From: Gemmobacter aquaticus
GTDB taxonomy: Bacteria; Pseudomonadota; Alphaproteobacteria; Rhodobacterales; Rhodobacteraceae
Length of the DNA stretch: 64,000 nucleotides
Direction: 5' to 3'
Assembly (NCBI RefSeq): GCF_007859075.1
Contig: NZ_VOAK01000001.1
Location: forward strand, 1 to 64,000
A program made the translations under genes and the position numbers. Every line of letters begins with the position of its first letter. Within the stretch, counting starts at the first letter, position 1. Of this stretch, positions 1 through 64,000 are shown one piece after another. The notes beneath the pieces were generated by a model. It was not told the DNA's origin. It saw only the letters and a list, made by a program, of their open reading frames with translations, and did not search any database.

Positions 1-131
1 AGCGCATCCCCGCCGGTCGCTGGGGCCGACCCGAGGATATCGCCGGAACCGCCGTCTACCTCTGCTCAAACGCCGCAGCCTATGTCCACGGCGCTGTCCT
101 CAATGTCGATGGCGGATGGATGGCGCGTTAA
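1..131 (+). CDS. C-terminus of an SDR dehydrogenase, KduD-like (partial)
   Basis: The reading frame enters from the left edge and stops at 129-131. About 42 residues are visible, including a [14 protein letters not shown] stretch, a YVHG segment and a closing VDGGWMAR. This tail is typical of classical short-chain dehydrogenases and is especially close to 2-dehydro-3-deoxy-D-gluconate 5-dehydrogenase (KduD), which acts in the cytosol on unsaturated-uronate products. The catalytic Tyr/Lys and the nucleotide-binding glycines lie outside the window, so the substrate is inferred from the tail and from the pectin genes that follow. Confidence 0.75.
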
Positions 132-132
132 A

Positions 133-155
133 TTATCATACGACTTGTATGATAA
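133..155. promoter_or_regulatory. Perfect inverted repeat, candidate operator upstream of kdgD
   Basis: Arms TTATCATAC (133-141) and GTATGATAA (147-155) are exact inverted complements around a 5-base spacer. The site starts 1 base after the SDR stop codon and lies 65 bases before the kdgD start. It is much more AT-rich than its surroundings. Size and symmetry fit a GntR/FadR-type regulator of sugar-acid genes, but no GntR gene is in the window, so the regulator is unknown. Confidence 0.6.
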
Positions 156-162
156 CTATTGA

Positions 163-1125
<963 letters not shown>

Positions 1126-1133
1126 GGTTGCCC

Positions 1134-2270
1134 ATGAAGATCACCGCCGTCCGCACCCACCTGCTTGAACACCGGCTTGAGGTTCCGTTTGAAAGCGCCT
1201 CGATGCGGTTCGACCGGCGCGCGCATGTGCTGGTCGAGGTGGAATGCAGCGATGGCACTGTCGGCTGGGGTGAATGCCTTGGTCCTGCGCGCCCCAATGC
1301 GGCGGTGGTCGCGGCCTATGCCGGCTGGCTGATCGGGCAGAACCCGCTTGAGACCGAACGCCACTGGGCGACGCTTTATAACGCGTTGCGCGATCAGGGG
1401 CAGCGCGGGCTGACCGTCACGGCGCTTTCGGGCATCGACATGGCCTTGTGGGATATCAAGGGCAAGGTGCTCGGGCAACCGGTCTCTGTCCTGCTGGGGG
1501 GGCGCTGGCGCGAGTCTGTGCGCGCCTACGCCACCGGCAGTTTCAAGCGTGACGGCGTGGACCGGGTTTCGGACAACGCGCAGGAAATGTCGCAGCGCCG
1601 GGCCGAAGGGTTTCACGCCTGCAAGATCAAGATCGGATTTGGTTTGGCCGAGGATCTTGCCGTCATCCGCGCCGTACGCGAGGCGATCGGGTCTGACATG
1701 CGCCTTATGATCGATGCAAACCACGGCTATACCGTGACCGAGGCGATCCGGCTGGGCCGTGCCGCGGCCGACTATGACATCGACTGGTTTGAAGAACCCG
1801 TCGTGCCGGAACAGCTTTCGGCCTATGCGCAGGTCCGCGTGGGGCAGCCCATTCCGGTTGCCGGCGGCGAAACCTGGCACACCCGCTGGGGTCACTGGCA
1901 GGCCATTCAGGCCGGGGCCGTCGATATTCTGCAACCTGATATCGCGGGCTGCGGTGGTCTGTCCGAAGCCGTCAAAATCGCGTCGCTTGCCACCCTGCAC
2001 GGGGTACGTATCGTGCCGCATGTCTGGGGAACCGGCGTTCACATCGCGGCCGCGCTGCAGTTCATGGCGGCCATGGTGCCCGATCCGGTCCGTGTGAACC
2101 CCATCGAGCCGATCATGGAGTTCGACCGTACCCACAATCCGTTCCGGCAGGCTGTTCTGACGCGCCCGATCGAGGCGGTGGACGGCGTGGTTGCCATTCC
2201 AGACGGCCCCGGCCTTGGCATCGAGGTCAATCGCGATGCGCTGGCCGAATTCCGCATGGGGGATGCCTGA
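1134..2270 (+). CDS. gci: D-galactarolactone cycloisomerase (enolase superfamily)
   Basis: A 378-residue mandelate racemase/muconate lactonizing enzyme type protein. It opens galactaro-lactones to 3-deoxy-2-keto-hexarate, which KdgD consumes next. Visible catalytic parts are the KIK motif (Lys164/Lys166), metal ligands Asp194, Glu220 and Glu246, and Asp269/His296 in the C-terminal barrel. From memory the sequence is very close along its whole length to the characterised Agrobacterium Gci. The ATG at 1134 is preferred over an in-frame TTG at 1128. It starts 8 bases after kdgD. Confidence 0.92.
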   Translation: MKITAVRTHLLEHRLEVPFESASMRFDRRAHVLVEVECSDGTVGWGECLGPARPNAAVVAAYAGWLIGQNPLETERHWATLYNALRDQGQRGLTVTALSGIDMALWDIKGKVLGQPVSVLLGGRWRESVRAYATGSFKRDGVDRVSDNAQEMSQRRAEGFHACKIKIGFGLAEDLAVIRAVREAIGSDMRLMIDANHGYTVTEAIRLGRAAADYDIDWFEEPVVPEQLSAYAQVRVGQPIPVAGGETWHTRWGHWQAIQAGAVDILQPDIAGCGGLSEAVKIASLATLHGVRIVPHVWGTGVHIAAALQFMAAMVPDPVRVNPIEPIMEFDRTHNPFRQAVLTRPIEAVDGVVAIPDGPGLGIEVNRDALAEFRMGDA

Positions 2271-3130
2271 TGCTGGTCCGGCAGCTTTCTGGCGATGCAC
2301 CGGTGCCGCCCTTTCCCAAGGGTGCCACCGATTGCCAGATGCATATGTATCTGCCGGAATTCCCATCTGCCCCCGGTAGCATCCCGCTGCCACCCGGCGC
2401 CTTGCCAACCCCGTCAGACTATCGCCGCGTGATGGCATGGCTTGGGCTTGAGCGGGTGGTGATCACCCAGGGCAATGCCCATGGACGCGACAACGCCAAC
2501 CTATCGGCCTGCCTTGCCGTGATGGGCGACTGCGCGCGCGGTGTTGCCGTGATCGATGGCACGACGTCCGAGTCCGAGATTGAACGGCTCTCACAGGCGG
2601 GGGTCGTCGGCGCGCGGATCATGGATCTGCCGGGCGGCGCTGTCGGCCTGTCGGAACTGGAAGAGGTTGATGCGCGCGCCCATGCTGCTGACTGGATGTT
2701 GGCGGTGCAGTTTGACGGATCTGACCTGCTGACCCATCTGCCGCGCCTCGCGAGTCTGAAATCCCGCTGGGTGCTGGATCACCACGGCAAGTTCTTTCGC
2801 GGCACGACGCCCGACGCCCCCGAGGTTGAGGCGCTTTTGCGTCTGATTGACGGCGGGCGCTGCTGGTTCAAGTTTGCCGGGGCCTATGAAAGCTCGCGCA
2901 TGGGCTGGCCATTTGAGGATGTCGCGGCGCCCTCGCGCCGGATCGCCGCGCATGCGCCCGAACGGATCGTCTGGGGAACCAACTGGCCGCATAACCTGAT
3001 GCGGGCCACCGCCGACTATCCAGATGACGCAAGGCTTGCCGAGCTGACGCTGGGCTGGCTGCCCGAGGGCGCACGCGACCGCGTGCTGACCCAAAACCCA
3101 TCCGAACTATACGGATTTCCGCCGTCCTAG
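2270..3130 (+). CDS. gli: D-galactarolactone isomerase (amidohydrolase superfamily)
   Basis: This 286-residue metal-dependent hydrolase-fold protein (COG3618 type) has TDCQMHMY near the N-terminus, a WVLDHHGK strand and the closing [11 protein letters not shown] typical of the family. In Agrobacterium the Gli protein converts between galactaro-lactone isomers so that Gci can act, and it sits beside gci as here. Its ATG overlaps the gci stop by one base (TGATG), a sign of translational coupling. Function is assigned from family likeness and neighbour order. Confidence 0.87.
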
Positions 3131-3142
3131 GCGGCATCAACA

Positions 3143-3160
3143 GGGGCCGTGGAGGGCCCC
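3143..3160. promoter_or_regulatory. Short intercistronic hairpin before dctP
   Basis: GGGGCC (3143-3148) pairs with GGCCCC (3155-3160) around a 6-base loop. No T-run follows, so it is more likely an mRNA processing or stability element ahead of the binding-protein gene than a terminator. A GGAGGA ribosome site follows at 3168-3173. Confidence 0.35.
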
Positions 3161-3179
3161 GAACAGTGGAGGAAAGACA

Positions 3180-4154
3180 ATGAAAATGATGACGTCACTG
3201 CTGGTCTCTGGCGCGGTTCTGGCGGGAACGGCCGCGGGCGCCTGTGAGATCACGCTGCGTTCGGCCGATACCCATCCGGCTGGCTATCCCACCGTCGAGG
3301 CGGTGAAGTGGATGGGCGAGCAGGTCAAGGAAAAGTCAGGCGGCCGGATCTGCATCGAGGTCTTCCCGGCGTCTGAGCTGGGCGAGGAGAAGGACGCGAT
3401 CGAACAGACGCAGTTCGGCGTCATTGACATGGTCCGCGCATCTTTCGGCCCGTTCAACAACCTCGTTCCGGAAACGCAGGTCGTGTCGCTGCCCTACATC
3501 TTCCGGTCGTCCGAACACATGCACAAGGTGATGGATGGCCCCATCGGCGAGGAAATCGCCAAGGGTTTTGAGGCACATGACCTTGTCGTTCTGGGCTATT
3601 ACGACGGCGGTGCGCGCAGCTTCTACAACAAGGAAAAGCCGATCACCAAGATCGAGGATCTGGCCGGCATGAAGTTCCGCGTCATGCAATCGGATGTGTT
3701 CGTGGACATGATGTCGGCGCTTGGCGCAAATGCCACGCCCATGCCCTATGGCGAGGTCTATTCCTCGATCGAAACTGGCGTCATTGACGGGGCTGAAAAC
3801 AACCCGCCGTCCTATGATACCTCGGGCCATTTCGAGGTCGCGAAGTACTACACGCTCGACGAACATCTGATCATGCCCGAGGTGCTGGCACTGTCGAAGA
3901 TCACCTGGGACAAGCTGAGCCCCGAGGATCAGGCGCTGCTGCAAGAGGTAGGCAAGGCATCGGTCCCGGTGATGCGGGAACTCTGGGCCGCCAAGGTCAA
4001 GGAATCCGAGGCCAAGGTCGAGGCCGCCGGCGCGCAGATCGTCCGCGACATCGACAAGGCCCCCTTCATCGCCGCGATGGAGCCGGTCTATGCGAAATAT
4101 GTGACCACGCCTGAACTGCAGGATCTGGTCGCCCGCATCAAGGCAACCGAGTGA
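3180..4154 (+). CDS. dctP: TRAP transporter substrate-binding protein, likely for uronates or related acids
   Basis: 324 residues with a Sec signal (about 1-20, cleavage near AAGA). The mature part has the DctP fold: [11 protein letters not shown], the [11 protein letters not shown] segment with the carboxylate-binding Arg, and a GAENNPPSY motif. The protein works in the periplasm and delivers an organic acid to DctQM. The ligand is inferred from the surrounding galactarate/galacturonate genes and from the known use of this subfamily for hexuronates. GGAGGA lies 6 bases before the ATG. Confidence 0.88.
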
Positions 4155-4162
4155 TCTGACCG

Positions 4163-4194
4163 CCGCGGCCCGCAATGGCCGCGGCCCTTTCTTT
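4163..4194 (+). terminator. Attenuator-like hairpin between dctP and dctQ
   Basis: CCGCGGCC (4163-4170) and GGCCGCGG (4177-4184) form an 8-bp GC stem with a 6-base loop, followed by CCCTTTCTTT. It lies directly after the binding-protein stop. Such partial terminators often keep binding protein more abundant than permease, which is an inference here. Confidence 0.6.
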
Positions 4195-4206
4195 CGGGGA
4201 ACCCCA

Positions 4207-4725
4207 ATGCGTGACTTCCTGCTCGCGGCAGAGCGGCTGACAAGCCGGCTCGCCACCGCCGCGCTATACATCGCGGGCGCGGGACTTGTGCTGATGACGG
4301 TCATCGTCTTTGCCCAGGTCTTTGTGCGCTACATCCTGAACAACAGCCTGCACTGGGCTGAACCGCTGGCCGTACTGATCATGGGCTGGTTCATTTTCCT
4401 CGGCGCCGCCGTGGGCATCCGCGAGGGATCGCACCTGTCGTTCGACGTGGCGCTGCACTATGCGCCGGGATGGATGAAATCGGTGTTCCATACGCTGTCC
4501 GACATTGCCATCGGGGCCTTTGGCTTCGGGATGGTCTGGTATGGCTGGCTGCTGGCGGAAAAGGCAGCCTCGAACGTCATTCCCGGCATCGGCCTGTCGC
4601 GGGCCTTCGACTTCGCGCCGATCATCGGTGGCGGGGTGATCCTTGTCCTGTTCACGCTGGAGCGGATCCTGCGGCGGGCGGTCGGACTGCAGACGCTGCG
4701 CTTTGGCGATCTGGTCGAGGAGTAA
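4207..4725 (+). CDS. dctQ: TRAP transporter small permease
   Basis: A 172-residue inner-membrane protein with four hydrophobic segments (about 16-38, 52-70, 92-114, 134-154). Residues such as FVRYILNNSLHWAEPLAV are typical of the DctQ family. It partners with DctM and DctP in Na+-driven uptake. It starts 52 bases after dctP and ends 3 bases before dctM. Confidence 0.9.
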   Translation: MRDFLLAAERLTSRLATAALYIAGAGLVLMTVIVFAQVFVRYILNNSLHWAEPLAVLIMGWFIFLGAAVGIREGSHLSFDVALHYAPGWMKSVFHTLSDIAIGAFGFGMVWYGWLLAEKAASNVIPGIGLSRAFDFAPIIGGGVILVLFTLERILRRAVGLQTLRFGDLVEE

Positions 4726-4728
4726 GAG

Positions 4729-6009
4729 ATGGAACTGTTTATCCTTTTTGGCTCTTTCGTCGGCCTGCTGCTGATCGGAACGCCGGTCGCCTTCTGTCTG
4801 GGCATCGCGAGCTTTGCGACGGTGCTGTATCTCGGCCTGCCACCGGTCGTGGTTTTTCAGCGGCTGAACTCAGGCGTTTCGGTCTATGCGCTGATGGCAA
4901 TCCCGTTCTTCATTTATGCGGGCGACCTGATGGTGCGGGGCGATATCGCGCGGCGTCTGGTTGCTTTGGCCGGGGCGCTGGTGGGGCATCTGCGCGGGGG
5001 CCTTGGGCAGGTGAACATCCTGACCTCGGTCATGTTCGGGGGGGTGTCGGGGTCGGCCACGGCGGACGCCTCGGCCGTGGGCGGCATCATGGTGCCGCAG
5101 ATGAAGGCCCGCGGCTATGACGTGGACTATGCGGTGAACGTGACCGTGACCGGGGCGATCATCGCGCTGATGATCCCGCCGTCGCACAACATGATCATCT
5201 ATTCGATCGCGGCGGGCGGAAAGCTTTCGATTGCCGATCTGTTCACCGCCGGCATCCTGCCCGGCCTTCTGCTCGCGCTCAGCCTGATGGTTGCCGCGTG
5301 GTGGGTCGCCCGCAAACGTGGCTACCCGACAGAGCCTTTCCCCGGTTTCGCTGTTCTGGGGCAGATGTTTATTTCGGCGGTTCCGGGGTTGATCTTGATT
5401 GCGATCATCTTTGGCGGCGTGCGCTCGGGCGTCTTCACCGCCTCGGAAAGCTCGAACATCGCCGTGGTCTATGCGCTTCTGGTCACGCTTCTGGTCTATC
5501 GCACGCTCAGCTTTTCGGAGTTTGTCGAGGCCACCTTTGGCGCGGTGCGAACGACGGCGATGGTGCTGATGGTGATCGGCTCTGCCGCCTGTTTCGGCTG
5601 GCTTCTGGCCTATCTGCGGGTGCCGACCCAGATGATTGCCTTCCTGCAAGAGGTGTCGACAAACCCGTTCGTGATCCTGCTTCTGATCAACATCACCCTG
5701 CTGATCCTTGGCACGTTCATGGACATGTCGCCCCTGATCGTGATCACCACGCCGATCTTCCTGCCGGTTGCGCAGGCCTTCGGTGTCGATCCCGTGCATT
5801 TCGGGGTCATCATGATCCTGAACCTCGGGATCGGGCTCTGCACACCGCCCGTGGGGTCGGTCCTCTTCGTGGGCTGCGCCGTGGGGCGGATCGGCATCGG
5901 TCAGGTGATGCGGACGATCTGGCCCTTCTATGGCGCCTGCTTTGTCACGCTGATGCTGGTGACCTACATCCCGGCTCTGTCGCTTTGGCTTCCGGCCGCG
6001 TTCAAATGA
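4729..6009 (+). CDS. dctM: TRAP transporter large permease
   Basis: A 426-residue polytopic inner-membrane protein of the DctM/TRAP-T family, about 12 membrane segments. The family hallmarks VMFGGVSGSATADASAVG and MIPPSHNMIIYSIA are visible, as is the late GIGLCTPPVGSVLFVG motif. Length is normal. It forms the transport channel with DctQ and closes this operon before a bidirectional hairpin. Confidence 0.93.
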   Translation: MELFILFGSFVGLLLIGTPVAFCLGIASFATVLYLGLPPVVVFQRLNSGVSVYALMAIPFFIYAGDLMVRGDIARRLVALAGALVGHLRGGLGQVNILTSVMFGGVSGSATADASAVGGIMVPQMKARGYDVDYAVNVTVTGAIIALMIPPSHNMIIYSIAAGGKLSIADLFTAGILPGLLLALSLMVAAWWVARKRGYPTEPFPGFAVLGQMFISAVPGLILIAIIFGGVRSGVFTASESSNIAVVYALLVTLLVYRTLSFSEFVEATFGAVRTTAMVLMVIGSAACFGWLLAYLRVPTQMIAFLQEVSTNPFVILLLINITLLILGTFMDMSPLIVITTPIFLPVAQAFGVDPVHFGVIMILNLGIGLCTPPVGSVLFVGCAVGRIGIGQVMRTIWPFYGACFVTLMLVTYIPALSLWLPAAFK

Positions 6010-6015
6010 TCGCCT

Positions 6016-6035
6016 GAGGCCCCTGCGGGGGCCTC
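6016..6035. terminator. Bidirectional terminator between dctM and the AraC gene
   Basis: GAGGCCCC (6016-6023) pairs exactly with GGGGCCTC (6028-6035) around TGCG. It sits between convergent genes and overlaps the last two bases of the AraC-type gene. A strong U-tract is missing, so termination strength is uncertain. Confidence 0.55.
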
Positions 6036-6942
6036 ATTCCCGTTCCAGCATGGCGGCCTGTTCCGGCTCATCCAGCCGCATCAGTCCGCCATGTCTGCTT
6101 TTCTCGACCCGACGCAGATGGTCGCGGGGGGAAAGGCCAAGGGTGCGCTTGAACATCCGCGAAAAGTAGTAGGGGTCAACATAGCCCACCTCTGCCGCCG
6201 TGGCCGAGACAGACATGCCCGATTCCAGATGGTGCATCGCGCGCTCCATTCGCTTGAATTCCTGATACTTGCGGGGCGTCCGGCCCACTTTCTTCTGGAA
6301 CTCACGCAGAAAATAGTCCGGGTTATAGGGTGCCGCGGCAACGGCCTGGGCTGCAATGTCAGGTAGGGTGGGGTTGGCCGAGATCATGGTGGCGGCCTTC
6401 ATCACGGCCAGATCCAGCGCATCGGCGCCTTCGGGCTGATAGGCGGCTGCACCACGCCAGCCCAGAAATGCATCCTCGATAAAGGCGATCAGCAGCACCA
6501 TGAACAGATGGTGCTGGCCAAGCGTCACGGATTCGGGCGGCGCGCTCTGCCGGTAGTGGCGCACCAGCGGCTCCAGCAGCGGCCAGCGGCCAAGGCGCAG
6601 ATGCGGGCGCAGCTCCATCTGGCTGATCAGGTCATGACGGCCAAAGATCTCAAGCGTGAAATGCTGCGCCACGCCGCGATAGACCGCAGGCCCGTCATTC
6701 CATCCCTGAAAACGCTGGCCGCGGGTAATCAGCATGGCGTCACCCGGTAACATGGTGCGCGGCACGCCATCGATCAGGTAGCGACCCTCACCCTCGATGC
6801 AGATCACAAGGTCATCGACCGGGTTCGACTTGTCGATCGCCCAGGTCTGCGAATGTTCCATCCGGATCGCCGATCGCGTCAGCGTCAGGTTCAGCGCAGC
6901 CGGGGGGATCGCTGACAGGATGCCACCTTCGATTTCGTCCAT
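6034..6942 (-). CDS. AraC-family transcriptional regulator
   Basis: 302 residues with an N-terminal cupin-like sensor domain (about 30-150) and a C-terminal double helix-turn-helix (about 195-290) containing NPDYFLREFQKKVGRTP and DPYYFSRMFKRTLGLSP. It is divergent from the ABC importer and shares a 209-base gap with it, so it probably controls that importer in response to a pectin-derived sugar. The ATG at 6942 follows a GGGGGA ribosome site. An upstream in-frame extension to 7095 lacks family support. The effector is unknown. Confidence 0.85.
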   Translation of the reverse strand: MDEIEGGILSAIPPAALNLTLTRSAIRMEHSQTWAIDKSNPVDDLVICIEGEGRYLIDGVPRTMLPGDAMLITRGQRFQGWNDGPAVYRGVAQHFTLEIFGRHDLISQMELRPHLRLGRWPLLEPLVRHYRQSAPPESVTLGQHHLFMVLLIAFIEDAFLGWRGAAAYQPEGADALDLAVMKAATMISANPTLPDIAAQAVAAAPYNPDYFLREFQKKVGRTPRKYQEFKRMERAMHHLESGMSVSATAAEVGYVDPYYFSRMFKRTLGLSPRDHLRRVEKSRHGGLMRLDEPEQAAMLERE

Positions 6943-7151
6943 CTTTTTCCCCCTGTTTGTCAATTCATAGTGGCGCCGAATTCCGGTTAAGTCATCGTCA
7001 TACACGCAGACGCGAACCGCAATTCGAGGGAGGAGTTCGGGACGTCGCCGCGCGGTGTGATCGCCGCGAGGGGGCGCCCGGACCGGGAGCTTCACTTGAC
7101 CATGAACCTGACACGACGGCCCGCGCGGCGCGTCCCCGGATGGGGGTGCGC

Positions 7152-8033
7152 ATGAAGGGCCAACGCTTTCTCGGGCTGGCTTATCTGGCCCCCTACATCA
7201 TCGGCCTGCTGGTCTTTACCGCCGTGCCGTTTCTGGCATCGCTGTATCTGAGCTTCACCGACTATGACCTATTGTCGGCGCCCGAATGGGTGGGCTGGGA
7301 CAATTTCAAGAAGCTGTTCACGCGCGATCGGACCTTCTGGAAATCGCTGAACGTGACGCTGCTTTATGTCTTCATCACGGTGCCGCTGAAGCTGGCCTTC
7401 GCGCTGTTCATCGCGGCCATCCTGAACTACCGGCTGCGCTTCATCAACTTCTTCCGCACGGCGTTCTATGTGCCCTCCATCCTGGGCGGTTCGATCGCCA
7501 TTGCGGTGCTGTGGCGCTACATGTTCGCGTCCGAGGGGCTGGTGAACATGGCGCTTGGCACCGTGGGGCTGGTGCCGGTCGACTGGTTCGGTGATCCCGG
7601 CAATGCGCTGTTCACGATCACGCTTCTGCGCTGCTGGCAGTTCGGGTCCGCGATGGTGATCTTCCTTGCGGCGCTGCAATCGATCGACAAGTCGCTTTAT
7701 GAGGCCGCGGCGATCGACGGCGCATCCAAGACGCGGATCTTCTTCTACATCACCCTGCCCCTGCTGACGCCTGTGATCTTCTTCAACCTGATCATGCAGA
7801 TGGTGCAGGCGTTCCAAGAGTTCAACGGCCCCTACATCATCACCCAGGGCGGGCCGCTCAAATCGACCTACCTGCTGCCGCTCTACATCTATGACGAGGC
7901 CTTCAAGAAGTTCGACATGGGCTATGCCTCGGCCATCGCATGGGTGCTGTTCGTCATCATCATGGTCCTGACCCTGATCGCCTTCTGGTCATCGAAGAAG
8001 TGGGTCTATTACGCAGGCGACAAGCGGAGCTGA
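7152..8033 (+). CDS. Sugar ABC importer permease, TogM/UgpA type
   Basis: About 293 residues with six membrane segments beginning LGLAYLAPYIIGLLVF. The ABC permease loop EAAAIDGASKTRIFFYITLPLL (about 175-197) docks with the ATPase. This is the MalF-like half of a carbohydrate importer. The ATG at 7152 follows GGGGGTG; an in-frame ATG at 7140 is the alternative. Gene order permease, permease, ATPase, binding protein matches togMNAB of Dickeya, so the substrate is probably oligogalacturonide. Confidence 0.87.
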   Translation: MKGQRFLGLAYLAPYIIGLLVFTAVPFLASLYLSFTDYDLLSAPEWVGWDNFKKLFTRDRTFWKSLNVTLLYVFITVPLKLAFALFIAAILNYRLRFINFFRTAFYVPSILGGSIAIAVLWRYMFASEGLVNMALGTVGLVPVDWFGDPGNALFTITLLRCWQFGSAMVIFLAALQSIDKSLYEAAAIDGASKTRIFFYITLPLLTPVIFFNLIMQMVQAFQEFNGPYIITQGGPLKSTYLLPLYIYDEAFKKFDMGYASAIAWVLFVIIMVLTLIAFWSSKKWVYYAGDKRS

Positions 8034-8036
8034 GCC

Positions 8037-8918
8037 ATGGACATGCAAGCCTTCAACGATGCTCAGGCCGCCCGTCGTGCCCGCCTGATGATGCTGCAAC
8101 AGTCGATCCGCTATGTGCTTCTGTTCGCGGTCGGTCTGGTCATGCTTTACCCGCTGATCTGGCTGGTTGGTGCCAGCTTCAAGACCAATTCCGAGATCTT
8201 TGCCGGGGCAGGGTTCCTGCCACGCAATCCCACGCTCGATGGCTATATCCACGGCTGGCAGACCTCGACGCCCTATACCTTTGGCCGGTTCTTCTGGAAC
8301 TCGTTCCTGATTATCCTGCCCAAGGTGATCGGCACGGCGATTTCCTGCACGCTGGCGGCCTATGCCTTTGCACGGTTCGACTTTCCGTTGAAAAAGGTGT
8401 TCTTCGTCAGCGTGATCGCGATCCTTCTGCTGCCCAACGTGGTGACGCGCATCCCGCAGTACATCCTGTTCCGCGACTTTGGCTGGCTGGATACCTTCCT
8501 GCCGCTCTGGGTTCCCTCGGCACTGGCAGGCGATGCCTTCTTCGTCTTCATGCTGGTGCAATTCCTGCGCTCGCTTCCCTCTGACATGGAAGAGGCGGCC
8601 CGCGTGGACGGGGCAAACAGCCTGCAGACGCTTCTCTACATCGTGGTGCCGATGCTGGCGCCCGCGCTGATCTCGGTCTGCCTGTTCCAGTTCATGTGGA
8701 CCATGAACGATTTCCTCGGGCCGCTGATCTACCTGTCGTCCGTCGACAAATACCCGGTGAGCCTCGCGCTCAAACTTTCCATCGACACAACCGAAGCCTT
8801 CGAATGGAACCGCATCCTTGCCATGTCGGTTCTGACCATCGCGCCCGCGCTGATCATCTTCTTCGCGGCCCAGCGGTACTTCATCGAAGGCATCTCCGCA
8901 GGGGGGGTGAAAGGCTAA
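8037..8918 (+). CDS. Sugar ABC importer permease, TogN/MalG type
   Basis: 293 residues, about six membrane segments, with the conserved EEAARVDGANSLQTLLYIVVP docking loop (about 182-202). It is the MalG-like partner of the preceding permease and starts 3 bases after it. The stop overlaps the ATPase start (TAATG). The likely cargo is oligogalacturonide, by gene order and context. Confidence 0.88.
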   Translation: MDMQAFNDAQAARRARLMMLQQSIRYVLLFAVGLVMLYPLIWLVGASFKTNSEIFAGAGFLPRNPTLDGYIHGWQTSTPYTFGRFFWNSFLIILPKVIGTAISCTLAAYAFARFDFPLKKVFFVSVIAILLLPNVVTRIPQYILFRDFGWLDTFLPLWVPSALAGDAFFVFMLVQFLRSLPSDMEEAARVDGANSLQTLLYIVVPMLAPALISVCLFQFMWTMNDFLGPLIYLSSVDKYPVSLALKLSIDTTEAFEWNRILAMSVLTIAPALIIFFAAQRYFIEGISAGGVKG

Positions 8919-10027
8919 TGGCACGCGTTCAACTGAATAACCTGGAAAAGATCTATGGCGGCGGGGTCAAGGCCGTGCATGGCATCGACCTTGATATCGA
9001 AGATGGCGAGTTCATGGTTTTCGTCGGCCCCTCGGGCTGCGCCAAATCGACCACCCTGCGCATGGTGGCAGGGCTGGAAGAGATCACTGGTGGCGAGGTC
9101 ATCATCGGTCAGACCCGCGTGAACGACCTGCCGCCGGGCAAACGTTCGATCGCGATGGTCTTCCAGAACTATGCGCTGTATCCGCATATGAAGGTGCGGG
9201 GGAACCTCGCCTTCGGGCTGAAGATCGCCGGCAAATCAAAGCCCGAGATCGAGACGGCCATTGACGATGTGGCCCGCATTCTTGAGATCGAGCCGCTGCT
9301 CGACCGCCTGCCCAAGCAACTTTCAGGCGGTCAGGCGCAGCGGGTGGCCCTGGGCCGGGCGCTGATCAAGAAGCCGGGCGTCTTTCTGTTCGATGAACCG
9401 CTGTCGAACCTCGATGCCAAGCTCAGGGCCAGCATGCGGGTGCGGATCACCGACCTGCACCGTCGCCTCAAGGCCGAGGGCCTGTCCTCGACCGTCATCT
9501 ACGTCACCCACGACCAGACCGAGGCGATGACCATGGGCGACCGAATCTGCGTGATGCAGGCCGGGCGCATCATGCAGGTGGCCACGCCGAAAGAGCTCTA
9601 TAACCACCCGGCCAACCTCTTTGTCGCGGGCTTCATCGGCAGCCCCGAGATGAACCTGCTGGAAGGCCATCTCGACGGCTCCGACTTCGTGATCGGCGCG
9701 CAGCGCCTGACGCTGGGTGCCGAAGTGCAGGCCCGACTCGCATCCCGTCCGGCGGATGCCGTTCTCGGGGTCCGCCCCCAGCATCTGACCATCGCCGACG
9801 ACGGGCTTGAGGCGCGGCTCACCCATGCTGAGTTCATGGGCCATGAGGTCTATCTGCACGCCGCTCTGGAAGGGCAGAAGATCGTGGCCGTCGTGGGCGC
9901 GGCTGAATACGAGGCGCTTGGCCGGGCCGAGGTGATCCGTCTGCGGCCAGACACCCAACACCTTCACGTCTTTGACAAAACCGATGGCCGCAACGTCTCG
10001 CTGCGAGGGGGCAGCGCCACGGCCTGA
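8918..10027 (+). CDS. Sugar ABC importer ATPase, TogA/MalK type
   Basis: 369 residues. The nucleotide-binding domain carries Walker A GPSGCAKST (about 36-44), Q-loop VFQNYALYPHM, signature LSGGQAQRVALGRAL, Walker B FLFDEPLSNLDAKLR and the switch His in YVTHDQTEAMTMGD. The C-terminal part (about 240-369) is a MalK-like regulatory OB domain. Walker A has Ala in place of the usual last Gly (GCAKST, not GCGKST). The other motifs are intact, so activity is expected. The start codon overlaps the previous stop. Confidence 0.9.
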   Translation: MARVQLNNLEKIYGGGVKAVHGIDLDIEDGEFMVFVGPSGCAKSTTLRMVAGLEEITGGEVIIGQTRVNDLPPGKRSIAMVFQNYALYPHMKVRGNLAFGLKIAGKSKPEIETAIDDVARILEIEPLLDRLPKQLSGGQAQRVALGRALIKKPGVFLFDEPLSNLDAKLRASMRVRITDLHRRLKAEGLSSTVIYVTHDQTEAMTMGDRICVMQAGRIMQVATPKELYNHPANLFVAGFIGSPEMNLLEGHLDGSDFVIGAQRLTLGAEVQARLASRPADAVLGVRPQHLTIADDGLEARLTHAEFMGHEVYLHAALEGQKIVAVVGAAEYEALGRAEVIRLRPDTQHLHVFDKTDGRNVSLRGGSATA

Positions 10028-10050
10028 ACCCAGAAAGAGGAGGAATACCC

Positions 10051-11307
10051 ATGAAACGGAAACTGATTGGTGCGGCCCTTGCGGGCACCATGCTGGCCCA
10101 GATCTCGCCCGCCGGTGCTGACGAGTTGCGCATGGCATGGTGGGGTGGCGACAGCCGCCATGTGGCCACGCAAAAGGCGCTGGAGTTGTGCGGCGCGAAG
10201 CATGGCCACGTCATCAAGGGCGAATTCACCGGCTTTGACGGATATCTGGAAAAGCTGACCACCCAGATGGCGGGCAGCACCGAGGCCGACATCATGCAGG
10301 TGAACTGGCCCTGGTTGCCGCTCTTTTCAAAGGATGGCACGGGCTTTGCCGATCTGCGGAACCTCAAGCCGCTGGATCTGACGCAATGGTCCGAGGAAGA
10401 TCTCGCCGCGGGGTCGATGAGCGGTGTGTTGCAGGGCCTGCCGGTGTCAACGACCGGGCGGGCGTTCTTCTTCAACACCACCACCTTTGAAAAAGCGGGC
10501 GTGCCGATCCCCACCACCTGGACCGAGTTTTTCGAGGCGACTGCATCAGTCAAGGAAAAGCTGGGTGCCGATTACTACACCTTCAACGCGGTGAAAGAGA
10601 CCGCGCAGCTTCTGGTCACGCTCGCCGTGGTTCAGAAGACTGGCAAGGATCTGGTCGACCCGGCGACCAACCGCGTCGCATGGACGCCCGAGGAGCTGGC
10701 CGAGGGCATCAGCTTCCTTGGCAAGCTGGTCGAAACCGGCGCGATCCGCTCGCAAAAGCAAGAAGCTGCGGATGGCAACGTGAACCTCTTTGAAAAGCCC
10801 GATTGGGCAGCGGGCAAGATCGCCGGGTCTTATGAGTGGGATTCGACCTATTCCAAGTACGCCGATCCGCTGGCCGAAGGGCAGGTCCTGAAACCCGTTC
10901 CGATGCTGAAGCTCGATGGTGCCGTGACCGACGGGGTCTACCGCAAACCCTCGATGGTCTTTGCGATCTCGAAGAACTCGAAGAACCCCGAGGCCGCAGC
11001 GCAGATCCTGAACTGCCTGCTCAATGAACCCGAAGGGATCGACGCGCTTGGCACTTCGCGCGGGTTGCCCGCATCCAAGGCCGCCGCGACCCGCTTGGCG
11101 AATGAAGGTGAGCCCGAGGTGCGCGCCGCCAACGAGATCGTTATGGCGGCTTCTGGGCCGCTGGTCTCGCCGTTCAACGAGCACCCCGAAATCCGCGGCC
11201 TGTTCATCGATACGCTGGAAGAATTTGCCTACGGCCAGATCGATGCGATGGCAGCGGCAGAGCAGATCATCGACGGCACCAACGACGTGCTGGCCGATTT
11301 CGACTGA
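10051..11307 (+). CDS. ABC importer substrate-binding protein, TogB-like
   Basis: 418 residues with a Sec signal (about 1-23). The mature N-terminus [12 protein letters not shown], the segment [16 protein letters not shown] and the [17 protein letters not shown] stretch recall TogB-type binding proteins, which bind di- and oligogalacturonate. It lies 23 bases after the ATPase gene with a strong AGGAGG. Ligand assignment rests on sequence likeness from memory and on the pectin-degrading enzyme next to it. Confidence 0.85.
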
Positions 11308-11360
11308 CAGACCGTCGCCGCGCCGGGCGCTGTCGGGCGCGGCTTCCCCAGGAAAGACTG

Positions 11361-13994
11361 ATGATGCCTCCGATCCTCCTTGCCGCAACCGCGCGCATGG
11401 CCGCCCTCCTGCTGCCTGTGCCCGGCGCGAAGTATGACCTGCCCATGGCGCTGGACTGGCGCCTGACGTCTGCGGGCAGTGAACGTCTTGGCCGTGTAGC
11501 AGAGGCCGTGCTTGTGCTGCATGACCTTCTCCCTTCATGCGCCTATCGGCTGGAGGTTGAAGGGATGGGCGAGGTCACGTTCACAACGGCTGCCTGCGCC
11601 GGTGTCGTGTGCCCGGAAGGCCTGCTGGAGGGAGCTGACGTGGCGGATGCGGGGGCCGCACGTTCCAATGCTGCGGCTTTTGCTGCGGCGATTGCCGCAG
11701 TTCCGCCGGGTGGTACGTTGATGCTTCCGGCTGGCATCTGGGTCACGCTGCCGGTGTCGCTGCGCAGCGACATGACCCTGCATCTGTCTGAAGGCGCCGT
11801 GCTGCAGGCACCGTCCGTGCGTGAGGGCTGGCCGATCCTGCCGGCGCGCGATGCAACCGGCCAGATGCTTGGCAGTTGGGAGGGGGTGCCCGAGCCCTGT
11901 TTTGCGGCCCCCCTTCATGCCATCGGCGCGACCCGTCTGATCATCGAAGGCGCAGGGGTGATCGACGGCGCGGGCGCGCTTGGCGACTGGTGGACCTGGC
12001 CCAAGGGCACGCGGGATGGTCCCCGGCGTCCACGCGGGCTGCATCTGGTCAACTGCCGCGATGTGACGCTGATCGGGTTCGGGGTCCGCAACGCGGCCTC
12101 ATGGACAGTCCATCCCCAGGGCTGCGACGGGCTGCGCGCCATCGGGTTGCGGATCGAGGCCCCGGCGGACAGCCCGAATACCGATGGCTTCAACCCCGAA
12201 ATGTGTCGCGATGTTGACATCACCGGGGTTCGCTTCTCGGTCGGCGACGACTGCATCGCGGTGAAGGCGGGCAAGCGTGGCCCGGCGGGCGAGGCCGATC
12301 ACCTGCGCGAAACGCGCGGCATCCGCGTGCGGCACTGCCTGATGGAGCGCGGCCATGGCGGGCTGGTCATCGGCTCGGAAATGTCAGGGGGCGTGCACGA
12401 CGTCTCCATCGAGGATTGCCAGATGCGCGGCACCGACCGTGGCCTCAGGCTGAAGACCCGGCGCGGGCGCGGGGGCGCGATCACCGGTATCACGATGCGG
12501 CGCGTGCTGATGGAGCGGGTGCAGACCGCCATATCTGCCAACGCCCATTATCATTGCGACGCCGATGGCCATGACGCCTGGGTGCAGAGCCGTGCCCCCG
12601 CAGCAATCGGCGCAGGCACGCCTGCAATTGACGGGATCACTGTCGAGGATGTCACCATCGACGGCCTCTCGCACGCGGCAGGCTGTTTTCTCGGGCTGCC
12701 CGAGGCGCCCATTCGCAACGTCGTGATCCGCAACCTTCACATCCGTTGGCTCGACCCCGAGGCGCATCCCACGCCGCCCGTCATGGCCGACTGCATCCGG
12801 CCGATGCGTCACGAGATGATCGTGGCCGAGCACGCCGAAATTGACTGCGACGCGCCGGGACTTTTGTCCGCCGCACCGGTCACCCTTCCAGACGATGAGC
12901 ACGCCATGACCCTGATAGCCTATTTTGACCGCTACTGCGACGACTACCGCCCCTACAAGGGCGGGGCATGGTGCTATGAGGATGGATGCATCTATCGTGG
13001 CCTCATGCTGCTGTCAGAGGCGACGGGTGATCCGCGCTGGAAGTCCCATCTTCATCGATTGGCCGATGCCCAGATCGGGGCAGATGGGCAGCTTGCGGGC
13101 TATGACGCCAAAGAGTTCAACATCGACAACGTCCTGTCTGGGCGCATCCTGCTGCCGCTTGCGCGCGAGACCGCCGACCCGCGCTATTGGGCGGCGGCAG
13201 AGCGGCTGATCGGGCAGCTCGACAGCCATCCGCGCATTCGGGCGGGCAACTACTGGCACAAGCTGCGCTATCCGCATCAGGTGTGGCTCGACGGGCTCTA
13301 CATGGCCCTGCCGTTCCAGATCGAGTATGGGCTTGCGGCTGGCGAGGCCGCGCGCATTTCAGATGCGTTGTCTCAGTTTTCCACGGCGCTTGCGCTGACC
13401 GAGACGACGGGCGATCTGCATGTGCATGGCTATGACGAAAGCCGCGCTCAACGCTGGGCTGATCCGGTCACGGGCCGGTCCCCCGCCGTCTGGGCGCGCG
13501 CGATGGGCTGGCTTGCCATGGCGCTGGTGGATGCGCTGGTGCTTCTGCCCGAAGATGCCGCGACCAGACCCCTGCGTGCCCGCACCCGCACGATCCTTTC
13601 GGCCCTGGCGCGCCGGCAGGCACCCTCGGGCCTTTGGCCGCAGGTTCTGGATGCTGACGCACTGGAGGGCAATTACGAGGAGAGCTCGGCCTCGGCGATG
13701 TTCTCCTACGCCTTGCTCCGGGCCGCGCGCCTCGGTCTTGGTGAGGGGGAAGAGGCTGCACACTGGCGCGCGGCGGGGCAGCGTGCCCTTGATGCCCTGA
13801 CATCAACCCGTCTGGCCGAGGTGGACGGCACCCTGCGCATGACGGGGATCTGTCATGTCGCGGGCCTGGGCGCGCTTTCTGGGCCCTATCGCGACGGATC
13901 ACCGGGTTACTATCTGACCGAACAGATTGTTTCCGATGACGCCAAAGGGGTTGGCCCCTTGATGATGGCCTATGCCGAGGCGATTCGTCTGTAA
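11361..13994 (+). CDS. Fused GH28 polygalacturonase and GH105 unsaturated uronyl hydrolase
   Basis: 877 residues in one open frame. Residues about 1-510 are a GH28 enzyme: an Fn3-like N-terminal piece, then a beta-helix with [22 protein letters not shown] (catalytic Asp pair), [14 protein letters not shown] and [13 protein letters not shown]. Residues about 515-877 are GH105/GH88-like: [43 protein letters not shown] and [18 protein letters not shown]. No signal peptide is seen, so both domains should act in the cytosol on imported oligogalacturonides. The junction lies near 12900 and contains an ATG at 12905, the probable old start of the second gene. Confidence 0.9.
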
Positions 13995-14014
13995 ACGCGC
14001 CGCCCAGTTTGCAT

Positions 14015-14041
14015 CGGGCCGCCCATCGTGGCGGCCCGTTT
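14015..14041 (+). terminator. Rho-independent terminator after the pectinase gene
   Basis: CGGGCCGCC (14015-14023) pairs exactly with GGCGGCCCG (14030-14038) around a 6-base loop and is followed by TTT. It closes the ABC/pectinase transcription unit. The remaining bases to 14213 are more AT-rich and probably contain the kinase promoter, but I cannot fix -35/-10 boxes. Confidence 0.7.
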
Positions 14042-14213
14042 GGCGTTCCAGTTGCCATGCAGGATCGCCAATATTCCCACTTTGCGCCCTATTGTTGCCG
14101 ATTTCTGCCGGGAAAAAGGCGTTGGTTAATAATGTTCTGTTTGGCGCTTTTGCCGTTTGTGGGGTCGCCCGTCGCGCCCGTTTGGTCGCGTGCGGAAAAG
14201 GTGGAGTTCGAAA

Positions 14214-16331
14214 ATGGTCCAGGCCGGGTATACCGAGGACGCCGACATGTTCGGGCAGGCGCTTGATGAACTGCCGCCCGGCACGCCATTGCTTCACGGC
14301 CAATACACGATTGCGCGGTTCATCAACAGCGGTGGCTTCGGCATCACCTATCTTGCCAAGGACAGTCTCGACCGCGACGTGGTCATCAAGGAATGCTACG
14401 TCGATGCATTCTGTCGCCGCACCAGAACCATTGTCAGTGCCCGGTCACGTGCCCACCAGAACGAGATGAAGTCGATCATTCGTCACTTCATCCAGGAGGC
14501 GCGCAGCCTGTCCAAACTGCGGCATCCGAACATCGTCGGCGTGCATCAGGTGTTTGAGGACAACGACACGGCCTATATGGCGATCGATTTTGTGAACGGT
14601 CGCGATCTGGCGGATATCATCGACGATCCTGCGACCAGTCTGCCGCCCGGTCAGGTCGTGATGATGACGCGCAAGCTCTTGTCGGCGGTGGGATATGTGC
14701 ACGAGCATGGCCTGCTTCACCGCGATATCTCGCCTGACAATATCCTTCTGAATGCTGAAGGCGAGCCGGTGCTGATCGACTTTGGCGCCGCACGCGAACA
14801 TGTGCCTGAGAGCGGTCGCAAACATTCGGCACTGCGCGTTGTCAAAGATGGCTACTCGCCACAGGAATTCTACATCGCAGGCAGTGAGCAAGGACCGTGG
14901 AGCGACCTCTACGCCCTTGCTGCCACGCTCTACCACCTGATCAAGGGCGAGGCGCCGGTCAATGGGCAAGAGCGTCTTGCCGCCATCGCCGATCAGCGCC
15001 CTGATCCCTATGCCCCGCTCACGGGGAAGATCGAGGGCTATCCCGCAGGCTTCCTCGAAGCCATCGATCAGGCGATGAACACCAAGCCTTCGCGCCGCCT
15101 GCAATCTGCGGCCGAGTGGCTGGACATGATCGATGGCAAGGCGGCACCGGCGCCTGAAAAGGTCGTGGCATTTGCGCCGTTGATTGATCATGAAGAGCCG
15201 GTCGCGGCGCCCACCCAAGGGAAGGGCCGTGGGAAGCTTGCAGGGATTCTGGCCGTTGCAGCGGTCGCGGTCGCCGGTGGTGTGGGCTACGTCATGTTGG
15301 GCTCGGGCGATGTACCGCCAGTGCCGGGGCAGAACGCCAAGGTGGTTGCCGTGGCCCCTGCCGCGCCAGCGCCCAAGCCCGCATCGACGGCGCCTGCTGT
15401 CGCACCCGCTTTGACCGAGCCCCCGGCTGTGCCGAAACCGGCAGCGGTCGCCGTGCCCGCCGAACCAAAGGCTGCATCCGGCACACCCGAAGCCGCGCCG
15501 GCCAGCGCAGCCAAGACAGAGACCGCCGCGGCTGCTGCGCCGACGGCGTTGCCCGAACTGGCCGCCACCCCCGTTGCGTTGCCTGCGGGCACCCCGGCTC
15601 CTGCGGCACCTGTCGCCGCCGTCGAGCCGACCCCCGTGCCGGTGGCAGAGCCCGCCCCCCCGAAGGCGCCCGAGGCTGTTGCCGAGACGGCGCCCGTGGT
15701 TTCGCTGCCCGCGCCGCCGCTTGGCCCGGTACTTGAACAACAGATCACGCTGGCGCTGTGGGATATCGCACTTCCCTTCGACTATGTTGAAACAACCGAG
15801 GACAGTGCCACTGTGGCGATGATCAGCGCTGTTCATTCCGGTATCGACCAGGCGGTGGTCGGCCGATGGCTCGCTGAGGGCGTGGAGATCGACGCCGTGA
15901 ACGGAACCGCGCTGTCGCCGGAAGAGCCGTTCTCGACCCAGATCCTGAACGCCATGAAGATTGATCCCGATGGCTATACCCGCGTCGGCGTTCGCTACAA
16001 GGCGCCCGGCGCCGCGATGCCGGAACTCGGCCTGCTTGCGGTGCCGGTGGTTCAGCGCCTTGGCCTTGCCGATGGCACCATGCTGGAGGCACGTCGCGAT
16101 GGTGCAGGCACCGCGCTTGTCGTGACGGATGCGGCACCCTCGGAGACTGGCTTGCGGACGGGTGACGTGCTGCGCAGCGAAGCTGACACCGGCATCATGA
16201 TTGAGGGATCCGAGACGCTGGAGGAGGTGCTGAACAGCCTTGTCGCCAAAAACATCGGCACCGCCCGGTTCGAGGTGACGCGCGATGGCGCGCCCGCGAT
16301 TGCCACCTATTCACTCGCGCGGCGCGGATGA
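14214..16331 (+). CDS. Membrane Ser/Thr protein kinase with periplasmic PDZ-like domain
   Basis: 705 residues. The cytosolic kinase domain (about 30-310) has the Gly loop SGGFGITYLAKD, Lys59 in VVIKE, HRDISPDNIL and IDFGAARE, all intact. A single membrane segment follows at about 342-362. Outside is a long Ala/Pro/Val linker (about 370-510), then a folded region ending in a PDZ-like domain (about 600-700, GTALVVTDAAPSETGLRTGDVL). The ATG at 14214 follows GGTGGAG. It is the writer opposite the PP2C and FHA proteins encoded at 23.5-25.2 kb. The PpkA-like kinase core occurs in type VI secretion loci, but none is present here. Confidence 0.88.
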   Translation: MVQAGYTEDADMFGQALDELPPGTPLLHGQYTIARFINSGGFGITYLAKDSLDRDVVIKECYVDAFCRRTRTIVSARSRAHQNEMKSIIRHFIQEARSLSKLRHPNIVGVHQVFEDNDTAYMAIDFVNGRDLADIIDDPATSLPPGQVVMMTRKLLSAVGYVHEHGLLHRDISPDNILLNAEGEPVLIDFGAAREHVPESGRKHSALRVVKDGYSPQEFYIAGSEQGPWSDLYALAATLYHLIKGEAPVNGQERLAAIADQRPDPYAPLTGKIEGYPAGFLEAIDQAMNTKPSRRLQSAAEWLDMIDGKAAPAPEKVVAFAPLIDHEEPVAAPTQGKGRGKLAGILAVAAVAVAGGVGYVMLGSGDVPPVPGQNAKVVAVAPAAPAPKPASTAPAVAPALTEPPAVPKPAAVAVPAEPKAASGTPEAAPASAAKTETAAAAAPTALPELAATPVALPAGTPAPAAPVAAVEPTPVPVAEPAPPKAPEAVAETAPVVSLPAPPLGPVLEQQITLALWDIALPFDYVETTEDSATVAMISAVHSGIDQAVVGRWLAEGVEIDAVNGTALSPEEPFSTQILNAMKIDPDGYTRVGVRYKAPGAAMPELGLLAVPVVQRLGLADGTMLEARRDGAGTALVVTDAAPSETGLRTGDVLRSEADTGIMIEGSETLEEVLNSLVAKNIGTARFEVTRDGAPAIATYSLARRG

Positions 16332-16435
16332 CACCTGCCCGCTGCGGCGCGGGTCATCGGTGCCATCCTGCAAGACGTCAACTGATTTGGCCCGCTGATG
16401 CGAGCCTGACAAGAATCGACTGAAAGGACCAACGG

Positions 16436-17533
16436 ATGCGGCTTTACGCGAAGATCTCGGGCATTGCGGCGGGGCTCATCTGTGCCTCAACCCTCGCCTC
16501 TCAGGCACAGGTCGCCTGCGAGCAGTATCGCGCCACGGTCGGCGATACCCTGTTGGGAATCGCGATGAAGGCCTATGGCACCAAGGAGTATCAAAAGATC
16601 TACGGTGCCAACCGCGAGGCAATCGGCTCAAACCCTGACCTTCTGCGTGTGGGGACGCTGATAACAATTCCATGCGCCGACGGCAGTCTGCCTGCGACGG
16701 CCGAACAGAAGGCGCCTGATGCCGAGACCATCGCCGCGCAGGCCGCCCGTGTGGCAGAGCAGACCAAGGCGCAGGAGGCAATGCCGATCACGCTGATCAC
16801 CGGCAACGGATTTCTGCCCTTTACCGACGAACGCCTGCCGGGGCGGGGCTTGTTCACCGAACTGGTCGAGACCTCTGTCCTGCGCGCGGATGCCAAACAG
16901 AAGCTCAACGTGATCTTCATCAACGACTGGGCCTCGCATCTGGATACGCTTCTGCCGCTGATGGCCTTTGACGGCTCGTTCCCCTGGACGAAGCCCGATT
17001 GCAGCCAGCCTGCCGCACTCTCTGCCGATGATCGGTATCGCTGCGAAAACTACAACTTCTCTGAGCCCTTCTATGAGGTGGTTGACGGGCTCTTCTCGCG
17101 CAAGGGCAGCGGCTTTGCCGAAGCGCTGAGCCATGATGAGCTGAAGGGCACCCGCATTTGCCGTCCCGAAGGTCTGTCGACCGCCCATCTTGCCTCGGTC
17201 GGTCTGGCAGAGCCTGATGTCACCTTCCTGCGTCCTGAGCGCGTTGCCACTTGTTTCGAGGCTCTGATGGCGGGGCAGGTCGATATCGTTGCCGTGGAAT
17301 CCCAGCAGGCGACAGGCACCATCACCATGATGAAACTGCAGGACGAGGTTGTTGAAAACCCGAACCTCGGCGAGGTGAATGCGCTTCATGTCGTCGTGCA
17401 CAAGCAGAACCCGCGCGGGCGCGAAGTGCTGGATGTTCTGAACGCGGGCCTCGGCAATATGCTCGAAAGCGGCGAGTGGTATGACATCGTTTCGGGTGCG
17501 TTGAAACGGCAGGATGCGCTGCGCGTCAACTGA
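16436..17533 (+). CDS. Periplasmic LysM plus solute-binding domain protein (paralogue 1)
   Basis: 365 residues with a Sec signal (about 1-25), a LysM domain (about 28-80, GDTLLGIAMKAYGT and a Cys pair), a charged linker, and a type-3 solute-binding fold (about 115-355). LysM usually binds peptidoglycan glycans. No permease genes accompany it, so a sensory role is more likely than transport. It has the same length and layout as the protein at 25460-26557. It follows the kinase gene by 104 bases. Confidence 0.78.
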   Translation: MRLYAKISGIAAGLICASTLASQAQVACEQYRATVGDTLLGIAMKAYGTKEYQKIYGANREAIGSNPDLLRVGTLITIPCADGSLPATAEQKAPDAETIAAQAARVAEQTKAQEAMPITLITGNGFLPFTDERLPGRGLFTELVETSVLRADAKQKLNVIFINDWASHLDTLLPLMAFDGSFPWTKPDCSQPAALSADDRYRCENYNFSEPFYEVVDGLFSRKGSGFAEALSHDELKGTRICRPEGLSTAHLASVGLAEPDVTFLRPERVATCFEALMAGQVDIVAVESQQATGTITMMKLQDEVVENPNLGEVNALHVVVHKQNPRGREVLDVLNAGLGNMLESGEWYDIVSGALKRQDALRVN

Positions 17534-17561
17534 TCGACGCAGACCGGGCATTGCCGAAATC

Positions 17562-17585
17562 AAAAGGCCCCGCGAGGGGCCTTTT
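17562..17585. terminator. Bidirectional terminator between convergent operons
   Basis: AAAAGGCCCC and GGGGCCTTTT form a perfect 10-bp stem with loop GCGA. The symmetric A and T runs allow termination on both strands. It separates the kinase/LysM unit from the facing FHA-to-260-aa operon. Confidence 0.85.
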
Positions 17586-17591
17586 CATTTG

Positions 17592-18374
17592 TCAGAGGGT
17601 GAAGATCCGTCGCCAGGCGGCGTGGATTGCGGCACAGTCCTCGGGCGCGTGCACAAAGATTGCAAACTCATCATTCGCCCATGCGGCCGAGACAGAGCCT
17701 TCATCGGCCAGTGCCTTTTCCAGAATGATCAATCGCGGGGCCTCGCCCGACTGGTCGGCGCTGCGATAGGCACTTTGCATGCGCTGGCGCTGTGCCTCGG
17801 CGATCGGGCGCAGGCGGGCGAGCAAGGCCTGATCGTCGGCATGGCCGATCCAGGCCCCGCCCGACCAGAACAGGCACGCCGAATACTGCGGCTCACAGGC
17901 TTCGATGAACATCTGCACCGGGCTTGATGCGCGGTCGACCATAAGCATCTCGGCCAGCGCCTCACCCGAGATGCCGACACTTGCGGCAGACACCGATGCA
18001 TCGGGATGGCTGCAGTCGACCGTCAGAACCCGCTCAGGCGCGCACAGCGCCACCAGCGCTTCAGCCAGCGCCTCGAAGGCGTTGCTGTCATCGGGTGAGA
18101 GCGGCTGGCCCAGCGGTGCCCCTGCAGCCACCAGATCGGGAGAGGCAGAGGTCAGCAGCAAGATCCGGCGCCCCGCCACCGTCATGACGAGACGACTGTC
18201 GCCCGTCTGAAACTCAAGCTGGCGTTTCAGGATCGTTGTATCCACTTCGGCCAGAAGGGCTGCCAAGGGCGGTGGGTAGACCCCGTTTGACAAGACCCGA
18301 AGGCCCTCGCGAAAGATCGGGCGCTCGGCTCCGAGGACGCTGAGTTTGCGAAGGATCGAGCCGATGTCTGTCAT
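17592..18374 (-). CDS. Unknown 260-residue protein, last gene of the FHA/dynamin operon
   Basis: No signal peptide or membrane segment. It starts MTDIGSILRKL and seems to be two alpha/beta halves (about 1-120 and 125-260). It is somewhat like the neighbouring 147-residue protein in having short hydrophobic strands such as RRILLLTSAS and RLIILEKAL. I do not recognise it. Its place as the last gene of a seven-gene unit suggests an accessory or adaptor role. It ends 7 bases from the bidirectional terminator. Confidence 0.7.
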   Translation of the reverse strand: MTDIGSILRKLSVLGAERPIFREGLRVLSNGVYPPPLAALLAEVDTTILKRQLEFQTGDSRLVMTVAGRRILLLTSASPDLVAAGAPLGQPLSPDDSNAFEALAEALVALCAPERVLTVDCSHPDASVSAASVGISGEALAEMLMVDRASSPVQMFIEACEPQYSACLFWSGGAWIGHADDQALLARLRPIAEAQRQRMQSAYRSADQSGEAPRLIILEKALADEGSVSAAWANDEFAIFVHAPEDCAAIHAAWRRIFTL

Positions 18375-18406
18375 TTCCGGAACACTTCAAGGTCAGAGAA
18401 GGGGGA

Positions 18407-18850
18407 TCAGTCTGCCGCAGCAAGACGGCTTAGGGTGGCCTGCGCCGCAGCACGAAACGCTGGCAGATCGAGCGAGGGGTTACAGATGCAGATCAGCACG
18501 TCATCGGGGTGTTTGTCGGCACGCAGGATCACACGGATCTCGTCTGCCGTGCAAATCATGGCCGCCTGCGGAGAGAGGCCACCCTGCGCTGCAAGCGTTG
18601 CGGCAGCGTCGGCGCACAGGCGGTTCAGCGCATGCTGTTCCAGTGCGGCATCCGAATTCGTGACCAGCACCATGCCCGCGCCGATGTCGGCGAAGGCAAG
18701 CGTCGTGCAGTCGGGGAATTGCCGCTGCAACAGATCCAGGTCTTCCGAAGGCATCAGGGCATGTCCCGCCACAGCATCCGCAGAAGACGGGCTTAGCGCA
18801 AAAAACCCTTTTTGCATAGCCTCTTGCGGGTGTTGACGCGGGGCGACCAT
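18407..18850 (-). CDS. Unknown 147-residue protein, possible Roadblock/LC7-like
   Basis: A small soluble protein that starts 6 bases after the upstream GTPase stop. A strand-rich middle (TTLAFADIGAGMVLVTNSD, about 49-67) and a following helix recall Roadblock/LC7 proteins, which often accompany small GTPases, but the likeness is weak and by eye only. A later stretch HPDDVLICICNPSLDL holds two Cys. It could equally be an unrelated alpha/beta protein. Confidence 0.65.
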   Translation of the reverse strand: MVAPRQHPQEAMQKGFFALSPSSADAVAGHALMPSEDLDLLQRQFPDCTTLAFADIGAGMVLVTNSDAALEQHALNRLCADAAATLAAQGGLSPQAAMICTADEIRVILRADKHPDDVLICICNPSLDLPAFRAAAQATLSRLAAAD

Positions 18851-18856
18851 CGCAGT

Positions 18857-19879
18857 TTACCGGAACAGTCGGCGGATCAGGTCGCCTGCCCCGGACGCGG
18901 GCTTTGGTTCGATGCGATCGACAGGTGTCGTCAGCACCAGCGCCGGGCGTTCCTCGCGAATGGGGCGTGGGGTCTGCGGTGGGCCAACCGGCTTCACGCG
19001 GCGGGGTACGATGCGACGGGGCATTGTATCCACCGCATCATGCGTGGCACTGACGGGTGCGACTGCCGCGGGACGGCGCAGCACGATGGTATTGCCTGCG
19101 CGCGCGGGCGGCTCGAGTGTTGCAGTGCGGGGAGGTGCCTCCGCCTGCCACTCGCGCTGCCGGGAGATGGGTGCAGCCTCTGCCATGGCCGAGGGTGCAT
19201 CATGACCGGCGCGGGCGATGATATCCATCAGCGCGCCAGAGAAGGCCTCGGCGCCGCACGCCTGCCATTGATCCGCGTCGGTCGCCTCGATCGCCTGGAT
19301 CAGCGAGATCGGGCAGGTCTCGGCAAAGAGCCCCGCCGTTTCGCGCGCCAGACGGGCGCAGACGCGGGCGCGGTCATTCTCGGTTGTCAGCTTGTCAAAG
19401 CGGGTCACCAGCAACAGGCTGTTCTTGCGGACGTCGTCGGTGATCCGCTCCCACACGGCCGCTTCCGACTGGCGCCAGGCTTGCGTGGCATGGGTGCACC
19501 ACAGCACGCCATCCACCTCTCCCAGCATCCTTTCCCAGACCTCGGACGCCATGTTCGGGTCTGAGATCCCAGGAAAATCGATCAGGTCGCACTGGTCAAG
19601 GATCTCGGCATCGAAGGCGAGCTTGACGTAGAGGGTATCCTCCAGCGGAACCTCCTCCAGCCGATCCAGAGAGACCGGATGCTCTGTCCCGTCGATCGCC
19701 ACCCGATAGGGCTCGGCATCGCCCGCGCTGATCCAGACCGGGGGCAGGCGCGTGGCCGTTACCTTCTCGGGCAGGGCGCGACGACCGAGCAGCAGGTTGG
19801 AGAGCGTGCTCTTGCCTGCGCTGAACTCGCCCATGATGGCGATGCGGGGTTTGCGTCCGTTGGGGTGGGCATCTTTCAT
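18857..19879 (-). CDS. Dynamin-like GTPase, short form
   Basis: 340 residues. G1 GEFSAGKST (about 17-25), G3 DFPGISDP (about 98-105) and G4 TRFDKL (about 160) are clear. The part after about 230 is a Pro/Arg-rich, probably disordered tail ending in GDLIRRLFR, a possible amphipathic anchor. It lacks the helical stalk of full dynamins, so it may pair with the 700-residue protein upstream. Its ATG overlaps that gene's stop by 4 bases. Confidence 0.82.
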   Translation of the reverse strand: MKDAHPNGRKPRIAIMGEFSAGKSTLSNLLLGRRALPEKVTATRLPPVWISAGDAEPYRVAIDGTEHPVSLDRLEEVPLEDTLYVKLAFDAEILDQCDLIDFPGISDPNMASEVWERMLGEVDGVLWCTHATQAWRQSEAAVWERITDDVRKNSLLLVTRFDKLTTENDRARVCARLARETAGLFAETCPISLIQAIEATDADQWQACGAEAFSGALMDIIARAGHDAPSAMAEAAPISRQREWQAEAPPRTATLEPPARAGNTIVLRRPAAVAPVSATHDAVDTMPRRIVPRRVKPVGPPQTPRPIREERPALVLTTPVDRIEPKPASGAGDLIRRLFR

Positions 19880-21978
19880 GCCGCAGTTCCTTCGCGCGTG
19901 GTCAATTCTTCTGCTTCGATGTCGGCGTCTTCGGCCCAGGACAGCTCGTCATAGAGCAGGTCCAAGAGCCCGGCCCGTTCGGCTTGCGACGAGATGCCGA
20001 AAAGCGAGCGCAGGTCGTGCATGCTCAGATGAGCCTTGTCGACAAAGTCCATCAGGATGGCGCGCTGCTCGGCCAGAAAGTCGGCCAACCGGGCGATTGC
20101 GGCCTGCCGTATCTCGGCGGCTTGCCGGTCTTTCAACTCGGCGATGATCGGGGCGGTTTCGGCTGCGATCAGGTCGTGAAAGCCACTGGCGTAGGCACGG
20201 TAGCCACGCCGCTTGCGCCACCAGCTTTGCCAGAGCGAGGTTTGCAGATCGAGCACGATGGTCGCACCCAGCGAAACCGGAGCGGGAACTTCAACAGGGC
20301 CGGGCGGTGTGACGGTGAAGCCGTCAACCTCTACCGCAACCGCCTGACGATAGGCCTGTGCCAGACGATTGGCCGTGGCGCCATAGACAGCCACGCACGT
20401 GCTGCCGAGGTTCTTGCGCAGGACCTGATGGCTGGTGCGCAACAGCATGCGCAAACCATCGGGGCTGTATTTCCAGACCTGATCCTCGCCCTTTTGCTCC
20501 AGATGTTGCAGCAGGGATTCGAGGGCACGATCCAGAAAGCGCGCATGCGACTGCTCGACCCGTGCGGCAAAGGCAGCAAACACGCGATCCAACTCGGCAT
20601 TCAGGTGCTGGTGCGCCTCTGCCTCAACCTGATCAAGAAGGGCGGCGAGCGGGCCAGGCGCCATCACGTCGATCGCGTTCCCATCGAGGCGCATCGAGGC
20701 GACGCTGGTGGTGGCGCGCAGCCCCGAGACAATATTGCGCGCACGCTTGCGGATATGGGCGAGGAAGCGGGTTCCCGTATCCTCGGCAATCCGCTCGGAC
20801 AGACATTCCAATAGCGCGGGCATGCCGGACATCTGCCAGATGACATCGCGCCGCGTAGGGTCCGCCCCTTGCAGGCCCGGTGTAACCGCAGCGAAGGCGC
20901 GCAGCGTCTCGGCGCTGTCGCGGGCCATGGCGCCAAACCCGCCGCCAAGGGCCATGTTGGCCCAGTAGGCACTGCCAAAGACGATAGCGGGGTCTTTAGG
21001 CCCGTTCAGCCGTTCAAACGTCGTGAGGATGCTGTTGCGGATATCGGGAAGCTGGCTTGCCGGGTCAGAAAGCTCGTCAATGCGGTTGACGAAGATCACG
21101 ATCCCCTTCGACTTCAGTGTCGAGATCAGCCGGATCAAACCCATGTCGACCGAGCTCAGTGCTTGCGATGCCGACAGCACCACAACGCACAGCCGGCTGT
21201 CGCGCAGCGATTTGATCGTGATCTGTTCGCGCATCAGGAAGGTGTCGTTCACGCCGGGCGTGTCGCGCAAACAAAGTGGCACTGGCAGCGAAGGCACCTT
21301 CAGGTAAAGGTCGGCCGATTTGGTGATATCGGCAAAGCGGCCCTGCTGATCGGTCTGGCCGTATCCATCGAAGTCATCGCCGAGACAGACATAGCGCTGC
21401 ACAAGATCATCATCGAGATGTCCGTAATCGTGCCGTTGGCCCAGAAGCAGTTCGAACCGGCGGCCAAGGCGCGCGCGTGTTTTCTCCCGCATCTCGGCAA
21501 TCTGGTCGTGGATCTTCTGCAGCTCTTCGTTGGCGCCCGCGCGGGCGGAAAGCTCGCCAATGCGCCCGCCGTACGACACCAGATGATCCCATTCATCGCC
21601 GTTGAAGAACTGGAACGATGCAACCGGCGCACCTTCGGCCTGCCGTTCGTTCACATGCAGCGAGGTCACGACAGAGGTCCAGGGGTTCACGTCTGCCGGC
21701 AGCAGTCCCGGCCGCCCCACCATTGCATTGACGAGCGAGGTTTTGCCCGACTTGATCTGCCCAACCATCGTGATGCTTGGGGCATGCGCATCGAGCTCGG
21801 CGATCAGACGCGCGACCTGCCGTTCCGTGGCGGGATCGCAGAGCATGCCCAGATCGCCCAGCGTTTCGCGCAGCTCGGCCATCTCGTGCCGAAGCGCAAC
21901 AAGCCTGCCAAGGCCAGACTGCATGAGATCCGCAATTTCGGCACGCGGTGCGCCCGGTATTTCCGAATTGACGTTCAT
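19876..21978 (-). CDS. Dynamin-family GTPase, long form
   Basis: 700 residues. The GTPase domain (about 70-350) has G1 GQIKSGKTS, G3 RDTPGVNDTF and G4 VNRIDEL. A long helical region follows. A Trp/Arg/Lys-rich patch LWQSWWRKRRGYR near residue 584 could be a membrane-binding paddle. The family acts on membranes by nucleotide-driven assembly. The start has AGGAG at good distance. Neighbouring short GTPase and 468-residue P-loop protein suggest a hetero-oligomer. Confidence 0.85.
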   Translation of the reverse strand: MNVNSEIPGAPRAEIADLMQSGLGRLVALRHEMAELRETLGDLGMLCDPATERQVARLIAELDAHAPSITMVGQIKSGKTSLVNAMVGRPGLLPADVNPWTSVVTSLHVNERQAEGAPVASFQFFNGDEWDHLVSYGGRIGELSARAGANEELQKIHDQIAEMREKTRARLGRRFELLLGQRHDYGHLDDDLVQRYVCLGDDFDGYGQTDQQGRFADITKSADLYLKVPSLPVPLCLRDTPGVNDTFLMREQITIKSLRDSRLCVVVLSASQALSSVDMGLIRLISTLKSKGIVIFVNRIDELSDPASQLPDIRNSILTTFERLNGPKDPAIVFGSAYWANMALGGGFGAMARDSAETLRAFAAVTPGLQGADPTRRDVIWQMSGMPALLECLSERIAEDTGTRFLAHIRKRARNIVSGLRATTSVASMRLDGNAIDVMAPGPLAALLDQVEAEAHQHLNAELDRVFAAFAARVEQSHARFLDRALESLLQHLEQKGEDQVWKYSPDGLRMLLRTSHQVLRKNLGSTCVAVYGATANRLAQAYRQAVAVEVDGFTVTPPGPVEVPAPVSLGATIVLDLQTSLWQSWWRKRRGYRAYASGFHDLIAAETAPIIAELKDRQAAEIRQAAIARLADFLAEQRAILMDFVDKAHLSMHDLRSLFGISSQAERAGLLDLLYDELSWAEDADIEAEELTTREGTAA

Positions 21979-22102
21979 GTCTGTCTCCTAGTCCTTCAAC
22001 AAGGCGTTGCCGCGGGCTGGGCCTTTGGCATGACGCGGGACCGCAATGGGCACTGTTACAATCACAAGGTCGAACGCGGGGCCGTATGACCCCGCGCGGG
22101 GT

Positions 22103-23509
22103 TCAGGTCTGGGCCATAGGGGCGCCAAATCTGGCTGCGGGCGTAAAGGCTGCGGGGATGGCCACCTCTGACCGCGCCAAGGCTGTCTCGATTTCGTGCT
22201 TCAGCTGGATGAGAAGGCTCAGGCTTTCGCCAAGTGTGGCAGGTCCGCCTTCCAGCTGCATCAACTGCACCAGATCGGCTGCGTCAAAGGCCGCCTCGCG
22301 CAACTCTACAAGGCCGGGCGCGCCCGAGGGGGCACCATCCAGATGGTCGCTGATCCATTGCACAAGTGCTGCGGTATCTTCCGCCAGACGGGCGAGCCCT
22401 GAGGCGCCTGCAGCCCGCATCGTCGCATCGGCCTCGCGACCGTGCCGTGCGATGCGCCCGAGGGCAGGCTCGCAAATCTCGCGCAGCGCCGTCCCCTTTT
22501 GCGGAACCACTGGCCGAGCGGGAACAACAGGCTGCGGCGTGTGGGTTGCTGTGGCGGGTCTGGGCGACGGGCGGCGGGGCTGCACGATCTTTGGTGCCGG
22601 GGAGGCAAGCGGCTCTGTCAGGATCAGCGGCGCGGGCTTTGGCGCGGGGGCGACAACGGCCGCTGCCGAGGGGGCGGCGACCTTCGCCTGCACCGGCTGG
22701 CCAAACTGATGCAGCACAAGCTCGGCCCTGTCGCGCGCGGCATCGCGCCCCATGTCGATATCGCGCATGATGGCGGCAATCAGCGCGCGGCCACCACTGC
22801 GTGTCAGCTGCTCCCGGTCGATGCTGCCATCGGCGCGGCGTGCGGCAATAGCCTCGGTTGTGGCAATCGCCAACACATGACGGAACTGATCGGCGCCCGC
22901 GCGCAATTGCGCTAAGGTCGGATCAAGCGTGCCATTCGCAACCAGCGTGTCTGCCTTGGTCAGCAGAAGATAGGCGTGATCCTGCATCGCCTCATCCACG
23001 CCGGACCAGACGAGCCGCTCGCCCGCGCCAAACCGCTGCGTGCACCACAGTGCGATGTCGGTACGGCCGACAGCCCAGGACAAGGCGCGCTCGACCTCGG
23101 CCTGTTCGGACGGCAGGGCAAGTTCCATGACGCTGATCTTGCGCAGGGCCGGAAGCGGAAGCTCGATCCGCACAAAACGCGGCGAGAGCGAGGCGACCGT
23201 GGCGGCATCAAAGGCAGCCATCCGGCGCTCGCGGCCATCGGGCAGGGTGCAGATGCAGCAGGCGGTGTCCCCCCACACGACCTCGATCGTCGGAAGATTG
23301 CGCACCGGTGCAAGGGCCGAGGCCCCGATCAACAGGTTGACCAGCGTCGACTTGCCTGACCCGGGCGGGCCCATCACCGTCAGCCGAACAGGCTGGGTCA
23401 ACTGCCGCACCAGCGTCTCGACATGGGGCGCCTGCGCCGGGGGAATGGTCCCTTCGGCGAGATGCGCACCCAGGGACTGGGCCAACTGTTGAAGCGCCTC
23501 TTCAGCCAC
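22103..23509 (-). CDS. P-loop GTPase-like protein with degenerate switch
   Basis: About 468 residues from the GTG at 23509, which follows a G-rich ribosome site and overlaps the phosphatase stop by 8 bases. G1 GPPGSGKSTLVN (about 41-52) and G4-like LTKAD are present, but the usual DxxG G3 position reads MELALP, so hydrolysis may be lost or altered. A Pro/Ala-rich linker (about 270-330) leads to a helical C-terminal domain. It resembles the dynamin neighbours in layout. The frame is open further upstream, so the start is not certain. Confidence 0.75.
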   Translation of the reverse strand: MAEEALQQLAQSLGAHLAEGTIPPAQAPHVETLVRQLTQPVRLTVMGPPGSGKSTLVNLLIGASALAPVRNLPTIEVVWGDTACCICTLPDGRERRMAAFDAATVASLSPRFVRIELPLPALRKISVMELALPSEQAEVERALSWAVGRTDIALWCTQRFGAGERLVWSGVDEAMQDHAYLLLTKADTLVANGTLDPTLAQLRAGADQFRHVLAIATTEAIAARRADGSIDREQLTRSGGRALIAAIMRDIDMGRDAARDRAELVLHQFGQPVQAKVAAPSAAAVVAPAPKPAPLILTEPLASPAPKIVQPRRPSPRPATATHTPQPVVPARPVVPQKGTALREICEPALGRIARHGREADATMRAAGASGLARLAEDTAALVQWISDHLDGAPSGAPGLVELREAAFDAADLVQLMQLEGGPATLGESLSLLIQLKHEIETALARSEVAIPAAFTPAARFGAPMAQT

Positions 23510-24479
23510 GGCTTGCCCCCCCGGCAACACGACGGAAGAACACGGCCTTGCCGTCTTCGGTGCCAACGGCCTGTTCGCGCGCGGCGGGCTGTTGCAAGCC
23601 GCCGCCAAGCGGCACGATGCGCGTGGCACCTGCGCCGGTTTGATCGATCAGATCGGTCGGCTTCTTGCGGATCGCCTGCGCAATCGGCTTGATGTGATTG
23701 AGCTTGATGACAGCGAAGGAAATGTTGTCCTGATCCGGGCAGTCAAGTTCGTGCAGTGCCGCGAGCAGATGCTCGGCGATTTCCGCGCTTTTGCGGCGAC
23801 GATACTTGTAGAGGATCTTTTCGATCTTCCCGTCTTCAAGGTACTGCAGCCCGTCGCTGGAGACCACGACGATATCGCCGACTTCAAGCGTCAGCGGCTT
23901 GACCGGGCAATCGGTGCGCGCAATCCGGTCGCCGTAGATGACCGAGGTCAGGCAGTTCCGGTCCGGGTGGTTGCGGGCTGTTTCGGGGTCAATCATGCCC
24001 TGGCGCATCATGTGGTCGATTTGCGGCGCCATGGAATGGTCTTCGTTCACTTGCCGCAGCTTGCCGCCGCGCATGTGATAGAGCGGCGAGTCCCCGATCG
24101 ACATCCAGTACATCCGGTTCTCGACCATCACGAGCGCGACCAGTGTCGCACCCATGCCGCGCGTGCACGGGTTGTCCGAGACATAGTCGCGAACACAGAT
24201 GTTGGCGTTCATCGCGGCGGCCGCGAGGTATTTCGGGATCTCGCCCTCCAGTTCGCAGAAGTTCGCACTCTCGAACTTCAGGTCGCTGAAGACTTCGGTC
24301 ACCACGATCTTCGAGGCGACGTCACCGGCGGCATGGCCACCCATGCCATCGGCCAGCACCGCCAGCCCGATATCGGTGCCGGTGGGAAAGTCGGTGACGA
24401 TGGCGTCTTCCTGGTAGTCTCGGCCGCCCTGGCAGATTGCCGAGGCCACGTCAAAACGCGGCTCAGGCGATCTCCACAT
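23502..24479 (-). CDS. PP2C-family Ser/Thr protein phosphatase
   Basis: 325 residues covering one PP2C domain. Metal-site motifs LADGMGGHAAGD, GMGATLVAL, SIGDSPLYHM, SSDGLQYL and DQDNISF are all intact, so it should be active. It removes phosphate from Ser/Thr and is the natural counterpart of the kinase at 14214-16331. The ATG at 24479 lies inside the end of the FHA gene (17-base overlap) with GGGGAG upstream. The last 60 residues are a poorly conserved tail. Confidence 0.9.
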   Translation of the reverse strand: MWRSPEPRFDVASAICQGGRDYQEDAIVTDFPTGTDIGLAVLADGMGGHAAGDVASKIVVTEVFSDLKFESANFCELEGEIPKYLAAAAMNANICVRDYVSDNPCTRGMGATLVALVMVENRMYWMSIGDSPLYHMRGGKLRQVNEDHSMAPQIDHMMRQGMIDPETARNHPDRNCLTSVIYGDRIARTDCPVKPLTLEVGDIVVVSSDGLQYLEDGKIEKILYKYRRRKSAEIAEHLLAALHELDCPDQDNISFAVIKLNHIKPIAQAIRKKPTDLIDQTGAGATRIVPLGGGLQQPAAREQAVGTEDGKAVFFRRVAGGASRG

Positions 24480-25209
24480 TCTCGGACTCCCCTTGCGCGT
24501 CGTCAGACCAGTTGAAGCTTGCGTCGCACAGTCCGACAAAGCGCAGAGTTGTTTCGCCCAGGCGGATCAGGTCGCCGTTCTTCAGAACTTCGTTGCTGAT
24601 CACCGGCTTGTCGTTCAGGCGAACGATGTTCGACTTGCCACCATGGCCCAGATAGAACTGGAAGCTTTCGGGATCATAGACGATCGCGGCATGGTTGCTG
24701 CGCGAGATCGAGCTGTCGCCGAAGTCGAGACTGATGGCCTGATCCTCGCCGCGACCGATCTGCGACATCCCAGCCTGAAGCGTGAAGGATTCGCCGCGGC
24801 CCGGCCCCTTGACCACCACGATCCAGCCAACCGGAAAACGGGTGCCTGCCGAGGGGGCATCGACGGGATTGCTGAACAGATCGACCACACGGCCGTCGGA
24901 TTTGTCAAAACCCAGCAGCCGCGTCTTGGCGCGGGTCTTGCGCACGGGGCCTGCCAGCACACGACCAGACGTCTCAGCCGTATCGGTAGGGGCAGGGATC
25001 GCAGGAGCTGCGTCCATATCCCAGATGCTAGCTGGCGCGGCTGGCGCCTCCTGGGGCTCGGCCGAGGGTTCGGGCCAGCTTGAATTCAATTGCACCTGAC
25101 GGGTCAGCACGGACTGATCCGGGGTTGGTTCGGACTTGGATGCGAGGTCATTGCCCTGCCGCTTTGCGTCAGACCCGCCCCGCCCGAGAAGCTTTCCAAA
25201 TACACTCAT
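24463..25209 (-). CDS. FHA-domain phosphothreonine-binding protein
   Basis: 248 residues. The N-terminal 130 are low-complexity with several Thr residues that could be kinase targets. The C-terminal FHA domain (about 140-235) has IGRGEDQ, SISRSNHAAI and the following Asn/Gly turn LNDKPVISN, the usual phospho-Thr pocket. It is the reader in a writer-eraser-reader set with the kinase and PP2C genes. First gene of the operon; the ATG at 25209 follows GGAGG. Confidence 0.88.
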   Translation of the reverse strand: MSVFGKLLGRGGSDAKRQGNDLASKSEPTPDQSVLTRQVQLNSSWPEPSAEPQEAPAAPASIWDMDAAPAIPAPTDTAETSGRVLAGPVRKTRAKTRLLGFDKSDGRVVDLFSNPVDAPSAGTRFPVGWIVVVKGPGRGESFTLQAGMSQIGRGEDQAISLDFGDSSISRSNHAAIVYDPESFQFYLGHGGKSNIVRLNDKPVISNEVLKNGDLIRLGETTLRFVGLCDASFNWSDDAQGESENVEIA

Positions 25210-25280
25210 AGTCAACGACCTCCAATTGCATCTGTTGGGAAAGACTCGCGCCAGATCTGTGTCGATTGTATCTTGTCACC

Positions 25281-25306
25281 ATGCCAATCTGTCCAAATCA
25301 TGGCAT
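25281..25306. promoter_or_regulatory. Inverted repeat upstream of the FHA operon
   Basis: ATGCCA (25281-25286) and TGGCAT (25301-25306) are 6-base arms with a 14-base spacer, 72 bases before the FHA start. It could be an operator, but arms this short may occur by chance. The rest of 25210-25422 shows no gene. Confidence 0.25.
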
Positions 25307-25422
25307 TAGTTGGAAGGTTTGCGACCGGCCTTCCCCGCCCGCCAGCACACCGGGCCGCAGAACACCGTGCCCCGCAACAGCGAGGTTGGCGCAGGGGCAT
25401 TCGAGGCGCATCAGGCTGTGAA

Positions 25423-25453
25423 CAGCCCCCCACGCCGTGCGGCAGGGGGGCTG
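25423..25453 (-). terminator. Hairpin after the second LysM gene
   Basis: CAGCCCCCC (25423-25431) pairs with GGGGGGCTG (25445-25453) just past the stop at 25460. The loop is 13 bases and the T-run on the minus strand is poor, so it is a plausible but weak terminator. Confidence 0.45.
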
Positions 25454-25459
25454 CCCGGA

Positions 25460-26557
25460 TCAGTTGCTCAGCTTGTTATAATCAGAGAGCGAGGTCGCCA
25501 CGATGTCGTACCATTCGCCGGTCTTGCGCATCTCGGTCAGGCCCTTGTTCAGCATGGCGATATAGATACGGCCGCGCGGATTGAACTTGGACGTCACCAG
25601 ACGGAACGAGACGATCTCTGACAGGTTCGGGTTGGCCACGACCTTGTCCATCGCGTTCAGCTTGGTGAAGTTGTCTGTCGCGGTTTCAAGTTCGATCGAA
25701 TAGATGTCCACCTCGCCCGCCAGCAGCATTTCGGCGCATTCGTTGGGGGTCTTGGGGCGCACGAACTTGACAAAAGGCTCTTTGATGCCGCGCAGTTCCA
25801 GCTTGTCGAAGGGCCAGTCGGCTGGGCGGCAGAAGCGCGAGTCCTTGAAGTCCTCATAGGTTTCGGCGGCGGCGTATTTGTTGTCAGGCAGCGTCATGAA
25901 GCTTTCGGCAACTTCATAGACCGGCAGCGAGTACTCGAAATCCGTGCAGCGCTTCTGGCCATCAGGCGGCAGGGCGCTGACATTCGAGCAATCGGTCTCG
26001 GCCCATGCCACCGAGATGTCATAGGCGCCCGAGGGCAGCAGCGTTTCGATGTGCGAGCCCCAGTCATCAACCCAGGACACTGTGCTTTCGCGGTTGTTGC
26101 CGCCGCGCTGCAGGGCGGTGGTGGCGATGCGCACCAGCATGCCCCCGCCATTCAGTGTCTCGTCGGTGAAGGGCTTCCACTCGTTGCCGCTGACAAATTT
26201 GAGCGGCGGTTCATAGACATTGCTCTTCTTGGCGGTCGCGGCCTGCTTGGCCTCTTCGGCCTCGATGATCGATGAAAGCTCGGCATCGGCGGACAGACGA
26301 CCGTCCTTGCAGGGCAGCTTCAGCTCAAGCCCGGCCTTAAGGTTGTTGGGGTTGCCTGCCAGCACCTCGCGGTTCGCGTTGAAGATGATCTGGTAGTCGA
26401 AGGTGCCGTAGGCCGCCTGGGCGATGGAGCCGAGGCTGTCGCCATCGCGCACGGTGTAGGGGGCGCAGGCCTCTTGCGCCTGGGCCGCGAACGGTGCGGC
26501 AATGGCCATGACGGCACAGGTCACAAACGGGTGCACAGATTTGGAAAAGGTCTTCAT
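25460..26557 (-). CDS. Periplasmic LysM plus solute-binding domain protein (paralogue 2)
   Basis: 365 residues with a Sec signal (about 1-27), a LysM domain (about 30-82, RDGDSLGSIAQAAYGTFDYQ, Cys pair) and a solute-binding fold (about 118-360). Residues around VDDWGSHIETLLPSGAYD match the equivalent INDWASHLDTLLP region of paralogue 1, so the two come from one duplication. It lies upstream of the FHA operon in the same direction with its own promoter region. Likely a cell-wall or ligand sensor; no permease is near. Confidence 0.78.
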   Translation of the reverse strand: MKTFSKSVHPFVTCAVMAIAAPFAAQAQEACAPYTVRDGDSLGSIAQAAYGTFDYQIIFNANREVLAGNPNNLKAGLELKLPCKDGRLSADAELSSIIEAEEAKQAATAKKSNVYEPPLKFVSGNEWKPFTDETLNGGGMLVRIATTALQRGGNNRESTVSWVDDWGSHIETLLPSGAYDISVAWAETDCSNVSALPPDGQKRCTDFEYSLPVYEVAESFMTLPDNKYAAAETYEDFKDSRFCRPADWPFDKLELRGIKEPFVKFVRPKTPNECAEMLLAGEVDIYSIELETATDNFTKLNAMDKVVANPNLSEIVSFRLVTSKFNPRGRIYIAMLNKGLTEMRKTGEWYDIVATSLSDYNKLSN

Positions 26558-26883
26558 GGGGCTGATTCCTCTCGGCGCTCCAGGGATCGTTCCCTGCTAT
26601 GCCTTCGACCTTCGCTGAAAAATTGTCTAAAGATTGGCGACATTGGGGGAGGAACGGGACATTCATCGCCGAAACCCCGAAACAGCAGCAGAATCTGGGC
26701 GCGTCCAATGGATTTGGGGCGCCAAAGGCACAAGTCCCAAGGGTTGTGCTGCCTAATTGATGATCATCCGTGCGATGCGCAGGGTGCAATGATCCGGGCC
26801 GCTGCCCTGGCGACTGGTTAATTGATCACAGATTCGCAGCAGTTGTTCGCCTAGATCGGGATTGCGTCGCCATGGCATGAAAA
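26558..26883. other. Intergenic region without a gene
   Basis: No coding frame with plausible codon use is seen. The left part must carry the promoter of the LysM gene at 25460-26557 on the minus strand. A partial FNR-like sequence TTGAT GATC ATCCG at 26757-26770 has only one good arm. Nothing else is recognised. Confidence 0.6.
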
Positions 26884-26910
26884 GGCCCGCCCGGACGTGC
26901 CGGGCGGGCC
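26884..26910 (-). terminator. Rho-independent terminator of katG
   Basis: GGCCCGCCCGG (26884-26894) and CCGGGCGGGCC (26900-26910) form an 11-bp stem. On the minus strand it is followed by TTTTC (complement of 26879-26883), a good U-tract, 20 bases after the katG stop. Confidence 0.85.
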
Positions 26911-26930
26911 AAGGTTCAAAAAGAGGTCGA

Positions 26931-29186
<2,256 letters not shown>

Positions 29187-29235
29187 CTACGGCATCGGCC
29201 AATCGAGAACGGTTCTAACATGCGGGTTCAATAAA

Positions 29236-29253
29236 TGGAATTTGCATTTTCCA
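29236..29253. promoter_or_regulatory. Inverted repeat in the katG-oxyR intergenic region
   Basis: TGGAA (29236-29240) and TTCCA (29249-29253) flank an 8-base spacer in a very AT-rich stretch, 23 bases before the oxyR start. A LysR-type regulator would be expected to bind here, but the classical OxyR four-element motif is not evident. Confidence 0.35.
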
Positions 29254-29275
29254 ATCATTGCGATATGAAAAATTT

Positions 29276-30181
29276 ATGAATGCAATCACAATGCGGCATC
29301 TGCGCTATTTTGAGGCCCTGGCCCAGCACGGCCACTTTGGTCGGGCGGCGGAAGCCTGCGCGATCTCGCAGCCTGCGCTCTCGTTGCAGATGAAAGAACT
29401 GGAAGAGATCCTCGGTGCCGGGCTGATCGAGCGTGGCGCGCGGCAGATCCGGCTGACCCGACTGGGTGAGGAGTTTGCGCAGCGCACGCGCGAGATCTTG
29501 CGCGCAGTAGATGAGCTGGGCGCGCTGGCGCGGGCGACGTCTGGACCGCTTTCCGGGCGGCTCCGCCTTGGGGTGATTCCGACCGTCGCCCCCTATGTGC
29601 TTCCGGCGGTCATCCAGCATCTGGCCGCCAGCTTTCCGCTTCTGGACCTGCGCCCGCGTGAGGCGGTGACCCAGCGATTGCTGGACGATCTGACCGAAGG
29701 CAAGCTTGATGCGGCGATTATGGCCTTGCCCGCGTCAGGGAGCGCGTTAACCGAATACCCGTTGCTTGAGGAAGAGTTCGTGCTGGTCCGCCCGGTCGCC
29801 GACCGCGATAAGCCGGTTCCAAAGCCCGAACATCTGCGCGAAATGCGGCTGCTGCTTCTGGAGGAGGGGCACTGCTTTCGCGAACAGGCGCTGTCGTTTT
29901 GCCGGTTGTCCTCTGCCGTGCCGCGTGACCTGATGGAGGGCAGCACCTTGTCCACACTGGTTCAAATGGTCGGCGCGGGGATCGGTGTCACGCTGATCCC
30001 GCAGATGGCAGTGGGGATAGAGGCGCGCTCAGCCCCCGTATCGGTTGCCCAACTGCCCCAACCCCGGCCGACGCGGCGCATTGGCATGGTATGGCGACGC
30101 ACCAACCCGCTTGCCGAACAGTTGGGCGTGATCGCCGGCCACCTGCAGGGGGCCATCGCCCGCGCGGCGGGGCAGGGCTGA
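29276..30181 (+). CDS. oxyR: LysR-family peroxide regulator OxyR
   Basis: 301 residues. Winged helix-turn-helix at about 5-65 (MRHLRYFEALAQHGHFGRAAE) and an effector domain from about 90. The redox motif GHCFREQALSFC holds the two Cys that form the OxyR disulphide. It senses H2O2 and should activate the divergent katG. The ATG at 29276 is preferred to an upstream TTG; MRHLRY a few codons later is another possible start. Confidence 0.93.
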   Translation: MNAITMRHLRYFEALAQHGHFGRAAEACAISQPALSLQMKELEEILGAGLIERGARQIRLTRLGEEFAQRTREILRAVDELGALARATSGPLSGRLRLGVIPTVAPYVLPAVIQHLAASFPLLDLRPREAVTQRLLDDLTEGKLDAAIMALPASGSALTEYPLLEEEFVLVRPVADRDKPVPKPEHLREMRLLLLEEGHCFREQALSFCRLSSAVPRDLMEGSTLSTLVQMVGAGIGVTLIPQMAVGIEARSAPVSVAQLPQPRPTRRIGMVWRRTNPLAEQLGVIAGHLQGAIARAAGQG

Positions 30182-30278
30182 TCGCCCGAAAGGTTCAGCT
30201 TTGGCTTCACCGTCAACGGCAGTCACGGTTCTGTCCTTGGCGGGCACCAAGGAAAGAACCGCGCTGAAGGTGATGGGG

Positions 30279-30734
30279 TCAGACCTGTTCGGGCGCCCAG
30301 TTCAGGAACAGGCCAACGTCGCCGGGCATGCCGTCGGGAAAGTTGATGATCGTGGCCTTCAGGCGAAAGCCCTGGGGCTTGGCGACCTCAAGGTAGCGGT
30401 CGTAGAGTTCCTTGGCCTTGCCCTGCAGGGTATCGGGCCATCCCGGCTCGCGGTTGTTGATCGCCCTGCCCGAGTCGGTGCAAAGCTCTGAAGGGAAGGT
30501 ATAGACCATTGCCTCGAACTTTCCGTTGTTGACCGCGCTCATCACCAGCTTGCGGATCACGGCACGTTCATCCTCGCTGATCTGATCGTGGAGAAAGCTC
30601 TCGGTAAACTCGTGCAGCTGCTTTTCCTTGTCGGCCTTCAGCTTTTCAGCCTTGTTGATCTCGTCCAGTTCCTTTTGCAGGATTGCGCGACGCAGCTCGC
30701 TTGCGCTGACCACCGGCGATTTATCTTCGCTCAT
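30279..30734 (-). CDS. Unknown 151-residue protein
   Basis: The N-terminal half is a charged helix, probably coiled coil (about 10-50, ELRRAILQKELDEINKAEKL). The C-terminal half (about 70-151) looks like a small alpha/beta fold ending NFPDGMPGDVGLFLNW. No signal or membrane segment. AAGGAG lies 7 bases before the ATG. It is monocistronic between oxyR and alkB, converging on oxyR. I do not recognise a family. The 253 bases upstream of it to 30987 show no gene. Confidence 0.75.
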   Translation of the reverse strand: MSEDKSPVVSASELRRAILQKELDEINKAEKLKADKEKQLHEFTESFLHDQISEDERAVIRKLVMSAVNNGKFEAMVYTFPSELCTDSGRAINNREPGWPDTLQGKAKELYDRYLEVAKPQGFRLKATIINFPDGMPGDVGLFLNWAPEQV

Positions 30735-30987
30735 CTCAGTCTCCTTCGATTGAATTCGGTACGGACGCGCGCTTTTCCAGAGATAAGCGCATCGAGACAC
30801 ATGATGTAAAGAATTCCGCACGTGGTTGCGTGTGACATCGGGTGACACGCACCCTCTTGGATCCCGCCCCTCGTCCAGTATCAGAGCGTAGGTTGTTTGC
30901 CACATGGCGCAGCCTCGCCTGTCAGAGCCTGCGCCAATCCGTCGCGGTCCATCGAGGCCGCCCACAGGTGCGCGACGGGCAGCCGCG

Positions 30988-32115
30988 CTATCCCGCACCC
31001 TTGGGCACTGGCAGACTGCCCGCGCGATAGGCCGACCAGTCGGTGATATCGGGATAATGCTGACGCCGCCATGCTCTGACCCGAGGGTTCATCAAACGTC
31101 GCCAGAGTGGCGGCACCATGGCGAGCGCGGTCATCGGCGGATAGCCTGTCGGCAGTTGGGGAGACAGATCGTCATGCGTCTGCAGCAGCGGAAAGCGCCG
31201 CATCGGGTGCAGGTGGTGATCGGCATGGCGCTGCAGGTTGATCAGCAGAAGGTTTGACACCCGATGCGTCGAATCCCAGCTGTGCTGCGGGCCGACCGGC
31301 TCGTACCGACCCGCTCCCAGATGGCGTCGGGTCAGCCCGTAGTGCTCGACGTAATTTGTCAGTTCAAGCTGCCAGACCGCGACGAAAGCCTGAAAGGCAA
31401 ACAGCCCGACCCCGGCCCATCCGCCAAGGCCAAAGGCCAGCCCGAGCGCCCCCGCCTGCAGCGCCCCATAGCGCCAGAAGGGATTGCGCCGGTGCCAGGC
31501 CGGCAGGCCGCGCCTCGCCAGCATCGCTCGCTCGGCCCGCCATGCCGATCCCGGACCGCGCCACAGGACGCGGGCAAAGAAGCGATGAAACCCCTCATTG
31601 TAGCGCGCGGTCACGGTATCTCGTGGGGTGCCGACATGGGGGTGATGGACCAGCAGATGCTCGGTCCGGAAGTGAGAGTAGAGCACCATCGCCATCAGCA
31701 GATCGCCCAGCCAGCGCTCGGCCCGGCTTGGCTTGTGGAAAAGCTCGTGCGCGTAAACGATGCCCACTGTTCCGGTGGTGACGCCGATCCCGAACATGAC
31801 CGCAAGTTTCTCATGCCAGGGAAAGTCTGCCAGATGGGTCAGATACCAAATCCCGCCATAGACGAGCAGGGCTTGGATCGGAAACCAAGCCCAGGTCAGA
31901 GCGCGAAACCAGAAAAGCTCGGTATCGGCCGTATCGGGATCAGGGTTGGTCAGATCACGCCCAAGGATCAGGTCAAAGATCGGCATGGCAACCCAGCCCC
32001 ACAGGGGAATTGCGGCAATCCACCAGCCGCCATGGGCTATGGCCATCAGCACCAGAGGCACGAAAGTCAGCGTGATCCAATAGGGCCATGCGGCCGGGGG
32101 CGGGGTGCGGCTCAT
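30988..32115 (-). CDS. alkB: Alkane 1-monooxygenase (AlkB type)
   Basis: 375 residues, about six membrane segments, di-iron membrane hydroxylase. The His boxes are visible: HELFHKPS, EHLLVHHPHVGTP, NYVEHYGLTR and LQRHADHHLHP. The family hydroxylates terminal methyl groups of alkanes or related chains with rubredoxin as electron donor. No rubredoxin gene is adjacent. The start overlaps the P450 stop by 4 bases (ATGA), so both are made from one message. Confidence 0.92.
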   Translation of the reverse strand: MSRTPPPAAWPYWITLTFVPLVLMAIAHGGWWIAAIPLWGWVAMPIFDLILGRDLTNPDPDTADTELFWFRALTWAWFPIQALLVYGGIWYLTHLADFPWHEKLAVMFGIGVTTGTVGIVYAHELFHKPSRAERWLGDLLMAMVLYSHFRTEHLLVHHPHVGTPRDTVTARYNEGFHRFFARVLWRGPGSAWRAERAMLARRGLPAWHRRNPFWRYGALQAGALGLAFGLGGWAGVGLFAFQAFVAVWQLELTNYVEHYGLTRRHLGAGRYEPVGPQHSWDSTHRVSNLLLINLQRHADHHLHPMRRFPLLQTHDDLSPQLPTGYPPMTALAMVPPLWRRLMNPRVRAWRRQHYPDITDWSAYRAGSLPVPKGAG

Positions 32116-33581
32116 CGGGGTGTGCTCTCGCGCGGGGTGAGGGAAAGCCAGACGCCGTCGCGCCCGCGCACCGTCAACTGGGCGACCGGCATGGGCAGAC
32201 GGTCCTCCACCAGCGCGACGCGGAAACTGCGCAGGATCATCGACAGGATCAATGTACCCTCTGTCATGGCAAAGGCTGCGCCGGGGCAGACCCGCGGACC
32301 GGCCGAGAACGGGATATAGGCCTTGCGCGCGGCCTCGCGTCCCTCGGGACACTCCCAGCGGGAAGGATCAAATCCGTCAGGGTCCTGCCAGATGCGTTCG
32401 TGGCGGTGCAGGTGCCACGGGCTGATGACGACCTGCGCGCCCTTTGGGACCGGGCGGGCACGGAAAGTCGCAGGCTGTGCCGCCTCACGCAGATACATGG
32501 GCACGGGCGGATAGAGCCGCATCGTTTCGCGGAATACCGCGCGCGATGCTTTCAGTTGCGCGACCATCGAGAAATGGATGCGTTCCGGATTGATGACGTC
32601 CAGTGCCTCGGCCGCCACGCGATCCTGCCACTCGGGCGCCAGCGCCATCAGATACAGCGCCCAGCCAAGCGCCGCGGCACTGGTCTCGTGGCCCGCCAGC
32701 AGGAAGATGCCCACCTGATCGGCCATTTCAGCGGGTGTGAACCGGCTGCCGTCCTGCGGGTCAGGGGTCGTCATGATGCGCGTGGCAAGATCATCGGGCG
32801 CGGTGCCTGCGGCAACCTCTGCCGCGCGCCGGTCAACCAGACTGCGGATCAGCGTCCGGATCTGTTGCGCCGTTTGTCGGGTGGCGCGCGACCGCCACCG
32901 TGGCACCCACCGTGGCACCCACCGGGGCAGCGGCAGCAGCGAGCCCGAGTTGACCAGCGGGCGCGATGCCTGATGGGCGCGGAAGGCATGGAACACCGCC
33001 GTTGCCGTCGTATCCTCGACCGGGATGGAAAAGAGCGCACGGAAGATCACGTCCAGCGCGACATGGCTGGTCAGAGGCTCGACATCTAGCGGGCGACCAT
33101 CGGCGAGCGGTACCAAACGGCGCACAGCAGCCACGGACGCTTCCCAGATCGCAGGAAAGACCTCTCGCAGGCGGCCGCTCTCGAACGCCGGGTCGATGAT
33201 GCGGCGCTGGCGCTGCCATTCCGCGCCATTGGTGATGAAGATCGATTGGCCCAGAAGCGGCGACAGCCCCTCGTGCAGACGGCGGGACTTGGGGAAGGTC
33301 TCGGGCTCTTGTACCAGCACCCGGTCAACCAGATCGGGGTCATTGCACAGGAACGAGGTGAAGAACGGCGTCCGATACTCAGCCATCCATGCCCGGTAGA
33401 GCCGCGCAGGTTGCGCCGAGAGGACGTCGCGCCTGAACATCCGGAGATAGCAAAGAAGGGACACCCGCTCGGGTCTCGGAGCAGGCTTTACTGGCCTTGG
33501 CGCGGCATGTGGACATGCCGGCCGGCGATCGGTGGCAGGGCCAAGGTCCTTCACCTGTGTTCCATCACCTTGCAACTGCAT
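32112..33581 (-). CDS. Cytochrome P450
   Basis: About 489 residues. I-helix AGHETSA, ExxR in RETMRLYPPVP and haem loop FSAGPRVCPGAAFAM (Cys ligand) are all present. The layout resembles CYP102/CYP4-like fatty acid or alkane hydroxylases without a fused reductase. An in-frame 12-base duplication near 32890-32925 gives RWVPRWVPRW. The first 40 residues are weakly conserved and the start is uncertain. Head gene of the alkB operon, divergent from the Crp/Fnr gene. Confidence 0.9.
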   Translation of the reverse strand: MQLQGDGTQVKDLGPATDRRPACPHAAPRPVKPAPRPERVSLLCYLRMFRRDVLSAQPARLYRAWMAEYRTPFFTSFLCNDPDLVDRVLVQEPETFPKSRRLHEGLSPLLGQSIFITNGAEWQRQRRIIDPAFESGRLREVFPAIWEASVAAVRRLVPLADGRPLDVEPLTSHVALDVIFRALFSIPVEDTTATAVFHAFRAHQASRPLVNSGSLLPLPRWVPRWVPRWRSRATRQTAQQIRTLIRSLVDRRAAEVAAGTAPDDLATRIMTTPDPQDGSRFTPAEMADQVGIFLLAGHETSAAALGWALYLMALAPEWQDRVAAEALDVINPERIHFSMVAQLKASRAVFRETMRLYPPVPMYLREAAQPATFRARPVPKGAQVVISPWHLHRHERIWQDPDGFDPSRWECPEGREAARKAYIPFSAGPRVCPGAAFAMTEGTLILSMILRSFRVALVEDRLPMPVAQLTVRGRDGVWLSLTPRESTPR

Positions 33582-33846
33582 CCCATGGCGTCGGCACCTC
33601 TTGCGGTACGGGTTTGGTCTTTGGCACCCCTGCCCCTACAGGGCGCGACGAAAAGCTTGCGGCGATTTTCAGGGGAAGACAATCGGCAACGCGAAGTGCG
33701 AATACGCCTCGCGGCGGGTCGCTTTATAGCCTGACTGTCAGCCCAGGACCTTTCGGCCCCTGCATACATGGCAATTGCCGGAAGGAAAGGTTAAGGTTGA
33801 TAACTGGCTGACGCCGCAATCCCAAGAATTCGTTACGGAAACCGAC

Positions 33847-34545
33847 ATGAAAGCAGAGTATGCCGCCCTTGTCAGACGCTCGCTTCTGCTGTCCTCGGCG
33901 CCCGAGCCCGTCGTCAACACCATGCTGGATGAGGCGCGCGTCCGCAATTTCTCGCGTGGTGCAACCATCTTTCTGCAGGGTGAGCGTGCGAGCGCGATCT
34001 ATCTTGTGGCCGATGGTTGGGTAAAGCTCTACCGCATCGCGCCAAATGGGGCCGAGGCGGTCGTGGGCGTCTTCACCAAGGGCTCGTCCTTTGGCGAGGC
34101 AGTGGCATTCCGGCACGACACTTACCCGGTCGCCGCCGAAGCCGTGACGGATTGCACCCTTATCCGCATCGAGGCCGACAGCTTCTTGCGCCAGATCCGC
34201 GACAACCCCGAGGTTGCAATTGCGGTTCTGGCCTCGACGTTTGTGCATCTGCACAGCCTCGTCGCGCAGATCGAGCAGTTGAAAGCGCAGACAGGCGCGC
34301 AGCGGGTGGCCGAGTTCCTGCTGGAACTTGCCCCGTGCGAGAGCGGTGCCTGTGAGGTGACGCTGCCCTACGACAAGGTGCTCATCGCCGGTCGTCTGGG
34401 CATGAAGCCCGAAAGCCTGAGCCGGGCGTTCGGGCGGCTGAAGGATCATGGGGTGGTCATCCGGCAGAACGTGGCGCAAATCTCGGATATCGCGCAGCTG
34501 CGCGATTATGTCGAGGAAGACCCCGCGCTGGCCTGGTCACGCTGA
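33847..34545 (+). CDS. Crp/Fnr-family regulator, Dnr/NnrR-like
   Basis: 232 residues: cyclic-nucleotide-like sensor domain (about 15-130), dimer helix (about 132-150) and a helix-turn-helix with GRLGMKPESLSRAFGRLKDHGV. It lacks the N-terminal Cys cluster of FNR, so it is not a 4Fe-4S oxygen sensor; NO sensing through haem, as in Dnr/NnrR, is probable. It converges on norF with a 9-base overlap and likely drives the boxes at 40090, 44258 and 53363. The start could also lie upstream at 33775. Confidence 0.85.
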   Translation: MKAEYAALVRRSLLLSSAPEPVVNTMLDEARVRNFSRGATIFLQGERASAIYLVADGWVKLYRIAPNGAEAVVGVFTKGSSFGEAVAFRHDTYPVAAEAVTDCTLIRIEADSFLRQIRDNPEVAIAVLASTFVHLHSLVAQIEQLKAQTGAQRVAEFLLELAPCESGACEVTLPYDKVLIAGRLGMKPESLSRAFGRLKDHGVVIRQNVAQISDIAQLRDYVEEDPALAWSR

Positions 34546-34785
34546 GGGCAGGATTGAAAGTCCGATCAGAAGGGCGATGAACAGCCCGAGCACCAGCGAG
34601 AAGCCGCGCGCGATTTCAGGCGCCAGTGCGAGCTGCAGGTAGTAGTTCAGGATGACGTGTCCCTTGAGCCCTGCCAGGGGCAGGACGGCCGCCGCCAGCC
34701 AGCGCCCATCCAATCCGCTGGCCGCGACGAGCGTGGAAAGTGCGGAGAGCCCGACGAGGATGATCCAGGCGCGTGTAACGGTCAT
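34537..34785 (-). CDS. norF: NorF, nitric oxide reductase accessory membrane protein
   Basis: 82 residues with three hydrophobic stretches and the central GLKGHVILNYYLQL motif of the NorF/cytochrome oxidase subunit IV-like family. It helps activity or assembly of cNOR. Last gene of norCBQDEF; its start overlaps the norE stop. Confidence 0.85.
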   Translation of the reverse strand: MTVTRAWIILVGLSALSTLVAASGLDGRWLAAAVLPLAGLKGHVILNYYLQLALAPEIARGFSLVLGLFIALLIGLSILPSA

Positions 34786-35417
34786 AGCAGATAGACCACC
34801 GGAAAAAGCAAGACCCAGACCAGATCAACCATGTGCCAGAAAGCGGCGCCGGTCTCGACCGCGCGTGGCCGGGCGAGGATGCCGACCAGCGCCAGCAAGA
34901 CGATACCCGCCAGCACATGGGCCGCATGAAACCCGGTCAGCAAGATGTGGAATGTGAAGAAGGCGTGGGTTTCAAAGCTGATGCCCGCGGCGGCAAGGTC
35001 CGCGTATTCTGATGCCTTTAGCACCAGAAAGACCATGCCGAGTGCCGCTGCCGGCGCGAGCAGGGTGCGCATGCGGGCAATCCGCCCGGCCTCAACCGCT
35101 TGCACCGCAAGCGCGGCAAGCCAGCCGGACGTGACCAGAGCAATGGTGTTGATGCCGGCGCCTACGCGATGCAGATGCGACTGCGCCTCGGCAAATCCTG
35201 TCGGATCGGTGATGCGCAGGGCCAGAAAGGCGACCAGACCGGCCCCGAAGACCAGAAGCTCGGACACGATCAGGACCCACATCATGAACTCGCCCGGCAG
35301 CTTGTCGAAGGGGTCAGGGCGGTCGGGCGCTTGTGCGGATGGCGAGGCCGGGGGCGCGTCGCCCCCCGGACCCCCCGAGGATACTTGGGAAAAGGAGAGA
35401 GAGTGGAGTGCGGTCAT
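34782..35417 (-). CDS. norE: NorE, cytochrome c oxidase subunit III-like protein
   Basis: 211 residues with five membrane segments; KLPGEFMMWVLIVSELLVFG and THAFFTFHILLTGFHAAHVLAG are subunit III-like. It is an accessory to nitric oxide reductase, not a heme-binding subunit. The N-terminal 35 residues are polar and low-complexity. The start overlaps the norD stop (ATGA). Confidence 0.9.
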   Translation of the reverse strand: MTALHSLSFSQVSSGGPGGDAPPASPSAQAPDRPDPFDKLPGEFMMWVLIVSELLVFGAGLVAFLALRITDPTGFAEAQSHLHRVGAGINTIALVTSGWLAALAVQAVEAGRIARMRTLLAPAAALGMVFLVLKASEYADLAAAGISFETHAFFTFHILLTGFHAAHVLAGIVLLALVGILARPRAVETGAAFWHMVDLVWVLLFPVVYLL

Positions 35418-37372
35418 CCGACCACCAATTGCCGGTAGATTGAGGGCAGGGCCTGGGTCAGCTTTTCAGGGTCGGGGATCAACGCAAAGCCGCCTTGCCC
35501 GAAGATGCGCGGGAACCAGCTTTTGCCGTCACGGTCTACGGTAATGCCGAAGACCGCGTGGCCGGTGCGGCGGGCCTCTCTCACCGCCATCATGCTGTCC
35601 TCGATGCCGTGGCGCCCCTCGTAGTGATCCAGGTCGTTTGGCTTGCCATCGGTGATCACGAGCAGCAGGCGCCGCTTGCGCGCCTGGTCGGCCAGCCCGC
35701 GCGAGACGTGGCGGATCGCGGCGCCGAGGCGGGTGTAGTGACCGGGGCGAAGGGCCGCGATGCGAGCCTCGACCTCTGGCCCCATCGGCTCGCCAAAGCC
35801 CTTGGCCTCTTGCACGAAGACGCGCTGGCGCTTCAGCGAGGAAAAGGCGTGGATCGCAAAATCGTCGCCGGTGGCATCAAGCCCCCAGGCCAGCGCGGCC
35901 AGCGCTTCGCGTTCCACGTCGATGACGCTGCGCCCGCCGTGACCGTGGCCGGGAATCGCGCTTTCCGTTGAACGTGAGACATCGAGCAGGATCGAGACGG
36001 CGAGGTCTCGGCGTTCGGGTCGGGTCTGGCGCCAGACTTTGTCAGTTCCCTCACCGCAGGCATAAAGATCGACCCGCGCGCGGACTGCACGCTCCGTATC
36101 CAGTTCGTCGCCGTCCGGGTGGCCAGGGGTCGAGACGAGGCTGGGACGCAAGGCCTCGAACTGGCGGCGGACGGCACGGATGCGTGCGCTGGCACGCGGG
36201 TCGTCCTGAAACGGGGGCGTGGCGGTGCTTGCGTCAATCCGGCTGTGCAGAACCCTGGCATGGGCAGGAAGATAGCTTGCAGTGCGCACATCCCATTCAG
36301 GATAGGTGGCAATGCCTGAAAGCGCCTCGCGATCCACGTCTTCGGGAGCGAGGTCGAGGTGCAGCTTCAGGCGGGTGGCGGGGGCCTTCGAGATCTGGCC
36401 GAGGCCGATCTCGTCCATGTCGTCGGCGGCCTTCTTGGCATCTTCGGAATCGTCATCCTCGATGCGTCGGTTGAGGTTGGCGAAATCGGCCCAGGACAGG
36501 ATGGCCTCGAACTTGTGCAGGATAAAGCTGTCGTTGCGCTCGGCCTGATCGGACTTGCGGCGACGGGCGCGGCGGGTCTTGCTGCCTTCGCCCTCTTCGG
36601 GGGTGCCTTCGGTCTCGCGCGTCTCTACCGCGCTGGCAGCCGAGCGGACCTGCGTCCGCAGGTCGGGCCAGAGTGCGACGCCCCGGAAGGGCCGATAGCC
36701 GCGCGGTGCACGCGGAATGGTGCGGAACTCGCCCGTGGTGATGGCCTCGCGCAGAAGTCTTGCGCGGCTGGACAGGGGGGCGGGATCGCCCAGCAGGTTC
36801 CGGATGACCGCCTCGAGCGTCGCCTCGGCCTGCGGCAGGCGAGGTGTGCGGCGGATGGCCAGCATCGCCGCACAGAGATCGGCATAGAGCGCGCGAAATC
36901 CGGGCGCGTCCTGCAGCGTGTCGCGCACCATGGCCTGTCCGGCGGCAAGTGCGGCCAGATCGGCGCGCAGCGGGTCGGCTTCGTCGGGGATGGGGCCGGC
37001 ATGGGCGGCGATCGCCGCAAGCCAGATATAGAGCGCGGTATTCGCCTCGGGCGCGGGGAAGACCGCTAGGCTTTCGGGCAGGCGCAGCGCGGCACCATCA
37101 AAGCTGGCGCGCGGCGTGTCTTCGGCCCAGGTACCTAACCGGCGCAGAAGAGACAGCCGGTGGTGGCTGGTCTCGTCGGCGGCGGGCTTGATCTCGACCG
37201 CCGGATCCCCGCCAAGACCGCGGAAAAGGACTGCCAGCCGTCCGCCCACCTGCGAGAGGTGGACGCGGGCTCCTTCGTGGACGGGATCAGCGTCCAGACG
37301 GCTGGCAAAGGCGTGCCACAGTTTCCCGACGGTTTCTTCGGGTTCCCATGGCTCGAATTCGATCCGTGACAT
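35414..37372 (-). CDS. norD: NorD, von Willebrand A domain activation protein
   Basis: About 652 residues. The C-terminal vWA domain (about 455-650) has the MIDAS motif DVSRSTES and LVITDGKPND. A basic/acidic low-complexity part lies near residue 260. It works with the MoxR-type ATPase NorQ to mature NorCB, probably by iron insertion. The ATG at 37372 is chosen over an in-frame start at 37384. It follows norQ by 8 bases. Confidence 0.92.
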   Translation of the reverse strand: MSRIEFEPWEPEETVGKLWHAFASRLDADPVHEGARVHLSQVGGRLAVLFRGLGGDPAVEIKPAADETSHHRLSLLRRLGTWAEDTPRASFDGAALRLPESLAVFPAPEANTALYIWLAAIAAHAGPIPDEADPLRADLAALAAGQAMVRDTLQDAPGFRALYADLCAAMLAIRRTPRLPQAEATLEAVIRNLLGDPAPLSSRARLLREAITTGEFRTIPRAPRGYRPFRGVALWPDLRTQVRSAASAVETRETEGTPEEGEGSKTRRARRRKSDQAERNDSFILHKFEAILSWADFANLNRRIEDDDSEDAKKAADDMDEIGLGQISKAPATRLKLHLDLAPEDVDREALSGIATYPEWDVRTASYLPAHARVLHSRIDASTATPPFQDDPRASARIRAVRRQFEALRPSLVSTPGHPDGDELDTERAVRARVDLYACGEGTDKVWRQTRPERRDLAVSILLDVSRSTESAIPGHGHGGRSVIDVEREALAALAWGLDATGDDFAIHAFSSLKRQRVFVQEAKGFGEPMGPEVEARIAALRPGHYTRLGAAIRHVSRGLADQARKRRLLLVITDGKPNDLDHYEGRHGIEDSMMAVREARRTGHAVFGITVDRDGKSWFPRIFGQGGFALIPDPEKLTQALPSIYRQLVVG

Positions 37373-37380
37373 GGCCGGCC

Positions 37381-38187
37381 TCACCCGAAAACGGCGGTCA
37401 CAAGATCGCGGAGCCCGGCCTTCACATCCGCATCATCCGTCAGGGGCTCGATCATCGCGGCGCGAATGGCGCGTTCGACCGGCATGCCCCCGGCGATCAG
37501 GGTTGCGGCATAGACGACAAGACGGGTAGAGACGCCCTCCTCAAGATCCTGGCCCTTCATGGCGCGCAGCTTGCCCGCAAGGCGGACCAGCGGCTGGACG
37601 CGATCTTCTGCAAGGCCGGATTCGCGGGCAACGACCGGGATTTCATGTTCCGGTCGCGGGAAGCTGAACTCCAGCGAGACAAAGCGCTGCCGGGTCGAGG
37701 GCTTCAACGTTTTCAGGATGTTCTGGTAGCCGGGGTTGTAGGAGGCCACGAGCAGGAAATCGGGATGGGCTACAAGCTCTTCGCCGGTGCGGTCCACCGG
37801 CAGGATGCGACGGTCGTCGGTCAGCGGGTGCAGCACCACGGTCACGTCCTTGCGCGCCTCGACCACCTCGTCGAGGTAACATATCGCGCCTTCGCGCACC
37901 GCGCGGGTCAGGGGGCCATCGATCCAGATCGTTTCACCGCCCTTGAGCAGGTAGCGACCGATCAGATCGGCGGCGGAAAGGTCATCATGGCAGGCCACGG
38001 TATAGAGTGGCCGGCCAAGCCGTGCCGCCATATGGGCGACAAAGCGGGTCTTGCCGCAGCCGGTGGGGCCCTTCAGCAGCACAGGCAGGCGATGGGCAGC
38101 GGCGGCGGCGAAGACATCGCATTCGTCGCCCTGGGCCAGATAGAAGGGGGCATCGGCCCCCCCCTTTGCGTTGAAGGTTCCATCCAT
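37381..38187 (-). CDS. norQ: NorQ, MoxR-type AAA+ ATPase
   Basis: 268 residues. Walker A LLKGPTGCGKTRFV (about 35-48), Walker B ICYLDEVVEA and sensor VASYNPGYQN are present. It forms a chaperone pair with NorD. The ATG at 38187 has GGAG 8 bases upstream; two earlier in-frame codons (38193 and 38196) are alternatives that overlap the norB stop. Confidence 0.94.
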   Translation of the reverse strand: MDGTFNAKGGADAPFYLAQGDECDVFAAAAAHRLPVLLKGPTGCGKTRFVAHMAARLGRPLYTVACHDDLSAADLIGRYLLKGGETIWIDGPLTRAVREGAICYLDEVVEARKDVTVVLHPLTDDRRILPVDRTGEELVAHPDFLLVASYNPGYQNILKTLKPSTRQRFVSLEFSFPRPEHEIPVVARESGLAEDRVQPLVRLAGKLRAMKGQDLEEGVSTRLVVYAATLIAGGMPVERAIRAAMIEPLTDDADVKAGLRDLVTAVFG

Positions 38188-38192
38188 CTGCA

Positions 38193-39557
38193 TCACTCCG
38201 CAGGGGTTTCAAGGCCGCGCTCGATGACTTCCTTGCGGGGCATCGTCACGGCGTAGATGAAGAGGATCGCGCCCAAGACCACCGCCACGCCCGAGCCGAA
38301 GCGCATCGCGTAGAAGATCCAGAGCTGGTCCTGCACGTCCATGTAGGCCTCGCCGTTCACGCGCTGCAGGTGGGTCTGCACGGTGCCCGCAAAGGTCAGC
38401 GTGAAGGTCATGAACACCACGCCGCCCGACATCAGCCAGAACGACGCCATGTTCAGCACCTGATTGTACGGGTCACGCCCGCGCAGCACCGGCATCGCAT
38501 AGCTGATGATCGCAAGGTTGAGGCAGACATAGGCACCATAGAAGGCAAGGTGTCCGTGGGCTGCGGTGATCTGCGTGCCGTGGGTGTAGTAGTTCACCCC
38601 GTGCAGCGTGTGCAGAAAACCCCAGACCCCTGCGCCAAAGAAGGCAAGCGTCCCGCAACCGAGGCTCCACAGCAAGGCCGCCTTGTTCGGGTGGTCGCGG
38701 CGGCCCTTCCAGACCATGACGAAGGCAAACGACATCATGGCGAAGAAGGGAACGACCTCCATCGTCGAGAAGATCGAGCCGATCCACTGCCAGTAGCCCG
38801 GCGTGCCGATCCACAGGTAGTGGTGGCCGGTGCCCAGGATGCCCGAGAAGAGCGCGAGCGCGGCGATGACGTAGAGCCACTTTTCAACCACCTCGCGGTC
38901 AACGCCCGTCAGCTTCAGCATCAGGAAGGCGAGGATCGAGGCCATCACCAGCTCCCACGTGCCTTCCACCCACAGGTGCACGATGTACCACCAGTACATC
39001 TTGTCCAGCGCAAGGTTGTCGGGGTTGACGAAGGCAAAGAGGAACAGCAGCGACAGGATCCACAGACCCAGAAGCAGGATGTTGGTGATCGCGGTCTTCT
39101 TGCCTGCCAGCACCGTCATCGAGATGTTGTAGAGGAAGATCAGCGCGGCGACGACGATGCCCACCTTGACCCAGCGGGGCTGTTCGATGAACTCGCGCCC
39201 CTCGTTGCCCAGCACAAAGTTGCCGTCAAAGAGGTTGAAGAGGTAGGTCACGACCACGCCTGCGGTGCCCAGCACGAAGATGGCCAGTTGCAGATAGGCC
39301 AACATCGGCGAGTGGATCTCGCGCTCGGATTCCTCGGGGATCAGATAGTAGGCGGCCCCGAAGAAGCCCAGCAGCAGCCAGACGACGAGGCTGTTGGTAT
39401 GCAACATGCGGCCCACGTTGAAGGGCAGGATCTCGGCCAGGAAGTTGGGCGAAATGTAGATATAGCCTAGAACGAGGCCCATTGTGACCTGCACGGCAAA
39501 CAGCGCCATGGCAACGGCGAAATAGGCCAGCGCGATCTTTTGCGTTTGGTATTTCAT
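38193..39557 (-). CDS. norB: Nitric oxide reductase large subunit
   Basis: 454 residues, 12 membrane segments, haem-copper oxidase fold. Ligand and channel residues are visible in MLHTNSLVVWLLLGF, VHLWVEGTWELVMA, GTGHHYLWIG and ITAAHGHLAFYGAY. With NorC it reduces two NO to N2O at the periplasmic side. Starts 11 bases after norC. Confidence 0.97.
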   Translation of the reverse strand: MKYQTQKIALAYFAVAMALFAVQVTMGLVLGYIYISPNFLAEILPFNVGRMLHTNSLVVWLLLGFFGAAYYLIPEESEREIHSPMLAYLQLAIFVLGTAGVVVTYLFNLFDGNFVLGNEGREFIEQPRWVKVGIVVAALIFLYNISMTVLAGKKTAITNILLLGLWILSLLFLFAFVNPDNLALDKMYWWYIVHLWVEGTWELVMASILAFLMLKLTGVDREVVEKWLYVIAALALFSGILGTGHHYLWIGTPGYWQWIGSIFSTMEVVPFFAMMSFAFVMVWKGRRDHPNKAALLWSLGCGTLAFFGAGVWGFLHTLHGVNYYTHGTQITAAHGHLAFYGAYVCLNLAIISYAMPVLRGRDPYNQVLNMASFWLMSGGVVFMTFTLTFAGTVQTHLQRVNGEAYMDVQDQLWIFYAMRFGSGVAVVLGAILFIYAVTMPRKEVIERGLETPAE

Positions 39558-39568
39558 GGTGGTTCTCC

Positions 39569-40024
39569 TCAGCCCGCGTCATTCGGCGGCCAGTCCTGCG
39601 CGCGGATCGTGTTCGTCCACAGCAGGAAATCGGCGATTTCGCGGTATTCGTCGTCCGTCAGTCCGAAATTCGGCATCTGGCGGCGGCCTTCGATGCCTGT
39701 TGGCATCGCGTCCATCCAACCCTTCAGCGCGGTGAACGCCCCTTCATGATCGCCCGGCTCGATGCCCCAACGGGTCATCACATTAGCGAGCTCTGGTGCG
39801 AAATAGGCGCCTTCGCCGAGAATTGTGTGGCAGTTGATGCAGGCGTGCTTTTCCCAAAGCGCCTTACCCTTCGCGACGCTTTCGGTCAGCGTGGCGCGGT
39901 CGGTCGAGGTGTTGACGATATAGAGGTGCGAATGGGCTGTCAGACCCACGAAGATAAGAATGAAGAACAGTGACCCGCCGTAGAAGATGTTCCGGGCCAT
40001 GCTCTTGGTCATGACTTCGCGCAT
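39569..40024 (-). CDS. norC: Nitric oxide reductase cytochrome c subunit
   Basis: 151 residues. A single N-terminal membrane anchor (about 12-32), haem c motif CINCH (about 62-66) and axial Met in RRQMPNFGLTDDEY. It passes electrons from periplasmic cytochromes to NorB. First gene of norCBQDEF; the ATG at 40024 follows GGAAGGA. An NNR-type box lies 66 bases upstream. Confidence 0.96.
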   Translation of the reverse strand: MREVMTKSMARNIFYGGSLFFILIFVGLTAHSHLYIVNTSTDRATLTESVAKGKALWEKHACINCHTILGEGAYFAPELANVMTRWGIEPGDHEGAFTALKGWMDAMPTGIEGRRQMPNFGLTDDEYREIADFLLWTNTIRAQDWPPNDAG

Positions 40025-40089
40025 GGCGATTGGTCCTTCCCTGAGCGGTTTCAGTCACTCTTCTGTGAAGAACTGGCCAGAGTCGGGCC

Positions 40090-40103
40090 TTAACAAAAGT
40101 CAA
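40090..40103 (-). promoter_or_regulatory. NNR/FNR-type box upstream of norC
   Basis: TTAAC-AAAA-GTCAA on the plus strand, read toward norC as TTGAC-TTTT-GTTAA. The same 14 bases occur at 44258-44271 before nirS. It overlaps the nirX stop codon, and its centre lies about 72 bases from the norC start. It fits the Paracoccus NNR consensus. Confidence 0.8.
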
Positions 40104-40990
40104 CCTTGCGACGTGGAATTGCCGCATGCCACCTCGAGCCGGGAATCGGGAAAGCGCGCCAGCGTGCTCTCGATGCCGGCGCGGTCGAGCAGGCAGAATG
40201 CGGTGGACAGCGCGTCAGCCAGAGCGGCCTGTGGGGCCGAGACCGAAACCGTGGTCCAGCGGGCGGTTTCGCCCTGTGGCCCAAGAATATGGGGATGGCC
40301 TGCCCCGATCATGGTGCCCATGGGCGAAGAGGTCGAAAGCGCGCGGTCCGTCAGTGCGGCAAGGTCAATCCGCCTTCCCTCCGGGTCGGTGATGGCGGCG
40401 GTCCAGGCGCGTCCGTCCGGGTGCTGGCCGAGGGCTGCGATCTCGCCCATGTCGATCAGCGCGCGATCAAACCCTTCGCTGCGCAGGATGACCGCGATCC
40501 GGTCGGCTGCCCAACCCTGGGCAATGCCATTCAGCGTCAGCGCCTGTCCCCGGTCGAGCCGGATTTCGCTGGCGGATACCTGCACCCGGCCAAACCCGAT
40601 GACCGAACGCGCCGCCGAGATGTCCCCCCCGCCTGCCAGCGCACGATAGAGCGGCTGCACCGTTGGATCAAAGACGCCCCCCGTTGCCCGATGAACAGCT
40701 GCCGACAGATGCAGCACCTGCAGCAGATCGTCCTGCGGAAAGGTCAGCCGGCCATCCCGGTTCAGGCGGGTCAGTGCCGAGTCGCGGTGCAGGCTGAAGA
40801 TCGCGTCCAGCCGGGAAAGCTCGGCCTTTACCCGACGCAGGGCGTGGGCGGACTGCGCGGTGGTCGCGCCCACCAGCCGCAATCCCAGGGACGCGCCGAA
40901 TCCCGTCCCGTTCCAGACCGTCTCGGCGGCTTGGACGGGTGCGGCCAGGACGGCGGCGGTGATCGCCATGAAACGACGGCGGTTCATCAT
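40100..40990 (-). CDS. nirX: NirX, ApbE-family FAD:protein FMN transferase
   Basis: 296 residues with a twin-arginine signal (NRRRFMAITAAV) for periplasmic export. ApbE motifs RLDAIFSLHRDSALTRLN, GGVFDPTVQPL, LTLNGIAQGWAADR and APQAALADALSTAF are present. It should attach FMN covalently to NirI, its operon partner. It is a paralogue of nosX at 61637-62542. The start overlaps the nnrS stop. Confidence 0.9.
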   Translation of the reverse strand: MMNRRRFMAITAAVLAAPVQAAETVWNGTGFGASLGLRLVGATTAQSAHALRRVKAELSRLDAIFSLHRDSALTRLNRDGRLTFPQDDLLQVLHLSAAVHRATGGVFDPTVQPLYRALAGGGDISAARSVIGFGRVQVSASEIRLDRGQALTLNGIAQGWAADRIAVILRSEGFDRALIDMGEIAALGQHPDGRAWTAAITDPEGRRIDLAALTDRALSTSSPMGTMIGAGHPHILGPQGETARWTTVSVSAPQAALADALSTAFCLLDRAGIESTLARFPDSRLEVACGNSTSQG

Positions 40991-42182
40991 GGGGGGCTCC
41001 CGATTGGCGCGCGCGGCACGCGGGGCCCCCACCAGACGTGCCAGAGGTCCACAAGGTATAGCGCAAACGCCGCGATCCAAAGCGCACCTGCGATCAGAAC
41101 GGTCGGATCATGCAATCCCGGCAAGGCTGAACCCAGAAACCGGGTCAGTGCGGCGAGTGGCACCAGCGCATAGGCCAGCGCAACCCGACGCGATGCGACA
41201 AGCGGGCGCCCGGTATGCCCGAGGCTGGCCCGCGACATGACGGCGAGCGTCATGCCGCCGACCGCGCCGATACCGAGAACATGCAGTGCTGCGATCTCGG
41301 TCCCCAATCCAAGGTTTGCAAGACCCAGCAACAGAAGCCCAAGCGCGTTGATCGCGTACGACAGATGCAACGTCCACAGGATCGGTTTACCCAGGGTCCA
41401 GACCCCTTTCCAAAGCGCGACCCGGATAAGGCCGGCCACCCCGGCGACGACGGCGACCGCACCGATGATGTGGTCAGGCAAGCTGACAAGGTAGGTCATC
41501 GGCAGCGCCATCGCTGCGGCAATGGAAACTGCCGCCAATGGCATCGGGTTCTGGGGCAGGTGGGTCTCGCGCCCTGATTGCACCATTGCATTTCGAGTGA
41601 AGCCGGGAGTCACGCGCCCACCCAGGACCATGATCATGCAGCAAAGTGTTACCAGTCCCATCCGGAGCCCAGCCCATGCCGTATCCGTATGGCCCAGCCA
41701 CTCCAGATGCACCATCAGGTTTGCGATCCAGAATGCCGCAAGGAGGGCCAGAAAGATCATCTGCTGCGGCTTGGGTTTGCGGATGAGCTGGCCGAGGATC
41801 TGTGCCCCAAGGAAGGGCGCAAAGGCCAGATCGGCTGCGGCCACCGAGATCAGAGGCACATGACCAGACATCCAGACCGCGAGGCGCCCGGCAAGCCAGA
41901 TGGACCAGACCGCCGCGATGTAGCGATGTGGCGCCCCCTTCGCCCCGGTCCAGTTTGGAACAGCGGTCAGGAAAAACCCTGCCAGAGCCGCGCCACCGTA
42001 GCCAAAGATCATCTCATGCGCATGCCACAGATGTGGGGCAGGCGCCGCAGGCAGATCCAGAGATCCGCCCGCGGCCTGAACGGCAAGCCATGCTTCCCAC
42101 ACGCCCATTGCGATGACGGCATAGAGACCGGCAGCCAGAAAGAAGACCCGGAACCCTTCGGAAAAGAGGCGTTCTAGCGCAG

Positions 42183-42186
<4 letters not shown>
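40987..42186 (-). CDS. nnrS: NnrS-family haem-copper membrane protein
   Basis: 399 residues with about 12 membrane segments. LWHAHEMIFGYGGAALAGFFLTAVPNWTG is the family hallmark with likely metal-binding His. NnrS proteins protect against NO-linked stress; their exact chemistry is not settled. It sits between nirI and nirX, with 4-base overlaps at both ends. Confidence 0.92.
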
Positions 42187-46098
<3,912 letters not shown>

Positions 46099-46110
46099 TC
46101 CCTGATCTGC

Positions 46111-46142
46111 CCTCGGGCGGTGCGCCGCCCGAGGGGTCTTTC
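46111..46142 (+). terminator. Terminator or attenuator after nirS
   Basis: CCTCGGGCGG (46111-46120) pairs with CCGCCCGAGG (46125-46134) around TGCG; GGTCTTTC follows. It would favour nirS mRNA over the downstream biosynthesis genes, which lack another promoter that I can see. Confidence 0.75.
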
Positions 46143-46176
46143 AAGGTATTCTTTCAGCAAGTCGGGACAGCTAGCC

Positions 46177-46968
46177 ATGAATGACCTTTCCCATGACCGC
46201 AGCAAGGGGTGCGTGCATCTGATCGGTGCGGGGCCGGGGGCAGCGGATCTGTTGACGTTGCGGGCGCTGCGGCTGATCCAGTCGGCCGATGTCGTGGTGC
46301 ACGACCGGCTCGTTAGCCCCGAGATCATGTCGCTGGTGCCCGAAAGCTGCCGACGTCTTGATGTCGGCAAGACCTCGGGCTTTCACGCGGTGCCGCAAGA
46401 GCAGATCAACGCCATTCTCGTGGACCTCGCGCAGCAGGGACTGCGCGTTGCGCGGTTGAAGGGGGGTGATCCCCTGATCTTTGGTCGTGGCAGCGAAGAG
46501 GCCGAGGCCTGCCGTATCGCGGGCGTGCCCTTCGACTATACGCCCGGCATCACCTCGGCCCAGGGGGCCGCTTCCTCGACCGGTGTGCCGCTGACCCATC
46601 GGGGTCTTGCCAGCGGGCTGCGCTATGTGACTGGTCATCGTGCGCGCGACGCCGAGCTTGATCTCGACTGGGCCTCGCTTGCCAGCACGGACACGACGCT
46701 CGTCGTATACATGGGCGTGGCGAACATTGCCGAGATCGCGCGGCAGTTGATGGCCCATGGTCTGCCCGCTGACTTGCCGGTGCTGGCCGTCGCCTCGGCC
46801 ACCACCCCGCGCGAGATGCGGGTGCTCTCCACGCTTGCGACCATCGCCGCTGATACGTCGGATGCCCGGCCCGAAGCGCCTGTGCTGTTCATCATCGGCC
46901 ATGTCGTGTCGCTTTACCGGCCCGAGGCGGTGGCCCAGACGGGCCAAGGGATCATGGTCCATGCCTAG
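46177..46968 (+). CDS. nirE: Uroporphyrinogen-III C-methyltransferase for haem d1
   Basis: 263 residues of the SUMT family. HLIGAGPGAADLLTLRA near the N-terminus, VVHDRLV, RLKGGDPLIFGRG and ITSAQGAASSTGVPLTHR are family motifs. It makes precorrin-2, the first committed step to haem d1. The ATG at 46177 gives the normal length. Overlaps nirC by 8 bases. Confidence 0.95.
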   Translation: MNDLSHDRSKGCVHLIGAGPGAADLLTLRALRLIQSADVVVHDRLVSPEIMSLVPESCRRLDVGKTSGFHAVPQEQINAILVDLAQQGLRVARLKGGDPLIFGRGSEEAEACRIAGVPFDYTPGITSAQGAASSTGVPLTHRGLASGLRYVTGHRARDAELDLDWASLASTDTTLVVYMGVANIAEIARQLMAHGLPADLPVLAVASATTPREMRVLSTLATIAADTSDARPEAPVLFIIGHVVSLYRPEAVAQTGQGIMVHA

Positions 46969-47278
46969 CGCATTTCTCCTGATGCTCGTGCTTTCCTGCG
47001 CCCCGGCCATGGCAGATGTGCCGCCCGAGCGCGCGGTCGCGCTGAAGCATATGGTGACGCAGGACTGCGGGTCATGCCACGGGCTGACGCTGAAGGGCGG
47101 GCTTGGGCGCCCCCTGACCGCCGAGGCGCTGGCCCATGCCGAGCCCGACGGTCTGGCCACAATCATCCTCGACGGCATCCCCGGCACCGCCATGCCGCCG
47201 TGGCGCCCGCTTCTGACCGACGACGAGGCGCTGTGGATTGCCCAATACCTCCTCAAGGCCAAGGACCCTACGCAATGA
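46961..47278 (+). CDS. nirC: NirC, small periplasmic cytochrome c
   Basis: 105 residues: Sec signal (about 1-18), one haem motif CGSCH, axial Met in GTAMPPWRPLL. It probably gives electrons to NirS or helps maturation. It overlaps nirE by 8 and nirF by 4 bases. Confidence 0.92.
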   Translation: MPSAFLLMLVLSCAPAMADVPPERAVALKHMVTQDCGSCHGLTLKGGLGRPLTAEALAHAEPDGLATIILDGIPGTAMPPWRPLLTDDEALWIAQYLLKAKDPTQ

Positions 47279-48429
47279 AATGCGCGCTTGCCGCCCTTAT
47301 GATGTTCTGCCTGCCCTTTGGCGTAATGGCCCAGACGACCGGGGGTATGGCCACGGGTGATCTGGGCCTCGTGATCGAACGCGCAAGCGGAAGCCTCGTC
47401 GTTATCGACCGCTCTGATCGTGCGGCCATCGGCCGGATCGAGGGGCTGGGCGATCTGTCGCATGCCTCGCTGACCTATGGGCCGGATGAGCGCTTCGCCT
47501 ATGTCTTTGGTCGCGATGGCGGTCTCTCCAAGGTCGACATCCTTGAGCGCAAGGTGGTGGCCCGCACCATTCAGGCCGGAAACTCCATCGGCGGGGCGAT
47601 CTCGGATGATGGCCGTCTGATTGCGGTATCGAACTATGAACCCGGCGGGATCAAGGTGTTCGATGCGGACACGCTGGAGCTGGTCGCCGACATTCCCGCC
47701 GCAGGCAAGACCGTGGGCTTGGTCGATGTGCCCGGACGCCGCTTCGCCTGGGCGGTCTGGAACACGGGCGAGGTGTTTCTGGGCGACTTCTCGGGCGCAA
47801 AGCCCGTAGTGCGCATGATCGGCAACGCGGGCGCCAACCCGTTCGACGCGGTGCTGACCGACGATGCGCACACCTTTCTGGTGGGGCTGTTCGGCGAAAA
47901 GGGCGTGACAGCCTTTGACCTGTGGTCCGATGCGCCGGAGCCGCAAAAGTTCCTGACTGACTACGGCAAGACGGGTGAGGACATGCCGGTCTACAAGATG
48001 CCGCATCTGCAAAGCTGGGCCTTTACCGAAGGGCAATACGCGCTGCCCGCCGTGGGCCGACATGAGGTGCTGTGGGTCGATCGTGAAACGCAGGCGCAGG
48101 TCGCAAGCACGCCGGTGCATGGCCAGCCGGTGTTCATCATTGCACAGCCCGCCTCGCCCTTCGTCTGGGTTAACTTCGCCACGCCCCTGAACGACGTGGT
48201 GCAGGTGATCGATTCCCGCAGTCATCAGGTTGTTGCCACCCTGAACCCCGGCAAGGCGATCCTTCACATGGAGTTCGCCCCGCGCGGGGCCGAGGTCTGG
48301 ATCAGCTCGCGCGACGACAACCAGGTGCTGATCTACGACACGCGCACCCGAATGAAACTGGCCGAGGTTCCGGCCGCCGCGCCCTCGGGGATCTTCTTTA
48401 CCGCGCGCGCGCATCAGACGGGGCTTTAG
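47275..48429 (+). CDS. nirF: NirF, haem d1 maturation protein
   Basis: 384 residues with a Sec signal (about 1-20) and an eight-bladed propeller like that of NirS but without a haem c domain. NirF acts in the periplasm in a late step of haem d1 making. No lipobox is apparent. Ends 3 bases before nirDL. Confidence 0.93.
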   Translation: MKCALAALMMFCLPFGVMAQTTGGMATGDLGLVIERASGSLVVIDRSDRAAIGRIEGLGDLSHASLTYGPDERFAYVFGRDGGLSKVDILERKVVARTIQAGNSIGGAISDDGRLIAVSNYEPGGIKVFDADTLELVADIPAAGKTVGLVDVPGRRFAWAVWNTGEVFLGDFSGAKPVVRMIGNAGANPFDAVLTDDAHTFLVGLFGEKGVTAFDLWSDAPEPQKFLTDYGKTGEDMPVYKMPHLQSWAFTEGQYALPAVGRHEVLWVDRETQAQVASTPVHGQPVFIIAQPASPFVWVNFATPLNDVVQVIDSRSHQVVATLNPGKAILHMEFAPRGAEVWISSRDDNQVLIYDTRTRMKLAEVPAAAPSGIFFTARAHQTGL

Positions 48430-48432
48430 GCC

Positions 48433-49410
48433 ATGATCGGATTTGACCCTATCGACACGCGTCTTCTGGATGAATTCCAGCGCGGCTTCCCACTGGACAC
48501 GCGCCCCTTTGCGCGGATCGGCGTTGATCTGGGACTTAATGAGACCGACGTGATCGACCGGCTTGCGTGCCTTGCTGCGGCAGGTGCCGTGGCCCGCGTG
48601 GGGGCGACAGTTCGGCCAAACACGGCGGGGGCCTCAACCCTCGCGGCTCTCGCTGTGCCCGACGGCCGGATCGATGAGGTTGCAGCCCTTGTGGGCGCCG
48701 AGTCAGGCGTGAACCATTCCTACCAGCGGGAGGCAGACTGGAACCTGTGGTTCGTGGCAACCGCCGGAGATGAGCGCGCATTGGCGCAGTCACTGGCGCG
48801 CATCCGTAAGGCCACTGGACTGCGACTTCTGGATCTGCGGCTTGAGCGGGCGTTCAACATCGACCTGGGATTCCGCCTGTCGGGTCAGCAGGTGGCGATG
48901 GGGCTGCCTCACACGGCGCGACCAGAGGTGTTGCTGCCGGATGACCGGCCGCTTCTACATGCGCTGTCACAGGGGCTCGATCTGGTGCCTTCGCCCTATG
49001 CCGCACTTGCCCTTCGCCTTGGGCGCAGCGAGGCTCAGGTGCTGAACCGGATCGGCCGCCTGATTTCGGCGGGCATCATTTCCCGCATGGGCGTGATCGT
49101 CCGTCACCGCCCCCTTGGCTGGACGGCCAATGCGATGGTGGTCTGGGATCTGCCCGAGGCGCGGATCGATGCGGCCGGGCACGCGCTGGCCGGACATGCG
49201 GGCGTGACGCTGTGCTATCGCCGCCGCCGCGTGCCGGGCGTCTGGCCCTATGCACTTTATTGCATGATCCACGGAAGAAGCCGCTCCGCAACGCTTGAGG
49301 TGCTGGAGGCCGCCCGGCATTTGCCCGCCTTGCAGGGCGCGGCCCACCGCGTTCTCTTCTCCACACGCTGCTTCAAGCAATCTGGTGCCCGCCTGTCGGA
49401 GGCCGCATGA
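48433..49410 (+). CDS. nirDL: NirD-NirL fusion, sirohaem decarboxylase subunits
   Basis: 325 residues in two AsnC/Lrp-like halves (about 1-155 and 168-325). Each half starts with a helix-turn-helix-like part and ends with the alpha-beta domain: NHSYQREADWNLWFV in the first and CYRRRRVPGVWPYALYCMIHG in the second. D and L are separate genes in many species and fused in some. The protein decarboxylates sirohaem to didecarboxysirohaem together with NirG and NirH. Confidence 0.9.
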   Translation: MIGFDPIDTRLLDEFQRGFPLDTRPFARIGVDLGLNETDVIDRLACLAAAGAVARVGATVRPNTAGASTLAALAVPDGRIDEVAALVGAESGVNHSYQREADWNLWFVATAGDERALAQSLARIRKATGLRLLDLRLERAFNIDLGFRLSGQQVAMGLPHTARPEVLLPDDRPLLHALSQGLDLVPSPYAALALRLGRSEAQVLNRIGRLISAGIISRMGVIVRHRPLGWTANAMVVWDLPEARIDAAGHALAGHAGVTLCYRRRRVPGVWPYALYCMIHGRSRSATLEVLEAARHLPALQGAAHRVLFSTRCFKQSGARLSEAA

Positions 49411-49880
49411 AACGCGCACCCCTCCCCCCAGGCTCTCTCGACAACACGGACTGCAGGGTTCTGAACGCATTGCAGGATCGCCTGCCCATAGACCACAGCC
49501 CCTTTGCCGAGGTGGCCGGACCACTTGGCCTGACAGTGGACGAGCTGATCGCGCGCATCGCGCGACTGCGCGAGCTCGGTGCGATCACCCGTTTTGGGCC
49601 GTTTCTTGATGCAGCCGCGATGGGGGGGGCCTTCTGCCTCTGTGCGATCTCGGTGCCCGAGGCCCGATTTGATGAGGTCATGACTTTGGTCAATGCCCAT
49701 CCCGAGGTCGCCCATAACTATGAACGCCAGCATCACCTGAACATGTGGTTCGTCCTGGCTTGCGAAAAGCCCGAAGGAATCGCCCGGGTGGCCAAGCGGA
49801 TCGAGGCTGAGACAGGTCTTCACGTCCATCTCTTTCCGAAACTGAAAGAGTTCTTTATCGGCTTCCGGGTCACCGCATGA
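49407..49880 (+). CDS. nirG: NirG, sirohaem decarboxylase subunit
   Basis: 157 residues, AsnC-like fold. HNYERQHHLNMWFVLAC matches the D/G-type active-site strand. It starts inside the nirDL stop (4-base overlap) and overlaps nirH likewise. Assigned by order and by similarity to the first half of NirDL. Confidence 0.88.
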   Translation: MKRAPLPPGSLDNTDCRVLNALQDRLPIDHSPFAEVAGPLGLTVDELIARIARLRELGAITRFGPFLDAAAMGGAFCLCAISVPEARFDEVMTLVNAHPEVAHNYERQHHLNMWFVLACEKPEGIARVAKRIEAETGLHVHLFPKLKEFFIGFRVTA

Positions 49881-50362
49881 GTATCGACGCCATCGACCGC
49901 AAGATCATCGCCGCGACGGCAAGTGGGCTGCCGCTGGTGCCCCATCCTTTTGCCGAGGTCGCAAGCTGGATCGGGTTGCAGGAAAACGAGGTGATCGCGC
50001 GAATGACGCGCATGCAAGACGTCGGCATCATTCGCCGTATCGCGGTGGCGCCCAACCACTATGCACTTGGCATGGTCGCCAACGGCATGAGTGTCTGGGA
50101 CGTCGATGACAGTGATGCCGAGAGGCTCGGCGCGCGTGTCGGCGCGCTTGAGTGTGTCAGCCACTGTTACCTGCGCCCGCGCAGCCTGCCCCAATGGCCC
50201 TATAACCTGTTTGCCATGATTCACGGCCAGACCCGAGACGAGGTCGAACGCAAGCGGGCCGGGATTGCCGACTTGCTCGGCTCATCCTGCCGCGGTTCGG
50301 ACGTGCTTTACTCCACGCGCATCCTGAAAAAGACCGGCATGCGCCTTTCCGAGGGAGGTTGA
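49877..50362 (+). CDS. nirH: NirH, sirohaem decarboxylase subunit
   Basis: 161 residues, AsnC-like. HCYLRPRSLPQWPYNLFAMIHG is the L/H-type counterpart strand. It follows nirG with a 4-base overlap and precedes nirJ by 3 bases. Works in the sirohaem decarboxylase complex in the cytosol. Confidence 0.88.
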   Translation: MSIDAIDRKIIAATASGLPLVPHPFAEVASWIGLQENEVIARMTRMQDVGIIRRIAVAPNHYALGMVANGMSVWDVDDSDAERLGARVGALECVSHCYLRPRSLPQWPYNLFAMIHGQTRDEVERKRAGIADLLGSSCRGSDVLYSTRILKKTGMRLSEGG

Positions 50363-50365
50363 GAC

Positions 50366-51580
50366 ATGTTCCGCCTGACCCAGTACATGCGCGAGCTGGT
50401 GGCGCCCACGCCGGCGCGCCTTCGCGCCGTCGCCAGGGGCGTGAAGCCCGTGGTGATCTGGAACCTCACGCGCCGCTGCAACCTGCGTTGCCGGCATTGC
50501 TATACCACCAGCGCCGATGTGCCCTTTCCGGGCGAGTTGACCCATGAACAGGCGATGGCGGTGGTGGATGATCTGCAGAGCTTTGGCATCCCCGCCCTGA
50601 TCCTGTCGGGGGGCGAGCCGCTGAGCCGGTTCGATTTCTTCGAGATTGCCGCCCGCGCGCGCGATCTGGGCTTCCGCCACCTGTCACTTTCCACCAACGG
50701 GACCAAGGTGGCCGCACATATCGACCGTATTGCAGAACTCGGCTTCGACTATGTCGGCATCTCGCTCGACGGGATCGGGGCGATGAATGACTGGTTCCGC
50801 GGTGTCGATGGGGCCTACTTCGAGGCGCTGCAAGGTGTGCGGGCCTGCAAGGCGCGTGGCGTGAAGGTGGGCCTGCGCTTCACCATCACCGAGGACAACG
50901 CCTCGATGCTGCCCGCGATGCTTGACCTGTGCGACAATGAGGGGGTGGACAAGTTCTACCTCAGTCACCTTGTCTATGCCGGGCGCGGCGACAAGCACAG
51001 GGGAGAAGATACCGCCCACCGGTGCACGCGCGACGCAATGGATCTGCTGATCGACCGCGCATGGTCTGCCGTTTCGCAGGACCAGCCGCTGGAGATTGTG
51101 ACCGGCAATAACGACGCCGATGCCGTCTATTTCCTGCAATGGGTCGAGCGGAACTTCGATGCCGATCGTGCCGCCCATGTGCAGACGCATCTGGCTGCCT
51201 GGGGCGGAAACTCCTCGGGGCTGGGCGTCGCCAATATCGACCCACAGGGCAAGGTGCACCCCGACACCTACTGGTCCGACTATACGGTGGGTTCGGTCAA
51301 ACAGGTGCCGTTCAGCGCGCTCTGGACCGGCGATGACCGAATGCTCGCCACACTGCGCCAGCGCCCCCGCCCGCTGAAGGGCCGGTGTGGTAGCTGCGCG
51401 TTCAAGGAGATCTGCGGCGGCAACACACGCATCCGCGCGCTGCAGGTCTCGGGCGACCCTTGGGCCGAGGACCCGGCCTGCTACATGACCAATGCCGAAA
51501 TCGGGGTGGATGAGGCCGCACGGCTGGTTGTCACCCCCTTCCGTGGAAAGAGCCATGATCCGGTGCACCAGTTCTCATAA
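50366..51580 (+). CDS. nirJ: NirJ, radical SAM enzyme of haem d1 synthesis
   Basis: 404 residues. The radical SAM cluster motif CNLRCRHC (about 34-41) and the C-terminal SPASM-type Cys set [15 protein letters not shown] are visible. It replaces propionate side chains by oxo groups. GGAGG precedes the ATG. Overlaps nirN by 26 bases. Confidence 0.96.
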
Positions 51581-53132
51581 CCTGCGCCTGACCGGTGCAG
51601 CGCTTGTCCTGATGGCCTGCTCAGCGGCGGCCGGGGCTGCGCCGGACGGGGCGATGATCTTTTCCGACCTTTGCGCCGCATGCCATTCTGAGACACGACT
51701 GGGCGGGACCGGGCCTGCGCTCATCCCTGAAAGTCTTGGCCGGCTGAAGGGCGAAAAGCTGCAAGCCGTGATCGCCAAGGGTCGCCCGATGACGCAGATG
51801 CCGGGCTTTGCGCAGACGCTGTCTGTGTCAGAGATCGCGGCGGTGGCAGACTATGTGTCCGCGCCGCTCGCGAAGGCGCCAGTCTGGGGAGTAGCCGAGA
51901 TCGAGGCCACGCGTAGCCTGCGCGACGACTATACCCCCACCACGGCCCCGGTTTTCATGGCCGATCCGATGAACGTGACACTGGCGGTCGAAACCGGCGA
52001 CAGCCATATCTCGGTGCTGGATGGCGATACATTTGCCGTGCTCGACCGGTTCGAGACACCCTTCGCCGTACATGGTGGCCCGAAGTTCAGCCCCGACGGG
52101 CGCTACGTCTTTGTGATGTCGCGCGATGGATGGGTGCAGAAATACGACATCTGGTCGCTGCACGAAGTGGGCCGTGCGCGCGCGGGGCTGAACAGCCGCA
52201 ATATCGCGATGAGCCACGATGGCAAATGGCTGGCAGTGGCCAACTATCTACCAAAGACGCTGACCATTCTGTCGACGTCGGATCTGTCGGTCGCAAAAGT
52301 CATCGAGGTTGAAGGGCGCGACGGCACAGCATCGCGAGTGTCGGCAGTGTATCAGGCGCCAGAGCGCAAGTCTTTTGTCCTCGCGCTCAAGGACGTGCCA
52401 GAGATCTGGGAAGTTGCAACCGATCCCGAAGCCGGACCATTTCACGATGGGTTCGTCCACAGCCACGAGGCCGGGATGGAGGAAGCGCTCGGGGCCGAAA
52501 AGGGGCTGTTCGCCCGCCGCAGGATCGCAGTGACCGCTCCGCTGGACGACTTCTTCTTCGACCCTGGCTACCGCAACCTGATCGGCGCGAACCGTGAAGG
52601 GGAAACCGGCGTCGTGGTAAACCTCGACGTCGGGCGCGAGATCGCAACTCTGCCCTTGCCGGGGATGCCTCATCTGGGATCTGGCATCTCGTGGATGCGC
52701 GACGGTCGGCGGGTCATGGCGGTGCCGCACCTGAATGAAGGCCGCATCAGCATCATCGACATGACGGACTGGAGCCTTGTGAAACGCGTGGAAACCAGCG
52801 GGCCGGGGTTCTTTTTGCGCAGTCACGAGGGCACGCCCTACCTTTGGGCCGATGTGTTTACCGGCCCCCACAAGGGCGAGATGCACCTGATCGACAAAGA
52901 GACACTCGAGGTGGTCAAGGTGATCACACCCGAGCCGGGCAAGACCGTGGCCCATACCGAATTCACCAGGGACGGCAGCCGGGCGCTGGTATCCATATGG
53001 GAAGATGACGGTGCGGTCATCGTCTTTGACACCAAAACGCAGACTGAATTGATGCGACTGCCGATGCGCAAGCCTTCGGGGAAATACAATGTCTGGAACA
53101 AGATCACCTTCGAAGATGGCACCAGCCACTGA
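51555..53132 (+). CDS. nirN: NirN, haem d1-binding cytochrome
   Basis: 525 residues: signal (about 1-28), haem c motif CAACH (about 41-45) and a NirS-like propeller. It inserts the last double bond of haem d1 or carries d1 to NirS. The start at 51555 lies inside nirJ. Closely like NirS in layout, but without nitrite reductase duty. Confidence 0.92.
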
Positions 53133-53355
53133 ATCGCTATTGAAGCTTGGATTAATCCTTTGGCCCTTTGCCACAGGGGCGGTTGCGATCAACCTGTTCT
53201 TGCTTGGCCTGATCGGCGTCTCGATGGGTCTGCCTCCGGTCACGCCGATCCACGCGCTGATCTGGTCGATCCCTCTGGGCATTCCGGCGACATGGGGCTT
53301 TGCGGTCTGGATCCGCAGTCTGATCCGCGAGGCGGAAGGGCACAGCGCCCGCTGA
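53116..53355 (+). CDS. Small membrane protein, two segments, between nirN and nosC
   Basis: 79 residues with hydrophobic stretches at about 9-32 and 42-64. It overlaps the nirN end by 17 bases and stops just before an NNR-type box. I do not recognise its family. It may belong to the nir operon as an accessory protein. Confidence 0.65.
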   Translation: MAPATESLLKLGLILWPFATGAVAINLFLLGLIGVSMGLPPVTPIHALIWSIPLGIPATWGFAVWIRSLIREAEGHSAR

Positions 53356-53362
53356 ACTACCC

Positions 53363-53376
53363 TTGACGATAGTCAA
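53363..53376 (+). promoter_or_regulatory. NNR/FNR-type box upstream of the nos operon
   Basis: TTGAC-GATA-GTCAA, a perfect 5-base dyad that extends to 7 bases with the flanking CC and GG. It lies 34 bases before the nosC-like start. Confidence 0.85.
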
Positions 53377-53410
53377 GGAGAGTGGGCTGAAAACAGGGCA
53401 CCATGCAGCC

Positions 53411-53884
53411 ATGCAAAGCCTGATGCGTGTCTTCCTTGTGCTCTCGATGTCGCTCGCGCTTGCGCTTTACGGCGCGGCACTGGCGACGCCTGCAACAGGG
53501 CCGATGACAGAACTGGTCATCTGTGGCGAGGACGGGGCCGAGACGATCCGACTGGACGCCGCAGGCAACCCGGCAGAACCGACGTCCCAGTGCTGCAAGT
53601 GTCAAAGCTGTCTTGCAGCTGTCGATGCTTTTGTCCCGCAGCAAGCGTTCGCCCTAGCCGCCCCTGACCTGTCGTCCCGCACCCTGACGCTTGGTGCCGG
53701 GCACGTCCTCTGCACCGATCGCGCACTTTTTCCGATGCCTCGCGGCCCCCCGGCCGTCCCCAGTGCCAGAATGAGCCGGAATTCCATTGGCGCCGGGTCT
53801 GTCTTCGTTTCGCTTGAGTTTGGTCAAGTGAGTCGCGGGTGGATCGTGCGACCCCTCGGGCACTTCACTGAGGTCGCCCGATGA
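53411..53884 (+). CDS. nosC: NosC-like protein with Cys motif
   Basis: 157 residues with a Sec signal (about 1-26) and the cluster CCKCQSCLA (about 58-66). Its position before nosR and the CxxC pattern fit NosC of Paracoccus, which has no known function; a metal (copper) role is a guess. Its last 4 bases overlap nosR. A further FNR-like dyad lies inside the gene end. Confidence 0.7.
   Translation: MQSLMRVFLVLSMSLALALYGAALATPATGPMTELVICGEDGAETIRLDAAGNPAEPTSQCCKCQSCLAAVDAFVPQQAFALAAPDLSSRTLTLGAGHVLCTDRALFPMPRGPPAVPSARMSRNSIGAGSVFVSLEFGQVSRGWIVRPLGHFTEVAR
53813..53828 (+). promoter_or_regulatory. FNR-like dyad upstream of nosR
   Basis: CTTGA (53813-53817) and TCAAG (53824-53828) flank 6 bases, matching the TTGA-N6-TCAA core. 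It is inside the nosC-like gene, 52 bases before the nosR start, and could drive nosR separately. Confidence 0.6.
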
Positions 53885-56073
53885 TGAAACTTGTCCGCCT
53901 GCTCCTTCTGGTCATTGTGACCGCTTGGCTTCCCGTGCTGCATGCTTCGCCCGCCGCGGCCGAGCCTGTGCTGGCGAAATACCTTGACCAGATGCAAGCC
54001 GCCGAACTGGTGCCAGGAGCCGAGGCCTTTGGTCCGATCCGCGCTGATGCGGCTGTGGCGCCGGTTCTCAAGGGCGGCGAGACGATCGGCTGGGCTTTTG
54101 TCACATCAGACTTTGTTGGGACAACCGGCTATTCGGGCAAACCCATCCACACCATGGTTGCCGTCGACGATGCGGCGAAGATCATCGGCGTGCAACTGGT
54201 CAAGCATTCCGAACCCATCGTCCTGATCGGGATCCCGGATGCCAAGATCAAGGCGCTGGTCGGGGCCTATGTCGGGCTTGATCTCGTGGCCGAGGCGAAA
54301 TCGGGTGGCGCCAGCCATGAGGTCGATATCATCTCGGGTGCGACGGTCACTGTGATGGTGATTGACGACTCGATCGTGCGGTCAGGACTGAAGGTCGCCC
54401 GCGTGCTGGGTCTTGGCGGTCTTGCGCGCGAGGCCGCCAGCACTGGTCCTGCGTTCGAGATCAACACCGAGGCGAAAGCCCCATCGGACTGGATGACGAT
54501 GGAGGGGGACGGCACGCTGCGCCGTCTGTCGCTGGATGTGGGGCAGGTAAACGCCGCCTTTGCCGCGATGGAAGACAAGCGCGCCGCCGAACGCGCCATG
54601 ACTGAGGCACCGGAGACGACCTTTATCGAGATGCAGACCGCGCTCGTCTCGGTCCCTGCGATCGGCAAGGCCCTGCTGGGCGAGCCAGAGTTCGCAAACC
54701 TGCAGGGCTGGTTGGCCGAGGGTGATCAGGCGATCATGGTGGCAGGACGTGGGCTCTACAGCTTCAAGGGCTCGGGCTATGTGCGCGGCGGCATCTTCGA
54801 CCGGATCGTGTTGATCCAGGACGATGTCTCGGTGCGCTTCCGCGACAAGATGCATCGCCGGCTTGTCAGCATCGCTGCCGATGGCACCCCGGATTTCACC
54901 GAGATGGATCTGTTCAAGATCCCCGCCGACACCGGCTTCGATCCCGCAAAGCCGTTCCGCCTGCAACTGCTTGTCCAGCGCGAGGTCGGGCCGATTGAAA
55001 AGGTCTTCACGACCTTTGATCTGGGCTACCAACTGCCGCCGCAGTACCTGCGCGCCGTCGCCCCGCCGCCCGCAGCCGAGCCTTCGGTGGCCGAGGCCGT
55101 TGCGGCGCAGGACGAAGGATCAGCACAGGCCGAGTTGTGGAAGAAGATCTGGCTGGGATCGAAGGCCGAGATCGTCGTGCTAGGCGTCATGCTGGTGGTC
55201 CTGACGGTGGTGTTCTTCTTCCAGAGTTTTGCGACGCGCAATGCGCGCGCCTTTTTCTGGTTCCGCATGGCCTATCTGACGGTGACGCTGGTCTTTCTGG
55301 GCTGGTACGCCAATGCGCAGCTCTCCGTGGTCAACCTGATGGCGCTCTTCGGGGCGTTGGTGACGGGTTTCAGCTGGCAGGCGTTCCTGCTTGATCCGCT
55401 GACCTTCATCCTGTGGTTTGCGGTGGCCGCGGCGCTCTTGTTCTGGGGGCGAGGGGCCTACTGCGGATGGCTCTGCCCCTTTGGCGCGCTGCAGGAACTG
55501 ACCAACCGCATGGCGCGTCGTCTGCACGTGCCGCAGTGGACGTTGCCTTGGGGCCTTCATGAACGGCTCTGGCCCGTCAAATACATGATCTTCCTCGGTC
55601 TTTTCGGCGTCTCGTTGATGAGCGTGGAACAGGCCGAGCATCTGGCCGAAGTCGAGCCCTTCAAGACCGCGATCATCCTGAAGTTCGTGCGCGCCTGGCC
55701 CTTTGTGGCCTATGCGGCGGCGCTGCTGCTGGCAGGGCTGTTCGTCGAGCGGTTCTATTGTCGCTACCTGTGCCCGCTGGGTGCGGCGCTGGCGATCCCG
55801 GCCCGCATCCGCATGTTCGACTGGCTGAAGCGCTACAAGGAGTGCGGCAACCCCTGCCAGTCCTGCGCCAACCAGTGCCCGGTACAGGCCATCCACCCGA
55901 CCGGTGAGATCAACCCCAATGAGTGTGTGAACTGCCTGCACTGCCAGGTGCTTTACCAGTCGAAAACCATCTGTCCCGTCGTCATCAAACGCCTGAAGCG
56001 GCGCGAGACGGTGGGCGCGGCCCCCGAGATTCTGGGCAAGCCCCCGACGGGGCACCCGAACGCAGCCCGATAA
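53881..56073 (+). CDS. nosR: NosR, flavoprotein for nitrous oxide reductase
   Basis: 730 residues: signal (about 1-27), periplasmic FMN domain with the attachment motif SGATVT (about 157-162), membrane part from about 430, Cys motifs [14 protein letters not shown] and [12 protein letters not shown], and a C-terminal ferredoxin ([15 protein letters not shown]). It supplies electrons for N2O reduction and supports nosZ. Paralogue of NirI. Confidence 0.96.
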
Positions 56074-56102
56074 ACAGTCTTCCACCTGAAAGGAGTTCCA
56101 TC

Positions 56103-58046
56103 ATGGAAACCGAACACAAGACAGGGATCAGTCGCCGCATGCTGCTTGGCGCCACAGCCGGAGGCGCGGCGCTCGCCGGCGCGACTGGTGGTCGTCTGGC
56201 GCTCGGAGGCGGTGCGCTTGGCCTTGCGACGGCCGCCGGCACCGGTGCGGCACTTGCCTCGACCGGCAGCTTCAACGTGGCGCCGGGGCAACTGGATGAA
56301 TACTACGGCTTCTGGTCCTCGGGCCAGACCGGCGAGATGCGTATCCTCGGCATTCCCTCCATGCGCGAGCTGATGCGCGTTCCGGTTTTCAACCGCTGCT
56401 CGGCTACCGGCTGGGGTCAGACCAATGAATCGATCCGCATCCACCAGCGGACGATGACCGAGAAGACGAAGAAGCTGCTGGAAGCGAACGGCAAGAAGAT
56501 CCACGACAACGGCGACCTGCACCACGTCCATATGTCGATGACAGAGGGCAAGTACGACGGCCGCTACCTGTTCATGAACGACAAGGCCAATACCCGTGTG
56601 GCGCGCGTGCGTGCCGACGTGATGAAATGCGACGCCATTCTGGAGATCCCGAACGCCAAGGGCATTCACGGCATGCGCCCGCAGAAATGGCCGCGGTCGA
56701 ACTACGTCTTCTGCAACGGCGAGGATGAAGCGCCGCTGGTGAACGACGGCAGCACCATGACCGACGTGAAGACCTATGTGAACGTCTTTACCGCCGTCGA
56801 TGCCGACAAGTGGGACGTGGCGTGGCAGGTGCTGGTTTCGGGCAACCTCGACAACTGCGATGCCGACTATGAGGGCAAGTGGGCCTTCTCCACCTCGTAC
56901 AACTCGGAAATGGGGATGAACCTGGCGGATATGACCGCCTCGGAGATGGACCATGTGGTCGTCTTCAACATCGCCGAAATCGAAAAGGCCATCGCCGATG
57001 GCAGGTTCGAAGAGGTGAACGGCGTCAAGGTGCTGGACGGCCGGAAAGAGGCCAAGAGCCAGTTCACCCGCTATATCCCGATCGCGAACAACCCGCACGG
57101 CTGCAATATGGCGCCGGACAAGAAGCACCTCTGCATCGGGGGCAAGCTTTCGCCCACGGTCACCGTGATCGACGTGACCAAACTTGATCCGCTGTTCACC
57201 GACAATGCCGATCCGCGCAGCGCCGTGGTGGCCGAGCCGGAACTGGGCCTTGGCCCGCTGCACAACGCCTTTGACGGCAAGGGCAATGTCTATACCTCGC
57301 TCTTCCTCGACAGCCAGGTGGTGAAGTGGAATATCGAAAAGGCCATTCAGGCCTTCAACGGTGAAAAGGTCGATCCGATCCTCGACAAGGTCGATGTGCA
57401 GTATCAGCCTGGTCACTTGAAGACCTCGATGGGTGAGACGCTGGATGCCGATGGCAAGTATCTGGTCTGCCTTTGCAAATTCTCGAAAGACCGATTCCTG
57501 AACGTGGGCCCGCTGAAGCCGGAGAACGATCAGCTGATCGACATTTCGGGCGACAAGATGGTGGTCATCCACGACGGTCCAACCTTTGCCGAGCCGCATG
57601 ACGCCATCGCCGTCCACGCCAGCAAGATGACCGGCATCAAGTCGGTCTGGGACCGTCAGGACGCGATGTGGGCTGAAACCCGCAAGCAGGCCGAGGCCGA
57701 TGGCGTAAACCTGGATGACTATCAGGACACCGTGATCCGTGACGGCAACAAGGTGCGCGTCTACATGTCGAGCCAAGCGCCGCAGTTCGCGCTGGAGGAG
57801 TTCACGGTCAAGGAAGGTGACGAGGTCACGGTTATCATCACCAACCTCGACGACATTGACGACCTGACCCATGGCTTCACCATGGGCAACCATGGCGTCG
57901 CGATGGAGATCGGGCCGCAGCAAACCTCGTCTGTGACCTTCGTCGCCGGATCGGCAGGGGTCTACTGGTTCTACTGCCAGTGGTTCTGCCATGCCCTGCA
58001 CATGGAGATGCGCGGACGGATGTTCGTGGAACCGAAAGGCGCCTGA
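56103..58046 (+). CDS. nosZ: Nitrous oxide reductase
   Basis: 647 residues. Twin-arginine signal with [12 protein letters not shown] marks the clade I form. The propeller with CuZ ligands (DLHHVHMS and others) fills about 60-520. The C-terminal cupredoxin holds CuA in [12 protein letters not shown]. It reduces N2O to N2 in the periplasm. AAAGGAG precedes the ATG. 29 bases after nosR. Confidence 0.98.
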
Positions 58047-58048
58047 CC

Positions 58049-59377
58049 ATGAAGCGGCTTGCCCTTGCCCTTGCACTGCTTGTCGCCCCGATGGCGGGGG
58101 CGGCGGAGCGGCATGTCCCGCCGGGGCAGGGCAGCCTTGCCAGCGCCATCGCCGGGGCTGCTCCCGGCGATGTGCTTGTGCTGACCGACGGGGCCTACAC
58201 GGGCCCCGTCACGATCGACCGGCCGCTGACGGTGCGGGGCGCGCGCGGCGCCGTCGTGGACGGGCAGGGGCACGGCTCGGTCATCACCATCACTTCGCCC
58301 GATGTGACGCTTCAGGGCTTTGCCGTCACCGGATCGGGGGCGATGAACCAGCAGCTTGACGCGGGCGTGAAGATCCTCAAGGGCGCCGACCGCGCAGTGA
58401 TCGAGAACCTGCTGCTGCAGGACAACATGCACGGCATCGACGTGCATGGCGGTCGCGACGTGCGGGTGGCGAACAACGAAATCATCGGCCGTCAGAACGC
58501 CCGCATGAACGAGCGTGGCAACGGGATCTACATCTGGAACAGCCCCGGCACGGTGGTCGAGGGCAATTCGGTTCGATATGGGCGTGATGGGATCTTTTCC
58601 AACACGTCGCGCAAGGGCACCTATCGCAACAACCTGTTCCGCGACCTGCGTTTTGCCGTGCACTACATGTACACGCACGACTCCGAGGTCTCGGGCAACA
58701 TCAGCATCGGCAACCATCTGGGCTTTGCCATCATGTTCTCGGATCGCGTGCAGGTTCTGAACAACCTTTCGCTCGGTGACCGCGAGCACGGGCTGATGCT
58801 GAACTATGCCAACAGTGCCGATGTGTCAGGCAATCTCGTGCGTGGTGGTGCGAAGAAGTGCCTGTTCATCTACAACGCACACAAGAACCTGATCTACGAC
58901 AACCGCTTTCAGGACTGCGGGATCGGGGTGCATTTCACCGCGGGGTCCGAACGCAACGTGCTGACCGGAAATGCCTTCCTGTCGAACCGCGAGCAGGTGA
59001 AATACGTCGGCACCCGCCATGTCGAATGGAGTTTCGAAGGGCGCGGCAACTTCTGGTCCGACCATCCGGCATTTGATCTGAATGGCGACGGTATTGCCGA
59101 TGGGGTCTTTCGCCCCAATGACCTGATGGACCACATCCTGTGGTCGCAACCCGCCGCCGCCCTTTTGACCGGCGCCCCGGCGGTGCAACTGATCCGCTGG
59201 TCGCAGGCCAGCTTCCCCGCGACACTCCCTGGCGGCGTAACGGACAGTTACCCGCTGATTGCCCCGCTCGATATTCCCGTACCGGCCGAGATCCTCGCTT
59301 ATGAGGCCGAGGCGGCAGGGCGTTGGGCGAAAGGTGATTACAATGACATCGACCCTGAAAATCTCGTCACTCACTAA
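58049..59377 (+). CDS. nosD: NosD, periplasmic copper-site maturation protein
   Basis: 442 residues with a Sec signal (about 1-18) and a right-handed beta-helix (CASH/NosD repeats) from about 40 to 330, e.g. VRVANNEIIGRQNARMNERGNG. It works with NosFY in making the CuZ site. It starts 2 bases after nosZ and overlaps nosF by 35 bases. Confidence 0.95.
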   Translation: MKRLALALALLVAPMAGAAERHVPPGQGSLASAIAGAAPGDVLVLTDGAYTGPVTIDRPLTVRGARGAVVDGQGHGSVITITSPDVTLQGFAVTGSGAMNQQLDAGVKILKGADRAVIENLLLQDNMHGIDVHGGRDVRVANNEIIGRQNARMNERGNGIYIWNSPGTVVEGNSVRYGRDGIFSNTSRKGTYRNNLFRDLRFAVHYMYTHDSEVSGNISIGNHLGFAIMFSDRVQVLNNLSLGDREHGLMLNYANSADVSGNLVRGGAKKCLFIYNAHKNLIYDNRFQDCGIGVHFTAGSERNVLTGNAFLSNREQVKYVGTRHVEWSFEGRGNFWSDHPAFDLNGDGIADGVFRPNDLMDHILWSQPAAALLTGAPAVQLIRWSQASFPATLPGGVTDSYPLIAPLDIPVPAEILAYEAEAAGRWAKGDYNDIDPENLVTH

Positions 59378-60242
59378 GCGCTTCGACGGCGTCGCCGCCC
59401 TGACCGACGTGTCGCTGACGGTGGCGCCGGGGCAGCGCGTGGCCCTGCTGGGGCATAATGGTGCCGGCAAGTCGACGATGATGAAGATCATCCTCGGGCT
59501 GATCCCCGCCACCTCGGGCAAGGTTGAGGTGCTGGGCGCGGCGCCGGGTTCCGCCGGTGCGCGCGCAGGCGTGGCCTATCTGCCGGAAAACGCAGCCTTC
59601 CATCCCGCGCTGACGGGCGAAGAGCAGTTGCGCCACTACCTTCGCCTGCGCGGCGAAAGCCCGTCGCAGGCGCTGTCGCTGCTGGGTCGCGTGGGTCTTG
59701 GCCATGCGGCGCGGCGGCGCATAGGTACCTATTCCAAGGGGATGCGCCAGCGCGTGGGCCTTGCGCAGGCGCTGATCGGGCATCCGAAATTGTTGGTCCT
59801 GGATGAACCGACGAGCGGGCTTGATCCGGTGTCGAGGCGCGACTTCTACGCGCTTCTTGACGGGCTTGCAGCCGAGGGGGCGTCGATCCTTCTGTCGTCA
59901 CATGCCCTGACCGAGGTCGAGGCGCGCACCGACCGTATCCTGATCCTGGCGCGCGGTCGTCTGGTGGCAGAGGGCACGCTGGCGGATCTGCGCCGCGTGG
60001 CCGCCCTGCCGGTTGCGATGACGGTCACGGCACGAAACGGCTACGCCAATACGCTGGCCGAGGCCTTGCCTGGCGCCCGGATCGATGCCGCAGGCCTGCT
60101 GCACCTGACCTGCGCACAGGAAAGCAAGCTCTCGATGCTGGCCCGCATTGCCGATTTCGGGACGAAGGTGGCGGATATCGATGTGGTCCCGCCCAGTCTT
60201 GAAGACATCTACAGCCACTTCAGCCAGAGAGAGGGGCAATGA
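59343..60242 (+). CDS. nosF: NosF, ABC ATPase
   Basis: 299 residues. Walker A GHNGAGKST, signature YSKGMRQRVGLAQAL, Walker B LLVLDEPTSGLDP and switch His in LLSSHALTEVE. Partner of NosY; provides energy for sulphur or cofactor supply to CuZ. The ATG at 59343 lies within nosD with AAAGGTGA upstream. Confidence 0.95.
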   Translation: MTSTLKISSLTKRFDGVAALTDVSLTVAPGQRVALLGHNGAGKSTMMKIILGLIPATSGKVEVLGAAPGSAGARAGVAYLPENAAFHPALTGEEQLRHYLRLRGESPSQALSLLGRVGLGHAARRRIGTYSKGMRQRVGLAQALIGHPKLLVLDEPTSGLDPVSRRDFYALLDGLAAEGASILLSSHALTEVEARTDRILILARGRLVAEGTLADLRRVAALPVAMTVTARNGYANTLAEALPGARIDAAGLLHLTCAQESKLSMLARIADFGTKVADIDVVPPSLEDIYSHFSQREGQ

Positions 60243-61063
60243 TGCATCGTATCCTTGCGACCGCGGGAACCGAATTCCGTATTGCGCTGCGCAATCGTTG
60301 GGTTGCCATCGCCATCGTGCTGATGACGCTGTTCGCGCTGGTGCTTTCCGCCGCAGGCTCGGCGCCTACGGGCGGGCTGGGCGTTGACCGACTGTCGGTT
60401 ACCGTCGCCTCGCTGACCTCGCTTGCCGTCTATCTGGTGCCGCTTCTGGCCCTGCTGATGAGCTTTGATGCCATCGCAGGAGAGGTCGAGCGCGGTACGC
60501 TGCCCCTGCTGCTGACCTATCCGGTCGCGCGGGTCGAGATCGTTCTGGGCAAGCTCGCGGCCCATGTCGCGATCCTCGCGTTGGCTGTGGGAGTAGGCTA
60601 CGGTATCGCGGCGGCGGCGGCGCTGGCGGTCGATCCCGATGCGATGGCAGGGCTGCCGGCGTTGTGGCGTCTGGGCTGGACCTCGGTCCTGCTGGGGGCG
60701 ACCTTCCTCGGCGCAGGCTATGCACTTTCGGCGCTGGCAAGGCGGCCATCGGGTGCGGCGGGGCTGGCGATCGGGCTATGGCTTGGGCTGGTGGTGCTCT
60801 ATGATCTCGGGCTGCTGGCGGCGGTCGTCGCCGATGATGGCGGCTGGTTCACCACAGATCTGTTCCCGGTCGCGCTGCTTGCCAATCCGGCCGATGCGTT
60901 CCGCCTGTTCAACCTTTCGGCATCCGACGCGACGGCGGCGGCTTCGGGCGTTGGTGGCGCCGCTGCGGCGATCCCGCTGTGGCAATCGGCGCTGTCGGTG
61001 GCGCTCTGGCCACTGGTCGCGCTGGCCCTTGCCACGAGCGCTTTCCGCAAGGTGACGCCATGA
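60239..61063 (+). CDS. nosY: NosY, ABC membrane subunit
   Basis: 274 residues, six membrane segments, ABC-2-type permease. FDAIAGEVERGTLPLLLTYPVAR is the typical cytosolic loop. Overlaps nosF by 4 bases and nosL by 4 bases. Confidence 0.94.
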   Translation: MMHRILATAGTEFRIALRNRWVAIAIVLMTLFALVLSAAGSAPTGGLGVDRLSVTVASLTSLAVYLVPLLALLMSFDAIAGEVERGTLPLLLTYPVARVEIVLGKLAAHVAILALAVGVGYGIAAAAALAVDPDAMAGLPALWRLGWTSVLLGATFLGAGYALSALARRPSGAAGLAIGLWLGLVVLYDLGLLAAVVADDGGWFTTDLFPVALLANPADAFRLFNLSASDATAAASGVGGAAAAIPLWQSALSVALWPLVALALATSAFRKVTP

Positions 61064-61632
61064 AGCGCGCGCTGATCCTGATGCTGATGCTCGTCGCATG
61101 CCGTGAAGAGGTCGCCCAGGCGGTCGATCCGGTCAGGTTGACCGACGAGGCGATCGGGCACTATTGCCAGATGAACCTGACCGAACATCCCGGCCCCAAG
61201 GCGCAGGTGCATCTTGATGGTTTGCCCGGTGCGCCTCTGTTCTTCAGCCAGGTACGCGACGCCATCGCCTATTCGCGCCTGCCCGAGCAAAGTCACACCA
61301 TTCTTGCCATATGGGTCAATGACATGGGTGCGGCGGGCGCGACATGGGAGGAGCCGGGCGCGGCAAACTGGATCGACGCGCGGACTGCGTACTATGTCGT
61401 GGGGTCGACGCGCGAAGGTGGCATGGGCGCGCCCGAATTGGTCCCGTTTTCGGATGCCTCGTTCGCCCGGGCCTTCGCCGATCAGCACGGCGGCGCCGTG
61501 ATGGATCTGTCCAAGGTGCCGGATTCTGCGGTGATCGCACCGGTTGCGGATGTCGATCCGGCGGGGGATTCCACGGATGACGACGATTTCAAAGGCCGCC
61601 TGCGCGCCTTGTCGCAGCGAAACGAGGGGTAA
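61060..61632 (+). CDS. nosL: NosL, copper chaperone lipoprotein
   Basis: 190 residues. Lipobox LVAC near residue 14 marks an outer-membrane or membrane-bound lipoprotein. The copper site HYCQMNLTEHPGPKAQ is visible. It delivers Cu(I) to NosZ through NosDFY. The acidic run GDSTDDDDF lies near the end. Confidence 0.93.
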   Translation: MKRALILMLMLVACREEVAQAVDPVRLTDEAIGHYCQMNLTEHPGPKAQVHLDGLPGAPLFFSQVRDAIAYSRLPEQSHTILAIWVNDMGAAGATWEEPGAANWIDARTAYYVVGSTREGGMGAPELVPFSDASFARAFADQHGGAVMDLSKVPDSAVIAPVADVDPAGDSTDDDDFKGRLRALSQRNEG

Positions 61633-61636
61633 GACC

Positions 61637-62542
61637 ATGTTGAACCGGCGCAGATTTCTGACCATCTCGGCGGCGGCAGTGGCCTTGCCGCGACGAGCCG
61701 CCGCTTCACCTCATGTATGGACCGGCGCGGCCATGGGTGCACGCGCGACGATCCGGATCACCCATCCTGACGCCGTGGCGATCACGACACGCGCGGCGAC
61801 CGAGATTGATCGGCTGGAAGGCGTGTTCAGCCTTTATCGCCCCGACAGCGCGCTAGCCCGGCTCAATGCCGCCGGTCGGCTGGATGCGCCGCCGTTCGAA
61901 CTGCTCGAATGCCTGACGCTGGCCGGGTCGGTCCATGTGGCGAGTGGCGGGTTGTTCGATCCGACTGTGCAACGCCTGTGGGAAACCTGGGCTGAGGCTG
62001 CGATCGCCGGCCGCCGTCCCACGCAATCCGAGATCGAAGCCGCGCTTGCCCTGACCGGTTGGAGCCGCGTTCGCGTCGATACCGGTGCGGTCGTGATTGA
62101 GCCCGGAATGGCGCTGACGCTGAACGGCATCGCACAAGGCTATGTGGCAGATCGTGTCGCGGCCCTGCTGGAGGCCGAGGGGTTGTTCGACGTCCTGATC
62201 GATACAGGAGAGCTTCGCGCCTTGGGCGGCAGGCCCGGTGGTGGCGTCTGGCCCGTCAGGCTGGCGCAAGGCGGCGAGGTCGGGTTGCAGGGGCGGGCAC
62301 TGGCCACCTCGGCCCCGCTGGGGACGACCTTCGACCCCGAGGGGCGGTGCGGCCATATCCTCGATCCTCGCACGGGTCAGCCGGAACCCTCGGCTTGGCG
62401 CGCCGTTTCAGTCACCGCGCCACAGGCCGCACTGGCCGATGCGCTGTCAACCGCCCTTTGCCTGACGAAAGTCAAGGCCGAGGCAGACGCCGTCTGCGAC
62501 CACTTTGCCGATGTGACGATCGAATCCCTTCTGCCTGCATGA
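61637..62542 (+). CDS. nosX: NosX, ApbE-family FAD:protein FMN transferase
   Basis: 301 residues with a Tat signal (NRRRFLTISAAAV). Motifs RLEGVFSLYRPDSALARLN, GGLFDPTVQRL, LTLNGIAQGYVADR and APQAALADALSTAL match ApbE. It flavinylates NosR. Paralogue of NirX. The last bases contain an NNR-like site for the next gene. Confidence 0.95.
   Translation: MLNRRRFLTISAAAVALPRRAAASPHVWTGAAMGARATIRITHPDAVAITTRAATEIDRLEGVFSLYRPDSALARLNAAGRLDAPPFELLECLTLAGSVHVASGGLFDPTVQRLWETWAEAAIAGRRPTQSEIEAALALTGWSRVRVDTGAVVIEPGMALTLNGIAQGYVADRVAALLEAEGLFDVLIDTGELRALGGRPGGGVWPVRLAQGGEVGLQGRALATSAPLGTTFDPEGRCGHILDPRTGQPEPSAWRAVSVTAPQAALADALSTALCLTKVKAEADAVCDHFADVTIESLLPA
62462..62475 (+). promoter_or_regulatory. NNR-like box inside the nosX end
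   Basis: CTGAC-GAAA-GTCAA, one mismatch from TTGAC-N4-GTCAA, extended by flanking C and G. It lies 78 bases before the cytochrome start. Confidence 0.5.
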
Positions 62543-62553
62543 AAGGACATGCC

Positions 62554-62958
62554 ATGCTGTTGCGCACTGCCATCCTCATTTCCATGTGTCTGGCGGTTCC
62601 CGCCTATGCCGGCGACGCCGCCAAAGGCGAGGCCGACTTCAAGAAGTGCAAGGCCTGCCACTCGATCATCGGGGCAGACGGCACGGATATCCAGAAAGGC
62701 GGCAAGACCGGCCCGAACCTCTTCGGCATCGTTGGCAAGCCCGTCGCCTCGTCGCCCGATTTCAAATATGGTGAGGGGATCCTTGAGGCCAAGGAAAAAG
62801 GTGTCGTCTGGAATGAGGCGCTGGTCGCCGAATATGTCGCTGACCCCGGCGCTTTCCTGAAGAAGGTGACGGGCGACGACAAGGCCAAGACCAAGATGAC
62901 CTTCAAGCTGACCAAGGGTGGCGAGGATATGGCCGCTTATCTGGCGACGCTGAAATGA
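62554..62958 (+). CDS. Class I cytochrome c (c2/c550 type)
   Basis: 134 residues with a Sec signal (about 1-19), haem motif CKACH (about 33-37) and axial Met in KTKMTFKL. A cytochrome c2/c550-like periplasmic carrier, likely electron donor to NirS, NorC or NosZ from the bc1 complex. The ATG at 62554 has AAAGGA 7 bases upstream; an in-frame ATG at 62539 overlaps the nosX stop. Confidence 0.92.
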   Translation: MLLRTAILISMCLAVPAYAGDAAKGEADFKKCKACHSIIGADGTDIQKGGKTGPNLFGIVGKPVASSPDFKYGEGILEAKEKGVVWNEALVAEYVADPGAFLKKVTGDDKAKTKMTFKLTKGGEDMAAYLATLK

Positions 62959-62967
62959 TGCGGAATT

Positions 62968-63002
62968 GCAGTGCCGGGGCGGGGCGACACGCCCGGCACT
63001 GC
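62968..63002. terminator. Terminator hairpin after the denitrification island
   Basis: GCAGTGCCGGG (62968-62978) pairs with CCCGGCACTGC (62992-63002), 11 bp with a 13-base loop. It lies between convergent genes; no clear T-run. Confidence 0.55.
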
Positions 63003-63005
63003 GGT

Positions 63006-63620
63006 TCAACCTTGCCTGCGGTGTAGGGACATCAGCTGCGCCACCTGCGCCTTGAACCCTTCGGTCGCCGCCGCATCCCCGGCGAGATGTCTTTGCAAGT
63101 GATATCGAAACATGGCGTCCAGCTGCAGATAGAACGTCATCGCTTGCTCATGTGGCAGCCCGAGGCGCCCAAACAGACGTCGGACAAATTCGACCATATC
63201 GGCCTCGATCTCGGCCACAACCGCCTCGAACCTGCGCTCGAACATCGCCTGTGTGCGGATGTCGTACCACAGGCGATGCGCGTGCGCGTCCCGCCCGATC
63301 GCTTGCGCGAGCCGCTCGATCAGTGCGGCGAGGGCTGCGCCATCGGGCATCTCTGCGTCAAGAATATCACCTATCTCGGCAAGAAAGCCTGCCTTGTAGC
63401 GGCGCAGACAGAAATCCATCAGCGCGGCCTTGTCGGCGAAATGATAATGCAGTGTTCCAACGGCGACACCACATTGGGCTGCAATGTCGCGCAGGCTGGT
63501 CTGGGCATAGCCCAACTGCTTCAAGACCTCGATTGCCGCATCAGCGATATCGTCCTTGCGGGCGCGGCGGCGGTCGACCTTTTGCAGACCGTCGGAATGT
63601 TTGGGCAGGGCGTGCGTCAT
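63006..63620 (-). CDS. TetR-family transcriptional regulator
   Basis: 204 residues. N-terminal helix-turn-helix (about 20-65) with TSLRDIAAQCGVAVGTLHYHFADKAAL, then an all-helical ligand domain. The ATG at 63620 overlaps the upstream gene's stop by 4 bases, so it is made with the aldehyde dehydrogenase-like gene and probably controls that unit. Ligand unknown. Confidence 0.87.
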   Translation of the reverse strand: MTHALPKHSDGLQKVDRRRARKDDIADAAIEVLKQLGYAQTSLRDIAAQCGVAVGTLHYHFADKAALMDFCLRRYKAGFLAEIGDILDAEMPDGAALAALIERLAQAIGRDAHAHRLWYDIRTQAMFERRFEAVVAEIEADMVEFVRRLFGRLGLPHEQAMTFYLQLDAMFRYHLQRHLAGDAAATEGFKAQVAQLMSLHRRQG

Positions 63621-64000
63621 CCGCGCAGGGCATTCAGCAGGATGCGGGGCAGCTTGAACCAGCGGGGGCGGTGCTGAAAGCTGGTCAACAGCCTGCCGAT
63701 GACATGCTGGCGGCGGTTGGTGACGAACCATGGCGGACGCGGCAGGAAATCGGGCCGACCGTGGAGGATCGACCTCGGGAAAGGCCGCCAGGGGCCGGTG
63801 ATGACCGTGCGCTCAGGCCGGTCAAACATGACGCTGTTATGGGCAAAGCCGATGCCGCTGCCGACATCGTCGAGCCTGTGGCCGGGGAAGGCCCCCCAGG
63901 GGCAGGCCGCGATCAGGAAGGCGAGCCCGGTCCAGGCATTGATCGCAATCGCGCCATAGCGCAGGCCGCCCACCATCTCTTCGAACCGCCGCCTCCCGAT
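63617..64000 (-). CDS. Aldehyde dehydrogenase-like protein, C-terminus (partial)
   Basis: The frame runs in from the right edge and stops at 63617. About 127 residues are seen, among them AIAINAWTGLAFLIAACPWGAFPGH and PPWFVTNRR. The strand near AINAWTG fits the end of the aldehyde dehydrogenase fold, but the longer tail belongs to a less common subgroup. The catalytic Cys is outside the window. Confidence 0.6.
   Translation of the reverse strand: MGRRRFEEMVGGLRYGAIAINAWTGLAFLIAACPWGAFPGHRLDDVGSGIGFAHNSVMFDRPERTVITGPWRPFPRSILHGRPDFLPRPPWFVTNRRQHVIGRLLTSFQHRPRWFKLPRILLNALRG

Follow-up and report, generated by a model that had tools for sequence, protein, structure and literature searches.

Little is known about the switching of bacterial dynamins between active and inactive states. 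In type VI secretion, the PpkA-PppA-Fha control trio consists of a kinase, a PP2C phosphatase and an FHA protein, and in the FHA switch proteins OdhI and GarA a Thr site lies N-terminal to the FHA domain. According to the accessible text of PMC6104087, structure 5owv represents the Campylobacter jejuni DLP1/DLP2 pair. We analysed a 64,000-nucleotide stretch of Gemmobacter aquaticus DNA (the window), for which a preliminary description had proposed a new combination of Ser/Thr kinase, PP2C, FHA and dynamin-like proteins with LysM sensors. All ten genes of that description are open reading frames at the positions claimed (Table 1), and in the literature, searched mostly without subscription papers, we likewise found no described system that combines these parts.

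Table 1 Features of the locus (positions in the window)
Feature	Position	Strand	Basis or remark
KIN, Ser/Thr kinase	14214..16331	+	PF00069 9e-32 (Pfam)
KIN single TM segment	~15243-15299	+	Hydropathy
KIN PDZ-type ectodomain	~15729-16328	+	Profile of 20 relatives vs DegP 3e-5
LYS1, LysM/solute-binding-type, accessory	16436..17533	+	NCBIfam LysM protein 1.2e-5; SBP_bac_3 1.6e-3
P260, two-domain protein	17592..18374	-	AF2 pLDDT 90
P260 C-terminal domain, Roadblock-like element order	~17595-17933	-	AF2 model
P147, predicted Roadblock/LC7 fold	18407..18850	-	AF2 pLDDT 85; Foldseek MglB 8e-6
G340, dynamin-family GTPase (340 aa)	18857..19879	-	Dynamin_N 5e-11 (Pfam); 5owv chain C 1e-17 (profile)
DYN, large dynamin-like GTPase (700 aa)	19876..21978	-	Dynamin_N 3e-11 (Pfam); 5owv chain A 1.8e-8; 2j68 7e-8
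DYN Trp-rich stretch, near-invariant	~20200-20271	-	Possible membrane tip (inferred)
PLP, 508-aa ORF, G340 paralogue, start uncertain	22103..23530	-	Clustering; DxxG of switch II lost
PLP P-loop	~23348-23371	-	
PP2C phosphatase	23502..24479	-	PP2C_2 4e-10; start inferred 24479, ORF opens 24539
FHA-domain protein	24463..25215	-	FHA 2.9e-8 (Pfam)
R-x-x-T-R-x-x-G-F motif, upstream of FHA domain	24907..24933	-	Candidate phospho-Thr switch
LYS2, LysM/solute-binding-type, accessory	25460..26557	-	NCBIfam LysM protein 1.1e-7

Eight of these genes form a real, conserved unit. DYN is present in 60 of 149 genomes drawn evenly across the order; of 40 neighbourhoods fetched, 28 hold the order kinase-FHA-PP2C-PLP-dynamin-GTPase-P147-P260 on a single strand and 30 contain all eight genes together, so that the grouping goes beyond chance. 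The fixed order spans many genera in the neighbourhood comparison; the sample of relatives comprised the best 80 of 539 matches. Among the core genes, the median gap is widest between a KIN-FHA-PP2C-PLP half and a DYN-G340-P147-P260 half, and in six Leisingera-type loci the two halves lie on opposite strands. One locus (L061) holds kinase, FHA, PP2C, DYN and G340 and lacks PLP, P147 and P260. Outside the family, searches that scored two to three candidates per genome, and may have missed some, gave matches in 2/385 class genomes and 9/398 phylum genomes. Every matching genome is assigned to the same family apart from G841; the 20 kb fetched there hold a dynamin pair but no further module gene.

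Within the genus of the window only 1 of 11 genomes carries DYN, and the module is therefore dispensable. Of the two flanking genes, the one for catalase occurs in 10 of these 11 genomes and the one for a glycoside hydrolase in three; gain and loss are indistinguishable by empty-site comparison, because the only genome besides the window's own with both flanks (G874) has them on different contigs. Reaction-centre genes were found in 33 of the 60 DYN genomes and 30 of the 89 others, but this difference (p = 0.012) ignores relatedness, and we conclude nothing from it about photosynthesis. No RNA element reached the gathering threshold between positions 10000 and 31000 of the window.

The patchy distribution of DYN across the order and the genus, together with its relatives on 18 plasmid records, would suit a role in phage defence or stress conflict, with the kinase/phosphatase pair restraining membrane-active GTPases, and the best PADLOC matches of the kinase are indeed defence kinases. 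These matches may, however, reflect the shared kinase domain alone. No other module gene has a strong PADLOC match, the best being LeoA with DYN (1.8e-9, 35 bits); LeoA/LeoBC matches to the GTPases are weak throughout, Pfam results include no toxin-like domain, and five module proteins had no PHROGs match at E <= 0.01. We consider a defence role distinctly improbable.

The proposed trio of kinase, FHA protein and phosphatase is borne out by its active residues: the kinase Lys, HRD and DFG are kept in 101-102 of 103 loci, FHA-protein R155, S171, H175 and N201 in 105/105, and PP2C D64/G65, G149/D150, D229/G230 and D271/N272 in 106/106. PP2C matched the Stp1 model at 2.7e-44, and the FHA protein the NCBIfam OdhI (1e-5) and FhaB (1.7e-6) models, each below the model cut-off. 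The Thr of the R-x-x-T-R-x-x-G-F motif is present in all 105 FHA proteins and the full pattern in 100, marking a candidate phospho-Thr switch. All three signalling activities are identical to those of the type VI secretion trio, and the window's genome contains a TssC/VipB gene, as expected if the locus were a displaced PpkA-PppA-Fha post-translational control unit. The FHA protein nevertheless scored 16.4 bits against the VI_FHA/TagH model, whose cut-off is 120.25. The sole TssC/VipB match of this genome lies on contig C27 and the module on C2, and among the places listed, VipB and DYN on a shared contig come no closer than ~61 kb (G015). Association between TssC and DYN was not significant (DYN in 21 of 41 TssC genomes, p = 0.13). 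Type VI membership was therefore rejected, in line with the earlier expectation that this is no type VI locus; the displaced-unit reading is highly improbable.

The kinase combines a cytosolic kinase domain, one TM segment, a Pro/Ala-rich linker and a PDZ-type ectodomain. The PDZ-like tail claimed earlier is undetectable in the window protein alone, with no Pfam family matched at E <= 1. It emerges, however, in relatives: 12 of 20 ectodomains matched PDZ_6 (best 1e-5, Pfam), and the profile of these 20 relatives matched DegP at 3e-5, with no individual stretch significant alone. Membrane-type kinases thus appear to carry a PDZ-type ectodomain. Since 28 of 97 uncut kinases show no TM segment, the sensed signal differs between loci, and the periplasmic sensing initially envisaged is no family-wide rule. 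The two LysM/solute-binding proteins are present, but their model matches are weaker than had been claimed: LYS1 and LYS2 matched the NCBIfam LysM-protein model at 1e-5 and 1e-7, LYS1 matched SBP_bac_3 at 1.6e-3 and LYS2 Pfam LysM at 1.4e-3, all below cut-off. As candidate core components they were rejected, because they occur in only 14 of 103 kinase-bearing loci and have relatives in genomes without DYN; they are an optional accessory. In loci with both a LysM protein and an uncut kinase, the kinase has a TM segment in 9/9.

DYN and G340 are encoded by adjacent genes, and both contain the G1-G4 motifs. Counting one row per locus, DYN K79, T101, D239/G242 and N298/D301 are kept in 106/106, and G340 K23 in 102, T43 in 101, D101/G104 in 102 and T159/D162 in 102 of 103. 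About 130 mostly unconserved residues follow the last well-kept position of the G340 G domain; this tail is variable, with a conserved P-x-R motif, and is too short for both partners to have a helical trunk and lipid-binding tip. Because G340 lacks the length for the trunk of its 614-residue match, Campylobacter-like tethering is not assured.

No TM segment was detected by hydropathy in 110 of 127 DYN proteins, as might be expected if the GTPases were a kinase-fed signalling switch and no membrane machine, driving a downstream enzyme or polarity system in the manner of RdcA/RdcB. Precedents exist in the accessible parts of two sources, where RdcA/RdcB are described as soluble and activating DgcE via contact (PMC6510439) and the Roadblock proteins MglB and CvnB as regulating switch GTPases (PMC4316618). 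Yet the recurrent flanking genes vary by locus and no output enzyme is prominent among them, DYN is similar to DLPs reported, in the literature accessible to us, to bind membranes, and its near-invariant Trp-rich stretch lies where a tip could sit. We regard a pure signalling role as unlikely.

The preliminary count of three dynamin-like GTPases holds by ancestry. The 508-aa PLP gave only weak P-loop matches in Pfam but clusters with the 340-aa GTPase family, and on this sequence clustering PLP and G340 share ancestry. PLP is degenerate, however, retaining DxxG in 5 of 110 proteins versus 108 of 123 for G340 (pattern test). It is probably a pseudo-GTPase, a G340 paralogue mostly without switch II, and perhaps once partnered a second dynamin, which Ruegeria-type loci hold. 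The module suggests a dynamin partner evolving into a pseudo-GTPase regulator.

The two small proteins first listed as unknown had zero Pfam matches at E <= 0.05 and no consistent Pfam family in sequence-level searches. P147 had no PDB sequence match, P260 just three at chance level, and none of 54 P147 members matched Robl_LC7 at E <= 1 (Pfam). Structure prediction, as the preliminary description had suggested, was more revealing for P147 than for P260. The AlphaFold2 model of P147 has an alpha-beta-beta-alpha-beta-beta-beta-alpha fold, and Foldseek matched it best to MglB (8e-6), and also to Roadblock 3kye and Ragulator; its 50 listed matches are MglB, Roadblock, p14/MP1 or Ragulator/Rag-complex chains. 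P147 is therefore a predicted Roadblock/LC7-fold protein, uncovered here after being missed by sequence searches. It is confined to genomes with DYN (55/55), and its true start is probably near 18754, giving ~115 aa. P260 had no Foldseek match at E <= 0.001; its top matches by E are phytochromes at a probability of 0.3 or less, and p14/LAMTOR chains followed with E 0.03-0.04 and probability 0.94-0.97. Its C-terminal half may contain a Roadblock-like domain, the match to the listed Roadblock-type chains being weak (target TM-scores 0.39-0.54). With the fold predicted for P147 and possible for P260, GTPase regulators would therefore be built into the module. Related kinase-less dynamin loci are adjoined in 6/7 by a Roadblock-type protein of ~130 aa; of four such proteins tested, one matched Robl_LC7, at 1.6e-3 and short of the Pfam threshold. 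Profile-profile comparison linked P147 neither to this neighbour (hhalign probability ~1%) nor to P260.

We give about even chances to a two-part module in which kinase/PP2C/FHA signalling governs the dynamin pair via Roadblock and pseudo-GTPase regulators. The signalling part would comprise the kinase, FHA protein, PP2C, PLP and, in some lineages, the LysM proteins, and would set the state of a mechanical part made of DYN, G340, P147 and P260. Where the kinase is of the membrane type, its PDZ ectodomain would sense periplasmic conditions, in some cases with help from LysM/solute-binding proteins. Phosphorylation by the kinase would target the conserved Thr of the FHA protein, and probably further module proteins, PP2C would undo this, and the FHA domain would collect the phosphorylated partners. 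As a dead-switch copy of G340, PLP could bridge the signalling complex to DYN or rival G340 for it, while P147, perhaps with P260, may act on the G domains like MglB on MglA, affecting GTP hydrolysis or assembly. DYN:G340 assembly on the inner membrane might then tether, reshape or mend it. All of these interactions are inferred, as are the phosphorylation, any action on the membrane and any advantage to the cell. Somewhat more tentatively, the module may represent an undescribed class of membrane-remodelling machine in bacteria, a dynamin heteropair controlled directly by Ser/Thr phosphorylation and timed by built-in Roadblock regulators and a pseudo-GTPase that remains from a second dynamin pair. 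If so, it would be a bacterial counterpart of the eukaryotic Roadblock scaffolds and kinases that govern membrane-bound GTPases. In one conserved block, the dynamin pair sits with a kinase, its phosphatase, a phospho-reader and proteins that probably regulate GTPases, and dynamin switching is therefore directly testable in environmental bacteria, among which Yoonia vestfoldensis and a Leisingera isolate are carriers.

Compared with known systems, the module differs from the type VI trio in its distance from TssC and in an FHA protein that fails the TagH model. Like OdhI/GarA, this protein has a conserved Thr N-terminal to its FHA domain; unlike theirs, its site reads R-x-x-T-R-x-x-G-F and in most cases precedes the FHA Gly-Arg by 50-52 residues. 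MglA/MglB and the actinobacterial conservon also co-encode a Roadblock protein and a GTPase (accessible parts of PMC4316618 and PMC13343842), the conservon with a kinase-type sensor as well. In place of a histidine kinase, however, the module has a Ser/Thr kinase accompanied by PP2C and FHA, and its GTPases belong to the dynamin family (Dynamin_N) and are not Ras-like. In E. coli, the RdcA/RdcB pair (YjdA/YjcZ), as described in the accessible text of PMC6510439, likewise has a regulatory role and joins a dynamin-like GTPase to a protein of unknown family from the same operon, without a kinase trio or a second GTPase. The closest parallel is the C. jejuni DLP1/DLP2 pair, whose genes are likewise adjacent: by profile, DYN matched chain A (732 residues, 1.8e-8) and G340 chain C (614 residues, 1e-17), suggesting correspondence to two different chains of the heterotetramer. 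The C. jejuni operon putatively includes an HcpA-like gene, according to the accessible text on it; the module, whose G340 leaves no room for a trunk, instead adds a kinase, PP2C, FHA, a probable pseudo-GTPase and a predicted Roadblock protein.

Each of the ten reading frames in the preliminary description was found at the place it had been given, in the window order KIN (Ser/Thr kinase), LYS1 (LysM/solute-binding-type protein), P260 and P147 (small proteins), G340 (340-aa dynamin-family GTPase), DYN (700-aa dynamin), PLP (508-aa P-loop protein), PPC (PP2C phosphatase), FHA (FHA-domain protein) and LYS2 (a second LysM/solute-binding-type protein), with gene starts taken from a mechanical ORF list; KIN and LYS1 are inverted genes. 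Pfam and NCBIfam bore out the kinase, PP2C, FHA and two dynamin-family GTPases, and recognised a P-loop as the sole feature of PLP. Both proposed LysM/solute-binding proteins were recognisable, although their matches were weaker than those of the other genes, and P147 and P260 had no Pfam match at E ≤ 0.05.

Neighbouring features of the window and an additional gene at a related locus
Sequence	Position	Feature	Basis
Window	30988-33581	AlkB-like membrane hydroxylase adjoining cytochrome P450	Reading of translations
Window	33775-34545	Crp/Fnr-type regulator, after the AlkB-like/P450 pair	Reading of translations
Window	35414-62542	Denitrification-like region: norD/norQ/norB-like, nir-type cytochrome, d1-haem, nosR-nosZ-nosD-nosF-nosY-like and ApbE-like genes	Reading of translations
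L165 (Ruegeria conchae plasmid)	11543-11953	Extra small hypothetical gene immediately upstream of DYN1, the record's first dynamin; no module profile matches	

The search for DYN covered 149 genomes sampled evenly across the order, that of the window among them; all order genomes listed belong to one family of the classification used. DYN was present in 60 genomes, which represent 27 of the 73 genera, with 84 occurrences in all. Forty neighbourhoods from 36 DYN genomes, picked for spread, were then annotated with profiles. KIN-FHA-PPC-PLP-DYN-G340-P147-P260 lies on one strand in 28 of the 40, LysM genes in between being allowed, and all eight core genes occur in 30. Twelve neighbourhoods depart from this order. 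At L046, the profile step missed two genes owing to overlapping ORFs, and separate annotation sees both; L059 and L060 carry all eight in rearranged order with a second dynamin added; L062 sits on a contig of 3.4 kb; and seven loci (L063-L069) are of a different dynamin type at which no module kinase was found. L061 (genome G082) has a stripped module in which KIN, FHA, PP2C, DYN and G340 were found and PLP, P147 and P260 were not seen, making it useful as a minimal version.

A scan of a named genome collection returned 539 relatives. Among the best 80 of these, the eight-gene order occurs on one strand in 53 and the full gene set in 61, counts that cannot be added to those of the 40 neighbourhoods as the two sets share some genomes. 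Fourteen of the 19 incomplete cases are on loci reaching a contig end, yet at one such locus (L123) the absent gene is internal; L086, L119, L126, L127 and L136 are incomplete without this excuse. P147 was detected in 55 of the 149 genomes, all 55 of which also carry DYN (cut-offs 1e-4 and 1e-10, respectively; counts ignore kinship). Outside the family, a search of limited sensitivity gave one clear DYN-profile match (G841), comprising the dynamin pair only. DYN relatives also occur on 18 plasmid records (12 Leisingera, 5 Ruegeria, 1 Rhodobacter); both records inspected contain the module, with the small proteins annotated as hypothetical. Within the window's genus (11 genomes, two of the ten besides the window's own being <90% complete), DYN is found in 1 genome versus 10 for the flanking catalase gene, which points to either a recent acquisition or several losses.

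FHA-PPC, PPC-PLP and DYN-G340 have median gaps close to zero or below it; the values for P147-P260, KIN-FHA and G340-P147 are 24.5, 36 and 82. The widest among core genes, ~155 (102 pairs), separates PLP from DYN, and in six Leisingera-type loci DYN-G340-P147-P260 lies on the strand opposite to KIN-LYS-LYS-FHA-PPC-PLP. These features indicate two halves that travel together, one for signalling and one with the GTPases, and we infer that the two are on separate transcripts.

The best solved relatives of the DYN profile were 5owv chain A (1.8e-8) and 2j68 (7e-8), the bacterial dynamin-like protein BDLP of Nostoc; for G340 the best was 5owv chain C (1e-17). Since the 5owv structure shows the DLP1/2 tetramer of Campylobacter (PMC6104087), these matches to different chains mark DYN:G340 as a pair of the DLP1:DLP2 kind, in which, unlike its Campylobacter counterpart, the small partner is reduced to a G domain and a variable tail. 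This tail carries a P-x-R motif (P292 and R294 in 101/103; one row per locus in all residue counts). DYN retains G1-G4 in 106/106, G4 reading N-R-x-D, and around residue 580 it has a Trp-rich stretch that hardly varies (101-105/106; Leu in the window at one of the four positions), taken as a putative membrane tip.

PLP and G340 share common ancestry and split cleanly in the tree (100/99). In pattern tests, the P-loop is kept in 98/110 PLP versus 122/123 G340 proteins, and DxxG stands at the expected place in only 5/110 versus 108/123. At L059, L060 and in the Ruegeria conchae record, arranged DYN1-G340-P147-P260-DYN2-PLP-KIN-FHA-PPC-LYS, PLP has a second dynamin of its own alongside and retains D-L-P-G; the L059 and L060 proteins cluster with other PLPs. 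The simplest story is that two dynamin pairs were originally present and that DYN2 was lost, its partner PLP being kept in the signalling half as a pseudo-GTPase. Because DYN2 lies on a long branch, it may instead have been acquired later.

The AlphaFold2 model of P147 (alignment of 54 members; mean pLDDT 85) has the element order H-E-E-H-E-E-E-H. Foldseek against the PDB gave 78 matches at E ≤ 0.001. The best 50 are all chains of the MglB, Roadblock, p14/MP1 or Ragulator/Rag-complex type, among which Myxococcus MglB (8e-6) and a Streptomyces Roadblock protein (1e-5) rank highest. P147 is predicted from this to be a hidden Roadblock protein, apparent from fold and not from sequence, as none of the 54 members matches Robl_LC7 at E ≤ 1. 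The P260 model (pLDDT 90) repeats this element order at residues 152-258. Its Foldseek search gave nothing reaching E 0.001. Ranked by E-value, phytochromes head the results, at probability 0.3 or less; the p14/LAMTOR chains have E 0.03-0.04, a probability of 0.93-0.97 and an rmsd of 5-6 Å. We regard a Roadblock domain in P260 as likely. At other loci, the equivalent position is occupied in six cases by a protein of 248-299 aa that is a member of the P260 family (hhalign 99%). The kinase-less loci L063-L069 represent a second dynamin locus in the same taxonomic family, three having two dynamin pairs in a row. A Roadblock-type protein of ~130 aa accompanies the pair in 6/7; one of four tested matched Robl_LC7 (1.6e-3, under the Pfam cut-off), and profile comparison found no tie to P147.

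Key residues of the kinase (Lys, HRD, DFG), PP2C and FHA are kept with hardly an exception. A TM segment follows the kinase domain in 69 of 97 uncut kinases and is absent from 28. The long-form kinases have a PDZ-type ectodomain: 12/20 members match PDZ_6, the window's own giving no match, and the ectodomain profile matches DegP over the whole sequence (3e-5), with no single stretch passing. LysM proteins accompany 14/103 kinase-bearing loci, beside a TM kinase in 9/9 with an uncut kinase. Relatives are found outside the module too, and DYN is absent from 9 of the 38 genomes that have a LYS2 relative. In 7/10 such distant loci (L166-L175) they form same-strand tandem pairs, adjoined at L166, L169, L170 and L174 by a related 271-376 aa protein with no Pfam match at E ≤ 0.01. 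The N-terminal part of FHA is variable except for one fixed site, R-x-x-T-R-x-x-G-F (whole pattern in 100/105, Thr in 105/105), located 50-52 residues before the FHA Gly-Arg in 70/100. By analogy with OdhI/GarA, this site may be a phosphorylated switch.

We propose a mechanism whose interactions may all take the following form. The PDZ-bearing membrane kinase would read the periplasm and phosphorylate the FHA protein, perhaps the GTPases too, with PP2C reversing this; FHA would gather partners, and PLP would dock the signalling complex to DYN or compete with G340. P147 and perhaps P260 would tune GTP hydrolysis by DYN:G340, which would act on the inner membrane, for example in repair, a role put forward speculatively both for the DLPs of Campylobacter and for DynA of B. 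subtilis (PMC6104087).

The literature searched yielded no paper on this gene combination, and a term search of the main text of a 2020 survey of NTP-dependent conflict systems (PMC7159879) gave no mention of dynamin or Roadblock. The module has parts in common with dynamin pairs, MglAB/conservons, RdcA/RdcB (likened from its published description) and the type VI control trio, but departs from each tested system in a defining feature.
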